In this document: positions 1-64,000 of the stretch, in pieces | How the letters are laid out: every line of letters starts with the position of its first letter | How positions within the stretch are numbered: the stretch's first letter is position 1 | Assembly (NCBI RefSeq): GCF_023509015.1 | Contig: NZ_CP094975.1 | Span: forward strand, 3,109,501-3,173,500 | Length of the DNA stretch: 64,000 nucleotides | Direction of reading: 5' to 3' | DNA from: Pseudomonas abieticivorans | GTDB lineage: Bacteria > Pseudomonadota > Gammaproteobacteria > Pseudomonadales > Pseudomonadaceae | Notes under the pieces: model-generated | Databases searched by the model: none | The model's input: the letters and a program-made list of their open reading frames with translations, nothing else | Told to the model about the DNA's origin: nothing | Program-made: the position numbers and the translations under genes

Positions 1-195
1 GGCGCCACAGAGCATGCCGGTGATAGGCAAGGGCAGGGCGCACCTTTCGCAGCGCTGGTCCAGCCAGGGCAGTTCGGCCTCGCAGGGCACGCATAGCGGG
101 TAGGCCTGATCGGTGGGCTCATCGCATAACAAGCAGGTGTGGTTGTTTTTTGACCAGATGTAAACCGAGCGTCCGTGACCAGGTTGACAGTTCAT
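1..195 (-). CDS. ComF family protein, N-terminal part (runs off the window)
   Basis: The reading frame begins at the ATG complementary to 193-195 and is open to the window edge, so only about 65 N-terminal residues are seen. They contain three Cys-x-x-Cys pairs (CLLC, CVPC, CERC), the zinc-binding head typical of ComF/GntX-type phosphoribosyltransferase-like proteins linked to DNA uptake. It is divergent from bioB, the usual arrangement in pseudomonads as I recall it. The first codons overlap the candidate BirA operator, so comF and bio expression may be coupled. The catalytic domain lies outside the window. Confidence 0.8.
   Translation of the reverse strand, partial: MNCQPGHGRSVYIWSKNNHTCLLCDEPTDQAYPLCVPCEAELPWLDQRCERCALPLPITGMLCGA
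159..189 (+). promoter_or_regulatory. Candidate BirA (biotin repressor) operator
   Basis: TGTAAACC (159-166) and GGTTGACA (182-189) form an imperfect inverted repeat with a 15-bp spacer, matching the known proteobacterial BirA box TTGTAAACC-N14..16-GGTTTACAA except for one base. It lies about 100 bp upstream of bioB and inside the first codons of divergent comF. The right half-site overlaps a TTGACA hexamer, as expected for a repressor site. Confidence 0.7.
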
Positions 196-211
196 GCGTC
201 TTCCTTAAATA
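184..211 (+). promoter_or_regulatory. Candidate bioB promoter
   Basis: A perfect -35 hexamer TTGACA (184-189) is followed after 16 bp by the weak -10 candidate TAAATA (206-211). The -35 box is shared with the right arm of the BirA-like operator, so binding of biotin-loaded BirA would block polymerase. The -10 assignment is uncertain. Confidence 0.45.
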
Positions 212-286
212 TGCCCAATAACCGTGTCGCGCCTGTGGGTTATCCATGACCCCAGCGCCAGCCCAAGCATAAACAAGGAATCGCCC

Positions 287-1345
287 ATGAGCGCCAGCAC
301 AACTGCAACGCTTCGTCACGACTGGTCTCTGGCCGAGGTCAAAGCCCTGTTCGTTCAGCCGTTCAACGACCTGTTGTTCCAGGCGCAAAGCGTGCACCGG
401 GCGCATTTCGATGCCAACCGCGTCCAGGTTTCCACCCTGCTGTCGATCAAGACCGGCGCCTGCCCGGAAGACTGCAAGTACTGCCCGCAGTCCGGCCACT
501 ACAACACCGGCCTTGAAAAAGAAAAGCTGATGGAAGTGCAGAAGGTGCTTGAAGAGGCCGCCCGCGCCAAGGCCATCGGCTCGACCCGTTTTTGCATGGG
601 CGCGGCCTGGAAGCACCCGTCTGCCAAGGACATGCCCTACGTGTTGAAGATGGTGGCGGGCGTCAAGGCCATGGGCCTGGAAACCTGCATGACCCTGGGC
701 AAGCTGGACCAGGAGCAAACCGCTGCCCTGGCTGAAGCAGGCCTGGACTACTACAACCACAACCTGGACACCTCGCCTGAGTTCTACGCCAGCATCATCA
801 CCACCCGTACCTACGGCGAGCGCCTGCAAACCCTGGCCTACGTACGTGACGCGGGCATGAAGATCTGCTCGGGCGGGATCCTGGGCATGGGCGAGTCGCT
901 GGACGACCGCGCAGGGCTGCTGATCCAGCTGGCCAACCTGCCGGAGCACCCGGAATCGGTGCCGATCAACATGCTGGTGAAAGTCGCCGGTACGCCGCTG
1001 GAAAACGCCGAAGACATCGACCCCTTCGATTTCATCCGCATGCTGGCCGTGGCTCGTATCCTGATGCCGCAATCGCATGTGCGCCTGTCCGCTGGCCGCG
1101 AAGCGATGAACGAACAGATGCAGGCCCTGGCTTTCCTGGCGGGCGCCAACTCGATTTTCTACGGCGACAAACTGCTGACCACGGCCAACCCGCAGGCCGA
1201 CAAGGACATGCAACTGTTCGCCCGCCTGGGTATCCAGCCCGAAGCGCGCGAAGAGCACGCCGATGAAGTGCACCAGGCCGCGATCGAACAAGCGTTGGTC
1301 GAGCAGAAAAGCAGCGAACTGTTCTACGACGCTGCGTCTGCCTGA
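287..1345 (+). CDS. bioB: Biotin synthase BioB
   Basis: Radical-SAM enzyme that inserts sulfur into dethiobiotin, the last step of biotin synthesis. The radical-SAM cysteines C59, C63 and C66 (CPEDCKYC) are present, and the 352-residue length fits the family. I chose the ATG at 287, preceded by AAGGAA at 275-280, over an upstream GTG at 224, because it gives the usual MSAS start. First gene of bioBFHCD, probably repressed by BirA through the operator at 159-189. Confidence 0.97.
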
Positions 1346-1348
1346 TTC

Positions 1349-2521
1349 ATGGCCTTCAATCTGAGCGCTCGCCTGGCCGAGCGCCGGGCGGCAGACCTGT
1401 ATCGCCAGCGGCCCTTGCTGGAAACCCCGCAGGGGCCTTTGGTGGTGGTCGATGGCCAGCCGCTGCTGGCTTTTTGCAACAACGACTACCTGGGCCTGGC
1501 CAACCACCCCGAGGTGATTGCCGCTTGGCGTGCTGGCGCCGAGCGCTGGGGCGTGGGCGGCGGTGCCTCGCACCTGGTGATCGGCCACAGTGGCCCCCAC
1601 CATGCCCTTGAAGAAGCCCTGGCCGACTTGACCGGACGCCCGCGTGCGCTGCTGTTTTCCACCGGCTACATGGCCAACCTGGGTGCGGTCACGGCGCTGG
1701 TGGGGCAGGGCGACACGGTGTTGGAAGACCGCCTTAACCATGCCTCGTTGCTGGATGCCGGCCTGCTGAGTGGGGCGCGCTTCAACCGCTATTTGCATAA
1801 CGATGCCGCCAGCCTGGAAAACCGCCTGGAGAAAGCCGTCGGCAATACCCTGGTGGTGACCGACGGCGTGTTCAGCATGGATGGTGACATTGCCGACCTG
1901 CCGGCCCTGGCCCGCGCCGCCAAGGCCAAGGGCGCCTGGCTGATGGTGGATGACGCCCATGGCTTCGGCCCACTGGGTAACAATGGCGCCGGTATCGTCG
2001 AGCATTTCGGCTTGGGCTGCGATGACGTACAGGTGCTGGTGGGTACCCTGGGCAAGGCGTTTGGTACCGCTGGCGCCTTTGTTGCCGGCAGTGAAGAATT
2101 GGTCGAAAGCATGATCCAGTTTGCCCGCCCATACATCTACACCACCAGCCAACCGCCGGCGCTGGCCTGCGCCACGCTCAAAAGCCTGGAGTTGCTGCGC
2201 AGCGAGCATTGGCGTCGCGAACATTTGGATGCGTTGATCCGCCAGTTCCGCCAAGGCGCCGAGCAGATTGGCCTGCAATTGATGGACAGTTTCACGCCCA
2301 TCCAACCGATCTTGATCGGTGACGCCGGGCGTGCGGTCAAACTCTCGCAGATGTTGCGCGAGCGTGGGTTGATGGTCACCGCGATTCGCCCACCGACCGT
2401 GCCGGCGGGCAGCGCGCGTTTGCGTGTCACCCTGTCGGCCGCCCACAGCGAGGCGCAGGTGCAGCTATTGTTGAATGCATTGGCAGACTGCTACCCGTTG
2501 CTGGAGCCGAGCGATGCGTGA
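1349..2521 (+). CDS. bioF: 8-amino-7-oxononanoate synthase BioF
   Basis: PLP enzyme of the alpha-oxoamine synthase family, condensing pimeloyl-ACP (or -CoA) with L-alanine. The PLP lysine is K236 in TLGKAFG, and the DDAHGFG motif lies before it. The 390-residue length is typical. It starts 3 bp after the bioB stop and its 3' end overlaps bioH by 8 bp, indicating translational coupling. Confidence 0.97.
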
Positions 2522-3248
2522 CCGTTTGATTCTGCTGCCCGGCTGGGGCCTGGGTATTTCGGTGCTGGAGCCGCTGGCCGCGGCCTTGCAGGGGTTGGAT
2601 GAGCACTTGCGGGTCGAGATCGAGCCGTTGCCGGACTTACCCACCAGTGACCTGGCCGAATGGTTGGACGAGCTGGATGCCGACCTGCCGCAAGACGTCT
2701 GGCTGGGTGGCTGGTCGCTAGGCGGCATGCTCGCCGCAGAACTGGCGGCGCGGCGCGGTGACCGATGCTGCGGGCTGGTCACGCTGGCCAGCAACCCGTG
2801 TTTCGTGGCCCGGGCCGAGTGGCCCAGCGCGATGCACGGGGAAACCTTCGATGCTTTCCTGGCCGGTTGCGCGAGCGATCCGCAAGCCACCCTCAAGCGC
2901 TTCAGCCTGCTCTGCGCCCAAGGCGCCGCCCAAGACCCGCGCGGCCTGGCACGCCTGCTCAATGCCGGTGCGCCAACGGCGTCGGTCGACAGTTTGCGCC
3001 ATGGCCTGGAGTTGTTGGCGAACCTGGACATACGCGCAGCGCTGCAACATTACCCTGGCCCGCAGTTTCATCTGTTTGCCGGGCTGGATGCCTTGGTGCC
3101 TGCCGAAGCCGCCAACGACCTGCTGACGCTGCTGCCTGATATCGAAGTGGGCGTGATCGAGCAGGCCAGCCACGCTTTCCCCCTGGAGGACCCGCATGAA
3201 TTGGCGGCGGCCATCCAGGCTTTCCTGCACGAGTCCGGTGATGACTGA
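2514..3248 (+). CDS. bioH: Pimeloyl-ACP methyl ester carboxylesterase BioH
   Basis: Alpha/beta-hydrolase that removes the methyl group from pimeloyl-ACP methyl ester, ending the BioC-BioH route to pimeloyl-ACP. The nucleophile elbow GWSLG places Ser68. An Asp in GLDALVP and a His in ASHAFP near the C-terminus complete the triad. The start at 2514 overlaps bioF and gives 244 residues. In E. coli bioH lies apart from the operon; here it sits inside it, as usual in pseudomonads. Confidence 0.93.
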
Positions 3249-4071
3249 CCTTTCCCAGCCCACGCTACCTGGCGCCTTGCCTGACAAACGTCAGGTTGCA
3301 GCTTCCTTTTCCCGCGCCGCGACCAGTTATGACAGCGTTGCCGACTTGCAGCGCGCCGTCGGTTCGGCGTTGATCGAGCGCTTGCCCGCCATGGCGCAAC
3401 CGGCCCGTTGGGTCGACCTGGGCAGTGGCACCGGCTACTTCAGCCGCGCCTTGGCCGAGCGTTACGGTGCCGATGCCGGTACTGCCGTGGACATTGCCGA
3501 AGGCATGTTGCGCCATGCCCGTACCTTGGGCGGTGCCAGCCACTACGTGGTGGGCGACGCCGAGCGCTTGCCGTTGCGCAGTGCAAGCGTCGACTTGATG
3601 TTTTCCAGCCTGGCGGTGCAATGGTGCAGCGATTTCGCCTCAGTGCTGAGCGAAGCGCTGCGTGTGCTCAAGCCTGGCGGTACCTTTGCCTTCGCCAGCC
3701 TGTGCGTGGGTACCCTGCAAGAGTTGCGCGACAGTTGGCAGGCGGTAGACGGCATGGTGCACGTGAACCGCTTCCGCCGTTTCGAGGATTACCAGCAACT
3801 GTGCGCCGCCAGCGGCCTGCAGTTATCGACCCTGACGCGCCTGCCGCATGTGCTGTACTACGCTGATGTAAGGGGGCTGACCCATGAATTGAAAGCCCTT
3901 GGTGCGCACAACATCAATCCCGGCAGGCCAGGTGGCCTTACCGGGCGCGCGCGCATGACCGGGCTGCTTGAAGCCTACGAGCGCTTTCGCCAACCTCAGG
4001 GGCTGCCGGCGACTTACCAGGTGGTGTACGCCGTGCTGCACAAACCGCTGGAACAGGGGCACGCGAAGTGA
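3241..4071 (+). CDS. bioC: Malonyl-ACP O-methyltransferase BioC
   Basis: SAM-dependent methyltransferase that masks malonyl-ACP as a methyl ester so the fatty acid synthase can elongate it to the pimeloyl chain. The SAM-binding motif I (VDLGSGTG) begins near residue 58. The ATG at 3241 overlaps the bioH stop by 8 bp and gives 276 residues. The gene ends in a 4-bp overlap with the GTG of bioD. Confidence 0.93.
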
Positions 4072-4748
4072 GCCAGAGCTATTTCATCGCCGGCACCGAT
4101 ACCGATGTCGGCAAAACCACCATCGCCGCCGGCCTGCTACATGCCGCGCGGCTCAATGGCCTGAGCACCTTGGCCGCCAAGCCTGTGGCCTCCGGCTGTG
4201 AAGTCACCCCCAAGGGGCTACGCAACGCCGACGCCCTGGCCCTGATGGCCGAAAGCTCGATCCAGTTAAGCTACGAAGCGGTCAACCCGATCGCTTTCGA
4301 ACCGCCCATCGCGCCGCACCTGGCCGCCCGTGAAGCCGGCGTGGCCTTGAGCGTGCAGGCTCTGTTGGGGCCAATGCGGGACATTCTTGCCCACGGGGCC
4401 GACTTTACCTTGATCGAAGGGGCGGGTGGCTGGCGTGTGCCGCTGTCTGACCAAGCCAACCTGTCGGACCTGGCCGTGGCGCTCAAGCTGCCGGTGATTC
4501 TAGTGGTGGGTGTGCGCCTGGGCTGCATCAATCACGCCCTGCTGACGGCCGAAGCCATTGCCCGTGACGGTTTGCAACTGGCCGGCTGGGTGGCTAACGT
4601 GATCGATGGCAAGACCTCACGGCTTGAAGAGAATCTCGCCACCTTGGCCGAACGCTTGCCTGCACCTTGCCTGGGCCGCGTGCCACGGTTGAAGGTGATG
4701 ACTGCCGCAGCGGTGGCCGAGCACCTGCAGCTGGATTTGCTGGACTAG
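4068..4748 (+). CDS. bioD: Dethiobiotin synthetase BioD
   Basis: ATP-dependent carboxylase closing the ureido ring of dethiobiotin from 7,8-diaminononanoate. The P-loop [10 protein letters not shown] spans residues 9-18, with K16. Starts at GTG 4068 in a GTGA overlap with bioC, 226 residues. Last gene of the operon. bioA, for the remaining step, is not in this window. Confidence 0.95.
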
Positions 4749-4757
4749 ATTTTGTCT

Positions 4758-4787
4758 ATGGCAGGGCACTGTGCCATTAGTGTTTTT
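4758..4787 (+). terminator. Weak terminator candidate after bioD
   Basis: ATGGCA (4758-4763) pairs with TGCCAT (4772-4777) and a five-T run follows at 4783-4787. The stem is only 6 bp with a short gap before the T run, so termination would be modest. Confidence 0.4.
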
Positions 4788-4855
4788 GACGGGTATTTTT
4801 TGACGCGCTCTGTTTCAATGGGCGCTCATTCGCTTTACGCCTGATGGAGTTTCAC

Positions 4856-5152
4856 ATGCAAATCTCAGGGGGCAGTGCCTATTACGCCGGTCTGAGCGCC
4901 ATTCAGTCAGGCGTTGCGCGCGCCGACCAGGCTGCCAGCCAGATCGCCAGCAGCGCGGTCGACCGTTCCACCACCAACCAATCCACGGTGTCCCAGGCCG
5001 ATCGTCTGTTTTCGGTGGACCGCAGCCAGCAGCAAAACCTGGCCGGCAGCAGCGTTGAGCTGGTGCAAGCCAAGGTGCAAGTCGAGGCGGGCGTGAAGGT
5101 TGAAAAAGCGTCCGACGAAATGCTCGGTACCCTGATCGATACCTACGCCTGA
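4856..5152 (+). CDS. Small protein with a flagellar rod/hook-like C-terminus, function unknown
   Basis: 98 residues from the ATG at 4856, with GGAG just upstream; another ATG lies 12 bp earlier in frame. No signal peptide or membrane segment is seen. The middle is rich in Ala, Ser and Gln. The C-terminal half (VELVQAKVQVEAGVKV then ADEMLGTLIDTYA-like residues) resembles the closing helix of flagellar axial proteins such as FlgC and FlgE, where a Val-Ile-Lys-Thr-x-Asp-Glu-Met-Leu pattern is common. No other flagellar gene is nearby. A small protein at this place is, from memory, present in KT2440 without known function. Confidence 0.75.
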   Translation: MQISGGSAYYAGLSAIQSGVARADQAASQIASSAVDRSTTNQSTVSQADRLFSVDRSQQQNLAGSSVELVQAKVQVEAGVKVEKASDEMLGTLIDTYA

Positions 5153-5308
5153 CCCTGCCCACCGGGTGATGCGCGCCCGCGCATCATCGGCGCCGTACCC
5201 ATCGCTCTACTAAACTTCATGTATCCCGCCCAGGGTCTTTTGTACGCTGAAGCTGCCCTGTGCCTGCCATTCGGCGGGGCGGATTCATTTCGTCTTCATG
5301 CAGGGTGC

Positions 5309-5353
5309 TTGACAAGATTTCGGCGTAAACGTATGTTTCAAACAACTGTTTGA
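5309..5353 (+). promoter_or_regulatory. Promoter with PsrA-type operator for the first acyl-CoA dehydrogenase
   Basis: TTGACA (5309-5314), 17 bp, TATGTT (5332-5337) forms a good sigma-70 promoter. The palindrome CAAAC-aact-GTTTG (5339-5343 and 5348-5352) directly follows the -10 box and matches the known PsrA consensus of pseudomonads (G/C-AAAC-N2-4-GTTT-G/C). PsrA represses fatty-acid degradation genes and is released by long-chain acyl groups. A second GTTTCAAAC palindrome overlaps it at 5335-5343. Confidence 0.65.
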
Positions 5354-5425
5354 CCGAAAGCCATCGGCGCTTGCTGGTCCGTTGCGGTCACCCTATCCAG
5401 GATTCATCAGCAGAGGTTTATCGCT

Positions 5426-7231
5426 ATGCCTGAATACAAAGCCCCCTTGCGTGATATTCGCTTCGTTCGTGACGAGTTGCTCGGCTACGAAGCGCATTAT
5501 CAAAGCCTGCCGGCTTGCCAGGACGCCACCCCGGACATGGTTGACGCCATCCTCGAGGAAGGTGCCAAGTTTTGTGAACAGGTGTTGGCACCGCTGAACC
5601 GTGTGGGTGACACCGAAGGCTGCACCTGGAGCGAGTCGGGCGTGCAGACGCCGACCGGCTTCAAGGCTGCCTACAAGCAATTCGTCGAAGGCGGCTGGCC
5701 GAGCCTGGCCCACGACCTGGCACACGGTGGCCAGGGCCTGCCTGAATCCCTGGGCCTGGCCGTGAGCGAAATGGTCGGCCAGTCCAACTGGTCGTGGGGC
5801 ATGTACCCTGGCTTGTCCCATGGTGCGATGAACACCATCTCCGAGCACGGCACCCCCGAGCAGCAAGAGGCTTACCTGACCAAGCTGGTGTCCGGCGAGT
5901 GGACCGGTACCATGTGCCTGACCGAACCGCACTGCGGCACCGACCTGGGCATGCTGCGCACCAAGGCCGAGCCACAGGCCGACGGCACCTACAAGGTTTC
6001 CGGCACCAAGATCTTCATCTCGGCCGGTGAACACGACATGGCCGATAACATCGTCCACATCGTACTGGCACGCCTGCCGGATGCACCGGCTGGCACCAAG
6101 GGCATTTCGCTGTTCATCGTGCCCAAGTTCGTACCCGGCGCCGATGGCAACCTGGGCGAGCGCAACGCGGTGAACTGTGGTTCCATCGAACACAAGATGG
6201 GCATCCACGGCAACGCCACCTGCGTGATGAACTTCGACGCGGCCACCGGTTACCTGATCGGCCCGGCGAACAAGGGCCTGAACTGCATGTTCACGTTCAT
6301 GAACACCGCTCGCCTGGGTACCGCGCTGCAAGGCCTTTGCCATGCCGAAGTGGCCTTCCAGGGCGGCTTGAAATACGCTCGTGACCGCCTGCAGATGCGC
6401 TCGCTGACGGGCCCCAAGGCGCCGGACAAGGCCGCCGACCCGATCATCGTGCACCCCGACGTGCGGCGCATGCTGCTGACCATGAAGGCCTTCGCCGAAG
6501 GCACCCGCGCCATGGTCTACTTCACTGCCAAGCAGGTCGACATCGTCAAGTACGGTACCGACGAAGCGGCGAAGAAGCAGGCGGATGCCCTGCTGGCGTT
6601 CATGACACCGATCGCCAAGGCGTTCATGACCGAAGTCGGCTTCGAAGCCGCCAACCACGGTGTGCAAATCTACGGTGGCCACGGTTTCATCGCCGAGTGG
6701 GGCATGGAGCAGAACGTTCGCGACAGCCGCATTTCGATGCTGTACGAAGGCACCACCGGTATCCAGGCACTCGACCTGCTGGGCCGTAAAGTGCTGATGA
6801 CCCAAGGCGAAGCGCTGAAGGGCTTCACCAAGATCGTGCACAAGTTCTGCCAGGCCAACGAAGGCGTCGAAGCGGTCAACGAGTTCGTGACCCCGCTGGC
6901 CCAGTTGAACAAAGAGTGGGGCGAGTTGACCATGAAGGTCGGCATGGCCGCGATGAAAGACCGTGAAGAAGTCGGTGCCGCCTCGGTGGACTACTTGATG
7001 TATTCCGGTTACGTCTGCCTGGCCTACTTCTGGGCCGACATGGCGCGCCTGGCTGCCGAAAAACTGGCCGCCGGTACTTCGGAAGAAGGCTTCTACACCG
7101 CCAAGCTGCAAACCGCGCGCTTCTACTTCCAGCGCATCCTGCCACGTACCCGTACCCACGTGGCCACCATGCTGTCGGGCGCCAACAACCTGATGGACAT
7201 GAAAGAAGAGAACTTCGGCCTCAGCTACTAA
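5426..7231 (+). CDS. Acyl-CoA dehydrogenase, ~600-residue class (FadE-like)
   Basis: FAD enzyme for the first oxidation of fatty acyl-CoA in beta-oxidation. 601 residues, longer than the ~400-residue classical type, with the N-terminal YKAPLRD extension and an extra C-terminal helical domain found in the PA0506/PA0508 group. Central [11 protein letters not shown] and the catalytic Glu region [12 protein letters not shown] are present. ATG 5426 follows GAGG. The P. putida enzyme at this locus was, from memory, studied as an inducible phenylacyl-CoA dehydrogenase. Its promoter carries a PsrA-like site. A close paralogue lies at 8824-10602. Confidence 0.93.
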
Positions 7232-7253
7232 GCCCGGCGCCGCAGCACAAAAG

Positions 7254-7281
7254 CCGCTCCCGTGATGGGAGCGGTTTTTTT
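7254..7281 (+). terminator. Rho-independent terminator after the first acyl-CoA dehydrogenase
   Basis: CCGCTCCC (7254-7261), loop gtgat, GGGAGCGG (7267-7274), then seven T. Strong stem directly behind the dehydrogenase, so the following diguanylate cyclase gene probably has its own promoter. Confidence 0.85.
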
Positions 7282-7421
7282 ATGGGCGCTATTTGAAATA
7301 AGTCTCAAAAACCAGCGATTAATGCCGTTAAAGCTGAATTGGGCGTTAATCATTCCTGTACACGGCCGATACAGATAGAGGCACAATGCCATATTGTTGA
7401 ATTGCCGGGTCGGAGCTCCCC

Positions 7422-8708
7422 TTGCCGCGTCTTTCCGCTGTACGTTTAAGTCATTTCCTCCCTTCGCTGCTGTTGTTGCTGGCAGGGCTCGCGGCTGCTT
7501 ATGTCAGGGACCTGAACGTATTCTTCACCTCCCTGTTCAATGTGCTGCCCACCTTGGTGCTGCTGCTCGGGGGCGCCTACTGCGCGGTGTACCGACGCCA
7601 GCGCGAGCTGTTCTTGATGGTGACGGTGTACATCGCCTATTTTCTGCTCGACACCCAGACCGATTTCTACCGCGACAACGGCAAGGTCCGCGAGGACGCT
7701 GCAGTGGTGTTCCACCTGTGCTGCCTGATATTGCCCGCGTTGTATGGCTTGTACGGTGCCTGGCAGGAGCGCACCCATCTATTCCAGGACATGGTGGCGC
7801 GCTTTGCCGTGTTGTTGGCGGTAGGCAGCGTGGCCTTGGGCCTGGAGCAAAGCTTTCCACAACCCTTGCTCAACTGGCTGGCCGAGATCCGCTGGCCAGC
7901 GTTGCACGGGCAATGGATGAGCCTTATCCAGTTGGCCTACCCGATGTTCTTCCTGTCGTTTGCCCTGTTGGCGCTGCAATACCTGCGCGAGCCACGGCCG
8001 CTGCACGCGGCCCAATTGGTGGGCTTGCTGGGGTTGTTCTGGGCGTTGCCGAAAACCTTCATCTTGCCGTTCACGCTCAATATCATGTGCAGCCAGGTAA
8101 TGCTGATGATTGCCGCAGCGGTGGCTCACGAGGCTTACCAAATGGCCTTTCGCGATGAACTGACCGGCCTGCCGGGGCGTCGGGCGCTCAACGAGCGGAT
8201 GCAGCGCCTGGGACGCAATTACGTGCTGGCGATGACCGACGTCGATCACTTCAAGAAATTCAACGACACCCATGGTCACGATGTCGGCGACCAGGTACTC
8301 CGCCTGGTGGCCAGCAAGCTGTCCAAAGTGACCGGTGGTGGCCGTGCCTATCGCTACGGGGGCGAGGAATTTGCCTTGGTGTTCGCTGCCAAGACCCTGG
8401 AGGAGTGCATGCCGCACCTGGAGGTGATCCGCGAGGCAATTGCCAGTTACCAGATCCAGTTGCGCAACCCCGAAAACCGCCCCCACGATGACCAGCAAGG
8501 CCGCCAGCGCCGGGGCGTTGCGGCGGCCAGCAGCGTGTCGGTAACCATTAGTATCGGTGCGGCCGAGCGACTGATCGAGCACCGCGGGCCAGAAGCAGTG
8601 CTGAAGTCTGCAGACCAGGCGCTTTACAGCGCCAAGGGGGCGGGGCGTAACTGTGTGGTGGCGTACGGGCAAACCCGGCGGGGTGCAGTCAGGACTGCAG
8701 CGGGGTGA
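7422..8708 (+). CDS. Membrane-anchored diguanylate cyclase (GGDEF)
   Basis: 428 residues starting at TTG 7422 (GGAG at 7412). The N-terminal ~225 residues are hydrophobic with about six or seven membrane segments. A GGDEF domain follows from DELTGLPGRRALN. The active-site motif is GGEEF at 313-317, a form compatible with cyclase activity. The residues before it (KVTGGGRAYRY) lack the RxxD inhibitory site, so product feedback is not expected. The domain closes with ADQALYSAKGAGRN. It lies between two acyl-CoA dehydrogenase genes; its signal is unknown. Confidence 0.9.
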   Translation: MPRLSAVRLSHFLPSLLLLLAGLAAAYVRDLNVFFTSLFNVLPTLVLLLGGAYCAVYRRQRELFLMVTVYIAYFLLDTQTDFYRDNGKVREDAAVVFHLCCLILPALYGLYGAWQERTHLFQDMVARFAVLLAVGSVALGLEQSFPQPLLNWLAEIRWPALHGQWMSLIQLAYPMFFLSFALLALQYLREPRPLHAAQLVGLLGLFWALPKTFILPFTLNIMCSQVMLMIAAAVAHEAYQMAFRDELTGLPGRRALNERMQRLGRNYVLAMTDVDHFKKFNDTHGHDVGDQVLRLVASKLSKVTGGGRAYRYGGEEFALVFAAKTLEECMPHLEVIREAIASYQIQLRNPENRPHDDQQGRQRRGVAAASSVSVTISIGAAERLIEHRGPEAVLKSADQALYSAKGAGRNCVVAYGQTRRGAVRTAAG

Positions 8709-8715
8709 GTGCGCG

Positions 8716-8751
8716 AATGTGTGACCAATAAATACCTATTGGTCACACATT
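8716..8751. promoter_or_regulatory. Perfect 15-bp inverted repeat, probable operator
   Basis: The arm AATGTGTGACCAATA (8716-8730) is repeated exactly in inverted form at 8737-8751 with a 6-bp AT-rich spacer. It begins 8 bp after the diguanylate cyclase stop and lies 73 bp before the second dehydrogenase. No T run follows on either strand, which speaks against a normal terminator and for a binding site of a dimeric regulator. Confidence 0.6.
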
Positions 8752-8823
8752 GACCCTATGTGTCGCAAAAGTTGTTGGGGTACACTCGAACGATCTACTG
8801 TTCAGTTTACCTGCGAGGTTGCC

Positions 8824-10602
8824 ATGGCCGATTACAAAGCCCCCCTGCGCGATATGCGCTTCGTCCTCAACGAAGTCTTCGACGTAGCCAGCCTATGGGC
8901 GCAATTGCCTGGCCTTGCAGACGTGGTCGATACCGAAACGGTGGAAGCGATTCTCGAAGAAGCCGGCAAAGTGACCGGCAAAAGCATTGCCCCGCTCAAT
9001 CGCAGCAGTGACGAGGAAGGCTGCCACTGGAACGACACGGTGGTGACCACCCCGGCCGGTTTCCCCGAGGCCTATCAGATGTACGCCGACGGCGGTTGGG
9101 TCGGTGTGGGCGGCGATCCGGTATACGGCGGCATGGGCATGCCCAAGGTGGTTTCCGCGCAGGTCGAGGAGATGGTCAACTCGTCCAGCCTGGCCTTCGG
9201 CTTGTACCCGATGCTGACCGCCGGCGCCTGCCTGTCGATCAACGCCCACGCCAGTGAAGCGCTTAAAAGCACCTACCTGCCGAACATGTACGCCGGCGTG
9301 TGGGCCGGTTCCATGTGCCTGACCGAAGCGCATGCGGGCACTGACCTGGGCATCATCCGCACCAAGGCCGAGCCCCAGGCAGACGGCTCCTACAAGGTCA
9401 GCGGCACGAAGATCTTCATCACCGGTGGCGAACACGACCTCACCGAAAACATCATCCACCTGGTACTGGCCAAGCTGCCGGACGCGCCAGCGGGGCCCAA
9501 GGGCATTTCGCTGTTCCTGGTGCCCAAGTTCATGGTCAATGCCGATGGCAGCCTGGGTGCGCGTAACGCCGTGACCTGCGGCTCCATCGAACACAAAATG
9601 GGTATCCAGGCCTCTGCCACGTGCGTGATGAACTTTGACGCGGCCGTGGGTTACCTGGTGGGCGAGCCGAACAAAGGCCTGAACGCCATGTTCACCATGA
9701 TGAACTACGAGCGCCTGGGCGTTGGTATCCAGGGCCTGGCTTCGGCCGAGCGCTCCTATCAAAACGCAGTCGAGTACGCCCGCGATCGCTTGCAAAGCCG
9801 CTCGCCGACCGGGCCGAAAGCCACCGACAAGGTCGCCGACCCGATCATCGTCCACCCGGACGTGCGCCGTATGCTGTTGACCATGAAAGCGGCCAACGAA
9901 GGCGGCCGGGCGTTCTCCACTTACGTGGCGATGCAGCTGGACACCGCCAAGTTCAGCGAAGACCCTGCCACTCGCAAGCGTGCCGAAGACTTGGTCGCGT
10001 TGCTCACCCCGGTGGCCAAGGCCTTCCTGACCGACCTGGGCCTGGAAACCACCGTGCACGGCCAGCAGATCTTCGGCGGCCATGGCTTTATCCGCGAGTG
10101 GGGCCAGGAGCAACTGGTGCGCGACGTGCGCATCACCCAGATCTACGAAGGCACCAACGGCATCCAGGCGCTTGACCTGGTGGGGCGCAAGGTGGTCGGT
10201 AGCGGCGGTGTGTTCTATAAACTGTTCGCCGACGAGATTCGCCACTTCACCGCCAGCGCCAACGCGGACCTTGCCGAATTCACCAAGCCGCTGAACGCGG
10301 CTGTGGATAACCTTGACGAACTGACTGCCTGGCTGCTGGACAGGGCCAAGAGCAACCCGAACGAAATTGGCGCAGCGTCAGTGGAATACCTGCAGGTGCT
10401 CGGCTACACCGCCTATGCCTACATGTGGGCATTGATGGCCAAGGCGGCCTTGGGCAAGGAAGGCCAGGAGGATTTCTATGCGAGCAAACTGGGTACGGCG
10501 CGTTTCTATTTCGCTCGCCTGTTGCCACGTATTCACTCCCTGACCGCTTCGGTGAAAGCCGGTAGTGAGTCGCTGTTTTTGTTGAGCGCTGAGCAATTCT
10601 GA
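8824..10602 (+). CDS. Acyl-CoA dehydrogenase, ~600-residue class, second paralogue
   Basis: 592 residues, close in sequence and architecture to the enzyme at 5426-7231: YKAPLRDMRF at the N-terminus, CLTEAHAGTDL in the middle, IYEGTNGIQALDL with the catalytic Glu, and the same C-terminal extension. ATG 8824 follows GAGG at 8814. The two probably differ in acyl-chain preference. Upstream I see no CAAAC-type PsrA half-sites but a different, perfect palindrome (8716-8751), so regulation probably differs from that of the first copy. Confidence 0.93.
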   Translation: MADYKAPLRDMRFVLNEVFDVASLWAQLPGLADVVDTETVEAILEEAGKVTGKSIAPLNRSSDEEGCHWNDTVVTTPAGFPEAYQMYADGGWVGVGGDPVYGGMGMPKVVSAQVEEMVNSSSLAFGLYPMLTAGACLSINAHASEALKSTYLPNMYAGVWAGSMCLTEAHAGTDLGIIRTKAEPQADGSYKVSGTKIFITGGEHDLTENIIHLVLAKLPDAPAGPKGISLFLVPKFMVNADGSLGARNAVTCGSIEHKMGIQASATCVMNFDAAVGYLVGEPNKGLNAMFTMMNYERLGVGIQGLASAERSYQNAVEYARDRLQSRSPTGPKATDKVADPIIVHPDVRRMLLTMKAANEGGRAFSTYVAMQLDTAKFSEDPATRKRAEDLVALLTPVAKAFLTDLGLETTVHGQQIFGGHGFIREWGQEQLVRDVRITQIYEGTNGIQALDLVGRKVVGSGGVFYKLFADEIRHFTASANADLAEFTKPLNAAVDNLDELTAWLLDRAKSNPNEIGAASVEYLQVLGYTAYAYMWALMAKAALGKEGQEDFYASKLGTARFYFARLLPRIHSLTASVKAGSESLFLLSAEQF

Positions 10603-10616
10603 TCAAGCGGCGTTCA

Positions 10617-10634
10617 TGTAAGCATTCACTTACA
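10617..10634 (+). promoter_or_regulatory. GacA upstream activating sequence of rsmY
   Basis: TGTAAG-cattca-CTTACA is an exact match to the published GacA box TGTAAG-N6-CTTACA, and the palindrome extends to 11 bp per arm (10612-10639). Its centre lies about 65 bp before the expected RNA start, the distance known for rsmX/Y/Z promoters. The GacS/GacA system would switch on RsmY here. Confidence 0.93.
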
Positions 10635-10689
10635 TGAACTGATGTCTTTCGGCTATATCGGTTCTTTGGATCCAGCGGTAATATTCTTC

Positions 10690-10813
10690 CATGGACGTAG
10701 CGCAGGAAGCGCAATAGAAAACACGGATCGAACACGCAGGATCGCCACCAGGATGGTTGGCAGAAACGGATGTCAGGGAAACAGTCTGCAAAGCCCCGCT
10801 TCGGCGGGGTTTT
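10690..10813 (+). ncRNA. rsmY: Regulatory small RNA RsmY
   Basis: An RNA of about 124 nt that sequesters RsmA/RsmE (CsrA family) translational repressors. I see seven GGA motifs (at 10693, 10705, 10725, 10739, 10751, 10768, 10777), several as AGGA or ACGGA in short hairpin loops such as GCGCAGGAAGCGC. A -10 box TAATAT (10679-10684), the GacA box at 10617-10634 and a terminal hairpin complete it. A position downstream of an acyl-CoA dehydrogenase gene agrees with what I recall for rsmY in P. putida and P. fluorescens. The exact 5' end is inferred. Confidence 0.92.
10794..10813 (+). terminator. rsmY terminator
   Basis: CCCCGC, tetraloop TTCG, GCGGGG (10794-10809) followed by TTTTCTT. A compact intrinsic terminator ending RsmY before the converging lysR gene. 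Confidence 0.9.
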
Positions 10814-10843
10814 CTTATTGCCCGCGAAAAAGTCTTGCGCCGG

Positions 10844-11743
10844 TCAGGGCAGTTCCTGGCGCGGCTTCACCACCTCCTCAAGCAAGGTGCGCAGCAACTC
10901 CACAGAGGCTTGCTGACGCTGAGCGTCGCGGTACACCAAACCCACTTTCAATGGCACCCGTGGTTCGCTCAATGGTTTCCAGAGCAGGTCACGATCGCTG
11001 CGAATCTGTTGCGCGCGCCCTGGCAATACCGTTGCCAGGCGAGTGTGGGGCAGGCTTTCGAGAATGCCGGCCATGCTGTTGAGTTCGGCCTGCACGTGCG
11101 GGCGGCGGCCCAAATTGGCCAGTTGTGACTGCCAGATCTGGCGGATCTGGAACTCCTCGCCCAGCAACAGCATGGGCAGTTCGGCAGCCTGGGCCATGGA
11201 CACCTTCTTGAATTCGCGCAAGGGGTGGTCATTGGGGATCACCAGTTGCAGTTCATCCTCATACAGCAGCACGCCATGCAGCCCGGGCTGGCGCGGTGGC
11301 AGGTAACTGATGCCGATGTCCAGTAAGCCGTTGAGCAGGCGCCGCTCGATCTCAAGCCCCGACAGTTCATAGATCTGCACCACCAGGTGCGGTTGCGCCT
11401 TGCGCACCCGCTCCAACAATTGCGGCACCAGGCTTGGGTGCACGGTTTGCAGCACGCCGATGGCCAGGGTACGCACCGCCTGGCCTTGGAAGCTGCGCAG
11501 GGCTTCGTGCGCCTGGTGCAGGCCATCGAGCAAGGGCAGGGCGTGGTTGTACAAGGTGTGCGCGGCCAGGGTCGGCAACAGGCGTTTGTTGCCGCGCTCG
11601 AACAGGCTTACGTCCAAACCATGTTCCAGTTGGCGGATCTGTTGCGAGAGTGCCGGTTGCGACAATGACAGGCGCTCGGCGGCGCGGCCCACGTGGCCCT
11701 CTTCGTATACTGCGACGAAATAACGCAGCTGTCTGAAATCCAT
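10844..11743 (-). CDS. LysR-family transcriptional regulator
   Basis: 299 residues with the N-terminal winged HTH (MDFRQLRYFVAVYEEGHVGRAA, SQPALSQQIRQLE) and a LysR substrate-binding domain. It is transcribed away from the aminotransferase at 11908 with 164 bp between them, which suggests it controls that gene. The gap contains repeated TCGAAAT-like words on both sides of the start, plausible LysR contacts. Effector unknown. Confidence 0.92.
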   Translation of the reverse strand: MDFRQLRYFVAVYEEGHVGRAAERLSLSQPALSQQIRQLEHGLDVSLFERGNKRLLPTLAAHTLYNHALPLLDGLHQAHEALRSFQGQAVRTLAIGVLQTVHPSLVPQLLERVRKAQPHLVVQIYELSGLEIERRLLNGLLDIGISYLPPRQPGLHGVLLYEDELQLVIPNDHPLREFKKVSMAQAAELPMLLLGEEFQIRQIWQSQLANLGRRPHVQAELNSMAGILESLPHTRLATVLPGRAQQIRSDRDLLWKPLSEPRVPLKVGLVYRDAQRQQASVELLRTLLEEVVKPRQELP

Positions 11744-11907
11744 AAGTTTGTCTTATCGAAATAGCTCGAAAATCGAAATGGCCCAAGGGGCCTCTTGAGC
11801 CTAGTCTATCCCGCAATCGCGAGGTTTACAGGGCCTTTAAGCGAAATTCAGAAGCCGGATGCGATTTGATTTTGCATAGGCTGGGCAGGCAGAAGAGGCG
11901 AGCGCGC

Positions 11908-13071
11908 ATGGGTGTGTTGTCAAGAATCCGGTTTGCAAAACCCTCACGGGTATGCGCTCAGGAGGTCGAGCACTCGGCGCCGTCGTTCATTCGCGGTCAA
12001 GGCTCCTGGCTTTGGAGCGAGGAGGGGCGTGCCTACCTCGATTTTTACCAAGGCGCTGCGGCCAACAGCCTTGGCCACAGCCCTGAAGTACTGGTCAATA
12101 CCCTTAACGCGCAAGCCCAGGCGGTATTGCACACCGGTTACCCTTCGCGCCCAGCCCATGCACTGGCCGAGCGCCTGTGCCAGGCAACCGGCAGCGACCA
12201 GGCCTATCTCTTCAACAGTGGCAGCGATGCCTGTGAAGCTGCCATCCGCCTGGCGCGCCGCTGGGGCCTGCGTTATCGCAACGGCGCAGGCGGCATCATT
12301 ACCGCGCGGCACGGCTGCCATGGCCGCCATCTAACCGCGCACGACCGCACCGAGGTGCCCTTCAACGATTTGCCTGCCCTGCACGCGGCGGTGGACTCGC
12401 GCACGGTTGCGATCATGCTGGAGCCCATCCAAGGCGCGGCCGGCGTTATCCCGGCCAGCGAACTTTACCTCAAGGGTGTCGAACGCTTGTGCCGCGAGTT
12501 GGGCATTTTGTTGATCCTGGATGAGGTGCAGACCGGCATGGGCCGCTGTGGCGCATTGCTGGCCGAACAGACCTATGGCGTGCGTGCCGACATCCTGGCC
12601 GTGGGCAAAGGCCTGGGCGGCGGCATGCCGGTGGGCGCCGTATTGGCGCGCGGTAAGGCCTGCTGTTTGGAGCCCGCAGACTTGGGCTTCAGCCATCAGG
12701 GCAATGCACTGATGAGCATGGCTGGCCTGGCGGTGCTGAACGCCATCCTGGCGCCCGGCCTCCTGGCCCAGGTGGCCGACAGTGGTCGATATTTGCGTGA
12801 CGGCCTGGTTCGCCTTGCGCACCGGCATGGCCAAGGCATCGTCCGTGGGCAGGGTTTGTTGTGGGGCCTGCAACTGAGCGATGACGGCGCGCAGGCGTTG
12901 GTCAAGGCAGCCCGGCAGGAGGGCCTGCTATTGAGCGCCCCGCAAGCCGACTGCCTGCGCTTCACCCCGGCGCTGAATGTCAGCAAAGGCAATATCGACG
13001 ACATGCTCCTGCGCCTGGCCCGCGCATTCGCCCGCGTGCGCACCGCGCAACTGCAGGCACGCAAACACTGA
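11908..13071 (+). CDS. Class III aminotransferase (acetylornithine/omega-amino acid type)
   Basis: PLP-dependent transaminase of about 387 residues from the ATG at 11908 (GAGG at 11895); a longer in-frame TTG start at 11866 lacks a ribosome site. Visible marks are FNSGSDACEAAIRLAR, ILDEVQTGMGR and the PLP lysine K234 in VGKGLGGGMP. Annotated orthologues are usually called acetylornithine aminotransferase, but with no arginine gene nearby and a divergent LysR regulator a catabolic omega-amino acid substrate is likelier. This is inference. Confidence 0.85.
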   Translation: MGVLSRIRFAKPSRVCAQEVEHSAPSFIRGQGSWLWSEEGRAYLDFYQGAAANSLGHSPEVLVNTLNAQAQAVLHTGYPSRPAHALAERLCQATGSDQAYLFNSGSDACEAAIRLARRWGLRYRNGAGGIITARHGCHGRHLTAHDRTEVPFNDLPALHAAVDSRTVAIMLEPIQGAAGVIPASELYLKGVERLCRELGILLILDEVQTGMGRCGALLAEQTYGVRADILAVGKGLGGGMPVGAVLARGKACCLEPADLGFSHQGNALMSMAGLAVLNAILAPGLLAQVADSGRYLRDGLVRLAHRHGQGIVRGQGLLWGLQLSDDGAQALVKAARQEGLLLSAPQADCLRFTPALNVSKGNIDDMLLRLARAFARVRTAQLQARKH

Positions 13072-13102
13072 TTTGTCCGAACCGTCTCGCGTAACTGCGC
13101 AT

Positions 13103-13143
13103 CGCCCCGAGCCTGATCCTTTCGGCCCGGGGCGTTTTTTTTT
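13103..13143 (+). terminator. Terminator after the aminotransferase
   Basis: CGCCCCG (13103-13109) pairs with CGGGGCG (13128-13134), followed by nine T. Confidence 0.85.
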
Positions 13144-13227
13144 CGCAATGATGGCAACTTGCTTTAACGCGTGGAACCCTGCCGTTCGCCTTGTGTCTGT
13201 AAAGGACACAACACAAGGAACTGCACC

Positions 13228-13386
13228 ATGGACATCATTCGCATCATCATCGCCATCCTCCTGCCGCCACTGGGCGTCTTCCTGCAAGTGGGCTTCGGCG
13301 GTGCTTTCTGGCTGAACATCTTGCTGACCCTGTGCGGCTATATCCCGGGGATCGTGCATGCGGTGTATATCATTGCCAAGCGTTGA
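13228..13386 (+). CDS. Pmp3/YqaE family small membrane protein
   Basis: 52 residues with two hydrophobic segments and the family pattern LLPPLGVFLQVG...WLNILLTLCGYIPGIVHAVYII (UPF0057/Pmp3). AAGGAA precedes the ATG at 13228. Relatives are stress-induced proteolipids affecting membrane potential in yeast and plants; the bacterial role is unclear. Stands alone between a terminator and a REP pair. Confidence 0.9.
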   Translation: MDIIRIIIAILLPPLGVFLQVGFGGAFWLNILLTLCGYIPGIVHAVYIIAKR

Positions 13387-13401
13387 AACCGCATGACGGC
13401 C

Positions 13402-13456
13402 TTCGCGGATAAATCCGCTCCTACAAGGGCCCGGTAGGGGCGGATTTATCCGCGAA
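13402..13456. repeat. REP pair (inverted palindromic repeats)
   Basis: TTCGCGGATAAATCCGCTCC at 13402 and its inverse GGCGGATTTATCCGCGAA near 13439-13456 form a head-to-head REP pair of the kind scattered through P. putida intergenic DNA. It sits between converging genes and could act as an mRNA-stabilising or terminating structure. Confidence 0.85.
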
Positions 13457-13471
13457 AAGCGCACCAGGGAT

Positions 13472-15316
13472 CTAGCGCCCAGCCTCGATCACCCGGCAAT
13501 AAAACCCCCACTCCAACTCCAGCGCATTGGCCAGGTTAGCGGCCTGGCGGAAGCCATGGCGCTCGTCGGGGTAAAAGTGCGCTTCGGCCGTAAGGCCGTT
13601 GTCGTGCAGGGCCTTGAGCATGTCACGGGTTTGCTGGGGCACGACCACAGCGTCCAGTTCGCCTTGGAAGAAGATCACCGGGGCCTTGATCTGGTGAGCG
13701 TGGAACAGCGGAGTACGGGCTCGGTAGCGGGCTTCGTCGGCAATGGGGTCGCCGATCAGCCAGTCCAGGTAATCGCCTTCGAACTTGTGGGTGGCGCGGG
13801 CCAGCGCGATCGGGTCGCTTACCCCGTACAGGCTGGCGCCGGCGCGGAACACGTTGCGAAACGCCAGGGCGCACAGGGTGGTGTAGCCACCCGCGCTGCC
13901 GCCGCGAATGAAGGCCTGTTCGGGGTTGATCAGGCCGCGCCCGGCCAGGTGGCTGACCACTGCGCAGGCGTCCTCTACATCCGCCTCGCCCCATTTCAAG
14001 TGCAGTGCCTGGCGATAGTCGCGGCCGTAACTGCTGCTCCCACGGTAGTTGAGGTCGGCCACGGCGAAGCCGCGTTGGGTCCAATATTGAATGCGCGGGT
14101 CGAACACCGGGTAGCAGGCTGACGTAGGGCCGCCATGGATAAACACGACCAACGGCGGCTGGCTATCACCATTCATGGCCGGGTAGAAGAAGCCGTAGGC
14201 CTCGCTGCCACCACTGGGGTAGCGCAGGGGCAGCGGGCGGCTGATGTGTTCGATGGCCAAAGGCACGCTGCCGCCGGCCAATACTTGCACCTCGCGGCTA
14301 TGGCGATGGATAGCCACGACGACCGACGGGCAGATCGCCGAGGCGGCGATGGCGTAGATAAAGTCCTCGTCGATGCTCAGGCTGCGAAAGCGGCTGTAGT
14401 CGACGCTGTAGTCTTCGACCAAGCCGTTGGCCGCGCAAATACCCAGGCGGGAAAAGCCGTCTTCGAACCAACTGGCCAGAAACCCCTGGTCACCCAAGGG
14501 TAGCCAGGTGCAAGCGCCCAGTTGCCAGGGGGCGCCGGCGTGGTCGGCATCCTTGGCACGCAGGGGTGCCCAGCCTTCGCAGGTTTGCGCCCAAGGCTGC
14601 CAATACCCATTGAGATCGGACAGGCAGTGCAGGTTTCCCTGTGCGTCAAAACGCGGCTGTTGCAGCGATTGCGCGTGAGTATGCCCCGCCACGGCGCTCG
14701 CAGAGCCCCATTGACCGTCGGGTTGGCGCGCACAGGTCATCAAGCGGGTTTGGGTCCAGGGCTGGTGGGGCCGGCTCCACTCGATCCAGGCCAGGCGCTG
14801 GCCGCTACAGTCCATCGTGGGCGCGGCGTAGAAGTCAGCACCTTCGGCGAGCATTTGGCGCTGGTTGTCGCTCAGTGCTATAGCCACCAGCCGGTGCTCG
14901 ACGTGATCGGCCCCATGGGTTTCCTCGACTGCCAATACTTGGCCCGCGGCGTACTGCAGGTCGCCGTAGCGACGTTGGCCTTGGGTGAGCGCCCGAGGTT
15001 GGCCGCCGTCCAGCGATTGCCAATAAAGCTGCTGGTCGCTTTCGTTGACGAAGATCACGCCGTCATCGGTCAGGCAGAACGAGCCACCGCCGTATTCGTA
15101 CACGCGGCTGCGTACGCTGAAACCGTCGGGGGTCAGGCGCTGCGCGCTGCCGGCATGCCAACGCCAGATCCGGCAGGCGGCGTCCTGGGGGCGGAACTCG
15201 TTCCAGAACAGGCCGGTCGGCCCGACCCGCAACTCTGCGAAGTCGGTACCGGCGGCTACGGCCTGGGCGGCACTGAAGTGTTCAAGCTTTGGCGATGAGG
15301 CGTGAGTTTCGGTCAT
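13472..15316 (-). CDS. S9-family (prolyl oligopeptidase-like) peptidase of the pqq cluster
   Basis: 614 residues: N-terminal beta-propeller region and C-terminal alpha/beta-hydrolase domain with GGSAGG nucleophile Ser474, Asp555 (GELDAVV) and His587 (ERHGF). The ATG at 15316 lies inside the pqqE 3' end (35-bp overlap), so it is the last gene of the pqq operon. The equivalent P. aeruginosa gene next to pqqE (PA1990) is often called pqqH. A role in trimming PqqA or clearing leader fragments is plausible but not shown by the sequence. Confidence 0.9.
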
Positions 15317-16442
15317 TGCGGAAGGCCAGTTGTTCAATCGTCTGAGTGGCGTGCTCCGCCTCTTCACGGGCCTTGAGGATGATCCCGTGATCGGCGGACT
15401 TGCTGCACACAGGATCGGCATTACTGGCATCGCCCGTCAGCATGAACGCCTGGCAACGGCAGCCACCGAAATCCTTTTCTTTCTCGTCGCAGGAGCGACA
15501 AGGTTCGGGCATCCAATCATAGCCGCGGAAGCGATTGAAACCGAAAGAGTCATACCAAATGTGTTGCATGGTGTGATCGCGCACGTTGGGGAACTGTATG
15601 GGCATCTGCCGTGCGCCATGGCACGGTAGCGCCGTGCCGTCGGGTGTCACGGTGAGGAAGATGCTGCCCCAACCGTTCATGCAGGCCTTGGGGCGCTCTT
15701 CGTAGTAATCCGGTGTCACGAAAATCAGCTTGCAGGGGTTGCCTTCGGCTTCGAGCTTGGCGCGGTATTCGTTGGTGATGCGTTCGGCACGCACCAATTG
15801 CTCTTTGGTGGGCAACAGGCCGACGCGGTTCAAGTGCGCCCAACCATAGAACTGGCAGGTGGCGAGTTCAACAAAGTCTGCCTCCAGCGCGATGCACAGT
15901 TCGATGATGCGGTCGATCTTGTCGATGTTGTGCCGGTGGGTCACGAAGTTCAGCACCATCGGGTAGCCGTGGGCTTTCACCGCGCGGGCCATTTCCAGCT
16001 TTTGCGCAAAAGCTTTTTTCGAGCCGGCCAGCAGGTTGTTCACCTGCTCGTCGCTGGCCTGGAAGCTGATTTGAATGTGGTCCAGGCCGGCGGTCTTGAA
16101 GTCGGCGATTTTTTGTTCGGTCAGGCCAATGCCCGAGGTGATCAGGTTGGTGTAGAAACCCAGTTGGCGGGCCTCGGCAATCAGCTCGGCGAGGTCTTGG
16201 CGCACCAGCGGTTCGCCACCGGAAAAGCCGATTTGTGCAGCGCCCATTTCCCGGGCTTCACGAAATACCTTGAACCACTGCTCGGTGCTCAGCTCCTTGC
16301 CCTGAGCGGCGAAGTCCAGGGGGTTGGAGCAGTACGGGCATTGCAGCGGGCAGCGGTAGGTCAGCTCGGCCAGCAGCCACAAGGGCAAGCCGACCGCAGG
16401 CGTGGCCGGCAGCTCAGGCAAGTTCGATCCAGTGCTCTGCAC
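15282..16442 (-). CDS. pqqE: PqqA peptide cyclase PqqE (radical SAM)
   Basis: Radical-SAM/SPASM enzyme that forms the carbon-carbon bond between the Glu and Tyr of PqqA. The first cluster cysteines are C31, C35 and C38 (CPLQCPYC). The C-terminal SPASM region supplies further Cys ([31 protein letters not shown]). I place the start at GTG 16442 because GGAGG lies 6 bp before it; a GTG 33 bp further upstream lacks this. 386 residues, overlapping pqqD by 29 bp. Confidence 0.95.
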
Positions 16443-16689
16443 GAGCGACCTCCATGAATTGCTCGATGTCGGCACCGAGCTCGGGTACGCCAGGGAATTG
16501 CTTGTCCAGTTCGGCGATAACGTCGGCTACCGTGCGTACGCCGTCGATCAGCCCGCCGATGGCGCTGGCGCTTTCGTTGAGCTTGATCATCCCTTCAGGA
16601 TAGAGCAGCACGTGGCCTTTCTGCGCCGGTTCGTACTGGAAGCGATAGCCGGTGCGCCATTTGGGGGTCAGGTTGCGATCAAAACTCAT
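16414..16689 (-). CDS. pqqD: PQQ synthesis peptide chaperone PqqD
   Basis: 91 residues with the PqqD pattern ([35 protein letters not shown]). It binds PqqA and presents it to PqqE as a RiPP recognition element. Its ATG overlaps the pqqC stop (ATGA, 16686-16689) and its end overlaps pqqE. Confidence 0.95.
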
Positions 16690-17441
16690 AGGGCGATCCC
16701 TTTGTGCCAGGCACGCTGGTCGGTGACGCTATGGTAGGGCGGACGGTTCAGCTCGTAGGCCATGGTCATGGCGTCGAGCATGCTCCAGAGGATGTCCAGT
16801 TTGAACTGCAGGATTTCCAGCATGCGCTGCTGGCCTTCGGCAGTGGTGTAGTGCTGCAGGGTAATCGCCAGCCCATGTTCCACGTCGCGGCGTGCCTGGC
16901 CCAGGCGGGTGCGGAAGTACTCGTAGCCGGCCGGGTCGATCCACGGGTAGTGCTGCGGCCAGCTGTCCAGGCGCGACTGGTGGATTTGCGGGGCGAACAG
17001 CTCGGTCAGCGAGCTGCTGGCAGCTTCCTGCCAACTGGCGCGGCGGGCGAAGTTGACGTAGGCGTCCACCGCGAAGCGTACGCCAGGCAGCACCAGTTCC
17101 TGGGAGCGCAACTGGTCTGGGTCCAGGCCTACCGACTGGCCCAGGCGCAGCCAGGCTTCGATGCCTCCGTCTTCACCCGGTGCACCGTCGTGGTCCAGCA
17201 GCCGCTGAATCCACTCGCGGCGCACTTCGCGGTCCGGGCAGTTGGCCAGGATCGCCGCATCCTTCATCGGGATGTTCACCTGGTAATAAAAGCGGTTGGC
17301 CACCCAGCCCTGGATCTGCGCCTTGGTCGCCCGGCCTTCATACATGGCCACGTGGTAGGGGTGATAGATGTGGTAGTAGGCGCCTTTGGCGCGCAGGGCC
17401 TGCTCGAATTCGGCGGGCGACATTGCCTTGGTGTCGGTCAT
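16686..17441 (-). CDS. pqqC: Pyrroloquinoline-quinone synthase PqqC
   Basis: Cofactorless oxidase carrying out the last ring closure and eight-electron oxidation to PQQ. 251 residues, all-helical family, with conserved [22 protein letters not shown] and [11 protein letters not shown] 17441 has AGGAG 7 bp upstream; the neighbouring GTG at 17447 is too close to that site. Starts 10 bp after the pqqB stop. Confidence 0.95.
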
Positions 17442-17451
17442 GCTCACGCTC

Positions 17452-18363
17452 CTACAGCTCGATGCTCATGCCATCGAAGGCCACTTCGACGCCGCGGCGG
17501 GTCACTTCGGCGCGCTCGGGCGAGTCTTCGTCGAGGATCGGGTTGGTGTTGTTGATATGGATTAGCACCTTGCGTGGCTTGCTCAAGGTATCGAGGACTT
17601 CGAGCATGCCGCCCGGGCCGTTTTGTGCCAGGTGGCCCATCTCGCGGCCGGTGCGGGTGCCCACGCCGCGCCGTTGCATTTCGTCATCGTCCCACATCGT
17701 TCCGTCCACCAGCAGGCAGTCGGCATCGGCCATGTGGCCCAGCAGGGTGTCGTCGACCTGGCCCAGGCCTGGTGCGTAGAACAGCTTGCCGCCGGTGCGC
17801 AGGTCTTCGACGATCAGGCCCAGGTTGTCGCCCGGGTGCGGGTCGAAGCGGTGCGGCGAGTAGGGCGGTGCGGCACTGCGCAGGGGGAACGGGGTGAAGC
17901 GCAGGTTCGGGCAGGCCGGGATCACGAAGCTGCCCTCAAGCTCGATACGGTTCCAGGAAAGGCCGCCGTTCCAGTGGGTGAGCATGTTGAACAGCGGAAA
18001 ACCGCTGGTCAGGTCCTGGTGGACCATGTCGGTGCACCACACTTGATGCGGGCAGCCTTCGCGCAGGCTCAGCAAGCCGGTGGTATGGTCGATCTGGCTG
18101 TCCAGCAAAATGATCGCGTCGATGCCGGTGTCGCGCAGCGCGCGGGCCGGTTGCATCGGCGCAAAGCCTTGCAGTTGGGCGCGGATATCCGGCGATGCGT
18201 TGCACAAGACCCAGTGGATGCCGTCGTCGGACAGTGCGATGGACGACTGCGTACGGGCGCGGGCGTTGAGCGTGCCGTCGCGAAAGCCTTTGCAGTTGAC
18301 GCAATTGCAGTTCCACTGCGGGAACCCGCCACCGGCGGCTGAACCTAGAATCTGGATGTACAT
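17452..18363 (-). CDS. pqqB: PQQ synthesis protein PqqB (metallo-beta-lactamase fold)
   Basis: 303 residues with the family N-terminus [17 protein letters not shown] and a metal-site segment [10 protein letters not shown]. PqqB is reported to hydroxylate the tyrosine of the cross-linked Glu-Tyr intermediate. It lies 72 bp behind pqqA, with an internal terminator between them. Confidence 0.95.
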
Positions 18364-18390
18364 CGCGGCCCCTTGCAGGCATGAGCTGAA

Positions 18391-18418
18391 AATAAAAACG
18401 CCCCGGCTGACCGAGGCG
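18391..18418 (-). terminator. Attenuating terminator between pqqA and pqqB
   Basis: On the minus strand CGCCTCGG, loop TCAG, CCGGGGCG (18418 to 18399, one G-U pair) is followed by TTTTTATT (18398 to 18391). It lies in the 72-bp gap between pqqA and pqqB and would let most transcripts end after pqqA, giving excess precursor peptide. Confidence 0.8.
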
Positions 18419-18435
18419 CTGTACTGCGAAACAAA

Positions 18436-18507
18436 TTAGCGGCTTGCGAAGTACATGGTGACTTCGAAACCGATACGCAGGTCGGTGTAAGCAGGCTTGG
18501 TCCACAT
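18436..18507 (-). CDS. pqqA: PQQ precursor peptide PqqA
   Basis: A 23-residue peptide, [20 protein letters not shown] plus ASR. The Glu15-x-x-x-Tyr19 pair is the one cross-linked by PqqE and kept as the PQQ skeleton. AGAAGGAG lies a few bases before the ATG at 18507. The 148-bp gap from pqqF holds an inverted repeat CATCTCC...GGGGATG and a TATATG box that may belong to its promoter. Confidence 0.96.
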
Positions 18508-18655
18508 AGGAAGGCTCCTTCTGGGTGATGGGTGGTGCAACATATAAGAGCATCCCCACAGGGAGATGTTCAAATGGGTAGGCAGCTATCTTACTAAAAA
18601 ACCACGGGCTGAAAGGTTAAATCTAAGAGAAAGCCCTTTACGCCCGGGGTAATGA

Positions 18656-21118
18656 TCACTTTGCCACTTGCCAGGTTTCGTCCACCGCCGGGCCGTTGGC
18701 CAGGCACAACCAGCCGGCTGAAGCCTTCGCGACCTGCTCGGCTGCTTCCTCCAGCAGGTCGGCGCGTTGGCGGAGCAACGCCTTGCGCAGCAACTCCATG
18801 AAATCCGACGGGTGGCCAGCCAAACGAGCTTGCCACAGGGCCTCGCTGGCCTGGTCCAGGTCTTGCTCCTCGAAGCTGCTGCGTGACGCCAATTCGCGAC
18901 ACTCGCTGGCCAGGCTGGCCGGGTTCTGCCCGCGTACCAAGGCGGGCAGGGTCTGCACGAAGGCCTGCAAATGGTCGATGATTTCTGCCAGCGGGGTGCT
19001 GGGTGATTGCACGCCAAACAGCAAGCCCGCGCGCCCGGCGATTTGCCGGAAGCCGCTGAACACCGCATAGCCTAGCTGCAGATCGACACGCATGCGCTGG
19101 TAGTAAGGCGCCTGGCACAGGTGGGCCAGTACGCGCCAGGCCGCTTCGTCACTGACCTCGGTGCTGGCCGTGGGGCAGAACAACAGCACGGCGTGCTCGC
19201 TGGCGTCCAGGGCCACTTCGCTCCAGAGCTTTTCGTGCAAGGGCAGGCGGGTGGTGATCAGGTTCGGGTCGCCTTTGCCAGGCATCTTGCGCAGGGCTGC
19301 ATTGAGCGCCTGCTGCTGGGCCGGGCTCAGGCCCACGGCCATGCCGTCCCAGCGGGCACCGCCCCAGAGCCGTTGCAGGGTCATGGGTTGCAGCTCTTCG
19401 TCACGAATCCGTGGCGGTGACTGGTAGTGCCCCAGGCAATGCTCCGGCAGGCGCTTGAGTAGTTCGCGGATCGGGATCAGCGCGGGCTGCGTGCTGGGCT
19501 GGCGCGCCTGGCGCCAGGTTTCCGGGGTGGGTGTGGTCAACTCATCCAGTGCTTGTTCGAGCAGCGCCGGCATGGGCTCCTGCACCCCCTGCAGGCGCAA
19601 CTGCCAGTCGTTGCCCAGGCTGCTGAAGGTCAGCTGCACGCCCGCCTGGCGGGCCTCTTCGCGCAGTTTGTGCAGGCTGTTGTCGAGCATGCGCCACAAG
19701 CCTGCCCGTTGCGAGGCATTCACCCGCCAGCGCACATAGACGCAGGCTTCATGGCTTGGGGTGCTGCCGCCGGGCAAATATTCCATCGCCGCCGGGGTGG
19801 CCTGGGCTTGCTCGGGGCGGCGGCTGGGGCGCAGGAAGCGGTTACGTTGGGGCAGGCGCCACTTGACTCCGCTGTCCTGGCCGAGCCGCTCGGTGGGCGG
19901 GGCCACCGGGTGCAGCAAGTTGTCGGGGCGCAGTTGCTCAAGCAGTGCGCGCAAGGCTTGAACGCCGGTTTCCGACAGTTGTGTACGGCCATCGTCGCTG
20001 AAGTGCTCGTTGTCGTGCCGGGCCAGCGCCAGGGCCCCGCTGACCAGCAGGTGGCGCTGTTGCAGCAAGGTGTATTCATCTCGCAGGCTGTGCCAGCCAT
20101 CGTGGGACTGAAAGAATTCCAGCCACTCGAAGCACAACTGGCTGATCAGTGCCAAGGGCTGCTTGCCGGCGGCAGTCAGGCGCAACTCGATATTGACCAG
20201 CGCCTGGTCGGCGAAACGGTAGAAGGGGGTAAGGCTCAGGTTTTCCACCAGCCCGCGGCGGCGCAGTTCCGCGAGCAGGCCGCCAGGTTGCGCGGAAGCG
20301 ATCCAGGTGGCCAGGAAGTCCATGGCTTGCGGCGTCTGTTCGGGCAGGCCCTCACAGGGGAAGACCAGGTTGAAACGCTGGTCGTCCGGGCAGGGCGAGG
20401 TCTGCGCAGAGCCATCGCGCAGTGGTTGTGCGGCAGCCTGGGGGGTTAGCGTGCCGCTGGGCAACAGGCTGCCGGATTTGCGTGCCAATGCCTGCAATTG
20501 CTCAAGCGGTTGCGGGCCGGCCAGGCACAGGGTCATTTGGCCGGCGTGGTAGTAGCGGCGGTAAAACGCCTGCAGGTCCTGTTGGAATGCCTCCCGTGGC
20601 ACCGGCAGGCTGTAGCGGTTGCCGGCGTGGAAGGCGCGCAGCGGATGGCTGGCGGCCAGCGCGCTGGTCAGCCACTGCTGGTGACGGGCCTGCGGGTCGC
20701 GGGACCAGGCGATAAACTCGGCGTGCAGCACTTCGCGCTCGCGCAATTGGTCGCTGACGTCCAGGCGCGGGTGGGCGAGCATTTCGCACAGCCGCTCCAG
20801 CGCGCCGGGAAAGGACTCCACCGGCAGTTCGAAAAAGAAGTCGGTGGTGCGTTCGCGGGTGCTGGCGTTGAGCTGCCCGCCATGGCGTTGCACGAAGGTC
20901 ATCAACCCCTGGTCACGGCTATAACGCGCGGTACCGAGGAAAAACAGGTGCTCCAGAAAGTGCGCAAGGCCTGGCCATGCCGAAGGTACATCGTGGCTTC
21001 CGGCTGCCACCCGCAGCGAAGCCGCCGCGCGCTTGAGGCGCGGTTCGTGACGCAACTGCACGCGCAGCCCGTTTTCAAGCTCCATTTGGTCAAAGGCAGG
21101 GGTGTAGGCGTCAGACAT
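18656..21118 (-). CDS. pqqF: PQQ-associated zinc protease PqqF (M16 family)
   Basis: 820 residues. The inverted zinc motif HFLEH gives H53, E56 and H57, with a further Glu downstream (REREVLHAEF). M16 peptidases of this cluster are thought to cut processed PqqA to free the modified Glu-Tyr. The start at 21118 matches the family (FDQMELENGLRV). It stands upstream of pqqA on the same strand, possibly with its own transcript. Only the first M16 half keeps the catalytic motif, as usual. Confidence 0.93.
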   Translation of the reverse strand: MSDAYTPAFDQMELENGLRVQLRHEPRLKRAAASLRVAAGSHDVPSAWPGLAHFLEHLFFLGTARYSRDQGLMTFVQRHGGQLNASTRERTTDFFFELPVESFPGALERLCEMLAHPRLDVSDQLREREVLHAEFIAWSRDPQARHQQWLTSALAASHPLRAFHAGNRYSLPVPREAFQQDLQAFYRRYYHAGQMTLCLAGPQPLEQLQALARKSGSLLPSGTLTPQAAAQPLRDGSAQTSPCPDDQRFNLVFPCEGLPEQTPQAMDFLATWIASAQPGGLLAELRRRGLVENLSLTPFYRFADQALVNIELRLTAAGKQPLALISQLCFEWLEFFQSHDGWHSLRDEYTLLQQRHLLVSGALALARHDNEHFSDDGRTQLSETGVQALRALLEQLRPDNLLHPVAPPTERLGQDSGVKWRLPQRNRFLRPSRRPEQAQATPAAMEYLPGGSTPSHEACVYVRWRVNASQRAGLWRMLDNSLHKLREEARQAGVQLTFSSLGNDWQLRLQGVQEPMPALLEQALDELTTPTPETWRQARQPSTQPALIPIRELLKRLPEHCLGHYQSPPRIRDEELQPMTLQRLWGGARWDGMAVGLSPAQQQALNAALRKMPGKGDPNLITTRLPLHEKLWSEVALDASEHAVLLFCPTASTEVSDEAAWRVLAHLCQAPYYQRMRVDLQLGYAVFSGFRQIAGRAGLLFGVQSPSTPLAEIIDHLQAFVQTLPALVRGQNPASLASECRELASRSSFEEQDLDQASEALWQARLAGHPSDFMELLRKALLRQRADLLEEAAEQVAKASAGWLCLANGPAVDETWQVAK

Positions 21119-21186
21119 GTTGGCTCCCGCGCATGAACTCTCCAATCGCTAATGCTAGACGATCTGTGCGCAGGGTATGAACACAA

Positions 21187-21224
21187 AAGCCGCACACGGT
21201 TCCAGTAGGCTCCGTGTGCGGCTT
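21187..21224 (-). terminator. Terminator upstream of pqqF
   Basis: AAGCCGCACACGG (21187-21199) and CCGTGTGCGGCTT (21212-21224) form a 13-bp perfect stem with a 12-nt loop. On the minus strand it is followed by TTGTGTT. It would stop transcripts arriving from the exopolysaccharide operon before pqqF. Confidence 0.7.
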
Positions 21225-21267
21225 GGGTTAATGCTATGTGGTTTGTTCGAGAGGCCTGCGGTGCGGC

Positions 21268-21500
21268 TTTCGCGGATGAATCCGCTCCTACAGGGTGATG
21301 GGTATGCCGGTAGGAGCGGATTTATCCGCGAAGAAAGCGGCGCGGTGTATCTGATGCTCTGCGGTGTGGCTTTCGCGGATGAATCCGCTCCTACAGGGGT
21401 GATGGGTATGCCGGTAGGAGCGGATTTATCCGCGAAGAAAGCGGCGCGGTGTGTCTGATGCTCTGCGGTGTGGCTTTCGCGGATGAATCCGCTCCTACAG
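21268..21500. repeat. Tandem REP array, period about 103-104 bp
   Basis: TTCGCGGATGAATCCGCTCC occurs at about 21269, 21372 and 21476. Each of the first two is followed ~40 bp later by the inverse GGAGCGGATTTATCCGCGAA (about 21313 and 21417). The linkers (TGATGGGTATGCCGG and GAAAGCGGCGCGGTGT) are also repeated, so a whole unit has been duplicated. Together with the terminator at 21187-21224 it fills the 409-bp gap between pqqF and the exopolysaccharide operon; I see no gene there. Confidence 0.9.
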
Positions 21501-21527
21501 GGGGTGCGAATGCGTGTAGGGGGGCGC

Positions 21528-22607
21528 TTAGTGGGAGAACGCCGCCGTGGTGCCCACCACCGTCGCCGATGGCAACAACTGGCTGATGAAGCGATTCCAG
21601 CGGGTGATGTTGGCGGGGCCGACGAAAATCACGTCCGAGGTCTGCAGGTCGAACTGGCTGGCCAGCATGAACGCGGTTGGTTTCTTGGCGTTGAGGTAGA
21701 ACACCGTGGCCGGTTGCTTGGAGGCGCCCTGGGCCCCGCGAATCACGTAGATGGCTTCGGCGTTGGCGGTTTCCTGGCTGATGCCGCCGGCGTTGCCCAA
21801 GGCTTCCATCAGGTTGAAGGTGCTGGTGCCGTAGGTCATCACTTGTGGGTGCAGCACTTCCCCCAGCACGTAGATCTTGTTGGCGTGGTTGTCACCCAGG
21901 TGCAACTGGTCGCCATCCTTGAGGTAGATCTCGTTGAGGTGCGAGCCGCGGCGGTTCAGTGTGTCGATGTCGATCAGGTACTCATGCCCATCGCGCTTGA
22001 GGATCAGGTTGGCCAGGTTCGCATCGGCGGTTTCCCCGCCAGAGCGGCTGATGGCGTCCACCAGGGTCAGCGGCGTGTTGGTCAGCGCCTGCGGCCCGGG
22101 GTTTTTGACGGCGCCGGAGATGATCACGCGCTTGCTGGAATAGCCCTCGACATTGACGTCCACCTGGGCGCCGGTGAGGTAGGTGGCCAGGGCCTTCTGC
22201 AGGTTGGCGCGAAACTGGCCGACCGTTAGCCCCCCGGCATGGATCGAGTTGATGTAGGGGTAGTACAGCGTGCCGTCGTTGCGCACCACGCGGGCGCTGG
22301 CCTCTTTCTGGTCCTGGGCGGCCGGCGAGTTCAATTCGGCGTGTTCCCACACCGTAATGATCAAGCTGTCACCCGGGCCGATCAGGTAGTCCTCGGGGCG
22401 ATAGGTCAGCAGTTCGCTGGGAATCGGTTCGGCCTTGTAGATGGTCTGCTGTTGCTGCACGGACAGCTGGGTGATGGGTACCACCTTCACGTCACTCATG
22501 TCCGGCCCGTCCTGGACATCGTCCGGGGTCATGTGTTGGCCTGGGGCAAAGGCGCAACCTTGCAGAACCGCACTCAACAGCAACACGCTGAATAAAGCTC
22601 GTTTCAT
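21528..22607 (-). CDS. Polysaccharide export lipoprotein (Wza/PslD-like, SLBB)
   Basis: 359 residues. A lipoprotein signal ends in LQGC, with Cys18 as the lipidated residue. A poly-export domain follows (YLIGPGDSLIITVWEH, IHAGGLTVGQFRANL), then SLBB repeats (VIISGAVKNPGPQAL, IYVLGEVLHPQVM). Expected to form the outer-membrane exit channel with the Wzc-like protein at 32068-34278. AAGGAAG precedes the ATG at 22607. Last gene of the operon, directly followed by REP repeats. In many capsule operons the wza gene is first, so its terminal place is notable. Confidence 0.92.
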   Translation of the reverse strand: MKRALFSVLLLSAVLQGCAFAPGQHMTPDDVQDGPDMSDVKVVPITQLSVQQQQTIYKAEPIPSELLTYRPEDYLIGPGDSLIITVWEHAELNSPAAQDQKEASARVVRNDGTLYYPYINSIHAGGLTVGQFRANLQKALATYLTGAQVDVNVEGYSSKRVIISGAVKNPGPQALTNTPLTLVDAISRSGGETADANLANLILKRDGHEYLIDIDTLNRRGSHLNEIYLKDGDQLHLGDNHANKIYVLGEVLHPQVMTYGTSTFNLMEALGNAGGISQETANAEAIYVIRGAQGASKQPATVFYLNAKKPTAFMLASQFDLQTSDVIFVGPANITRWNRFISQLLPSATVVGTTAAFSH

Positions 22608-22662
22608 GGCAAAACTTCCTTGGAGAACACGCAGGGTTCTCACTCTCAGGTCATAAGAGATA

Positions 22663-24066
22663 TCAGAACGCGTTTTTATGGATGAAGCCTTTGAACAGCG
22701 TCAGTGCGATGATTTTCAGGTCAAGCCACACAGACCATTGCTCGATGTACTCGAGATCGAATTCGATGCGCTTCTGCATTTTGTCCAAGGTAGTGGTTTC
22801 CCCCCGCCATCCATTGACTTGAGCCCAGCCGGTGATGCCGGGTTTCACCTTGTGCCGCAACATGTAGCCGCTCACCTGCTTGCGATACTGCTCGTTGTGC
22901 GCCACTGCATGGGGGCGCGGGCCGACGATCGACATGTCGCCCTTGATCACGTTCAGAAACTGCGGTAACTCGTCCAGCGAGGTGCGCCGCAAAAAGCCCC
23001 CGAAGCGGGTGACCCGAACGTCATTGCGGCTGGCCTGGAGCACTTGGGCGCCGTTTTCCTGGACGCTCATGCTTCGAAATTTCCAGACCATGATCGGCCT
23101 GCCATCTAAACCATAGCGCGTCTGGCGAAAAAGGACGGGCCCCGGTGAAGTCAATTTGATACCCAAGGCAATCAGCAACATCGGCAGGGCAATCAGCAGC
23201 AAAATCACGCTGGCCACGGTGATGTCTTCAAAGCGTTTGACCAGGCAACTGGACCCATCCATTGGGGTGTCCACGAGGCTGATGCTGGTCAGGCCGTTGA
23301 TGCTTTCGCTGCGTGCGTGCAGCAAGTCGAACATGAACACGTCCGGGATCAGGTAGACCGAAGCGGTGGTATCGCTCAGGCCCTTGACCAACGCGCACAA
23401 GGACGGCTCGCAGCTCATGGCCAGGGTGATGTAGACCTTGTCGATCAGCCCTGCGCGGGCATCGTCCACCAGCCGCTCGAGGTCGCCGAGCACCGGGATG
23501 CGCCCGTCCAGGTCCATCTGTTGCGGCTGGTCGTCGTAGAAACCCAGCAGGCGCAAGCCCATCCAGGGCGCGCTGGTGATCGAATGGGCCAAGCGTTCGC
23601 CAATCTGCCCGGTACCGACGATGGCCACGGTGCGGGTGTTGTGGCCGTGGCGGCGCAGGGTCTGCAGCACGCTGCGGATCAGCAGCCGGTAGCCGCACAG
23701 CAACATCAGCACCAGGGCATACCAGCTCATTTCACCGTGCCCCAGCAAGACCGGTGGCTTGATCAACAGGTAGTCGAGCAGCATCACGCACATGAAGGTC
23801 AGCGACCAGTAGTTGAACACCCGCAGCAGTTCGCGCCAGACACGTTCGCCGCGCCAGGAAACGTACAACTGGTGGTACTCGCTGAACCAGTGGAACAACA
23901 GCACCGAGGCCAGCACCAGGCTCCAGGTTTCGCTGGTGTCCAGGCGCCCGTCGAGCCAGGCGAGCAGGCAACTGCAGACAACGATCACGGCGACATCGAT
24001 CAGGCGATGGGCCACCGACAATGCAGAGTGGTGGGCCTGCAGGATGCCCTTGAAGTTTTTTGGCAT
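22663..24066 (-). CDS. Undecaprenyl-phosphate sugar phosphotransferase (WcaJ/PslA-like)
   Basis: Starts polymer assembly by moving a sugar-1-phosphate, usually glucose, to undecaprenyl phosphate. 467 residues: about four N-terminal membrane segments, a CoA-binding-like nucleotide fold (VAIVGTGQIGERLA), one further membrane segment and the catalytic bacterial sugar transferase domain (KFRSM, RTSLDELPQFLNVIKGDMSIVGPRP, KPGITGWAQVNGWRG). I chose the ATG at 24066, preceded by GGGGAGAAG, over a long non-conserved upstream extension. Confidence 0.93.
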   Translation of the reverse strand: MPKNFKGILQAHHSALSVAHRLIDVAVIVVCSCLLAWLDGRLDTSETWSLVLASVLLFHWFSEYHQLYVSWRGERVWRELLRVFNYWSLTFMCVMLLDYLLIKPPVLLGHGEMSWYALVLMLLCGYRLLIRSVLQTLRRHGHNTRTVAIVGTGQIGERLAHSITSAPWMGLRLLGFYDDQPQQMDLDGRIPVLGDLERLVDDARAGLIDKVYITLAMSCEPSLCALVKGLSDTTASVYLIPDVFMFDLLHARSESINGLTSISLVDTPMDGSSCLVKRFEDITVASVILLLIALPMLLIALGIKLTSPGPVLFRQTRYGLDGRPIMVWKFRSMSVQENGAQVLQASRNDVRVTRFGGFLRRTSLDELPQFLNVIKGDMSIVGPRPHAVAHNEQYRKQVSGYMLRHKVKPGITGWAQVNGWRGETTTLDKMQKRIEFDLEYIEQWSVWLDLKIIALTLFKGFIHKNAF

Positions 24067-24124
24067 GACTTCTCCCCGGCCGGCGCGCAGGCCAGCCAAG
24101 TGATGGCGGTACAGTGAGGCTAAA

Positions 24125-25333
24125 TCAGCGTGGCGTGGCGCTGGCGCTGGCCAGTGCAGGAACCGAAGCCAGGGCCAGGCGAGGCGCCACGACGAGGGTT
24201 TGCGGCAACGGTGCGTGTGCCTCGTTCCAGCGCGCCTCGACGAACTGGCGCATTTCCCGCTCGAAGCGTTTTTCCGAGAAGCGCTCGGCATTTTCACGGC
24301 AGGCTTGCGCCGTAATCCGATGGGCTTCGTTCTCGAACTCGTGCACCGCATTGATCAGCGCGGCCGGGGTTTGCTCGTGGTAGAACACCCCGGTGGGCTG
24401 TTCGTGGTCCAGGCCGTGGACCGTTTCCAGGGTGCCGCCCTTGCCGAAGGCGATCACCGGCGTGCCGCAGGCCTGTGCCTCCACCGGGCTGATGCCAAAG
24501 TCCTCCTCGGCGGCAAACACGAAGCCCTTGGCGTTTTGCAGGTGCTCACGCAGCACGGCGAACGGCTGGTAGCCCATCAGCGTGACATTGGGGCCGCACA
24601 CGGCGCGGGCTTTTTCCATTTCCGGGCCATCGCCGATCACCACCAGGCGCTTGTCGGGCATGCCGCGGAAGGCCTCGACGATCATTGGGATCTTCTTGTA
24701 GGGCACCATGCGCGAGGTGGTCAGGTAATAGTCCTGTTTTTCCACTTGCAGGTTGAAGCCCTGGGTATCCACCGGCGGGTAGATCACCGTGGACGGGCGG
24801 CGATAGGCCTTGTCGATGCGCCTGCCAATGAACTGCGAGTTGGCGACGAAATCGTCCACCGCCGCTGCCGTGCGTTGGTCCCACATGCGCATGTAGTGCA
24901 AAACCATGCGCGCCACTTTGCTTTTCAGGCCCTTGCTCAAGCCGGCCTCGTTGAGGTACTGGTGCTGCAGGTCCCAGGCGTAGCGGATCGGCGAATGCAC
25001 GTAGCTCACGTGCAACTGATTGGGGCCAGTGAGTACGCCCTTGGCGACCGCGTGGCTGCTGGAAATGACCAGCTCGTAGGCCGACAGGTCGAGTTGCTCG
25101 ATGGCCAGCGGCATCAGCGGCAGGTACTTCTGGTAACGGGTGCGGGCCTGGGGCAGGTGTTGGATAAACGTGGTGGTCGCGCGCTTGCCGCCCAGGTGGG
25201 CGCGGTCTTCATCACTGAGGAAGTCGATCACTGAAAACAGGTCGGCTTCCGGCCAGATTTTCAGCAGTGAGGCGAGTACCCGCTCGGCGCCAGCGTAAGT
25301 CACCAGCCAATCGTGGACGATTGCAATTTTCAT
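24125..25333 (-). CDS. Glycosyltransferase family 4
   Basis: 402 residues, GT-B fold. Begins MKIAIVHDWLVTYAGAERVL, a pattern I associate with mannosyltransferases such as WbaZ. The donor-site motif is EEDFGISPVE (E-x7-E), preceded by VVIGDGPE. Probably a retaining cytoplasmic transferase adding a sugar to the lipid-linked repeat; donor and acceptor cannot be read from sequence. Ends with an Ala-rich tail. Confidence 0.9.
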   Translation of the reverse strand: MKIAIVHDWLVTYAGAERVLASLLKIWPEADLFSVIDFLSDEDRAHLGGKRATTTFIQHLPQARTRYQKYLPLMPLAIEQLDLSAYELVISSSHAVAKGVLTGPNQLHVSYVHSPIRYAWDLQHQYLNEAGLSKGLKSKVARMVLHYMRMWDQRTAAAVDDFVANSQFIGRRIDKAYRRPSTVIYPPVDTQGFNLQVEKQDYYLTTSRMVPYKKIPMIVEAFRGMPDKRLVVIGDGPEMEKARAVCGPNVTLMGYQPFAVLREHLQNAKGFVFAAEEDFGISPVEAQACGTPVIAFGKGGTLETVHGLDHEQPTGVFYHEQTPAALINAVHEFENEAHRITAQACRENAERFSEKRFEREMRQFVEARWNEAHAPLPQTLVVAPRLALASVPALASASATPR

Positions 25334-25407
25334 GGTTCACCTTCTTATTCTGAGGTCAGAGGCTTGGGGGCACTCTGGAGGTTGTGGTGAAAAAGAGGCC
25401 GCAGACT

Positions 25408-26520
25408 TCATGGCAGCTCCTTGCCTGCGGCGGGTAACGGTTCGCGAGGTTTCGCACCGGCCTGTTGGGCCAGCAGGGCATCGACGTGCTGGCTGATATG
25501 GCGAGCTGATTCGTCCCAGGCGTAGCGGCTGACGTTGTGCAGGCCAAGCACGCGCAGTTGCTCGCGCACCCGCGCGTTGTCCAGTACCAGGGTCATGGCC
25601 TGGGCCATCTGGTCCAGGTCCAGCGGGTCGAAATACAGCGCGCTCGACTGCAACACCTCGGGGATGGAGGCAGCGTTGGCCGCCAACACCGGGCAACCGC
25701 AGGCCTGGGCCTCCAGTGGCGGTATGCCGAACCCTTCGTACAGCGACGGAAACACGAAAGCAGCGGCGTTCTGGTACTGGTTGATCAGCTGTCGGTCGTC
25801 GATGCGGCCGAGAAACTTGACGCGTGGGTCCTGCCGGGTCAGCTCGGCCAGGCTGTCGTCGACGAACACCCCGTTGGCATCGCCGACGATGTGCAATTGC
25901 ACGTCATCGTGGCCTTTGATGCTGAGGAACGCGCTGATCATGCGGATGAAGTTTTTGTGCGCGCTGGGCGATGACACCGCCAGCAGGTATTTCTGTACGT
26001 TCATGCACGGTGCCGCAGGCTGGAAGGCCTCACTGACGGCATTCGGCACGATCAGGATGCGCGACTGCGGAAAGTCGTAGAACTCGGCGATTTCCTGCCG
26101 TGAGAACTGGCTGACGGTGATCAGCGACTTGATCCGCTTGAGCAGGATGGGTGTCATCAGGCGGTAGGCGGCGCGGAATTTCCAACTGTAGCTTTGGGGG
26201 TGGCGTACGTAGGTGATGTCGTGATGGGCTGCCACCTGATTGCCGTAGAGCAGCGGCGCGGTGCAGCCGAGCGACACCAGCAGGGGGCTGCCATTGCGCA
26301 GCAGGTACAGCGGCAGGTCGAGTTGCTCCCACAGATGCCCGCCATGGGTGCCGATGACCTGGGCGCCCAGGCGCTTGGCGGTGTCTTCCATCAGCACGCC
26401 GGCCGGGGTCACGAAGATCAGGTCGTCGCGCATGGCCTTGAGCGCCAGGCAGATCTGCTCGGCGAAGCGCTGCACGCCGCGTAGCTCTTGGGTCAGGAAT
26501 CGGGCATTGATCACAATCAT
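25408..26520 (-). CDS. Glycosyltransferase family 4
   Basis: 370 residues from the ATG at 26520 (MIVINARFLTQELRGVQRFAEQI), the start normal for this GT4 group. GT-B signature: AVSSPSAHKNFIRMISAF, LHIVGDANG and the donor motif PSLYEGFGIPPLEAQACG (E-x7-E). One of three GT4 enzymes of the operon. It lies 74 bp upstream of the next GT4 gene and 31 bp downstream of the glycosidase. Confidence 0.9.
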   Translation of the reverse strand: MIVINARFLTQELRGVQRFAEQICLALKAMRDDLIFVTPAGVLMEDTAKRLGAQVIGTHGGHLWEQLDLPLYLLRNGSPLLVSLGCTAPLLYGNQVAAHHDITYVRHPQSYSWKFRAAYRLMTPILLKRIKSLITVSQFSRQEIAEFYDFPQSRILIVPNAVSEAFQPAAPCMNVQKYLLAVSSPSAHKNFIRMISAFLSIKGHDDVQLHIVGDANGVFVDDSLAELTRQDPRVKFLGRIDDRQLINQYQNAAAFVFPSLYEGFGIPPLEAQACGCPVLAANAASIPEVLQSSALYFDPLDLDQMAQAMTLVLDNARVREQLRVLGLHNVSRYAWDESARHISQHVDALLAQQAGAKPREPLPAAGKELP

Positions 26521-26551
26521 CTCGTTATCCTTTTGAGGGCGGCGCCCTGGC

Positions 26552-27868
26552 TCAACGGGTGAACAGCCAACTGGCGTTGCCCAGGCTGATGATTCGTGGG
26601 AATTCACCGAGGGTGACCACGGTGCTGCAGCGCTCTTCGGTGCACTGCCACTGGCCACTGTCGGTGCGGCCACGGCCGGGGTGTTCGGTGTCGATGCTCT
26701 GTACCGGGCCTTGCACCAGGCCGTTGGATTGGATCTTGACTACCCGCGGGCGGCCTGCCGTCCAGGCCACCAGCACCTGGTCATCGCCACGGCTGAAATT
26801 GAGCAGGTAGAGGTTGTCGGCCTGCAGGCTCTTGCTGCTGTCGTAGCGGTATTCGCCAAGCGTCGGGGCGATGGCCTTGAGCACGCCGTAGGCGGGCTTT
26901 TCGCTGAGGTCGTTGCGCAGCAGGCCAAAATTGTGTTCGCGCTCTTTGGGGTCCAGGCCGTCGTTGAGCAGGTCGTACCACCACATGCCCTTGATGTTGG
27001 GCCGGGTCTTGGCCAGGAAGTAGGCGCGGGCCAGGTACATGGCCTGGGTTTTTTCGTCCACGCCGCACGGTTCGTCACTGCTTGGCCAACTCATCTCAGT
27101 GAGGTACAGCGGCACGGCACGCCCGGCCAGGGCAGTGAGGCGTTGGTCGACTTCGCCCAGCCACTTGATCCAGCTTTCCGGGGTGTTGCCGCCGCCGTTT
27201 TTTTCACAGTGCACATAGGGGTGCAGCGACAGGCCGTCGACCTTGTCCAGAGCGCCGGCTTGCACCAGGCGGTCAGCGAAGCCCTGGCGGATGCCCTGGG
27301 TGGTGATCGCACCGGCCAACACCCGGGCTTTAGGGTCGTTTTGGTGCAATTGGGCGGTGGTATCCTTGACCAATTGCACATAGTCATCGCTCAGGGAGCG
27401 CCCCTTGAACAGGGCGCGGTCGATGTCGTTCTCAAGGTCCCACTCGTTCCAGATTTCGTAGTAGTCCACCTGGCCGACGAAGGCCTTGCTGACGAAGTCC
27501 ACGTAGCGCGCGAAGCCAGCCTTGACCCCGGCGTTACGCGGTTTGGCATTGTTGTCGTAGTACTGGTTGCCCAGGCTCAGGATCATCACCTTGCTCAGGT
27601 GTCGCTTGCTGGCGCTGGCCAGCAGTTCCCGCCAGCGCGGGTAGATGCCCAACTGCCCTGGCTGGCCTTCCACGCTGGACCAGTACACGTCGTCGCGCAG
27701 CGAAGTGGCGCCGACGTCACTCAACAGGCGCATGGCGCGCGGCAGGTCGGTGTCGCGGTCCATCAGGTGGGTGCCCACGCCGACGATGAAGTGATCTTCG
27801 GCGTGTGCGGCCTGCGCCAGGGGTAACCCCAGCAGCAGCCAGGCGATGAAGTTCAACAGTCTGGGCAT
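26552..27868 (-). CDS. Secreted glycoside hydrolase (GH39/PslG-like)
   Basis: 438 residues with an N-terminal signal sequence (LLNFIAWLLLGLPLAQAAHA) and a TIM-barrel-like domain. YYEIWNEWDLEN holds the acid/base Glu in the WNE context, and YLTEMSWPSS near residue 260 a candidate nucleophile Glu. Length and layout resemble PslG of P. aeruginosa, a GH39 endoglycosidase with a role in Psl synthesis or release. Here it probably trims or edits the polymer in the periplasm. The family assignment is by recall of pattern. Confidence 0.8.
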   Translation of the reverse strand: MPRLLNFIAWLLLGLPLAQAAHAEDHFIVGVGTHLMDRDTDLPRAMRLLSDVGATSLRDDVYWSSVEGQPGQLGIYPRWRELLASASKRHLSKVMILSLGNQYYDNNAKPRNAGVKAGFARYVDFVSKAFVGQVDYYEIWNEWDLENDIDRALFKGRSLSDDYVQLVKDTTAQLHQNDPKARVLAGAITTQGIRQGFADRLVQAGALDKVDGLSLHPYVHCEKNGGGNTPESWIKWLGEVDQRLTALAGRAVPLYLTEMSWPSSDEPCGVDEKTQAMYLARAYFLAKTRPNIKGMWWYDLLNDGLDPKEREHNFGLLRNDLSEKPAYGVLKAIAPTLGEYRYDSSKSLQADNLYLLNFSRGDDQVLVAWTAGRPRVVKIQSNGLVQGPVQSIDTEHPGRGRTDSGQWQCTEERCSTVVTLGEFPRIISLGNASWLFTR

Positions 27869-27875
27869 GGGCGGT

Positions 27876-29240
27876 TCACAAGGTCTTGAACGAGGGCAGG
27901 TAAGGGTTGCGCCCATTCGGGTTGCGGCGATCCGGCGCCGGGTCATTCGGGTTGCGGTTGATTTTGCGGCGCTCTGGCATGCCGGTGCTGGGCAAGGCTT
28001 TGCGGCGCAATACATGGGCAATCGCCAGGCCGATAAACAGGTCGGCAATGGGGATTTCCAGCACGTCGGTGGTCCAGCTGACCAGGGCGATACAGAAGCA
28101 GATGCTCAACAGGGCCCGCCCCATCCAACTGGTTTTCTCGCGCAGGGCAATCAGCAGGGGCAGTTGCAGCGCGTACAGCACCACCCCGACCGCACCAAAC
28201 GCAGCCCAGAGGTACACCGCGGTGTTGTCGCACACCGCTTGCGTATCGGCGCTGTACACCGGGAACAGCAACACGCTGCTGCCGACCATGCCAAAGCCTG
28301 AGCCAAACAGGCTCCAGCCTTGCTGGTGCACGCTGTGCACCACCATCGGCCAGGTATTGATCAGCCGGTCGTACAGCGATGCCAGTGAACTGTCGCTGTA
28401 GGCGCTGGCCAGGCGCGGGTCGAAGTTCATCGTCAGGCCAATGATCGGCAAGGCCAGCCCCATGGCCACGGCGCCGAAGAACAAAGCGCGGCAGGTCATG
28501 CGCTGGCGCAGGAACGGCAGCATCAGCAGGGTGCAGATGAAGGCGGCCACCGTCGATTTGTTGGTCGAGACGTAAATCCCGACGATGGCCACGCAAAACA
28601 ACCCGGCCAACAGCAGCCGTGAACGAGTGAAGGCGGCCAGGTACAAGGCGTAGATCGCGATCAGTACCGACAGGCTGGTAGACATGCGGGTAAAGCCGGC
28701 GATACGGTCGGCGCCGCCTGCGCTCCAGGCTGTGTTGCCGCTCAACTCGGTATCGCCCAGTGTGTAGCTGTAGCCCTTCCAGGGCACTTGGGTGAACATG
28801 TCCAGGCCCGCACCCACCAGCGAGGCCACCAGGCAAAGGCCGATGATCAGACCCAATAGCCGCTTGCGGTGCTCCAGGTGCTCGCCGCACACCAGCCCGA
28901 ACAACAGCGGGCTGTACATGAACAGCGCAAAGCCGACATTGCCCAGTGAGGCGCCGTGCAGCATGGCCAACACCCCGGAAGTCAGCAGCATCAGCAGGCC
29001 CAGCCAGAAACCGCGGCTGGCCCGAAAGTGCGGCAACTCCAGGATGAACAGGGCGAAGCAGGCCGCCTTGGGCACGTACATCAGCGCCGAGGCACCGACC
29101 TGGTCCAGATAGAACCGCATGGCGCCGGAAAAAGTTTCCACCAGCACCAGGCTGATCGCCACCCAGACAATGATGGTCGACTTGTTCAGCGCCAGGGTTG
29201 CCCGGTGCTCAGAGGGACTGTACGGCAGGCTGGTTTGCAT
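27876..29240 (-). CDS. O-antigen ligase/Wzy-like polysaccharide polymerase
   Basis: 454 residues with roughly ten to twelve membrane segments and a large periplasmic loop (about residues 150-180 and again 300-340), the layout of Wzy/WaaL proteins. The weak pattern STNKSTVAAFICTLLMLP matches the family's conserved cytoplasmic-side stretch. As the only such protein in the operon it is the likely Wzy polymerase. The tail is polar with NPN and GRNP repeats. Its start overlaps the end of the next upstream gene by 32 bp. Confidence 0.82.
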   Translation of the reverse strand: MQTSLPYSPSEHRATLALNKSTIIVWVAISLVLVETFSGAMRFYLDQVGASALMYVPKAACFALFILELPHFRASRGFWLGLLMLLTSGVLAMLHGASLGNVGFALFMYSPLLFGLVCGEHLEHRKRLLGLIIGLCLVASLVGAGLDMFTQVPWKGYSYTLGDTELSGNTAWSAGGADRIAGFTRMSTSLSVLIAIYALYLAAFTRSRLLLAGLFCVAIVGIYVSTNKSTVAAFICTLLMLPFLRQRMTCRALFFGAVAMGLALPIIGLTMNFDPRLASAYSDSSLASLYDRLINTWPMVVHSVHQQGWSLFGSGFGMVGSSVLLFPVYSADTQAVCDNTAVYLWAAFGAVGVVLYALQLPLLIALREKTSWMGRALLSICFCIALVSWTTDVLEIPIADLFIGLAIAHVLRRKALPSTGMPERRKINRNPNDPAPDRRNPNGRNPYLPSFKTL

Positions 29241-30453
29241 GATGAGCGCTTCTATTCAGGAGGACTTGGGCAAACAGTTGCTGGTAGCGGTCGAGCATCA
29301 GTTCCTGGTCCAGCAAGTGCGCCACGCTGGCCCGTGCCTGGCTGGCCAGCTTGCGGCGTAGCTCCGGTTGGCGGGCCATGCGCAACATGGCCAGGGCCAG
29401 CGAGTCCGGCTCCTCGGAGTCGCATAGCAGGCCGTTGACGCCCTCGCGGATGATTTCTGGCAGGCCACCGCGGTTGCTGGCAATCACCGGCACCGAGTGG
29501 GCGCAGGCTTCCACCGCCACCAAGCCGAAAGGCTCGCTCCACACCGAAGGCACGATGGCCACGTCGATCTGGCGGTAAAAGCTTTCCGGTGATTGATGGC
29601 CAACGAAGTGGATGTTTTCCGAGTCGGCCAGTTGCTTGATTTCCCGCTCGAAGTCCGGCTGGCCGCGCCCGGCGATCTGCAGCGTGGCGTTGAATGGCAA
29701 GCGCTTGAACTGCTCGATCAGCCAGCGCAGGCCCTTGTGCTCCGACAACGTGCCCAGGTAGCCAAAGCGCAGCGGCTCGCTGTGCACCAGGCGCCCCTGG
29801 GGGTAGACCAACGGCACCTCGTCGACTTTCGGGCTGCTGTTGTAGATGACTTCGGTGGTGGCGTTGCGGAAAAACTGCGCGTCGCGAAACTTGTCCACCA
29901 TGAACTGGCTGACCCCCACCACCGCGTCGATTTGCGCCGAGCGTTCGGCGTGGCCCTGGCGCAAGGTTTTGCACAGGGTGCAGGGGCCATTGCAGCTGCC
30001 GCTTTTCTTGAACATGCTGCCACCGGGGCACATCAGGTACAGGTCGTGCAGCACCTGCACGATGGGCAAGCCGGCCTTGGTGATTTCGTCCCACACCGCC
30101 ACCGACCAGCCGCTGAGGTTGTGGCACACCACCAGGTCGACGCTTTCCTGGGCCAGCACCTGGCGCACGAAGGCGCGCATGCCCGCGTTGTAGCGATCAC
30201 GCAGGTGCCAGCCCAGCCGGGCCAGGGCATTGGGCCGCTGTTCGGTGAAATGCCAGTAGGTGTTGAGCACGCCGGCGCGGTACACCTTCACACCCTTGAC
30301 CATGTCCTGGTGTAGCCCAGGCTCGGCGCCAGTGGTCAGCACGGTGACGTTCAGGCCGCGTTGTTGTAACCCTTCGACCGTGCGTTGCAGCACGATTTCA
30401 GCTCCGCCGCCGATGTTGGGCGAGTACAGGCTGTTAAGGAACAGGATGTTCAT
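29209..30453 (-). CDS. Glycosyltransferase family 4
   Basis: 414 residues from ATG 30453 (MNILFLNSLYSPNIGGGAEIVLQ), which overlaps the preceding gene's stop (ATGA). Glycogen-synthase-type GT-B fold with GYLGTLSEHKGLRWLIEQF, LQIAGRGQPD and EPFGLVAVEACAH. A Cys-rich insert near residue 150 (CPGGSMFKKSGSCNGPCTLCKTL) is shared with a subset of GT4 enzymes and may bind metal. Third GT4 of the operon. Confidence 0.9.
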   Translation of the reverse strand: MNILFLNSLYSPNIGGGAEIVLQRTVEGLQQRGLNVTVLTTGAEPGLHQDMVKGVKVYRAGVLNTYWHFTEQRPNALARLGWHLRDRYNAGMRAFVRQVLAQESVDLVVCHNLSGWSVAVWDEITKAGLPIVQVLHDLYLMCPGGSMFKKSGSCNGPCTLCKTLRQGHAERSAQIDAVVGVSQFMVDKFRDAQFFRNATTEVIYNSSPKVDEVPLVYPQGRLVHSEPLRFGYLGTLSEHKGLRWLIEQFKRLPFNATLQIAGRGQPDFEREIKQLADSENIHFVGHQSPESFYRQIDVAIVPSVWSEPFGLVAVEACAHSVPVIASNRGGLPEIIREGVNGLLCDSEEPDSLALAMLRMARQPELRRKLASQARASVAHLLDQELMLDRYQQLFAQVLLNRSAHHANQPAVQSL

Positions 30454-31451
30454 AGGGGATACGACTTGTGCAGGCCAAGGCGTCCGGATTCCCCGTCGCT
30501 GATGGCTTGTTCGATAATGCCCAGGCGCCTGCCCGAGCCGCTTCGCTTCGCCACCTGGCGCAGCAGGAACAGGAACAACGTCCGGTTCAGTGCATACAGC
30601 CACGTGGAGCCGGCCCACACGTGCTTGTCGAACCAGGCCTGGTTGCGCGCGGTGTAGTAGGCGCGCATGTCCGAATTGCCAAGCAGGAAGCACTCGTAAA
30701 TGTTGTTGGTGCGGGCCTTGATGTTCCAGGAGTCTTCCAGGTCATCGAGCAGGGCATCGGTTACCAGAAATATCTGCCCGCCGGCGGCGGTGATGCGCCG
30801 GGTGTATTCGGTGTCGTCGGCGTACAGCACCAGCTCGCCCAGGGGCAGGCCGATTTTTTCGTAGACGCTGCGGTGGGCCAGTAGGCCGCCATAGGTGGCG
30901 AATGGCACCGGCATCAGGGCCGGTTTTTTTGCACTCGAATGCGGCTTGCCCCACGGCAGGCGGCGCCACACTTTGTACGGCAGCTGTGCGATGTGAAAGC
31001 CGAAGCAACTGGAGCGCGGTTGTGTGGCAAAGCGTTCGGGTACGCCGGCGGCGACATCGGCCTGATGGGTCGGGCGGAAACCCACCACGGCGGTCTGGTC
31101 GCGGCCCAGCTTTTGCTCGCATTCGCGCAGGCGCCGGTGCAGGGTTTCCACGGCGCCCAGGGTCGGCGCGTTGTCGTCGTCCATCAACCAGATGTATTCG
31201 GCACCGCGGCGCAGCGCAGCCTCGATACCCACCGCATAGCCATTGGCGGAGCCGGTGTTGCTGGGCAGGTCGATCAGCTCGATCTGGCCCGGCCAGCGCC
31301 GTGGCAAGGCGTTGAGGTCGGCGCTGGAGGCGTTGCTGACAACGATCACCCGTTCGATCTGCGAACAGGCCAGGGAGCGATTGATCAGGGCTTGCAAGTA
31401 ATGCAAGCGGTCACCGTATGTCAGGGTAACCAGTGTGGTCTTGGCAGTCAT
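30450..31451 (-). CDS. Glycosyltransferase family 2
   Basis: 333 residues, GT-A fold: TLVTLTYGDRLHYLQALI at the N-terminus, NTGSANGYAVGIEAAL and the metal-binding DDD motif in YIWLMDDDNAP. Sequence style resembles rhamnosyl/galactofuranosyl transferases of the GlfT group, which is only a guess at the substrate. Overlaps the next gene by 4 bp (ATGA) and lies 35 bp downstream of the antiterminator gene. Confidence 0.9.
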   Translation of the reverse strand: MTAKTTLVTLTYGDRLHYLQALINRSLACSQIERVIVVSNASSADLNALPRRWPGQIELIDLPSNTGSANGYAVGIEAALRRGAEYIWLMDDDNAPTLGAVETLHRRLRECEQKLGRDQTAVVGFRPTHQADVAAGVPERFATQPRSSCFGFHIAQLPYKVWRRLPWGKPHSSAKKPALMPVPFATYGGLLAHRSVYEKIGLPLGELVLYADDTEYTRRITAAGGQIFLVTDALLDDLEDSWNIKARTNNIYECFLLGNSDMRAYYTARNQAWFDKHVWAGSTWLYALNRTLFLFLLRQVAKRSGSGRRLGIIEQAISDGESGRLGLHKSYPL

Positions 31452-31486
31452 CGATTTCTCCCCTTTGTTCTGGTTGACTGCGGTTG

Positions 31487-31999
31487 TCAGCAGGCCTGCA
31501 CGGCCAAGTGCGACAGGCTGCTCTTGGGCAGGCTGACGCGTTGTTCGCGTTGCAACAGGTTGAGCAGGATCACCGCGCGCTCTTCGCCGTCGTCACTGAG
31601 GAAGATGGCCTGGATGTCGCTGCTGCCGGTGCGTACCAGAACCGTTTCGCCCTGGGCGAACGGTTGCGGCGCGGGCGACACGGCCAGGCGTTGGCGAATC
31701 TGCAGAATCAGCGCGTCCTGCACGGGGCAAGGCTGTGCGCCGAACGACACGATGCGCGCCACGCCACGGGTGGAGCGAATCGGGTACCAGCTGTCGCTGA
31801 TGGCCAGGCGGATGAACAGGTAGCCGGGGAACAGCTCTTCTTCGACGCCACGGCGGTTTTTGGGTAGCTCCGCAGGCTGGCTTTTCAAGGGGCGATAGCA
31901 CTGGAATTGTTGGCGCAGCAAGTGCTCTTCGGCGCGGGCTTCCTGGCGCGGCTTGGTCTGGATCAGGTACCAGTTTGCGGTGTCGGTGAAGTGGCTCAT
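31487..31999 (-). CDS. RfaH-type specialised NusG paralogue (transcription antiterminator)
   Basis: 170 residues with an N-terminal NGN domain (NWYLIQTKPRQEARAEEHLLRQ, LFPGYLFIRL, RSTRGVARIVSFG) and a C-terminal KOW-type domain (QAIFLSDDGEERAVILLNLL). The pattern TRGV, then FG, then QAIF..DGE.R..LLNL, follows RfaH rather than housekeeping NusG. RfaH-type proteins join RNA polymerase at ops elements and suppress pausing and Rho termination in long surface-polysaccharide operons. Two ops-like elements lie in this operon's leader (39181-39192, 39249-39260), so it probably acts on its own operon. The ATG at 31999 gives the family start. Confidence 0.9.
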   Translation of the reverse strand: MSHFTDTANWYLIQTKPRQEARAEEHLLRQQFQCYRPLKSQPAELPKNRRGVEEELFPGYLFIRLAISDSWYPIRSTRGVARIVSFGAQPCPVQDALILQIRQRLAVSPAPQPFAQGETVLVRTGSSDIQAIFLSDDGEERAVILLNLLQREQRVSLPKSSLSHLAVQAC

Positions 32000-32067
32000 G
32001 GGCGTATCTCGGCTATCTGGTTCGCCGGCCATTGGAGTGGCCGGCGAGAGCGGTAAGGAGCTGATTG

Positions 32068-34278
32068 TTATTTTTTGCTCGGGGTGTAGTCGTACGCCGC
32101 GCAGTCGTAGTCAGCGGTGGAAGCCTTGCGGATCACCCCGTTGAAAATCGCGCCTTTGACCAGCACGCCGTTCTGCGCGAGGCGGCGCTTGGCGCCTTCC
32201 ACTTCCTTGACCGAGCTTTTGCCAAAGCGCGCCACCAACAGCGTGGTGCCGGCTTGGCGGCCGACCAGTGCGGCATCGGTCACGGCCATGATGGGCGGGG
32301 TGTCGATGATCACCAGGTCGTACTGCGGAGACAGCTCGCGCAACAGCTTGTTGAAGTTGTCGTGCATCAGCAGTTCGGACGGGTTGGGCGCCGCGAAGCC
32401 GCAGGAAATGAAGTGCAGGTTGTCGATCACCGTGGCGTTGATCACTTCCTTGTTGCTCAGCCGTGCAGCCAAGGCGTCGGACAGGCCGTGGCGCGGTTGC
32501 AGGCCGATCACTTTGTGCAGGTAGCCCTTGCGCATGTCGGCATCGATCAGCAGGACCTTCTTGCCAGTCTGGGCGATGATCACCGCCAGGTTGCTGCTCA
32601 CGAATGACTTGCCGACACCGGCCGTGGGGCTGGAGATCATCAGCACATTGTTACGCGACTCGAGCATGGCGAAGTGCAGGCTGGTGCGCAGGCTGCGCAG
32701 CGACTCGACGGCAAGTTCGGTGGGTTCGGCAATGCTCAGCAGTTTCGAATCGGCAGAACCGGTGCGGCTGCCACGGCCCTTGCTCAAACGCTCCTGTTGC
32801 TTGGACAGCGGCACCGAGGCGTACACCGGCATGCCCAGGTTTTCGATGATTTCCGGGTTGACGATGCCGCGGTCGAAGGCCTGGCGAATAAACACCACGG
32901 CCACTGCCACCAGTGCGCCCAACAGCAGGGAGATCAGCACGATCAGCTTGCGCATCGGCTTGACCGGTTCTTCGATGTTGGCGTCGGCCTTGTCGATGAT
33001 GCGCACGTTGCCGATGTTGCCGGCGCGGATGATGTCCTGCTCCTGGCTTTTGTTCAGCAACTGGGTGTAGGTCTGGTTGGTGACTTGCATGTCACGGGTC
33101 AGGCGCAGCAGTTCCTGTTGGGTTTCCGGCAGGGCCTTGATCTTGCCCTGCATGGCGTTTTTCTGTGCTTCAAGCTGGCCGATCTGCGTGCTCAGGGCTT
33201 GCGAGGCAGGGTGGGCACGGGTGTACAGGCGGTCCATGTCGGTACGTTTCAGGCGCAGGTCATTGATCATCGAGTCGATGTTCACGGTCTGGTCGAGCAG
33301 GGCCTTGGTTTCCAGGCTGATGTCCACCGACTTGCTGCGCCGTTGGTAGTTGTTCAGCGCGTCTTCGCTGGCTTCCAGTTGTTTGCGCACGATCGGCAGT
33401 TGCGAGCGCAGGAACTCCAGGCGCTGGGCGGCTTCAGCCGAGCTGCGGTCGATGTTCTGGCGCAGGTACAGGCGGCTGATGTCGTTGAGGATCAGGTTGG
33501 CCCGCAGCGGGTCCTGGTCTTCCAGGCTCATGTAGACGATGCCCGAATCCTTGCCGGCCTCGGCCAGTTTGAGGAGGGTCTGGTAGTTCAACGAGGTGGT
33601 CAGCACGCGGTTTTTGGTCAGCTGGAACTCGGTGCCGGGGCGGGCATCGAGCGTCGCCAGTTGTATTTGCACGCCTTTGTTGTCGCTCAATTGGCCAACC
33701 TGGCCATCCAGCAGCCAGCCGCCATCGGGGTCGAACACTTTGTAGTGACCGTCTTCGCCGGCCACCAGCTTGAGCTTCAGGCCCAGCAATTCGTCGGGCA
33801 CGCTCAGGCTGAACACCTCGAGGTTTTCCCCGCCCCAGGCGTAGCTGTCCAGGCCCAGGGGGGCTTCGTTCAACGGCTGGCCGGCGTCCGGTTTGAAATG
33901 GCGCGCCACGTAGGCACCGATGGCCGGGAAGTAGTTGGGTTTGGTGACGATATCCAGCTTGAGGTCCGTGACCACTTGGCCAAGCACGGCACGGGACTTG
34001 ATCAATTCGATCTCGGCGGTGGCCAGCGACACCGAGGTCGGCTGCTTGCCGGTTTCCGGGGTGGCGTCCAGGCCGACCTTGCGCGGCTCGATCTGGATCA
34101 TCACGTTGGCCTGGTAGACCGGCGCGGCCAGCAGGGCGTAGGCAAGCCCCACCACGCTGAAGACGCCGACGATCGAGGCAATCATCGCCTTGTGGTCGAA
34201 CAGGGTGCGCAGGACGGTTGCCAGGTCTACCTGAGAATCCTGGTAGTACTCCAGTGAAGAGCGGGTCATTGCAGTCAT
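32068..34278 (-). CDS. Wzc-like polysaccharide co-polymerase with BY-kinase domain
   Basis: 736 residues. N-terminal Wzz domain with membrane segments near residues 32-52 and 445-465 flanking a coiled-coil-rich periplasmic part and a GNVRIIDKA/VKPMRKL segment. The C-terminal tyrosine-kinase domain has Walker A SSPTAGVGKSF (K557), Walker A' VLLIDADMRKG and a short tyrosine tail (Y724, Y729, Y731). It controls chain length and export with the Wza-like lipoprotein, cycling by autophosphorylation and dephosphorylation. The 4-bp overlap with the phosphatase gene upstream fits that pairing. Confidence 0.94.
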   Translation of the reverse strand: MTAMTRSSLEYYQDSQVDLATVLRTLFDHKAMIASIVGVFSVVGLAYALLAAPVYQANVMIQIEPRKVGLDATPETGKQPTSVSLATAEIELIKSRAVLGQVVTDLKLDIVTKPNYFPAIGAYVARHFKPDAGQPLNEAPLGLDSYAWGGENLEVFSLSVPDELLGLKLKLVAGEDGHYKVFDPDGGWLLDGQVGQLSDNKGVQIQLATLDARPGTEFQLTKNRVLTTSLNYQTLLKLAEAGKDSGIVYMSLEDQDPLRANLILNDISRLYLRQNIDRSSAEAAQRLEFLRSQLPIVRKQLEASEDALNNYQRRSKSVDISLETKALLDQTVNIDSMINDLRLKRTDMDRLYTRAHPASQALSTQIGQLEAQKNAMQGKIKALPETQQELLRLTRDMQVTNQTYTQLLNKSQEQDIIRAGNIGNVRIIDKADANIEEPVKPMRKLIVLISLLLGALVAVAVVFIRQAFDRGIVNPEIIENLGMPVYASVPLSKQQERLSKGRGSRTGSADSKLLSIAEPTELAVESLRSLRTSLHFAMLESRNNVLMISSPTAGVGKSFVSSNLAVIIAQTGKKVLLIDADMRKGYLHKVIGLQPRHGLSDALAARLSNKEVINATVIDNLHFISCGFAAPNPSELLMHDNFNKLLRELSPQYDLVIIDTPPIMAVTDAALVGRQAGTTLLVARFGKSSVKEVEGAKRRLAQNGVLVKGAIFNGVIRKASTADYDCAAYDYTPSKK

Positions 34279-34727
34279 TTTTGTTGATCCTCCTGACTCA
34301 GATGTGGCAACCAGTCATCGACACAGCGCGCCAGTTGGGCGTAGGTCTGTTGAAAGGCGTTCTTCGGACGGCGAAAGGGGTCGGCGATCGGCAGGTCGTT
34401 CTGCCATTTGCCGATCAGAAACACCTTGCCTCGCACTTCAGGGGCAAGTTCGACCACGCGTTTCAACTGCTGCTGTTCCATCAACAAGACCAGGTCGGCC
34501 CAATGCAGCATGTCGCGAGTGACCTGGCAGGCGCGGTGCTCGCCGCTCTTGATCTTGAAGTCCTTGAGCACCGCCTTGGCCATGGGGTCCATGTAGGCGC
34601 CGCTGCTGGCTTGCACACCGGCCGAGGTCACCTGGACGCACCCATTGCTGCGGTGGCGCAGCAGGGCGGCGGCCATGGGGCTGCGGCAGATGTTGCCCAC
34701 GCAGATAATCAGCACCTTGTTGAGCAT
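34275..34727 (-). CDS. Low-molecular-weight protein-tyrosine phosphatase (Wzb-like)
   Basis: 150 residues starting at ATG 34727. The P-loop is C9-VGNIC-R15-S16 and the general-acid Asp lies in PIADPF near residue 125, both as in LMW-PTP. Expected to dephosphorylate the tyrosine tail of the Wzc-like kinase encoded next, allowing its ring to reassemble. Overlaps that gene by 4 bp. Confidence 0.93.
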   Translation of the reverse strand: MLNKVLIICVGNICRSPMAAALLRHRSNGCVQVTSAGVQASSGAYMDPMAKAVLKDFKIKSGEHRACQVTRDMLHWADLVLLMEQQQLKRVVELAPEVRGKVFLIGKWQNDLPIADPFRRPKNAFQQTYAQLARCVDDWLPHLSQEDQQK

Positions 34728-34732
34728 TGCGC

Positions 34733-35662
34733 CTACCCCCGGGAAACCGACGCGCTGAGGCGACGCAGCAGGTTGGCGGCGATGTTGCGGCCCATCTGCG
34801 CCAGCGCCGTGAGTTTCTGCCACGGTGAAATGGCCGACAGCGACAGGCAGAACACCTGCACCAGGCAATGCTCGTACAGCGCCTGGTTGCCGATGCGGAA
34901 GTAGTAATTGGCCAGGCTGGAATAGGTGTGCAGGGTCATCTGCAACTTCTTCTTGTCCGAGCGCATGGAGAACACCCCGCCCAAGTGCACCCGGTACGCC
35001 GCAGGCTGGATGTCAGCCAGGTATTTGCCCTTGCCGTAGGCACCCAGCAAAGCCCACCACACCAAGTCGTTGAGTGGTGCGCGTACAAGCTCCAGTGGCA
35101 GTTCGTGCAGCACGTTGCGAAAGCATACGGTGAGCGTCGAGATCGGCCGGCCGCGCATCAGCTCCAAGCTGCTGGCGTCGCGCTGGCCTTCGCCGACCAG
35201 TTGGATGCCCTTGGGGCCTTCGCTGTCGAACGCCATGGCGTCGTGGTAGGTGATTACGTAGTCGTGGTGGGCCTCCAGGAAGTCCACCTGCTTTTGCAGT
35301 TTCAGCGGGTCGGTCCAGAAATCGTCGCCCTCGCAGAAAGCCAAATATTTGCCGCTGCCTTTGCGAAACAGATCGGGGCAGGGGTGGTTGCCTTTCTGGT
35401 ACTGGTTCACCGGCTGCAGGATCGGCTTGATGATGTTCGGGTAGCGCCGGCCGTAGTCGGCGACGATAGCTGCGGTACCGTCGGTGGAGGCGTCGTCGTT
35501 GACCAGCACTTCAAAAGGGAAGGTGGTTTCCTGGGCCAGGAAGCTGTCCAGGGTCTGGGCGATGTAGCCTTCGTGGTTGTAAGTGGGGCAGGCGATGGAC
35601 AGCAGCGGTTCGCGTGACGACCCCCAGGCTTGCATGATCTCGCTCTCGGTTCTGCTGCTCAT
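34733..35662 (-). CDS. Glycosyltransferase family 2
   Basis: 309 residues with a GT-A nucleotide-binding domain: LLSIACPTYNHEGYIAQTLDSFLAQ, VLVNDDASTDGTAAIV and the acidic motif CEGDDFWTDP. Resembles inverting transferases of capsule and O-antigen clusters. Overlaps the flippase gene's stop by 4 bp and precedes the phosphatase gene by 5 bp. Acceptor and donor unknown. Confidence 0.9.
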   Translation of the reverse strand: MSSRTESEIMQAWGSSREPLLSIACPTYNHEGYIAQTLDSFLAQETTFPFEVLVNDDASTDGTAAIVADYGRRYPNIIKPILQPVNQYQKGNHPCPDLFRKGSGKYLAFCEGDDFWTDPLKLQKQVDFLEAHHDYVITYHDAMAFDSEGPKGIQLVGEGQRDASSLELMRGRPISTLTVCFRNVLHELPLELVRAPLNDLVWWALLGAYGKGKYLADIQPAAYRVHLGGVFSMRSDKKKLQMTLHTYSSLANYYFRIGNQALYEHCLVQVFCLSLSAISPWQKLTALAQMGRNIAANLLRRLSASVSRG

Positions 35663-37176
35663 CGTTGGGCGCTCGGTTTAGTCAGTAGAAAGAGGATTTT
35701 TTGCACCAGCGGTTTGTCGCTGCCGGCCACCAGCACCAGCACGATGACCCCGGCAAGGGCCAGGCCGAACAGGGTTTGCAGGCGCCCGGGGCCGGTGAAC
35801 AGTTGCACCAGCGGCAGGGTCAGCAGCACGCCGACGGCGGTCATGAGGGTGATGCGCAGCATGTCGTGCAGCCATTGGCCGTGGATGCCAGGGGCCAGGC
35901 GCTGGTGAATCATTTGTGGCCAGATGGCAAAGGACACCAGGCGCAGCAGGAACCAGGCGACGGCGGCGCCCATCGCGCCTTGGTAATGCACCGCGGCCAC
36001 CAGCACGGGTACGGTGATCAGGGCCGACACCACGCTGAACCAAACGTGCAAGCGCATCCGCCCATGGGCGTACTGCAGGTAGAACTGAAAACCGTTGGCT
36101 GCCAGGATCGCTGCGCCCAGGGCGTACCAGAGCATCAGCGGTGCAGCCCAATCGGCAGCGTGTTGGTCACCGCTCCAGGCGAAGATCAGCGGGCCGCCGT
36201 GCACGGCGATCATCGCGCCCAGCGGGAACAGCAACGTGCAGATAAAACGGTTGGCACCCAAGTACAGCTGTTGCATGTCGCCTTCACGGCCTTCGGCCAT
36301 CAGTGCGGTCATGCGTGGCAGCAAGGTCTGCACCAGCGGGTTGACCAAGGTGACGATGCCGGTGCTGATCATGGCCACCAGGGAGAAGTAGCCGTATTCC
36401 TTAAGCGTCAGGCTCGATGACAACAGCACCTTGTCCAGTTGAGTCAGCACGATCCACAGGATCGAGGTGCCCGACAGGCTCAGGGCAAAGGGCAGCACCG
36501 GTTTGACCAGCGCGCTGTTGAAGCCACTGAACCAGTGCGGCGCGGGCAGGCGGGCGTACGCCTTGGCGGCGAACAACAAGGTTTCGATCAGCGTGACCGC
36601 CAGTTGGAACTGGAAAAACACCAGCGCGTCCTTGGACACCCAGGCCACCAATGCCAGCCCACCGAAATAGCGCAGGGTGGCGATCAGCACGTTGGCAGCA
36701 TTGAGCCAGGCGTGCATCTCAAGCCCTTGCAGGCCGCTCTTGTACAAGGTGCTGTAGAGCCGCAGCGCCACCATCGGGCCCATCAGCGCCACGCAGGCGA
36801 CCAACGTGCCGTGGCCCAGCGATTGGGCGTTGAGCCAGTGCCCGGCAATCCAGGGGCTGACCAGGTACACGGCAATACAGCAGAGCACTGCCAGCGGCAG
36901 GAACACGATCTCGAACGAGCGCAGCAACCAGCCGCTGATGCGTTGCACATCGCCGGCACTTTGCTGATGAGCAATCTGGCGCACCAAGGACGGCGACATG
37001 CCGGCGTCGAGCAACATCAACCAGGCTTGCAGCACGGCGAAGAAGCCAATCAGGCCGTACACCTCGGCACCCAGGTGGCCCAGGTAGAACGGCATGATCA
37101 GGATCCCGACCAGCACCGAATAGGCCTGGCCCAGGTAGCTGAGCGTGGTGTTGTGCACCACCGAGAGCTTTTTCAT
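35659..37176 (-). CDS. Wzx-type polysaccharide flippase (MATE/MOP superfamily)
   Basis: 505 residues with about twelve to fourteen membrane segments and the RfbX-like start LSYLGQAYSVLVGILIMPFYLGHLGAEVYGLIGF. It would move the lipid-linked repeat unit to the periplasmic face for polymerisation by the Wzy-like protein. ATG 37176 is taken; a GTG one codon earlier is possible. Begins 4 bp after the aminotransferase stop. Confidence 0.92.
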   Translation of the reverse strand: MKKLSVVHNTTLSYLGQAYSVLVGILIMPFYLGHLGAEVYGLIGFFAVLQAWLMLLDAGMSPSLVRQIAHQQSAGDVQRISGWLLRSFEIVFLPLAVLCCIAVYLVSPWIAGHWLNAQSLGHGTLVACVALMGPMVALRLYSTLYKSGLQGLEMHAWLNAANVLIATLRYFGGLALVAWVSKDALVFFQFQLAVTLIETLLFAAKAYARLPAPHWFSGFNSALVKPVLPFALSLSGTSILWIVLTQLDKVLLSSSLTLKEYGYFSLVAMISTGIVTLVNPLVQTLLPRMTALMAEGREGDMQQLYLGANRFICTLLFPLGAMIAVHGGPLIFAWSGDQHAADWAAPLMLWYALGAAILAANGFQFYLQYAHGRMRLHVWFSVVSALITVPVLVAAVHYQGAMGAAVAWFLLRLVSFAIWPQMIHQRLAPGIHGQWLHDMLRITLMTAVGVLLTLPLVQLFTGPGRLQTLFGLALAGVIVLVLVAGSDKPLVQKILFLLTKPSAQR

Positions 37177-37180
37177 CACA

Positions 37181-38284
37181 TCAGCCTACGCAGGCCAGGG
37201 TGGCGCTTTTTTCGCCCTGGCCCAGCAAGGTGTCGATGATCTGGTCCTGGGTTTCGCGCTCCAGGCCCGGGTAGATCGGCAGGCACAGGATGCGTTGGCT
37301 CAGGTAGCGCGATTGCGGTTGCGCGGCCTGGGGTTGCAGGTAGTCCAGGGTGTCCAGCGAAGGGTAGAAGTAGCGGCGCGGGTTGATGCCTTTTTCCTGC
37401 AGGGCATTGCGCATGGCCAGGGCCTGGGTTTCGTCCGCCAGGCCTACCGGGAAGTAGCTGTAGTTGATCTGGCTGTCGTCCTGCACCTTCTGCAAGTCGA
37501 AATAGCCGTTCAGGCGCTGCTCGTAGTAGTGGCCCTGCTCGCTGCGCTGCTCCAGGATGGTGTCGATCTCATCGAGCACGCACAGGCCCATGGCGGCCGA
37601 GAACTCGTTCATCTTGGCGTTGGTGCCCAGGCCTTCGATGCGGTCTACCCCGGTGATGCCGAAATTGCACAGCAGGCGAATTTCCCGGGCCAGGTCGTCA
37701 TCGTTGGTGATGATCGCGCCGCCTTCGATGGTATGGAACAGCTTGGTGGCGTGGAAACTCAGGGTACTTGCATCGCCCCAGTTGAACACCGACTGGCCGG
37801 CATGGCGTACGCCAAAGGCATGGGCGCCGTCGTACACCACTTTCAAGCCGCGGCGCTTGGCGATTTCATCTATACGCTCCACGGCACACGGGTTGCCGAA
37901 CACGTGGGTGGCGACGATGGCACTGGTGTCCGAACCGATGCGCGATTCGATCTGCGCCGGGTCGATGTCCCAGGTGGCAGGGTCGATGTCGGCGAAAATC
38001 GGCCGGATGCCTTCCCATTGCAAAGTACTGCTGGTGGCGACGAAGCTGAAAGGCGTGGTGACGGCGCTGCCACTCAGGCCCAGGGCCCGGTAGGCCACTT
38101 GCAAGGCCAGCGTGCCGTTGTTGGTGAGGATCAGGTTGCGTACGCCCAGGTAGTCTTTGAGCCGTGCTTCCAGCTCACAACTCAACGGGCCGTGGTTGGT
38201 CATCCAGTGCGAGGCGTAGATAACGTCCACATAGGCTTTGAACTTGTTGATATTGCCCAGGTAGGACTTGGTCACGTTGATCAT
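37181..38284 (-). CDS. DegT/DnrJ/EryC1/StrS sugar aminotransferase
   Basis: 367 residues. The PLP lysine is K181 in FHATKLFHTIEGG, with YDGAHAFG upstream and the NHGPLSCELEARL start typical of sugar-nucleotide aminotransferases. The family makes amino-deoxy sugars such as 4-amino-4,6-dideoxyhexoses (VioA/FdtB-like), so the polymer may contain an amino sugar. No matching dehydratase is in the operon, hence the keto-sugar nucleotide must come from elsewhere. Second gene of the operon. Confidence 0.92.
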   Translation of the reverse strand: MINVTKSYLGNINKFKAYVDVIYASHWMTNHGPLSCELEARLKDYLGVRNLILTNNGTLALQVAYRALGLSGSAVTTPFSFVATSSTLQWEGIRPIFADIDPATWDIDPAQIESRIGSDTSAIVATHVFGNPCAVERIDEIAKRRGLKVVYDGAHAFGVRHAGQSVFNWGDASTLSFHATKLFHTIEGGAIITNDDDLAREIRLLCNFGITGVDRIEGLGTNAKMNEFSAAMGLCVLDEIDTILEQRSEQGHYYEQRLNGYFDLQKVQDDSQINYSYFPVGLADETQALAMRNALQEKGINPRRYFYPSLDTLDYLQPQAAQPQSRYLSQRILCLPIYPGLERETQDQIIDTLLGQGEKSATLACVG

Positions 38285-38330
38285 GAGGAACTCCCTGTGG
38301 AGGCCAAAAGGTGTGCAAATAAAACTGCGT

Positions 38331-39101
38331 TCAGGACGCCGTGGTATTGGAGTTGGCCATGGCTTTGCGGGCGCGATACTGGTTGAGCTTCAATATCCAC
38401 CGCGTGGCCAGGCTGCCGGTATGCGGGTCGCCATAGTGAAATAATGCCGTGGCCCGCCTGAACGCTGGATCGCACGCCTGGTTGGCATGTAAGGAGCGGT
38501 AACCCCAAAAGAAATAAACATTGCCGGGCACTACCCGCAGGGTGATCGGCTTTAATAAGTTGCGGTGGATGCCCCAGCAAATAACTTTGCGCACAAGTTT
38601 GTTCTGAAAGAACATTTTCTCGATAATGTTAGTCAGTACGTTAGTTCGCATTTTGCGCAAGTTGGGAAACAGGATCAGGTCGCCACGATCCTTGCCCTGG
38701 TGGGGGGTGTAGATAGGGATGAGCATGGTCAACAGCGTGGCATCGTAATGGAAGCTGTTGGATTCCTTGCGCCCGGTGCCGCCTTGCACGCACCGCAGCA
38801 CAGGGAAGATTTCATCGCTACTGGCGTCGTGGCCGCAGCCCAGGCGGTGCATGTGGCCCATCAACGCCTTGAACTCCGCGGACTTGCCCAGCGTAGCCAA
38901 GGCGCTGTCGGCCAGGGCTGGGTAACCGTGGTAGGCGAAGTATTGGTTATTGTGCTTGGCCGCCTGGCGCTCGACATAAGCACGCAGGTCCTTGAGGGCT
39001 TCGGCGGTCAGGGCATGTTCCAGAGTGGCAAAGCCTTGGCGGTCCATATCGGTGACCAGGCGTGCAGACGTCGCTTCATCAATAGAGATCAAGTGAGACA
39101 T
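38331..39101 (-). CDS. PhyH-like Fe(II)/2-oxoglutarate oxygenase, first gene of the exopolysaccharide operon
   Basis: 256 residues, soluble. A candidate metal triad is H118-Y-D120 (FHYDATLL) with distal H205 (SLHANQA), followed by an Arg in FRRATALFHYGD that could bind 2-oxoglutarate, the order seen in phytanoyl-CoA dioxygenase-like enzymes. Substrate unknown; hydroxylation of a sugar, an acyl group or a small molecule linked to the polymer is possible. Starts at ATG 39101 downstream of the ops-like leader and precedes the aminotransferase by 46 bp. Confidence 0.65.
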   Translation of the reverse strand: MSHLISIDEATSARLVTDMDRQGFATLEHALTAEALKDLRAYVERQAAKHNNQYFAYHGYPALADSALATLGKSAEFKALMGHMHRLGCGHDASSDEIFPVLRCVQGGTGRKESNSFHYDATLLTMLIPIYTPHQGKDRGDLILFPNLRKMRTNVLTNIIEKMFFQNKLVRKVICWGIHRNLLKPITLRVVPGNVYFFWGYRSLHANQACDPAFRRATALFHYGDPHTGSLATRWILKLNQYRARKAMANSNTTAS

Positions 39102-39180
39102 GGCGGCTAACTCGTTGCGTCATAAGTGCATGTGGTGTCGTGGCCGACACCCTGTATTGTTATTTGTTTTATCGCTGGGC

Positions 39181-39192
39181 AAAGCTACCGCC
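39181..39192 (-). promoter_or_regulatory. ops-like element, proximal copy
   Basis: On the minus strand the sequence reads GGCGGTAGCTTT, compared with the known E. coli ops GGCGGTAGCGTG (10 of 12 bases). The core GCGGTAGC that forms the non-template hairpin is intact. It lies 80 bp before the first gene of an operon that encodes an RfaH-type protein. Confidence 0.65.
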
Positions 39193-39248
39193 GGGTCCGC
39201 ACGGGGCGGTCCATTAAACAAAGCCAGGTGCACACTTTTTCTAGAGTC

Positions 39249-39260
39249 AAAGCTACCGCA
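39249..39260 (-). promoter_or_regulatory. ops-like element, distal copy
   Basis: On the minus strand TGCGGTAGCTTT. It shares the 12-base word GCGGTAGCTTTG exactly with the proximal copy 68 bp downstream. Enterobacterial JUMPstart leaders also carry a doubled GGTAGC. Confidence 0.6.
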
Positions 39261-39437
39261 CACCCGCAAAAATCCAGGAGGTGGTCAATAACTTGAAAAG
39301 CCCATACTGGCCCGGTTAAAAAAATCGGGCATGCAAAAGTAAGTGTCGGCAGATAATTATTCAGGTATGTCAAAACTTCGTTGCATTGGTGCTCTACGGC
39401 ACTCAGTTACCAGCAACTTTTTGGCGGCCGGTGAGAG

Positions 39438-39467
39438 ATATATCGACCCTCTTGTGGAAGCTGTCAA
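39438..39467 (-). promoter_or_regulatory. Candidate promoter of the exopolysaccharide operon
   Basis: On the minus strand TTGACA (39467 to 39462) is followed after 18 bp by ATATAT (39443 to 39438). A start here would give a leader of about 330 nt containing both ops-like elements. The -10 box is approximate; other starts in this AT-rich region are possible. Confidence 0.35.
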
Positions 39468-39542
39468 TTGCTTTCGTCAAAAAAAAAGGATTAGTCGTAA
39501 AATAGGGGGTAGGTAGTCATTAACCTATTGATTTTGTTGAAA

Positions 39543-39556
39543 GTTAAAAAGTTGAC
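39543..39556. promoter_or_regulatory. FleQ-box-like sequence upstream of the exopolysaccharide operon
   Basis: GTTAAAAAGTTGAC resembles the FleQ box GTCA-N-TAAATTGAC known from c-di-GMP-controlled exopolysaccharide promoters of P. aeruginosa, differing at three positions. It lies about 80 bp upstream of the candidate promoter. Weak evidence from a single match. Confidence 0.25.
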
Positions 39557-39713
39557 GCTGGCGAAATGATGGTTTTTTTGCCCGTTGAAGCCCAATTGTG
39601 CGGGTTTTGTACCATTTTGGGGCGCGCACCCGCGTATTTGCTGGGGGAGGCTTGGTTTGACAGCTTTCCCCCCTAGAATCGGGGGCTTAGGGGGGGATGG
39701 TTTTACGTCGTCA

Positions 39714-39742
39714 AAAAAATGAAAGCCCTCACAAAGAGGGCT
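39714..39742 (-). terminator. Terminator after davA
   Basis: AGCCCTC (39724-39730), loop ACAAA, GAGGGCT (39736-39742). On the minus strand the stem is followed by TTCATTTTTTT. It closes the davBA transcript and separates it from the exopolysaccharide leader. Confidence 0.85.
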
Positions 39743-39778
39743 GATTGAATGCCGGGTTATTGACTCTTGGCGACCTGA

Positions 39779-40564
39779 TTACTCATAAAAGTCGGGCCTA
39801 CGATCCTGCAGGTATGGCGTTGCTCGCCTTGAGGTTGCCAAGGCCACGGGGTCCAGGGTCGCCAGCAGCAAGCCTTGCGCCGTTGCGGTTTGACTGGCCC
39901 AGCTACCCTGCGGGCCGGCTACGCTGCTGAGCCCGCAATAGTGAATGTCGCCCTCGGCCCCTGCGTAATTGGCGTATGCCACGTAGCATTGGTTCTCGTA
40001 GGCGCGGCTACGCATGGTGATTTGGGCGACGAATTCATACGGCGTCATATTGGCGGTGGGTACGACGATCAGGTCGGCCCCAGCCAGGGCCAGTTGGCGA
40101 GCGCTTTCCGGGAATTCGAGGTCGTAGCAGATCAGCAGGCCGATGCGCCAACCGCCCAGCTCCACCACGGGGCTGGCAGCCTGGCCGGGGCTGAACATGG
40201 CATGGTCGAGTTCGCCAAACAAGTGGGTTTTGCGGTAATTGGCCAGGCGCTGCCCGCGGGCGTCAATTATTTGCGCTGCGTTGTACAGGCCGCCCTCGGG
40301 GCCCCGTTCGGGGTAGCCATAAATGATGGCCAAATCGTTGGCTCGGGCCAACTGGGCAACGTACCGGGCGCTTTCGCCATCGGCAGGTTCAGCCAGGCGG
40401 CTGGCCGCCTCATGACCAATGTTGTAGCCGCTGAGGAACATCTCCGGGAACACCAGCAGGTCCACCCCCTGGCTGGCAGCCTGATGCGCGGCGTGGGCCA
40501 TGCGTTGCAGGTTGCCGCCAACGTCCAGCGGCAGCGGTGCACATTGATACAGGGCGATTAGCAT
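39779..40564 (-). CDS. davA: 5-aminovaleramide amidohydrolase DavA (nitrilase superfamily)
   Basis: 261 residues with the nitrilase triad E41 (FPEMF), K112 (YRKTHLF) and C146 (LLICYDLEFPE). Next to davB, it is the expected amidase converting 5-aminovaleramide to 5-aminovalerate in lysine breakdown. It starts 11 bp behind davB. Similarity to KT2440 DavA as I recall it is clear but not complete, so the name leans partly on context. Confidence 0.88.
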   Translation of the reverse strand: MLIALYQCAPLPLDVGGNLQRMAHAAHQAASQGVDLLVFPEMFLSGYNIGHEAASRLAEPADGESARYVAQLARANDLAIIYGYPERGPEGGLYNAAQIIDARGQRLANYRKTHLFGELDHAMFSPGQAASPVVELGGWRIGLLICYDLEFPESARQLALAGADLIVVPTANMTPYEFVAQITMRSRAYENQCYVAYANYAGAEGDIHYCGLSSVAGPQGSWASQTATAQGLLLATLDPVALATSRRATPYLQDRRPDFYE

Positions 40565-40575
40565 GAGCGTGCTCC

Positions 40576-42258
40576 TTATTCCGGCAAAGCGATCGGGCCG
40601 ATCTCGTGGAATACGTCGCCGGGCCCTGGGTTCTCGGCAGCGCAATGCCCACCGAAGTGCTTCATGATCCCCCACACGGCATTCAGCGATGTCTGCACGG
40701 CGCCCTCGACCCAGGCGGGGGTCCAGGAAACGTCGTCACCGGCAATGAAAATGCCGCGCTGGTCGTCAGGCATGTCCTGCTGCATGAAGTGCGCGTACAT
40801 GCGCTGGTTGTAGCGGTAGTGGCCGGGCAGGGCGCCTTTGAATGCGCCGAGGAAGTGCGGGTCGGCCTCCCAGGACACGGTGATAGGGTCGCCGATGATG
40901 CGGCTGGCGATGTCCACGTTCGGATAGATTTTTTTCAAGGCATCCAGGGCCAGTTTTACCCGCTTTTCCACCGGGTGCGGAAGCATCTTCAGGGCATCGC
41001 TCATCCACGAGTAGGACAGGCAGATCACCCCTGGCTTGTCGTCGCCGTTATCGAACAGGTAGGTGCCGCGGGTCAGGCGATCGGTGAGGGTCATGCTCAT
41101 CAGGTCGCGGCCGGTTTCCGGGTCTTTGTCTTTCCAGAAGGGCCGGTCGACCATCACGAAGGTCTTCGATGATTGCATGTAGCGCGTGCGGTCCAGCGCC
41201 ATCCACATCTTCTGCGAAAACAGCGACTCCTCGCATTCGATCTGGGTGGTCAGCAGCCAGCTCTGGCAGGTGGTGAGCACGGCGGCATAGTGGCGGGTAT
41301 CGCCCCAGTTATCGGTGACGGCAAACTGGCCGTCGGCGGCGCGGGCGATCTTTTTCACCCCGGCCCGCGGTGCGCCATGGTGCAGCGAGGCCAGGCTGGT
41401 GCCTGCCGGCCAGTGCGCGCAGCGCTCAGGCACATGCCGCCAGATGCCCAGCGGCACCTGCTCGACACCGCCAACCACGAGGTGCTGATGGTCGTCGCAG
41501 TTGGTCATCACCACCCGGAAAATTTCCAGCATCGAGTTGGGGAAGTCCGAATCCCAGCCGCCGGTGCCAAAACCGACCTGGCCAAACACCTCGCGGTGGT
41601 GGAAGGACAGCTTGGCAAACGCCTTGGACGTGGCGACGAAGTCATAGAAGGTGCGGTCGTCCCACAGCGGTACCAGTTTGTTCCACAGCTCCTTGAGGCG
41701 CGGCACATCGCGGTCGCGAATCGCCTGCTGGATATCACCGAACTGCGAACCGGCCTCCAGGGCATCGGCCCAGGCGTCGGCCACTTCCTGAAACAGCGCG
41801 GGCAAGTCAGCGATTGATTGCGCGTAGTGAGTCTGGCCTTCCAGGTCGATCACCGTGCTGCCAGACGCGGCCGTCAGTGGGTTGGGGAATGGTTTGGTAT
41901 CAAGGCCCAGTTTGTCGACGTAATGGTAGAACGCCGTGGACGACACCGGGAAGCGCATGCCGCCCAGTTCCGCGACGATGCCCTCGGCACCGTTGAACGC
42001 TTGCGAGCGCAGCCGCCCCCCCATCTTCGAGGCTTCATACACCACCGGCTTGAGGCCCAGCTTCATCAGCTCGTAGGCCGCCACCAGCCCGGCGATACCC
42101 GCGCCCACGATCGCAACTTCGGCACCATGGTTCTCTGCAGGAATGCTGCCCAGGCCCGCCGGGTGTTCGATCCAGTCGTCAAACGCGAACGGGAAGTCTG
42201 GCCCGAAGATGGTGATCGGTTTCTTGCCGTCGGCAGGGTGGCGATTGGGCTGGGTCAT
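40576..42258 (-). CDS. davB: Lysine 2-monooxygenase DavB (flavin amine oxidase family)
   Basis: 560 residues. The FAD motif GAGIAG lies at 52-57, with a conserved VYEASKMGGRLRSQAF stretch and a C-terminal FIAGDDVSWTPAWVEGAVQTSLNA. It oxidatively decarboxylates L-lysine to 5-aminovaleramide. Length and sequence match KT2440 DavB (PP_0383) closely from memory; older annotations call it tryptophan 2-monooxygenase. The ATG at 42258 is the family start (MTQPNRHPADGKKP). Confidence 0.93.
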   Translation of the reverse strand: MTQPNRHPADGKKPITIFGPDFPFAFDDWIEHPAGLGSIPAENHGAEVAIVGAGIAGLVAAYELMKLGLKPVVYEASKMGGRLRSQAFNGAEGIVAELGGMRFPVSSTAFYHYVDKLGLDTKPFPNPLTAASGSTVIDLEGQTHYAQSIADLPALFQEVADAWADALEAGSQFGDIQQAIRDRDVPRLKELWNKLVPLWDDRTFYDFVATSKAFAKLSFHHREVFGQVGFGTGGWDSDFPNSMLEIFRVVMTNCDDHQHLVVGGVEQVPLGIWRHVPERCAHWPAGTSLASLHHGAPRAGVKKIARAADGQFAVTDNWGDTRHYAAVLTTCQSWLLTTQIECEESLFSQKMWMALDRTRYMQSSKTFVMVDRPFWKDKDPETGRDLMSMTLTDRLTRGTYLFDNGDDKPGVICLSYSWMSDALKMLPHPVEKRVKLALDALKKIYPNVDIASRIIGDPITVSWEADPHFLGAFKGALPGHYRYNQRMYAHFMQQDMPDDQRGIFIAGDDVSWTPAWVEGAVQTSLNAVWGIMKHFGGHCAAENPGPGDVFHEIGPIALPE

Positions 42259-42483
42259 GGCGGGCCTTGGAGTCGGTGGGTACGGACCGGAAGGGTCAGT
42301 ATAGGAAAGACTGACGGCCATTTTAGGGAGTGGGGTGTTCGTAAATAAGGAGCAGAGTGTCGTCTAAATGATTGAGTTTAATGCGAAGTGACGAATACTT
42401 TGGTCAAAATGACGTAGTCGCGGCCGAAGGCTGCGGCAGGAGTGCCAGCACCCCTTCGCCAGCGACGTAAGCTTGGCCAGAGG

Positions 42484-43014
42484 TCAAAGAGGCTGCCCAC
42501 GATCCACCTTGTTACTCAATATGATCGACGTCGTGGTCTTTTCTACGCCGTCCACCCCGCCGATCTGATCGAGCAGTTGGTCCAGTTGCTCCGGGGAGTC
42601 GGTACGCAACCACGCCACGTAATCAAACTCGCCACTCACTGCACACAGTTGCTGCACCTGCGCCAAGCCGCTCAGGCGGCGCACCACCTCTTTGCCCGAG
42701 CGCGGTTGCACGGTGATGCCGACATACGCCTGCAACCCCCCTTCCACCAGCCGCTGCCCCAGGCGTACGCCATAGCCGGTGATGACCTTGGCCTTCTCCA
42801 GCCGTGCCAGGCGCGAATTCACCGTGGTACGGGCAATGCCCAGTTGGCGGGCGAGCATGGCCACGCTTTCACGGGCATTGATCTGCAGGGCGGCGATCAG
42901 TTGGTGGTCGATCTCGTCGAGGTGGGTGGGGCGGGTGTCGGGCAAGGGGGGCTCCGGGGTTCTGATAGGCAGTTGAGCGCCTTCGCTGGCTTGGCAGGCG
43001 CGGTGCATGTTCAT
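42484..43014 (-). CDS. Lrp/AsnC-family regulator, probably of davBA
   Basis: About 176 residues. An N-terminal HTH (LDEIDHQLIAALQINARESVAMLARQLGIARTTVNSRLARLEKAKVI) and a C-terminal RAM effector-binding domain (AYVGITVQP, GEFDYVAWLRT). Same strand and immediately upstream of davB with a 225-bp gap, so lysine is a likely effector. Starts at 43014 or at the in-frame ATG at 43008; the first ~30 residues are not conserved-looking. Confidence 0.92.
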   Translation of the reverse strand: MNMHRACQASEGAQLPIRTPEPPLPDTRPTHLDEIDHQLIAALQINARESVAMLARQLGIARTTVNSRLARLEKAKVITGYGVRLGQRLVEGGLQAYVGITVQPRSGKEVVRRLSGLAQVQQLCAVSGEFDYVAWLRTDSPEQLDQLLDQIGGVDGVEKTTTSIILSNKVDRGQPL

Positions 43015-43176
43015 GCAAAGACCACTTCAATTCGGCCTTCTCGTCGAGAACGAGGGGCTTGCTTGACGACAATCTGCACGTCCCGACCCAATCGAGCCAA
43101 GCATTCGATTATTTTGGACCGAAGGGTTCCCTGGGGTAAAGGGCGATGCGTCTCCCTGCCCCTGGGTGCGTGAAGG

Positions 43177-45084
43177 TTAATTGCTCTGGTTTTTGAACAC
43201 CGGCACAAACAAGTCCTTCAACTGCTCATCCCCTGCATCCACCAGGTGGTTGTCATCATGGTAGAGCGCCACCCCGCCCAGCGAGCCCATGCATTTGCCG
43301 TTCTGGCACAGGTAGGCCGTGGGGTCGATGGCCTTGGCGCCGCAGCGGGCAACGGCTTGGTCGATGGCCTGGTTGGCCACCTCGTTGCGTTTGGCATATT
43401 GGCGTTGCGGCGTGTACACGTCGCTGACCTGGCTTGCGAACTGCGCGCGCAGGTTCAGGCCCTTGTAGACGTTGAACGGCATTTCCGGGATTGGCCGCAC
43501 CAAGTACACCGGTCGGTTGCTGGCCAGGGCACAGACCGTGTTGGTGTACTCATCGATGTAGCGTTTGGCGAACAGCGCCGGGCTGGTCTTTTTGCCTGGC
43601 TCGAAGCTGACCGTGTATTTGCTCGGCTTTACCGTGTCGGCATACAGCGAGGCACGGCTGAACAGTACCAACGGCAGGCCGGGATAGCTTTGCTTGAGGC
43701 GCTCAAGCTTGTCGCGGTTGAAGTCGCGGCAGGTGCTGGCCTGGGTTTTGTTGTGCATGTCGAAATCGAGCAGCAGCGGGCAGCCGCCATGCCACCACAG
43801 CAGGGTGGAGCCCGGGTTGACCCGTTGCACCGCCGATGCCGTGGCGTGGGCATGGCTATCCCCCATCAGGATCACCGTGGGCGCGCCTTTGCCCAGGGTG
43901 CACTCCTCGGAGTCGAACGGTTGCTTGGTGCAGGTTTGAGGGTATCGCTCGCTGGCTTCAAGCGGCGCTACCGGCTCGGTGTAAAAGAACCGCGCGCCCG
44001 GGTGATCCTTGAGCAAGGACGCGGTGACGGAAGCGAGAACCACAACAGCTACGGTTGCGCCGGCAAACACGCCAAGGGTTTTGCGCGGCGAGCCGGCAGG
44101 TTTTTCGTGCCGCTCGATATAGCGCCAGGACACATGCCCGAGGGCGAACGACAGGGCAATGCCGCCGAGCATGTACTGCCAGCTGTTCAGCAGCCCCAGC
44201 AAGTACAGCACGACCACCAGCGGCCAGTGCCACAGGTAAACCGAGTAGGAAATACGCCCGGCCCACTGCAATATGCCCAGCTTGCCCAGCAGCGAATCAC
44301 GGTCGCCGTACACCACGATCAGGGTCGACAGCACGGGGAGCAGCGCCAGGTAACCGGGCCACGGAGCTTCGCTGCTCAGCAGCAGGGCGCTCCCTACGAT
44401 ACCGACCAGCCCCACCGGCACCAGCAGGCGATGAGCGGCATGGGTGCGGCGCAGGGGGAACAGAAAGGCCATGCCCCCCATCAGCAGTTCCCAGGCGCGG
44501 CTGGGCAACATGTAGAACGCCAGGGTTTCGCGCCATTGAGTCATGGCAATCGAGGCAAGCAGCGAAGCGACCGTCAAGGCCACCACGGCCATCTTGAGCT
44601 TGCGCAACCCCAGCCAACGGGCGCCCGCCATCATGGCAATCGGGTACAGCAGGTAGAACTGCCACTCCACCGACAAGCTCCAGGTGTGCAGTAGCCAGTT
44701 CTCTTGGGGCGGCGCGTCGAAATAGCCGCCGCTTTTCGCCAGCTCGAAGTTGGAGGTAAACAGCAGGCTGCTCTTGATTGCCCGCAGTATCGCCCGATAG
44801 TCGTCGATCGGCAGGTACAGGAAGCCCAGCACCATCAAGGCAATGCACAGCCCCATCAGCGCCGGGATGATCCGGCGTGCGCGGGCCATGTAAAAGCGCA
44901 GCAGCGAAAACGAACGGTTTTCCAGGCCGGAAAACACAATGCCGGTCATCAGGTAGCCGGAGATGACGAAGAACACGTCCACGCCGATAAAGCCGCCATG
45001 GAACAGCGCGGGGTTGAAGTGGAACAGTACGACGGCCATGACGGCAAGCGCGCGCAGGGCATTGATATTGGCATTGAAGGGCAT
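43177..45084 (-). CDS. O-acyltransferase with C-terminal SGNH domain (OafA/YrhL-like)
   Basis: 635 residues. The N-terminal acyltransferase-3 domain has about ten membrane segments (INALRALAVMAVVLFHF, GGFIGVDVFFVISGYLMTG, RRIIPAL). The C-terminal periplasmic SGNH domain shows VILMGDSHAHA and a late DDNHLVDAG. It acetylates a surface polysaccharide, usually O-antigen. ATG 45084 gives the standard start; a GTG at 45111 is also in frame. It could act on lipopolysaccharide or on the polymer of the 21-39 kb operon. Confidence 0.9.
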   Translation of the reverse strand: MPFNANINALRALAVMAVVLFHFNPALFHGGFIGVDVFFVISGYLMTGIVFSGLENRSFSLLRFYMARARRIIPALMGLCIALMVLGFLYLPIDDYRAILRAIKSSLLFTSNFELAKSGGYFDAPPQENWLLHTWSLSVEWQFYLLYPIAMMAGARWLGLRKLKMAVVALTVASLLASIAMTQWRETLAFYMLPSRAWELLMGGMAFLFPLRRTHAAHRLLVPVGLVGIVGSALLLSSEAPWPGYLALLPVLSTLIVVYGDRDSLLGKLGILQWAGRISYSVYLWHWPLVVVLYLLGLLNSWQYMLGGIALSFALGHVSWRYIERHEKPAGSPRKTLGVFAGATVAVVVLASVTASLLKDHPGARFFYTEPVAPLEASERYPQTCTKQPFDSEECTLGKGAPTVILMGDSHAHATASAVQRVNPGSTLLWWHGGCPLLLDFDMHNKTQASTCRDFNRDKLERLKQSYPGLPLVLFSRASLYADTVKPSKYTVSFEPGKKTSPALFAKRYIDEYTNTVCALASNRPVYLVRPIPEMPFNVYKGLNLRAQFASQVSDVYTPQRQYAKRNEVANQAIDQAVARCGAKAIDPTAYLCQNGKCMGSLGGVALYHDDNHLVDAGDEQLKDLFVPVFKNQSN

Positions 45085-45368
45085 TACGGCATCCGGCCTG
45101 TTGTTCGCCACCCAAGGGTTTTAACGGGGGTGTGGGTGGGTTTGGGCGAGTAGGCTAAGGGGCGCAGGCGGGGGAGGCAACCAGATGTACATAATTTTAT
45201 CTAGATGAATACGACTTCGTACGTTGTAGGGCAATTCTCTTTCTTCTATGGAAAGGGCTCGCACTGCGTTTGTTCGGGCCTGGGTGTGCGACGCGACCAT
45301 GCCACTTTGTCAGGTAAAGCTATGCTGCTTCGCAGATGCCTCGCGCCTTTCAGTGCCTCAGGAGCCTC

Positions 45369-46322
45369 ATGAACATACTCGTTACCGGCGCCACCGGCTT
45401 TCTCGGCCAAGCAGTCAGCAACGCACTGGCCGTATTGCCAGGTACCCAAGTGCTGGGCACCACGCGCGGGGCCGCAGGCTCGGCGCCAAGCCAGGTGCCG
45501 CTGATCGCCGTGGGTGACATCTCGGCCACCACGGATTGGTCGGCAGCCCTTCAGGGCATCGAGGTCGTGGTGCACATTGCCGCCCGCCTGAACCTGGCCA
45601 CCGACACCAGCGCCAACCCGCTGGCCGAATACCGGCGCACCAACCTCGAGGGCACCCTGGCACTGGCGCGGCAGGCGCTGGCGGCCGGTGTTCGGCGCTT
45701 GATCTTCATCAGCTCCGTGGGGGTCAATGGCTCGGTTACCACCGGCACGCCGTTTGACGAGGCCTCGGTACCGGAGCCCGATGGCGACTACGCGCGCTCC
45801 AAGTTCGAGGCCGAGGAGGGCCTGCGCGCGTTGGTGCAGGGCACGACGATGGACGTGGTCCTCATCCGCCCGCCACTGATCTACGCCGCCCACGCGCGGC
45901 GCAATTTCCCGCGATTATTGAAGCTGGTGGATTCCGGCCTGCCGCTGCCCTTCGCCGCGCTCGACAACCGCCGCAGCATGGTCGCCCTGGAAAACCTGGT
46001 GGACTTCATCGTGCTGTGCACGCACCACCCAGATGCGGGCAACCAGTTGTTCCTGATATCCGATGGCGAAGACGCCTCCACGGCGCAGATCGTTCGCTGT
46101 TTGGCCGCCAGCATGGGCCGCACGCCACGGCTGCTTCCGGTGCCGGATGGCTTGATGCGCTGGGGCGCGAAGTTGGTGGGCAAGCAGAACATGTACACCA
46201 CGCTGTGTGCGTCGTTGCAGGTGGACTCTGGCAAGGCGCGCAGGTTGCTGGGGTGGGTGCCGCCGTTGACGCTGGAACAGGCGCTGGGGAAGACGGGGCG
46301 GGAGTATAAACAGGCGAGGTGA
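45369..46322 (+). CDS. NAD-dependent sugar-nucleotide epimerase (SDR, WbpV-like)
   Basis: 317 residues, extended SDR fold: MNILVTGATGFLGQ binds NAD, and YARSKFEAE supplies the Tyr-x-x-x-Lys pair. The second half (LLPVPDGLMRWGAKLVGK, LGWVPPLTLEQALGKT) resembles epimerases encoded beside the WbpL/WecA-type initiating transferase in O-antigen clusters. That transferase is absent here: the next feature is the left att repeat of the conjugative remnant. Substrate not determinable. Confidence 0.85.
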   Translation: MNILVTGATGFLGQAVSNALAVLPGTQVLGTTRGAAGSAPSQVPLIAVGDISATTDWSAALQGIEVVVHIAARLNLATDTSANPLAEYRRTNLEGTLALARQALAAGVRRLIFISSVGVNGSVTTGTPFDEASVPEPDGDYARSKFEAEEGLRALVQGTTMDVVLIRPPLIYAAHARRNFPRLLKLVDSGLPLPFAALDNRRSMVALENLVDFIVLCTHHPDAGNQLFLISDGEDASTAQIVRCLAASMGRTPRLLPVPDGLMRWGAKLVGKQNMYTTLCASLQVDSGKARRLLGWVPPLTLEQALGKTGREYKQAR

Positions 46323-46414
46323 TTGCGCAGGGTAGGGGTGTATTTTATTGAAGTTGAAGTGGACACTTCCGTGTTTTGGAAAGAAATCGGAGTGATCTAA
46401 AACGAGATACCACA

Positions 46415-46495
46415 AACACGAAAGCCGCGCAGTGCGCGGCTTTGAAGGTGGTGGGCCCAGTAGGACTCGAACCTACGACCAAGGGATTATGAGTT
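46415..46495. repeat. Left 81-bp direct repeat (att site) of the tRNA-Ile2 island
   Basis: Identical over 81 bp to 50003-50083. It contains a terminator hairpin (AAAGCCGCGC, agt, GCGCGGCTTT) and the 3' 46 nt of tRNA-Ile2. It marks the displaced original end of the tRNA gene after site-specific integration. Confidence 0.95.
46450..46495 (-). pseudogene. tRNA-Ile2 3' fragment
   Basis: The last 46 nt of tRNA-Ile2, from the anticodon loop through the T arm to CCA, without the 5' half. Not a functional tRNA; it is the displaced 3' end left by integration. Confidence 0.92.
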
Positions 46496-46817
46496 GCTGG
46501 GCGACGTGCCATGCCTAGAGAAGTCGTTCGTAGGTGAACGTAGGTTGGCATAGCTGGAGGCCCCGTAGCACATGGTGTTGAGAGTAGATTGGAGAAGGCT
46601 GCTCAAGCTGAGTATTATACCGGCAATGTACCGCGCTTGGACGACTAAACGCGCCCTCACATGACCCCTACGGGGTAGCTCGTAGGCGGACCTTGTGTGT
46701 GAAAAGTTTGAAGATGAGGATGGGTTTCTCGAGAGCGCCCGCGCTACGCTGCCTTTCGACGAGCTTTATCGTTAGCTCATGGCCTGTGATGGTTCTTGTT
46801 CCCAGGGGGTATCAGAC

Positions 46818-47051
46818 ATGCGTCAATCACTAATTGATTCCATCGGCCGTGAATCCGCCCTCAAACTGATGGACGATGCCGTGTTGCAGGCCATTGACGA
46901 AAACGACAGCTCTGGCGTTTTGCGCAAAGCAAAAACAGCCGAAGTGGTTGATAGCATCCAGTGCGTCGGCGGGGATGGCCGTCAGGCTGCTCCGGTTGCC
47001 GTTCGATCACCAGCATCTCGATCGCTCAGCAAAAAAATCCCTATTGCATGA
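46818..47051 (+). CDS. Small hypothetical protein of the island
   Basis: 77 residues from the ATG at 46818, preceded by AGGGGG. Begins MRQSLIDSIGRESALKLMDDAVLQAIDEND, a charged helical stretch, then a poorly structured tail with many Ser and Ala. The tail may result from decay of a longer gene. I do not recognise a family. Confidence 0.4.
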   Translation: MRQSLIDSIGRESALKLMDDAVLQAIDENDSSGVLRKAKTAEVVDSIQCVGGDGRQAAPVAVRSPASRSLSKKIPIA

Positions 47052-47171
47052 TGAGACTGGACCTAGTTCGGCAGCCTATCGCTGAGCTAGGGGTGCTCGC
47101 AGAATTCGGGAAATTGTAGCTTAAGCCCACGTCTGATTGATTTGTTGTGATTTATAAAATACAATCTGCCG

Positions 47172-47471
47172 ATGATCGGAATCAAACAAACCGCTACTTT
47201 CATGACTTGGGAAAGCAAGCTGAAGGATCAGCGGGCGAAGGCCGCAATTGCCGCCCGCATCTTCCGCTTGGCGAACGGTCTACCCGGCGACGTGTCACCC
47301 GTCGGTCAGGGAGTGAGCGAGTTGAGAATTCACTATGGCCCTGGCTATCGGGTGTACTTCCAACAGCGCGGGACGGAAATCGTCATCCTGCTATGTGGTG
47401 GAGACAAGAGCAGTCAGGCAAGGGACATAGAAACGGCGAAACGCCTGGCAAATGAGTGGAGGCCACAATGA
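47172..47471 (+). CDS. HigB/RelE-like toxin (phage-derived Gp49-like family)
   Basis: 99 residues: WESKLKDQRAKAAIAARIFRLANGLPGDVSPVGQGVSELRIHYGPGYRVYF and LLCGGDKSSQARDIETAKRLA are the signature of the addiction-module killer proteins (RelE superfamily mRNA interferases). The gene order toxin-antitoxin with a 4-bp overlap (ATGA) is typical of HigBA types. It is preceded by an AT-rich region with TATAAA at 47153. Confidence 0.88.
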   Translation: MIGIKQTATFMTWESKLKDQRAKAAIAARIFRLANGLPGDVSPVGQGVSELRIHYGPGYRVYFQQRGTEIVILLCGGDKSSQARDIETAKRLANEWRPQ

Positions 47472-47758
47472 CCGAGCCAATTTATGACTACGACCCCGCG
47501 CAAGCGCTGGACGGCCCGGAAGCGATAGCGGTGTTTATCGCGGACGCTCTGGACACTGGAGACGCTGCCTACATCGCTAAGGCTATGGGAGTGGTTGCCC
47601 GCGCCAAGGGGATGACCGAGCTGGCCAAGGAAACAGGGTTGGCCAGAGAGCAACTTTACAAGTCGTTCAGCGAGCACGGGAACCCTACACTGAAAACCAT
47701 GCTGGTAGTGATGCGAGCGCTGGGAGTTGATTTGACCGCCCGCCCGCATGCGCAGTAG
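47468..47758 (+). CDS. HigA-like antitoxin (HTH)
   Basis: 96 residues. The partner of the preceding toxin, with the N-terminus YDYDPAQALDGPEAIAVFIADAL and a helix-turn-helix (MTELAKETGLAREQLYKSFSEHGNPTLKTMLVVMRALG) typical of the probable addiction module antidote family. Starts at ATG 47468 overlapping the toxin stop. It probably represses its own operon. The ~196 bp behind it contain no gene that I recognise. Confidence 0.88.
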   Translation: MTEPIYDYDPAQALDGPEAIAVFIADALDTGDAAYIAKAMGVVARAKGMTELAKETGLAREQLYKSFSEHGNPTLKTMLVVMRALGVDLTARPHAQ

Positions 47759-47954
47759 GAACAGGCCCAGTTGAAGTAAACCTATAGGTGCCAGGCCAGC
47801 ACCCTGCGTAACGTCAGGATAGGGCCGATCCCGGCGCTTCTGATGTTTCGCCAGCAACCTCTGTGTCCTAAACCTGACAGGTTGCATGATTAACGTACGG
47901 TTCTGTACGTATTCTCTAATGTCTCCAGGTTGAGGGCTTTGAATTCAGATAGCT

Positions 47955-48170
47955 CTACTCGGGCTTATGAGTTTCAAAAGGCGCATGTTCAGCCGCTGCC
48001 GGAGTAGGTTTACGTACCCCAAGCTCCGTCAAAGTAATTACCCCATTTGCCTGCAAAATTGATTGAAGCGTCGTGCGTGTAACGAATGCGGGTAAGGAAA
48101 CGCTGACATCGTCCTGTTCGTCAATGAAGTGCGGTTCTACTGGAGAGGTGGGCTTCATTCTTCTGCTCAT
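47955..48170 (-). CDS. Small hypothetical protein of the island
   Basis: 71 residues from an ATG at 48170, 55 bp behind the broken trbL on the same strand. Acidic middle and Pro-rich C-terminus; the segment FVTRTTLQSILQANGVITLTELGV looks like a small helical or HTH-like unit. No family recognised. Confidence 0.4.
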   Translation of the reverse strand: MSRRMKPTSPVEPHFIDEQDDVSVSLPAFVTRTTLQSILQANGVITLTELGVRKPTPAAAEHAPFETHKPE

Positions 48171-48225
48171 GTACCTGTGGGTGGGAAAGACCGCCGCAGT
48201 CAAACTGCGACGGTGCCAGTAAAGC

Positions 48226-49552
48226 CTAATCCCGCGGTGGACTTTTGTTAACGAAGTCCGAAATTTCATCAGAGCGAGCGCTCAAACTATCACCCTCAAA
48301 CAAAGGGTTGTCGCCAGCTTGCGACTTTTTGCTGCTTTCATCAATTGCCGTTGCTAGCCTTCCCCCCGCTGTGCCTGCTATCGCGGCACTTGCCTGGCTG
48401 CTCAAGCTGTGACCCTCATGATCGGCAATAACCGATCCTGCTTGAGCCGCCAGCCTTTCGGCGGTCGCCACTCTCGATGTATAGCCCGATTCCTGCCCGC
48501 TGCCTGAACCCATAGCTCGTGCGAAAGCCGAAGACCCTACGCCGCTCGACGTCGGCAGTTCGCCGGAGTCTCCCATCAAGCTACCGCTGTCGTTTGAAGT
48601 GCTTTCCATACTTGCCTGAGCCGATTTGAAAGCTGCACTGAGTGCCGAAGCGCCTCCCGCTAACTCATTAGCTCCCGCCAGTGCGGCACTTCCTGCTGAC
48701 GCTACCGCTGATGCCGCCATTGTGGCTGCCCCCAGCGCGGCTCCTGCACCGAAGCTGCCGATCCCTGAGGCTTGCCCGCCAGCACCGACGATGCCAGCCA
48801 GCATGGGCGGGAGCTTGTTGACCAGCGTGAGCAATATCGCGGAAGCCACAAGCAGTACGCAGAGGCTATTCAGGTCGGGCGTTCCAACCTCAAACGCCTT
48901 GTAGTACTGGTCCAGGAATGACTTACCTACGCCTATCAGAAATGTCATGGTGAAAAGCTGGATGCCCACGCCAAGCACGGTTTTATAGAAGTTGATTGCG
49001 ATATCCGAGGTCCAGCGGCTACCGCCAAATCCTAAGAGGAAGATACCTGCGTAAGCGAGCAACCATGCCGATACGAGCAACAGGAGCATATTGACCGCGA
49101 TCAGCGCCAGTATCACCAGCACCACGATAGCGGCGGCAAGCATCAGCGCTGTAACTACCGGATACATCACCGACGAGGATTCCCCGACCTTCGTGAGAAT
49201 ATTGAAACCGATGTCTATGATGCTTGATGGCGACAAGCCGCTACCTAGCCCAGAGGCGTTCGCACTGATGGCGCGCATGGTGTCGATGATGGCTAGTGAT
49301 ATAGCTGGGCCATTGATGAGTAGCCACCAAAAGAATCCCAACGTACCAAAGAAGCGGATGGTCTCGGCAAAGAAAGCCTGTATATCAGCGCTCCTGAGTA
49401 CCATCAGGCTCGGATCGCCAAGTGACCGCAACCGTCGAAAAGCTATCGAGGATTTTGTTGAGCATGTTACCGCTGTCTAGGCTGGCTGGCTGAGCGGTAT
49501 GACTGAATACCAGTGTGATGAGTAATAGGTAGATGGCGGATAGCTTCTTCAT
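48226..49552 (-). pseudogene. trbL: trbL (P-type conjugal transfer protein), broken by an internal deletion/frameshift
   Basis: The ATG at 49552 opens a signal-peptide-like N-terminus (MKKLSAIYLLLITLVFSHTA, then ILDSFSTVAVTW) that stops at 49385. The rest of TrbL continues in another frame from about 49416 to 48226 (MVLRSADIQAFFAETIRF, about six membrane segments, a Gly/Ala/Ser-rich tail). Compared with TrbL as I remember it, the first membrane segment between VTW and the LRSADI region is missing, so a deletion shifted the frame. TrbL is the inner-membrane VirB6-like core of the mating channel. Confidence 0.8.
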
Positions 49553-49555
49553 GAG

Positions 49556-49753
49556 TCACCATTTCCTGTCTGTGCTTTGGGTGTTTCCATGCCCTAGGAC
49601 GCAGCCTGCATCTGTGGCGGGGCCGCTCCGCTGTAACTGCCGCCCATCTGAGCCATGGCATTCGGCGGGCTTGGCGTCGTTCTGTGCATCGCAGCCGCTC
49701 ATGAGCAGTACTGCGAGCGCTATACCGAAGATAAGTCGAATAGGTAGGCTCAT
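49556..49753 (-). CDS. trbK: TrbK-like entry-exclusion lipoprotein
   Basis: 65 residues with a lipoprotein signal MSLPIRLIFGIALAVLLMSGC (Cys21 lipidated) and a short polar rest. In P-type systems trbK lies between trbJ and trbL, exactly as here, and prevents entry of a second copy of the element. Identification rests mainly on place and lipobox. Confidence 0.7.
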   Translation of the reverse strand: MSLPIRLIFGIALAVLLMSGCDAQNDAKPAECHGSDGRQLQRSGPATDAGCVLGHGNTQSTDRKW

Positions 49754-49757
49754 TTCC

Positions 49758-49940
49758 TCACCACTCTTTGTCGCTGCTTTTGCTATTACGACCCGCAAGC
49801 GCTTTGTTACTAGCTGCAAGCCTTTGAGCATCACGATCAGCTTCAATCTGTGCGCTGGTGGCGAGAGCATTTTGCTGAGCGATTAGCAGGCTGCGAATTT
49901 GTAGAAGCTGGTTGGTTTGAGCGCTGGCCAGCTGATTCCC
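49758..49940 (-). pseudogene. trbJ: trbJ 3' fragment
   Basis: About 60 codons in frame read GNQLASAQTNQLLQIRSLLI, then a Gln/Ala-rich helical end closing at 49758. This is the C-terminal helix of TrbJ, the VirB5-like pilus-tip protein. Upstream of about 49940 the similarity stops and the sequence goes over into the att repeat, so the gene was cut by the deletion that removed most of the element. Confidence 0.75.
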
Positions 49941-50002
49941 CCGGCACTGTACCGATTTTGTACCTTTGGGCCATAGGACTGTATTAGTGGAGAACCACCC
50001 AA

Positions 50003-50114
<112 letters not shown>

Positions 50115-50129
50115 TCAGTAGGTCGCGGA

Positions 50130-53100
50130 TTATAACGACGGTTTCTCGACAGTGCTATCCGAAACGTCTGAAAAACTCATACGAAGAAATGTAGCAGCGA
50201 ACTCTTCTGCGGGCAGCGGCAGGCTGACGATGTAGCCTTGGATCTGTTCGCAGCCTTCGGCAGCCAGGAATTCCTGTTGGGCTTGGGTCTCCACGCCTTC
50301 GGCGATCACGGTCAGTTGCATGCTGCGGCCCAGGGCGATGATGGCGCGTACGATGGCGGCGTCGTGGGGGTCGTCGGGCAGGCCGCGGACGAACGACTGG
50401 TCGATCTTGAGGATGTCCAGCGGCAAGCGCTTGAGGTAGCTGAGCGAGGAGTAGCCGGTGCCGAAGTCGTCGATTGCCAGTTGCACGCCCAGGCGCTTGA
50501 GTTGGTGTAGCACGGCCAGGGCTTCTTCGGCCTGGCTCATGATGAAGTTTTCGGTGATTTCCAGTTGCAGGCAATCGGGCTTGAGGTGCGCCTCCTTGAG
50601 CAGTTGTTCGATGCGCCGCAACAGGTTGGGCTGGCGCAATTGCGCGCCGGCCAGGTTCACGGACAGTGGCCCGAAGGCCTTGTAGCTAAGGTTCCACTCG
50701 CGCATTTGCTGGCAGGCCCGCTCCAGTACCCAGTCGCCCAGTTGCAGGATCATGCCGTTTTCTTCGGCCAGCGGAATGAAGTGCTCGGGCGGCACGTCGC
50801 CGAAGCTTGGGTGGGTCCAGCGGATCAAGGCTTCGGCGCCGACCAGGCTTTGGGTCTTGAGGCTGAACTTGGGTTGGTACGCCAGGCTCAGTTCGTTGCG
50901 CTCAATGGCGCGGCGCAGTTCGTGCTCCAGGGCGACGCGTTCGGTGGCTTGTGCCGTGAGGTCGCGCGTGTAGCATTCGACGCGGTTGCGGCCCTTGGCC
51001 TTGGAGCGGTACATGGCGGCGTCGGCGTTTTTGATCAGGGTGGCCACGTCGGTGCCATCCTGGGGGTACAGGCTGGTGCCGATGCTGGCGCTGGTGAAGA
51101 ACTCGTGCTCACCGGCCTGGAATGGCGCGGCAAAACACGCCAGCAGCTTGTTGGCGATGTTTTCCGCGTCGCCTGCGTGCTGCAGGCCCGGCAGCAGGAT
51201 GATGAACTCGTCGCCGCCCAGGCGCGCCACGGTATCGATGTCGCGTACCTGTTCCTTGAGGCGCTGGGCGATGCCTTTTAGCAGCAGGTCGCCCACTGGG
51301 TGGCCGAGGCTGTCATTGATGTGTTTGAAGCGGTCCAGGTCCAGGAACAGCACTGCGCCCTGGCCGCTGCCGTCTTGTTGCAGGGTCAGCGAAGCCTGCA
51401 GGCGGCTTTCGAACAGGGTGCGGTTGGGCAGCCCGGTCAGTGGGTCGTGGTGCGCCTGGTAGTCGAGCCGGGCCTGGGCGTGCTTGAGGCTGGAGATGTC
51501 GGCGAATACCGCGACAAAGTGGGTCACTTCGTCTTCGGCGGTGCGTACCGCGCTGATGGTCAGCCAGCAGGGGTATAGCTCGCCGTTTTTGCGACGGTTA
51601 CTGATTTCACCCTGCCAATGGCCGTCGGCCGCCAGTTGGTGCCACATGGCCACGTAGAAGGCGCTGTCGTGCTGGCCAGAGGCGAGCAGGCGCGGGGTTT
51701 CACCCAAGGCCTCGGTTTCGCTGTAGCCGGTGATCTCGCTGAAGGCGCGGTTAACCGCGCTGATGCGTTGGCGGGTATCGGTGATCAGCACGCCTTCGGC
51801 GGTGCTTTCGAACACCGTGGCGGCCAATTGCAGTTTCTCTTGCATCAGGTGGCGCTCGGTGATGTCCCGAGCCATGGTCAGCATGCAATCTTCGCCGCCG
51901 ATGGGCAGCGGCCGGGCAGACACTTCGCACAAACGGATCTCACCGTCGTTGCGGCGGATCAGGCAGCTGAAGTCGCGCACGAAACCGTCTTCCTGAAGCT
52001 TGTGCAGGAGCCGCTTGCGTTCATTGAGGTCAACCCAGATGCCCAAGTCCAGCGTCGAGCGGTCGATAGACATGCCGCTGTTGTAGCCGGTGATGCGGGT
52101 AAAGCCCTCGTTGACCTCCAGCAGCAGGCCGTCGCTTTGCCGGGTCAGCAGCAGGCCATCGGGAGAGGCGTGGAAGGCCTTGGCGAATTTTTCTTCGGAT
52201 ATCTGCAATTGTTGCTGGGTTTGCTTGAGCTGGGTGATGTCGCGCACCACCACCACCAGTGCCGGCGTGGTTTCCAGTTCGAAGGGCTCGGCAGAGATCA
52301 GCCCGGTAAAGGTCTGGCCGTTATTGCGGCGAAAGGGCAGTTCCAGGTTGCGGATGCTGCCGGCCTGCAGGCGTTGCAGCAGGCCGGGGCCGATGCCTTC
52401 GATGCCCCAGATGTTCAGCTCGGTGGCGGTCAGGCCGATGACGTCGGCGGCGCTCAGGCCAATCTGTTCTTCAAAGGCTTCGTTGACCTCCAGCAGGCAG
52501 CCATCGCTGAGCCGGGCGATCACCAGGATGTCCGGGCATTGGCGGAACACCGAGGCAAACTTCTGCTCGGACAGGCGCAGCGCGTCCTCGGTGCGTTTGG
52601 TTTCGCTGATGTCGATCATCAGGCCGCGCATCACCGGCCGCTCGCCATGTTCGATCAGGCTGACGATATCGCGAACCCACAGCGTGCGGCCGTCGGCCGT
52701 GATCACGCGGTAGTCCAGGCTGTGGTTGCGCCCGGCAGAGGTTTGCGCTTCGCAAAAAGCCTCGGCCCATAGCGCGTCCTGGGGGTGCAGGATGCTGTGC
52801 CAGAAGCCCGGCTTGAGCCATTGGCTGAGGGGGTAGCCCAGCAGGGCCTCGGCGTGGGGCGATACATAGCTGTAGGTGTAGTCCGTGGTGCGCGCTTCCC
52901 AGGCAATGGCCGAAAGGCTTTCGACCAGGCCGCGATAGTGGTATTCGCTGCTGCGCAGTTCTTGCTCCAGGGCCACGCGACGAGAAATTTCCGAGCTCAG
53001 CCGGCGGTTGATCCGGATGACTACGGCCAGCACGGTAAACAACAGCAGCAGCGCCGGGGTGCCATATTTGAGGGCCTCCATCCAGTAGCTGCGATGGTCG

Positions 53101-53864
53101 ATGACTTGGCCCACCCAATGCTCCTGGATGGCAGCGATCTCGCTGGGGCTCATGTCGGCGATCACCTTGTCCAGGATACCCACCAGGATGTTCTCGTCGC
53201 TGGGCACACCCATGGCCAGTTGATAGCGGAATGGGGTTTCGCCGCTGACGTAGAGGCCTTCGAGTTTCAGCTGGCGCAGGCTCCATACGCTGGACGCCAA
53301 GTCGCCGACCACGGCATCCACTTGGCCGGTCGCCAGTGCCTGCAGGGTCGAGCTGACGTTGGGCAGTGCGACCAAGTTCAGGTCGGGGTTGTGGGTGCGC
53401 AGCAGTTCGTGCGGTGCATAGTCGGCGACCACGGCGACTTTCAGGCCGTACAGGTCCTGCAGGTTGCGCGGCTGCGGGCCGCCCCGGTGGGCCAGGATAA
53501 CGATGGGGAAGTCGAGGTAGGGGCGGGTGAACGACAGGTAAGTCTGGCGCTCCGGGGTCGACATGATCCCGGGCAGCAGGTCGAGCTCGCGCTGTTTGGC
53601 CTGCTGGAGCACGGCGCTCCAGCTGCTGGGTTCGATTGGGGTCAAATGCACGCCCAGCCGGGCCTCGACCACCTTGATGTAGTCGGCGGCCAGGCCTTGG
53701 TAGGTGCCGTTTTCGTCGCGAAACTCGAACGGCGGCCATGATGCATCGACCCCCAGGCGCAATTGCGGATGGGCAGCCAGCCATGTCCGCTCTTGGTCAC
53801 TCAGGGTCAGGGCATTGGCCATTGCAGTCCAGGCGATTAAGGACAGCAAAAGCAACACGCGCAT
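50130..53864 (-). CDS. Periplasmic-sensor PAS/GGDEF/EAL c-di-GMP protein
   Basis: 1244 residues. A signal sequence and a solute-binding-like domain (about 20-265: LRLGVDASWPPFEF, DLLPGIMSTPERQTYLSFT) resemble amino-acid-binding sensor modules. One membrane segment follows near 270-290, then four PAS domains, GGDEF (RLGGDEF, with RDID inhibitory site five residues before it) and EAL (GAEALIRW, LEITENF, IDDFGTGYSSL, LKIDQSF). Both catalytic halves look intact, so it could make or degrade c-di-GMP depending on its ligand. Confidence 0.93.
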   Translation of the reverse strand: MRVLLLLSLIAWTAMANALTLSDQERTWLAAHPQLRLGVDASWPPFEFRDENGTYQGLAADYIKVVEARLGVHLTPIEPSSWSAVLQQAKQRELDLLPGIMSTPERQTYLSFTRPYLDFPIVILAHRGGPQPRNLQDLYGLKVAVVADYAPHELLRTHNPDLNLVALPNVSSTLQALATGQVDAVVGDLASSVWSLRQLKLEGLYVSGETPFRYQLAMGVPSDENILVGILDKVIADMSPSEIAAIQEHWVGQVIDHRSYWMEALKYGTPALLLLFTVLAVVIRINRRLSSEISRRVALEQELRSSEYHYRGLVESLSAIAWEARTTDYTYSYVSPHAEALLGYPLSQWLKPGFWHSILHPQDALWAEAFCEAQTSAGRNHSLDYRVITADGRTLWVRDIVSLIEHGERPVMRGLMIDISETKRTEDALRLSEQKFASVFRQCPDILVIARLSDGCLLEVNEAFEEQIGLSAADVIGLTATELNIWGIEGIGPGLLQRLQAGSIRNLELPFRRNNGQTFTGLISAEPFELETTPALVVVVRDITQLKQTQQQLQISEEKFAKAFHASPDGLLLTRQSDGLLLEVNEGFTRITGYNSGMSIDRSTLDLGIWVDLNERKRLLHKLQEDGFVRDFSCLIRRNDGEIRLCEVSARPLPIGGEDCMLTMARDITERHLMQEKLQLAATVFESTAEGVLITDTRQRISAVNRAFSEITGYSETEALGETPRLLASGQHDSAFYVAMWHQLAADGHWQGEISNRRKNGELYPCWLTISAVRTAEDEVTHFVAVFADISSLKHAQARLDYQAHHDPLTGLPNRTLFESRLQASLTLQQDGSGQGAVLFLDLDRFKHINDSLGHPVGDLLLKGIAQRLKEQVRDIDTVARLGGDEFIILLPGLQHAGDAENIANKLLACFAAPFQAGEHEFFTSASIGTSLYPQDGTDVATLIKNADAAMYRSKAKGRNRVECYTRDLTAQATERVALEHELRRAIERNELSLAYQPKFSLKTQSLVGAEALIRWTHPSFGDVPPEHFIPLAEENGMILQLGDWVLERACQQMREWNLSYKAFGPLSVNLAGAQLRQPNLLRRIEQLLKEAHLKPDCLQLEITENFIMSQAEEALAVLHQLKRLGVQLAIDDFGTGYSSLSYLKRLPLDILKIDQSFVRGLPDDPHDAAIVRAIIALGRSMQLTVIAEGVETQAQQEFLAAEGCEQIQGYIVSLPLPAEEFAATFLRMSFSDVSDSTVEKPSL

Positions 53865-53964
53865 GAAGGCCTCATTACACCGGGGAAATGATTCGAGTGT
53901 AGACGGGTCGGGCGTGCAGGGGAGGGGCGGGCAGGATCTTTTGCAGGCTTAATGCCATAAAACA

Positions 53965-53989
53965 AAACCCCCGGCTGGGCCGGGGGTTT
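53965..53989 (-). terminator. rpoD terminator
   Basis: AAACCCCCGGC (53965-53975), TGG, GCCGGGGGTTT (53979-53989), 5 bp behind the rpoD stop; minus-strand continuation TTGTTTT. Confidence 0.9.
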
Positions 53990-53993
53990 GGTA

Positions 53994-55844
<1,851 letters not shown>

Positions 55845-55911
55845 AACACCCTATCCACTGAAGGTCTTGGCGGGCAAAAAACAAGCCGAGGATTATACCC
55901 GAGCTAGGACC

Positions 55912-57894
55912 TCACGCGCCAGTTGAGGTCGGGGTTTGTGCGTGAACATTGCGACTTAATAACTCGCGCAGCTGGTTTTTTTCATCTGCCGTCAGTTCAC
56001 TTTGACGTGCTTTACGCAGCAGATGTTCCAGTGTTCGCTCGCGTTGGCGGGCGGACAGACTAGTTATGGTGTCGAAAAACTGTTGTTCAAGGTTGTCGGC
56101 ATCGATTAGCCACTCCTTTTCAGCCAGTGCGCGCAGCAAGCGACCCTGTTCGGTGCCGTGCCAGCGAGCAATCAACTGTAAAGAGCGTAGCTTAGGATTC
56201 TTTTGCAAGGCTTCGAGCAGGGCCACCAATAGTTGGGCGTAGACATGCTCTTCGTCGGCAAAGTGGCTGGCATCCTCGACCTTTTCCGCCAGTTGCGGAT
56301 GGTGCAGCAGGGTGCGCAACGCACTGAGCGTTGGTGGTTCGACGGTGGTCGGCACGCGCGGGGCACGTGGTTCGAACTCGCCGCGTTTGCCGCCCTTCTT
56401 GTCCCAGGGCTTGCCTTCCCATTTTTTCTGCCCGAAACCCTTTTGCCCGGCGCCTTTGTTCGGCGTCCATTCCTGCTGCTGGGGCTGGTAGCCCTGCTGG
56501 CCGTGGAAGTCGCCGTAGTCGGGCGTGTAGTCGGGTATCGCGTCGTAATCGATGTGCGGGTCGTACGCCGGCGGCGCCTCGGCGGGGGCGTTGTGCGCCA
56601 ACTGGTTCATGGTATCGCTGTTGAGCCCGGTGATCTCGCTCAAGCGGTTGCGCATCAATGCGCGCAGGTTGGCACCGAGCACCTTGTCGATCAGTGGCGC
56701 CGCCAGGGTGGCCATGTGCGCCTTGCCCTCGAGCGAGCGCGGGTCGGCTTCTTCCGTTAGTTGCTGGAAGAAATAATCGGCCAACGGTTGCGCGTGCTGG
56801 TTGATCCGCGCCTTGAAAGCGTCGGTGCCTTCGGCGCGCACCAGGGTGTCCGGGTCTTCGCCTTCGGGCAGGAACAGAAAGCGCGCCTTGCGCCCATCCT
56901 GCAGGGCCGGTAGTGCAGCCTCCAGGGCCCGCCAGGCGGCTTTGCGCCCGGCCGAGTCGCCGTCGAAGCAGAACAGCACGCTGGGCACCACGCGGTACAG
57001 CCTTTTCAGGTGTTCTTCGCTGGTGGCCGTGCCCAGGGTGGCCACGGCGTTGCGCAGGCCCTGCTGGGCCAGCGCGATCACGTCCATGTAGCCCTCGACC
57101 ACGATGATCTCGTCGAGGTTGCGGTTATGCTTGCGCGCCTCGAACAGCCCGTACAGCTCTTGGCCCTTATGGAACACCGGGGTTTCCGGGGAGTTCAGGT
57201 ACTTGGGCTTGTCGTCGCCCAGCACCCGGCCGCCAAAGGCAATCACACGGCCACGGCTGTCGCGGATCGGGAAGATGACCCGGTCGCGAAAGCGGTCGTA
57301 GCGCTTACCACTTTCGGCATTCTCGATCAGCAGGCCGGCGTCGATCATGGCCTTTTGCTGCAGGGTGTCGCTGCTCAGGTGCTTGAACAGGTTGTCCCAG
57401 CCGGGCGGGGCGAACCCCAGGCCGAAGTCGCGGGCAATTTCCCCGGACAGGCCGCGGCCCTTCAGGTAGTCGACGGCGGCCCGGCGCGCAGGGTGGCTCT
57501 TGAGCGCCTGGCGATAGTATTCGGCCGCTGCCGTCAGCAGTGGGTACAGGGGCGAATCGGTAGGCTGGCGTGGCTTGCTGCTGCGCCCGCCTTCTTCGCG
57601 CGGCACTTCCATGCCGGCCGCCTTGGCCAGTTCCTCCACGGCCTGGGGGAAATCCAGGTTGTCGTGGTCCATGATGAAGCCAAGGGCGTTGCCACCGGCG
57701 CCGCAGCCAAAGCAGTAATAGAACTGCTTGTCGGGGCTGACGCTGAACGAAGGGGTCTTTTCCTTGTGGAACGGGCAGCAGGCCGTGTAGTTCTTGCCTG
57801 CTTTCTTCATTTGCAGGCGCGAAGTCACCACATCGACGATGTCGGTGCGGTTGAGTAGGTCGTCGATAAAACCTTGGGGGATCAGCCCGGCCAT
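55912..57894 (-). CDS. dnaG: DNA primase DnaG
   Basis: 660 residues: N-terminal zinc-binding domain (CCPFHKEKTPSF, YYCFGCGAGGN), TOPRIM core (VVEGYMDVIAL, FCFDGDSAGRKAA) and a C-terminal helicase-binding domain after a Gln/Gly/Lys-rich linker near 445-500. Makes the RNA primers for replication. 67 bp upstream of rpoD on the same strand. Confidence 0.98.
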   Translation of the reverse strand: MAGLIPQGFIDDLLNRTDIVDVVTSRLQMKKAGKNYTACCPFHKEKTPSFSVSPDKQFYYCFGCGAGGNALGFIMDHDNLDFPQAVEELAKAAGMEVPREEGGRSSKPRQPTDSPLYPLLTAAAEYYRQALKSHPARRAAVDYLKGRGLSGEIARDFGLGFAPPGWDNLFKHLSSDTLQQKAMIDAGLLIENAESGKRYDRFRDRVIFPIRDSRGRVIAFGGRVLGDDKPKYLNSPETPVFHKGQELYGLFEARKHNRNLDEIIVVEGYMDVIALAQQGLRNAVATLGTATSEEHLKRLYRVVPSVLFCFDGDSAGRKAAWRALEAALPALQDGRKARFLFLPEGEDPDTLVRAEGTDAFKARINQHAQPLADYFFQQLTEEADPRSLEGKAHMATLAAPLIDKVLGANLRALMRNRLSEITGLNSDTMNQLAHNAPAEAPPAYDPHIDYDAIPDYTPDYGDFHGQQGYQPQQQEWTPNKGAGQKGFGQKKWEGKPWDKKGGKRGEFEPRAPRVPTTVEPPTLSALRTLLHHPQLAEKVEDASHFADEEHVYAQLLVALLEALQKNPKLRSLQLIARWHGTEQGRLLRALAEKEWLIDADNLEQQFFDTITSLSARQRERTLEHLLRKARQSELTADEKNQLRELLSRNVHAQTPTSTGA

Positions 57895-58258
57895 GGCGCT
57901 CTCATCATCAGGCTTGGAAGCTGTGGTGGAGTGTAATCTGTGGAAAGGCCAGCGGTGGCGCTTTCTGGTCTTGCTTGTACGTCGGAAACGGCTTCACGTT
58001 CGAGCAGCAAAAGCTGGGGTCGAAGTGGGAAGCTGTAACTTTGGGAAGTTAGGTGTGCTCGTCTGCAGCCCGTGAGGACTCGTCAGTGTGACGTGCACGA
58101 TCTGGCCAAGGCCAGCTCTGACGTTTTAGGCAGGTTTGCTTTGCACGCGTGAGCGAGCTCGGCAGCCCTATGCACCGAAGTGCGAGGGTAAAGCTGCAAC
58201 TGCCGGCAGCCCGGCTGTAGGCCGGGCGAGGCAGAAGCTTTCGACGGACGTCTGTGTA
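57895..58258 (-). other. rpsU-dnaG intergenic region
   Basis: 364 bp without a gene that I can support. GCCCGGC, tgtag, GCCGGGC (58209-58227) forms a 7-bp hairpin 31 bp behind rpsU. It has no T run, but its place fits the partial terminator that lowers dnaG expression relative to rpsU in E. coli. Confidence 0.5.
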
Positions 58259-58474
58259 TTAGTACAGACGAACGGCGCGGCGCTGTTCGCGCTGTACTTT
58301 CTTGGCGTGACGCTTAACAGCGGCTGCTGCTTTGCGCTTACGCTCAGAAGTTGGCTTCTCGTAAAATTCGCGGCTACGAACTTCAGCCAGTACACCGGCT
58401 TTTTCGCAGGAGCGCTTGAAACGACGCAGAGCTACGTCGAAGGGTTCGTTCTCTTTAACTTTGACGGCTGGCAT
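58259..58474 (-). CDS. rpsU: 30S ribosomal protein S21
   Basis: 71 residues, [20 protein letters not shown], then a strongly basic end, identical in style to proteobacterial S21. First gene of the rpsU-dnaG-rpoD unit. GAAGG lies a few bases before the start. Divergent from tsaD. Confidence 0.98.
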
Positions 58475-58676
58475 CCAGAGCTACCTTCATTCATTACCGG
58501 GGACAACGAACTCATGGCGGAAAAAATCGCGCTGGAGTACGTCGGTTTTTAAGGGTTGCGGATGTTAACCCTTAGACGACCGGAATGCAAAGCCTCTGAT
58601 CGAAAACCGCTGGCCGGGGCCCTGAGTGACGACTATCATGCGCGCCTTCGAATTCAGCCTCAACAAGGCCGGGACC

Positions 58677-59702
58677 ATGCTAGTACTGGGATTGGAAACG
58701 TCCTGCGACGAAACTGGAGTCGCATTATACGACAGCGAACGCGGCCTGCTGGCCGACGCGCTGTTCAGCCAGATCGACCTGCATCGCGCCTATGGTGGCG
58801 TGGTGCCTGAACTCGCCTCGCGCGACCATGTAAAGCGCATGCTGCCGCTGATTCGCCAGGTGTTGACCGAGGCCGACTGCGTGGCCACCGAGATCGACGC
58901 CATCGCCTACACCGCGGGTCCCGGGCTGGTTGGGGCGCTGTTGGTAGGGGCTTCCTGCGCCCAGGCGCTGGCCTTTGCCTGGGGTATCCCGGCACTCGGC
59001 GTGCACCACATGGAGGGGCATCTGTTGGCCCCCATGCTGGAGGCCCAGCCACCGGAATTCCCGTTCGTCGCTTTGTTGGTGTCGGGGGGGCATACGCAGC
59101 TGGTTCGGGTCGATGGCATCGGCCAATACGAGCTGCTCGGTGAAACCCTGGATGACGCAGCCGGCGAAGCGTTCGACAAGAGCGCCAAGATGATGGGCCT
59201 GAATTATCCGGGTGGCCCTGAAATCGCTCGCCTGGCTGCCCAGGGCGTGCCGGGCAGGTTCACCTTCCCGCGGCCGATGTGCGATCGCCCGGGCCTGATG
59301 TTCAGTTTCAGCGGCCTGAAAACCTTTGCCCTCAATACCTGGCAGCAATGCCAGAGCGCTGGGGACGACAACGATCAAGCCCGCTGCGACATCTCGCTGG
59401 CCTTCCAGCAGGCGGTGGTAGAGACTCTGACCATCAAGTGCCGACGCGCACTTAAATTGACCGGGCTCAATCGCCTGGTTATCGCCGGTGGCGTCAGCGC
59501 CAACAAGGCATTGCGCGAGTCACTGGAAAAAATGCTGGGTGAGTTCAAGGGCAATGTGTTCTATGCGCGCCCCGAGTTCTGCACTGACAACGGCGCGATG
59601 ATTGCCTACGCCGGGTGCCAGCGCCTGCAGGCCGGGCAGCACGAAACCTTGGCCATCAGCGTGCAGGCGCGTTGGCCGATGGAGCAGTTGCCCGCCATTT
59701 GA
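58677..59702 (+). CDS. tsaD: tRNA N6-threonylcarbamoyladenosine transferase TsaD
   Basis: 341 residues, ASKHA fold. Metal ligands H111 and H115 in VHHMEGH, N-terminal [10 protein letters not shown], and a later [11 protein letters not shown]. Transfers the threonylcarbamoyl group to A37 of ANN-decoding tRNAs. ATG 58677 is chosen because the family begins [13 protein letters not shown]. The 202-bp gap to rpsU holds an inverted repeat AAGGGTT-N9-AACCCTT (58551-58573). Confidence 0.97.
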
Positions 59703-59728
59703 ACCTGAGCGATGTTCACCGGGCCGAT

Positions 59729-60298
59729 TCAAAAATGCCGTTCGCGCCCGGCGAACAGGTCGCGTAGATTGCCGCGATGCCGCCATACGATCAGCAGCGT
59801 CAGGACCGCCATGGGCAGCAGGGCCTCGGGCTCGCGCCAGGCGACCAATGGCAGGGTCAGTGGCGTTGCGATCAACGCGGCCAGGGAGCTGGTGCGGGTG
59901 AGGTAGAAGGTCAGTGCCCACGCCAAGGCCGCCAGGAGGGCGGCAGGCGGGTAGAGGCCGAGCATCATGCCGGCAGCGGTCGCCACGCCTTTGCCGCCCT
60001 TGAAGTTGAAGTACAGCGGGTAGAGGTGGCCGATGACCGCGCACAAGCCGACCCAGGCCTGCTCTTGCAGGCCCAGGCCGACCAATTTGGCCACCAGCAC
60101 CGGCAGCAGGCCCTTGCACAGGTCGCCGAGCAGGGTGAGGATGGCGAGTTTTTTGCCCGCCAAGCGCAACATGTTGGTGGCGCCGGCATTGCCGGAACCG
60201 CTCATGCGCGGGTCGGGGTTGCCCGTCAGGCGACTGAGGACAATGGCAAAGGACAGCGAGCCAAGCAGGTAGGCCAGTAACGCCAGTAACCAAAACAT
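59729..60298 (-). CDS. plsY: Glycerol-3-phosphate acyltransferase PlsY
   Basis: 189 residues with about five membrane segments and the PlsY motifs [25 protein letters not shown] and RTSS. It acylates glycerol-3-phosphate with acyl-phosphate, the first step of phospholipid synthesis. Convergent with tsaD, divergent from folB. Confidence 0.96.
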
Positions 60299-60372
60299 GC
60301 TAACTATTCCGGGCGAGGACGCCCTGATTCTAACGGCGCATTGCGCCCTTGTCGTGCAGCGGAGAGAAGTGC

Positions 60373-60726
60373 TTGGACAGAGTTTTTATCGAGGGCCTGG
60401 AAGTTGACACCGTGATCGGTGCCTATGACTGGGAACGCGGCATTCGCCAGTGCCTGCGCCTGGACCTGAGCTTTGCGTGGGACAACCGCCCCGCTGCGGC
60501 CGGTGATGACCTGACCTTGGCCCTGGACTACGCCAGCGTGTCGACCCGTATCCAGGCTTTTGCCCAAAGCACTCAGTACCAGTTGGTAGAGACCTTCGCC
60601 GAGCGCCTGGTCGAAGTATTGATGAGCGAGTTCAACATCCCCTGGGTGCACCTCAAGTTGACCAAGCCGGGCGCCGTGGCGGCTGCCAAAGGCGTGGGCG
60701 TGGAGATCGAGCGCGGATGTCGCTGA
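60373..60726 (+). CDS. folB: Dihydroneopterin aldolase FolB
   Basis: 117 residues from a TTG start at 60373, with GGAG at 60361; it gives the expected [22 protein letters not shown]. An upstream in-frame ATG would add 8 non-conserved residues. Folate pathway aldolase/epimerase. Overlaps folK by 10 bp. Confidence 0.95.
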
Positions 60727-61217
60727 CACGGATCTACCTGGGCCTGGGCAGCAACATCGACCGGGAGACCCATTTGTGTGCGGGGCTTGATGCCTTGGCC
60801 GGTTTTCTCCAGCAGATGGAGTGCTCGGCGGTGTTCGAAAGCCAGCCGGTGGGGATCAAGAGTGGTCCATTTTTCAACCTGGTGGTCACCGCGCTGACCG
60901 ACATGCCGTTGATGGAGCTGGACCGCCGGCTTAAGTTCATCGAGGCCGACAATGGCCGTTACGCGCCGGATCGCAAGGGTTTGCCGCTGGATATCGATGT
61001 ACTGATGTACGGCGATCTTGTGGGTAACTTCGACGGATTGGTCCTGCCGCGCGCCGAAATTCTGAAAAACGCGTTTGTATTGTGGCCGTTGTCGCTGATT
61101 GCTCCAGATGTGATTCACCCAGGGGTCAATCAGCGGTTTGATGAGCTGTGGCGTGAGGCGCGGATTGATCAGGTGCTGGCGCAGGTTGCGTTTGAGTGGC
61201 GTGGCCAGGCAATTTGA
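60717..61217 (+). CDS. folK: HPPK, 2-amino-4-hydroxy-6-hydroxymethyldihydropteridine diphosphokinase FolK
   Basis: 166 residues: YLGLGSNI at the N-terminus and RYAPDRKGLPLDIDVLMYGD, where the two Asp bind magnesium. Pyrophosphorylates hydroxymethyldihydropterin, the step after FolB. It is somewhat divergent from E. coli FolK in the C-terminal third. Start overlaps folB. Confidence 0.95.
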   Translation: MSLTRIYLGLGSNIDRETHLCAGLDALAGFLQQMECSAVFESQPVGIKSGPFFNLVVTALTDMPLMELDRRLKFIEADNGRYAPDRKGLPLDIDVLMYGDLVGNFDGLVLPRAEILKNAFVLWPLSLIAPDVIHPGVNQRFDELWREARIDQVLAQVAFEWRGQAI

Positions 61218-61220
61218 TCG

Positions 61221-61276
61221 CTCGCGGATAAATCGCTCCCACGGGACATCCGTGTAGGAGCGGATTTATCCGCGAA
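61221..61276. repeat. REP pair
   Basis: CTCGCGGATAAATCGCTCCC (61221) and the inverse GGAGCGGATTTATCCGCGAA (about 61257-61276) between converging folK and cca. The first copy has lost one base of the usual ATCCGCTCC. Confidence 0.85.
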
Positions 61277-61285
61277 ACAGCCGAC

Positions 61286-62512
61286 TCAAATCCGAGCGCT
61301 TTTATACGCGGTCAACGCCTTCAACCGCTCCCCCTTCAGCGCCTCACCCAGCTCCTTGCCGGTATAACCCGCCTCGACCAACGGCTGCACCGCCACCGAG
61401 CGCGCCGCCTCGGCCGCCCCGCGCAGGTAATCGGCCTGTGGATAAGCCCGCTCTTCAAGCCCCAGCCGCCCCCGCGCATCCATCTCGCACGCCACGATGA
61501 ATTCTTCAAAGCGTTGCGGGCGGCGATACACGTCGAAACTCTGTAGCAGGTCCAGCAACGTCGAGGGTTTCAGCTCCAGGGCCCGGTGACCATGGGTATG
61601 GTATTGGCCTACCAGCAGTGCCAGTTCCTGGCAGTCCCGCGGCACTTTGAAGCGCTCGTTGATCGCCTTGATCAGCTTTAGCCCGCGATGCTCGTGGGCG
61701 ATGTGCCGCGGCCATTCGCTGGGCGGGGTGATGCCCTTGCCCACGTCATGTACCAGGCAGGCCCAGCGTACCGTCAGCGGCTGGCGGTGCTTGGCGGCCT
61801 GTTCCAGTACGCTTAGGGTGTGCACGCCGCTGTCGATCTCCGGGTGATGCGCTTCTGGCTGCGGTACGCCAAATAGGGCATCCACTTCGGGCATCAGCTC
61901 CTTGAGCGCAGCGCAATCACGTAGAACCTGGACGAAGACCTGGGGTTGGTCCTCCATCAGGGCTCGGGAAATTTCCTTCCAGCTGCGCTCGGGTGTCAGA
62001 GCCTGCAGTTCGCCGGATTCACTGAGCTGGTGCATCAACACCAAGGTTTCGGCAGCCACGGTAAAGCCGAGGCTGGCATAGCGCGCGGCAAAGCGCGCTA
62101 CCCGCAACACGCGCAAAGGATCTTCGGCGAACGCCGGCGATACGTGGCGTAGAACACGGTTCTGGAGGTCTTGCTGGCCATGGTAAGGGTCGGTCAGATT
62201 GCCGTTATCGTCCTCGGCCATGGCATTGATGGTCAGGTCGCGGCGAATCAGGTCCTGCTCCAGCGTCACGTCCGGGCTTGCATGGAACACGAAGCCGCCA
62301 TAGCCGCGTCCGCTCTTGCGCTCGGTGCGGGCCAAGGCATATTCCTCGCCGCTTTGCGGGTGCAGGAAAACCGGGAAATCCGAGCCCACGGGCCGGTAGC
62401 CCTTGGCAAGCATTTGCTCGGCGGTGGCGCCCACCACCACCCAGTCGATGTCGGTGACCGCTTGGCCTAGCAGGCGATCGCGTACCGCGCCGCCAACTTT
62501 GTAGATCTGCAT
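61286..62512 (-). CDS. cca: CCA-adding enzyme / multifunctional CCA protein
   Basis: 408 residues, class II nucleotidyltransferase: GGAVRD and DIDWVVVG at the N-terminus, [10 protein letters not shown], and an HD domain ([30 protein letters not shown]) as in the gammaproteobacterial form. Adds or repairs tRNA 3' CCA ends; the HD domain has phosphohydrolase activity in E. coli. Confidence 0.96.
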
Positions 62513-62578
62513 GAAAAAACCTCCGTTGGCCTCACAGGATAACCTGTTGCGCGGGGCCCGCGGAGGTTGACGGTGGGT

Positions 62579-64000
62579 TCAAAGGTGCACGACAGACAGG
62601 TCAAGCCGCCCGTAATCGCCCTCTGAGTGATCGTTTCTGGGGGGCACGTGGTGGGTCTTCATGATCTGGTCGCCTTGCAAGGTTTCCAGGTGGATATCGA
62701 AGCCCCACAGCCGATGCAGGTGTTTGAGCACTTCCTCGGTCGAATCGCCCAGCGGTTTGCGGTCATGTTGCTGATGGCGCAGGGTCAGCGAGCGATCACC
62801 GCGCCGGTCGATGCTGTAGATTTGCACGTTGGGTTCGCGGTTGCCCAGGTTGTACTGGGCGGCCAGGGTTTCACGAATGATCCGGTAGCCCGGCTCGTCA
62901 TGGATGGCTGGCACCAGCAGGTCGTCCCGCTGGTCGTCGTCCATGATGCTGAACAATTTCAAGTCGCGGATCACTTGGGGTGATAGGTACTGCAGGATAA
63001 AGCTCTCGTCCTTGAAGCTGCTCATGGCGAACTTGATAGTAGATAGCCAATCACTGCCGGCAATGTCGGGGAACCAGTGGCGATCTTCGTCGGTAGGGTG
63101 TTCGCACATGCGCCGGATGTCGCGGTACATGGCAAAGCCCAGGGCGTAGGGGTTGATGCCGCTGTAATAGGGGCTGTCGAAGCCCGGTTGGTAGACCACG
63201 CTGGTGTGCGACTGCAAAAACTCCATCATGAAGCCGTCAGTCACCAGGCCTTCGTCGTACAGGTCGTTCATCAGTGTGTAGTGCCAGAACGTTGCCCAGC
63301 CTTCGTTCATCACTTGGGTCTGGCGTTGCGGGTAGAAGTACTGCGCTATCTTGCGCACGATGCGCACGATCTCACGTTGCCAAGGCTCCAGCAGCGGGGC
63401 GTGTTTCTCGATGAAGTAGAGAATGTTCTCCTGAGGTTCGGCGGGAAAACGCGCGTCGTCGCGGTCGCTGTTCTTGCCGGCACTCTTGGGAATAGTGCGC
63501 CACAGGTCGTTGATCTGCTTTTGCAGGTGCTCTTCACGGTCCTTTTGCCGGCGCCGTTCCTCTTCGGCAGAAATAGGGTAGGGGCGCTTGTAGCGGTCCA
63601 CGCCGTAGTTCATCAACGCGTGGCAGGAGTCGAGCAGGTCTTCCACGGCATCGATGCCATGGCGCTCCTCGCACTGCATGATGTACTGCTTGGCAAACAC
63701 CAGGTAGTCGATGATCGAGCTGGCGTCGGTCCAGGTGCGGAACAGGTAATTGCCCTTGAAGAAGCTGTTGTGGCCATAACAGGCGTGCGCCACCACCAGT
63801 GCTTGCATGCAGATGGTGTTTTCTTCCATCAGGTAGGCAATGCAGGGGTCTGAGTTGATGACAATCTCATAGGCCAGGCCCATCTGGCCCCGCGTGTAGG
63901 ATTTCTCGGTGCTGAGGAAGTGCTTGCCGTAGGACCAATGGTGATAGCCCAGCGGCATGCCGACGGACGCATAGGCGTCCATCATCTGCTCGGCGGTGAT
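62579..64000 (-). CDS. SpoVR family protein (N-terminus beyond the window)
   Basis: 474 residues are seen; the frame is open to the window edge and relatives have about 510-520, so some 40 residues are missing. Recognisable blocks are YGKHF, IAYLMEENT, AHACYGHNSFFKGN, MNEGWATFWH and YNLGNREPNVQIY. In pseudomonads it belongs, from memory, to a conserved stress-related set with a PrkA serine kinase and a YeaH-like protein, expected just upstream. Molecular function unknown. Confidence 0.93.
   Translation of the reverse strand: MTAEQMMDAYASVGMPLGYHHWSYGKHFLSTEKSYTRGQMGLAYEIVINSDPCIAYLMEENTICMQALVVAHACYGHNSFFKGNYLFRTWTDASSIIDYLVFAKQYIMQCEERHGIDAVEDLLDSCHALMNYGVDRYKRPYPISAEEERRRQKDREEHLQKQINDLWRTIPKSAGKNSDRDDARFPAEPQENILYFIEKHAPLLEPWQREIVRIVRKIAQYFYPQRQTQVMNEGWATFWHYTLMNDLYDEGLVTDGFMMEFLQSHTSVVYQPGFDSPYYSGINPYALGFAMYRDIRRMCEHPTDEDRHWFPDIAGSDWLSTIKFAMSSFKDESFILQYLSPQVIRDLKLFSIMDDDQRDDLLVPAIHDEPGYRIIRETLAAQYNLGNREPNVQIYSIDRRGDRSLTLRHQQHDRKPLGDSTEEVLKHLHRLWGFDIHLETLQGDQIMKTHHVPPRNDHSEGDYGRLDLSVVHL

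Follow-up and report, generated by a model that had tools for sequence, protein, structure and literature searches.

Long polysaccharide operons in E. coli are served by RfaH and its ops (JUMPstart) element, a system that the Pseudomonas locus described here resembles in the TIGR01955 score and DNA-contact residues of its protein, in the GCGGTAGC core of its leader and in the kind of operon concerned. However, the E. coli rfaH gene forms a cistron by itself and its product works in trans (PMC7593976), whereas here rfaH is the seventh gene of its own likely target. In this respect the locus is closer to Bacteroides UpxY, which is encoded inside the capsule operon that it activates (PMC7593976; PMC7819879); the available portions of those two papers give no recruitment element for UpxY. 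LoaP is likewise a NusG paralogue adjoining long biosynthetic operons, and promotes readthrough of hairpin terminators (PMC7819879). Within exopolysaccharide loci, an RfaH-domain gene has already been named in Pseudomonas stutzeri 273 (EPS273-M, termed a proposed direct transcriptional activator) and RfaHs are present in Shewanella CL7; as far as the available text of these accounts goes, neither includes a leader element, and no ops site is mentioned for P. stutzeri (PMC5532660). A 2020 paper described the way in which operon-encoded NusG paralogues find their targets as unknown (PMC7593976), and a 2026 preprint has since split RfaHs into those acting in trans and dependent on ops and those acting in cis independently of ops (PMC13015549). 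We found no description of tandem ops elements, or of ops elements in Pseudomonas, in the open-licence literature.

The window analysed here, a 64,000-nucleotide stretch of the Pseudomonas abieticivorans genome, contains a minus-strand exopolysaccharide operon of the extent originally predicted, with the NusG paralogue inside it. Its 15 ORFs presumably share one transcript:

39724..39742, minus strand: terminator-like hairpin and T run, 3' of the upstream gene (39779-40675), parting the operon from that gene
39439..39467, minus strand: putative promoter, TTGACA-N17-GATATA, a pattern match
39101-21528, minus strand: exopolysaccharide operon, 15 ORFs, 17.6 kb
38331..39101, minus strand: gene 1, 256 aa, without a Pfam match; PhyH label given by eye only
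37181..38284, minus strand: gene 2, DegT/DnrJ/EryC1 aminotransferase, PF01041
35659..37179, minus strand: gene 3, Wzx-type flippase, PF01943
34733..35662, minus strand: gene 4, GT2 glycosyltransferase, PF00535
34275..34757, minus strand: gene 5, Wzb-type phosphatase, PF01451, under the Wzb equivalog cut-off
32068..34278, minus strand: gene 6, Wzc-type tyrosine kinase with WZC_N, GNVR and Wzz, TIGR01007 above cut-off
31487..31999, minus strand: gene 7, RfaH-family NusG paralogue, 170 aa, TIGR01955
30450..31451, minus strand: gene 8, GT2 glycosyltransferase
29209..30456, minus strand: gene 9, GT4 glycosyltransferase
27876..29240, minus strand: gene 10, 454 aa, probably the Wzy polymerase, judged from its position and appearance, without a Pfam match
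26552..27865, minus strand: gene 11, 437 aa, not confidently assigned to a family
25408..26523, minus strand: gene 12, GT4 glycosyltransferase
24125..25333, minus strand: gene 13, GT4 glycosyltransferase
22663..24063, minus strand: gene 14, WcaJ-type undecaprenyl-phosphate glucose phosphotransferase, TIGR03023 at 553.1 bits (cut-off 410.75)
21528..22607, minus strand: gene 15, Wza-type export protein

The terminator is a consensus match only, one of two such matches found where shuffled sequences average 1.1. The promoter was not recovered by a separate consensus promoter scan; CGATATAT and TTTGACAG are present in 40 and 28, respectively, of 77 orthologous leaders.

The assignment of gene 7 as a NusG paralogue with RfaH-like residues was borne out. 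The protein scores 167.5 bits against TIGR01955 (cut-off 144.5), although it stays below a second RfaH model (NF006534, 112.8 of 124), and it falls short of the models for UpxY (NF033644, 48.6 bits; cut-off 100) and LoaP (NF033641, 34.5 bits; cut-off 125). A scan of the genome for RfaH-type proteins returned, besides gene 7, one weak match only (5.8e-4), which we took to be NusG. All five residues that contact ops in E. coli RfaH (K10, R16, H20, R23 and R73; PMC5995543) are kept in the window protein, and among the 33 class-I proteins in the genus sample the corresponding positions are kept in 32, 33, 32, 33 and 33, respectively; in a wider alignment of 48 sequences, 13 have N at the H20 position and 5 have Q at the E48 position. 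The E48, R138 and F130 positions are also kept in the window protein. An AlphaFold2 model built with 48 sequences has a β-barrel C-terminal domain (CTD) at low confidence (mean pLDDT 66.7, block pLDDT 46-70); if right, it would imply that the protein is not autoinhibited and depends less on ops.

The leader of the operon carries the following features:

39248..39259, minus strand: ops-like copy 1, GCGGTAGCTTTG, core-NN-TG register with a T before the core, conserved in relatives
39180..39192, minus strand: ops-like copy 2, GGCGGTAGCTTTG, core-NN-TG register, its GCGGTAGCTTTG part at 39191-39180, conserved in relatives
39261..39283, minus strand: weak hairpin, 5 bp with a 13-nt loop, one base before copy 1
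39194..39212, minus strand: interrupted hairpin, 4+2 bp, two bases before copy 2

The two exact copies of GCGGTAGCTTTG in the original prediction are thus present, but had been placed one base too high (they lie at 39259-39248 and 39191-39180), and the cores themselves are at 39252-39259 and 39184-39191 on the minus strand. As had been claimed, both copies keep the ops core: bases 2-9 of ops are retained, and the C3-G8 stretch read by RfaH is intact in each GCGGTAGC. They are not canonical ops elements, however. The tail of both is TTTG, its TG displaced downstream by one base relative to E. coli ops, so that position 12 is T rather than G, and the TG at positions 11-12 that is reported as common to all validated E. 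coli targets (PMC5995543) is absent. In E. coli, a G12C substitution abolished the pause at U11 while RfaH recruitment persisted (PMC5995543). The bare core is not significantly frequent in the window, where it occurs 5 times against 2.59 expected, because 12 of 100 shuffles also reach 5; the remaining three cores (48580-49025) all lie within one 401-aa ORF. The significance of the leader cores comes instead from their conservation in orthologous loci.

We assembled 77 distinct orthologous loci whose upstream DNA was long enough. The absence of the core from such leaders, named beforehand as refuting, was not seen: GCGGTAGC is in the operon leader of 76 of the 77 and occurs twice, 56-121 nt apart, in 66, counts that are not independent because the leaders share ancestry. 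At 68 loci the core lies within 400 nt upstream of the first gene as defined by tblastn, and at eight more a core pair is found ~2 kb farther upstream, in front of another ORF; the exception (L059) has kept rfaH and has no core in its leader. Among all 8-mers of the 77 leaders (400 nt), GCGGTAGC is the commonest, and also the commonest duplicated one (58/77). For named genomes, where 2 of 59 loci were truncated, at least one core was present at all 57 loci counted and two at 53; at six of the named loci, one or both sites lie inside a same-strand ORF of 888-948 nt that extends upstream, which we read as gene 1 called from too early a start. The sequences support an RfaH encoded within its own operon behind a doubled ops-like leader, an arrangement conserved across Pseudomonas and Stutzerimonas.

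A control with scrambled cores also came out in favour of the core. A genus sample contained 118 RfaH places, of which 117 entered this control; the one left out (G114:C24) carries a core of the TTTG type 325 nt upstream of rfaH. A non-ORF core with a TG tail was found at 95 of the 117 loci, whereas 60 scrambled cores matched 1.5 loci on average and 8 at most, and some of the 22 loci without a match (e.g. L032, L034 and L035) carry leader sites that were removed by the ORF or tail filter. Across genomes of the genus, SGGGCGGTAGCGTG tracks RfaH, occurring in 69 of 108 genomes with RfaH versus 37 of 190 without. The bare pair GCGGTAGC-N81-111-GCGGTAGC was rejected as a genus-wide marker: it occurs in 102 of 298 genomes, coding repeats included, and a reversed control was commoner. 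Homologues of gene 1 (44-47% identity) in three genomes, two lacking RfaH (G001 and G147) and one with a distant RfaH (G164), have no core in the 320 nt before them, and none of the remaining genes of the operon was found next to them.

Hairpins before the cores are a part of the leader anatomy absent from the original prediction. A sharp local minimum of folding energy immediately precedes both cores in the orthologous leaders, and in most relatives a stem-loop stands directly before GGGCGGUAGCGUG, the same hairpin-then-core anatomy as in the ops/JUMPstart leaders of E. coli waaQ, rfbB and wza; in the window, where the tail is TTTG, it is weak at copy 1 and interrupted at copy 2. The 24 nt before the window cores fold at -4.9 kcal/mol (copy 1; set mean -5.97) and -7.5 kcal/mol (copy 2; set mean -5.45), and a perfect-stem search of the window leader recovered only the weak hairpin of copy 1 and nothing before copy 2. 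Among 30 leaders that have diverged from one another outside their cores, drawn only from loci with two exact cores, stems of at least 5 bp abut 22 and 22 cores (background 0.259) and stems of at least 6 bp abut 20 and 16 (background 0.112). Membership of the Rfam JUMPstart family (RF01707) was rejected: the best score in 18 genomes (17 with RfaH, one without) was 27.2 bits, below the gathering score of 35, the window leader gave no match at E values up to 10, and one of 14 control genomes scored above the cut-off.

Whereas each of those three E. coli leaders has one site, the Pseudomonas leader has two, many with the TG one base later. The sites occur in two registers, core-N-TG and core-NN-TG. 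The 66 pairs comprise 27 with NN-TG then N-TG, 25 with NN-TG twice, 9 with N-TG twice and 5 with another tail; the order N-TG then NN-TG was found in none. The canonical N-TG accordingly occupies site 2 in 36 pairs and site 1 in 9. It is conceivable, though less likely than not, that the two sites are unequal, a promoter-proximal core-NN-TG and a gene-proximal core-N-TG, each behind its own RNA hairpin, forming an ordered two-step loading dock that would make the self-encoded RfaH circuit switch-like. No such ordered two-site circuit is described for any NusG paralogue in the literature that we searched.

This operon is one of several self-linked RfaH/ops layouts among Pseudomonas RfaH genes, and cores adjoin RfaH in several distinct gene arrangements. 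Away from rfaH, 22 extra SGGGCGGTAGCGTG sites were examined in RfaH-carrying genomes and 11 are intergenic, one of them counted as such with a largest overlying ORF of 267 nt; another extra site, at L214, lies under a 2,334-nt ORF. In genomes without RfaH, 3 of 20 sites are intergenic, the 20 being drawn from all 15 genomes with the GGGG form and supplemented by 5 chosen CGGG sites. Six of the unlinked sites in RfaH-carrying genomes have stems of 6-7 bp at the core, as against 5 bp for the best of the three intergenic sites in genomes without RfaH. Since a few RfaH-carrying relatives have ops-like leaders elsewhere, it is likely that in some species RfaH acts in trans as well. For the window's own genome, a wide regulon was rejected. 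GCGGTAGCNTTG has 8 matches there (reversed control 6), the 6 outside the leader pair all under ORFs, one of just 279 nt; GGCGGTAGCNTG matches 10 times (control 6), with 9 of the matches covered by ORFs of at least 471 nt and one a candidate before vgrG, for which a search with the surrounding 411 bases matched 3 of 115 genomes including itself, the other two partially.

We consider it likely that the gene 7 RfaH loads at the two leader GCGGTAGC elements on paused RNA polymerase, and probably keeps it processive through 17.6 kb. By analogy with E. coli RfaH, polymerase would pause at the TG that follows each core, the core of the non-template strand would fold into a small C3:G8 hairpin, and RfaH would read G5/T6, bind and exclude NusG/Rho. 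Because rfaH is 7.2 kb downstream, the first RfaH would come from the few transcripts that escape Rho and would load on later polymerases, a positive feedback suggested by the layout; the second site may offer another chance to polymerases that failed at the first. The original reading of a self-antiterminating operon is borne out in part: the self-encoded RfaH and its conserved, doubled leader are supported by sequence, loading, antitermination and feedback are predicted from E. coli RfaH and from the layout, and the window copies depart from canonical ops in their TTTG tails and displaced TG.

The preprint that ties in-operon RfaH genes to predicted β-CTD, ops-independent proteins (PMC13015549) suggests another account, with which the low-confidence β CTD of the present model agrees: RfaH would be monomorphic and non-autoinhibited and would load in cis, co-translationally or along the operon without ops, the leader cores merely pausing polymerase. 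We think this unlikely, as the kept bases include the RfaH contacts (core 3-8), reported to be dispensable for the E. coli pause (PMC5995543). Retention of the E48, R138 and F130 positions in 30, 33 and 33 of the 33 class-I proteins argues weakly in the same direction, weakly because E48 and R138 are conserved in both classes of the preprint (PMC13015549). It is highly improbable, in our view, that the cores are there for another factor, or simply for a regulatory pause, and accompany RfaH by inherited linkage; class-I synteny is strong enough for linkage alone to carry the leader along, but the variety of arrangements in which cores adjoin RfaH, and the longer stems at the six unlinked sites, speak against this. 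Nor, finally, do we find it at all probable that the abutting RNA hairpin is the recruitment signal, as for an RNA-binding antiterminator, with the core a spacer or pause. Pairing is indeed kept at most cores while the hairpin sequence varies, as that account would have it, yet the hairpin is short or missing at some sites whereas the 8-nt core is invariant among loci with two exact cores, and E. coli RfaH was crystallised with a 9-nt ops single strand and no RNA (PMC5995543).

The clade shares with the putative monomorphic RfaHs an in-operon place and a predicted β CTD (at low confidence here), but whereas those were proposed to be ops-independent (PMC13015549), the Pseudomonas clade keeps doubled ops-like sites. 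It fits neither class of the preprint, because it is encoded in cis and yet has conserved ops-like sites in pairs. The clade offers a natural, testable candidate for a self-loading circuit. It also provides ops variants whose predicted pause TG is shifted by one base, and a single genus in which RfaH and ops are laid out in several ways.

The window comes from a genome that is a single contig of 6.7 Mb. In the window, 15 minus-strand ORFs running from 39101 to 21528 resemble an exopolysaccharide pathway in ORF and family searches, with aminotransferase, flippase, glycosyltransferase, Wzb, Wzc, WcaJ and Wza types among them; the Pfam search returned no match for gene 1 or for the probable polymerase. 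Gene 7 encodes a NusG paralogue that exceeds the TIGR01955 RfaH cut-off, in agreement with the original prediction of a minus-strand exopolysaccharide gene set with an RfaH-like gene, and the one further, weak match in the genome was taken as NusG. Between wzc and rfaH lies a 9-bp inverted repeat without a T run (window 32023-32046), possibly a processing or attenuation hairpin upstream of rfaH. The two exact leader copies that had been predicted are present as GCGGTAGCTTTG, one base away from the coordinates originally assigned to them:

39259-39248, minus strand: ops-like copy 1, GCGGTAGCTTTG (sequence match)
39191-39180, minus strand: ops-like copy 2, GCGGTAGCTTTG (sequence match)
39467-39439, minus strand: putative promoter, TTGACA-N17-GATATA (pattern)

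The consensus scan did not list the TTGACA-N17-GATATA block as a promoter; it placed a terminator-like hairpin 3' of the gene upstream of the operon.

Although the 8-nt ops-like core is not above chance in the window alone (5 against 2.59 expected), its occurrence is beyond chance across relatives. Our sample of 298 Pseudomonas genomes contained an RfaH-like gene (E 1e-8) in 108, at 118 places, for which 100 + 16 + 1 loci were retrieved in addition to the window. Throughout the closest clade (window, loci L032-L062 and L262), except at L059, cores lie directly 5' of the first operon gene, and they persist in the reduced operon of L035 and in operons without gene 1 (L053, L054, L057, L061). Once 59 loci of named genomes (P. 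syringae, P. viridiflava, P. graminis, P. petrae, P. caspiana, P. nitroreducens, Stutzerimonas and others) are added, the set comes to 91 loci, 79 of them distinct; L157 and L173 were excluded for incomplete upstream DNA, leaving 77. A pair of cores was found in 66 of these leaders, a single core in 10 and none in one, and GCGGTAGC was the most frequent 8-mer. The presence of the core in orthologous leaders, on which the original prediction depended, was observed in 76 of the 77. After ORF filtering the core with a TG tail occurred at 95/117 RfaH loci; 60 scrambled cores hit 1.5 loci on average. L059 is the sole class-I relative (the layout of the window, with rfaH inside the operon) among the 77 that has RfaH and the operon yet a coreless leader; its RfaH may be losing its site.

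The paired sites are 56-121 nt apart and differ in register. Of the 66 pairs, 56 have core-NN-TG at site 1 and 9 have core-N-TG; at site 2, 36 have core-N-TG and 26 core-NN-TG, which leaves 1 first and 4 second sites with another tail. The order N-TG then NN-TG was not seen in any of the 66. At both sites folding energy dips to a sharp local minimum immediately 5' of the core and to a second, slightly deeper one spanning the core and its flanks; another minimum lies ~52 nt upstream of site 1. Among 30 of the 66 leaders, mutually diverged outside the cores, stems of at least 6 bp adjoin the core at 20 first and 16 second sites (background 0.112), and stems of at least 5 bp at 22 of each (background 0.259); their sequences vary (GGATC/GATTC, GAAGC/GCTTC, ATCGAC/GTCGAT and others). 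By eye, class-I leaders contain further conserved-looking hairpins in the stretch from the putative promoter to copy 1, among them ones near GCC-AGAGC and CTGCCCA..TGGGCAG. The Rfam JUMPstart family resembles most of the Pseudomonas leaders in that a stem-loop precedes GGGCGGUAGCGUG; its model gave no match at cut-off in 18 Pseudomonas genomes. The E. coli waaQ, rfbB and wza leaders each have a single core, unlike the Pseudomonas pairs, with an N-TG tail and a 5-7 bp stem ending 0-2 nt upstream.

Across the 33 class-I proteins from the genus sample, with E. coli numbering as we mapped it, the ops-contact positions K10, R16, H20, R23 and R73 are kept in 32, 33, 32, 33 and 33, and the domain-interface positions E48, R138 and F130 in 30, 33 and 33. 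When Stutzerimonas and P. nitroreducens relatives are added (48 sequences), H20 becomes N in 13 and E48 becomes Q in 5; AlphaFold2 run on this alignment gives, at low confidence, a CTD made of beta strands.

Of 116 proteins in the tree, 14 were placed in no layout class. Class I (33 proteins) and class II (28) each form one clade, with support of 0.80 and 0.97; neither class III (26) nor class IV (15) does. Class II has a TTTG-tailed core, the type of both window copies, 181-341 nt upstream of rfaH within its own leader, possibly an arrangement for direct autoregulation; at L127, the example checked, porin-like, Poly_export and Wzz genes lie downstream of rfaH.

Class II loci with a core in the rfaH leader: L112, L114, L116, L117, L119-L131, L263-L268, L270-L274, L289

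In class III the core, nearly always GCGGTAGCGTG, is downstream of rfaH, with polysaccharide genes next in line in the examples checked; in class IV it is on the opposite strand, at most loci past a divergent wzb-wzc pair.

SGGGCGGTAGCGTG is present in 69/108 genomes with RfaH versus 37/190 without. Sites distant from rfaH are intergenic in 11 of 22 cases in the former, and sites in the latter in 3 of 20. Six of the 11 have a 6-7 bp stem directly at the core; they fall at five loci in four genomes, of which only G050 is class I, and their sequence context suggests RfaH targets in trans.

Nearby downstream genes at the five stem-bearing loci
L217: flippase
L218: epimerase, judged by eye
L220: Wzy_C-like protein, under the Pfam cut-off
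L221: GGDEF-EAL protein
L230: UDP-GlcNAc epimerase

The window genome (G000) itself has a candidate second target, ~27 nt upstream of a VgrG-type gene that belongs to an hcp-vgrG-PAAR/RHS unit; no full-length counterpart of the region was found in the relatives searched.

G000:C1:4439327-4439338, minus strand: GGCGGTAGCGTG (L213:13330), with a 7-bp stem 5' of the motif

The same genome contains a ~102-nt tandem repeat (G000:C1:452139-452760), each copy of which begins GCGGTAGCCAG; as a core, this was rejected as a chance look-alike.

Published work describes an RfaH-domain gene in a P. stutzeri EPS locus (PMC5532660), in-operon RfaHs in Shewanella (PMC7593976) and, in Azotobacter, rfaH adjoining LPS genes; in the open-licence literature we found no description of tandem ops or of Pseudomonas ops. 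Antitermination would probably be directed at Rho, because the consensus scan listed no intrinsic terminator on the operon strand between the ops-like sites and gene 1. We infer loading, antitermination and feedback at this operon: in the simplest reading, the RfaH that it encodes would load at ops as in E. coli, forming a self-encoded circuit.
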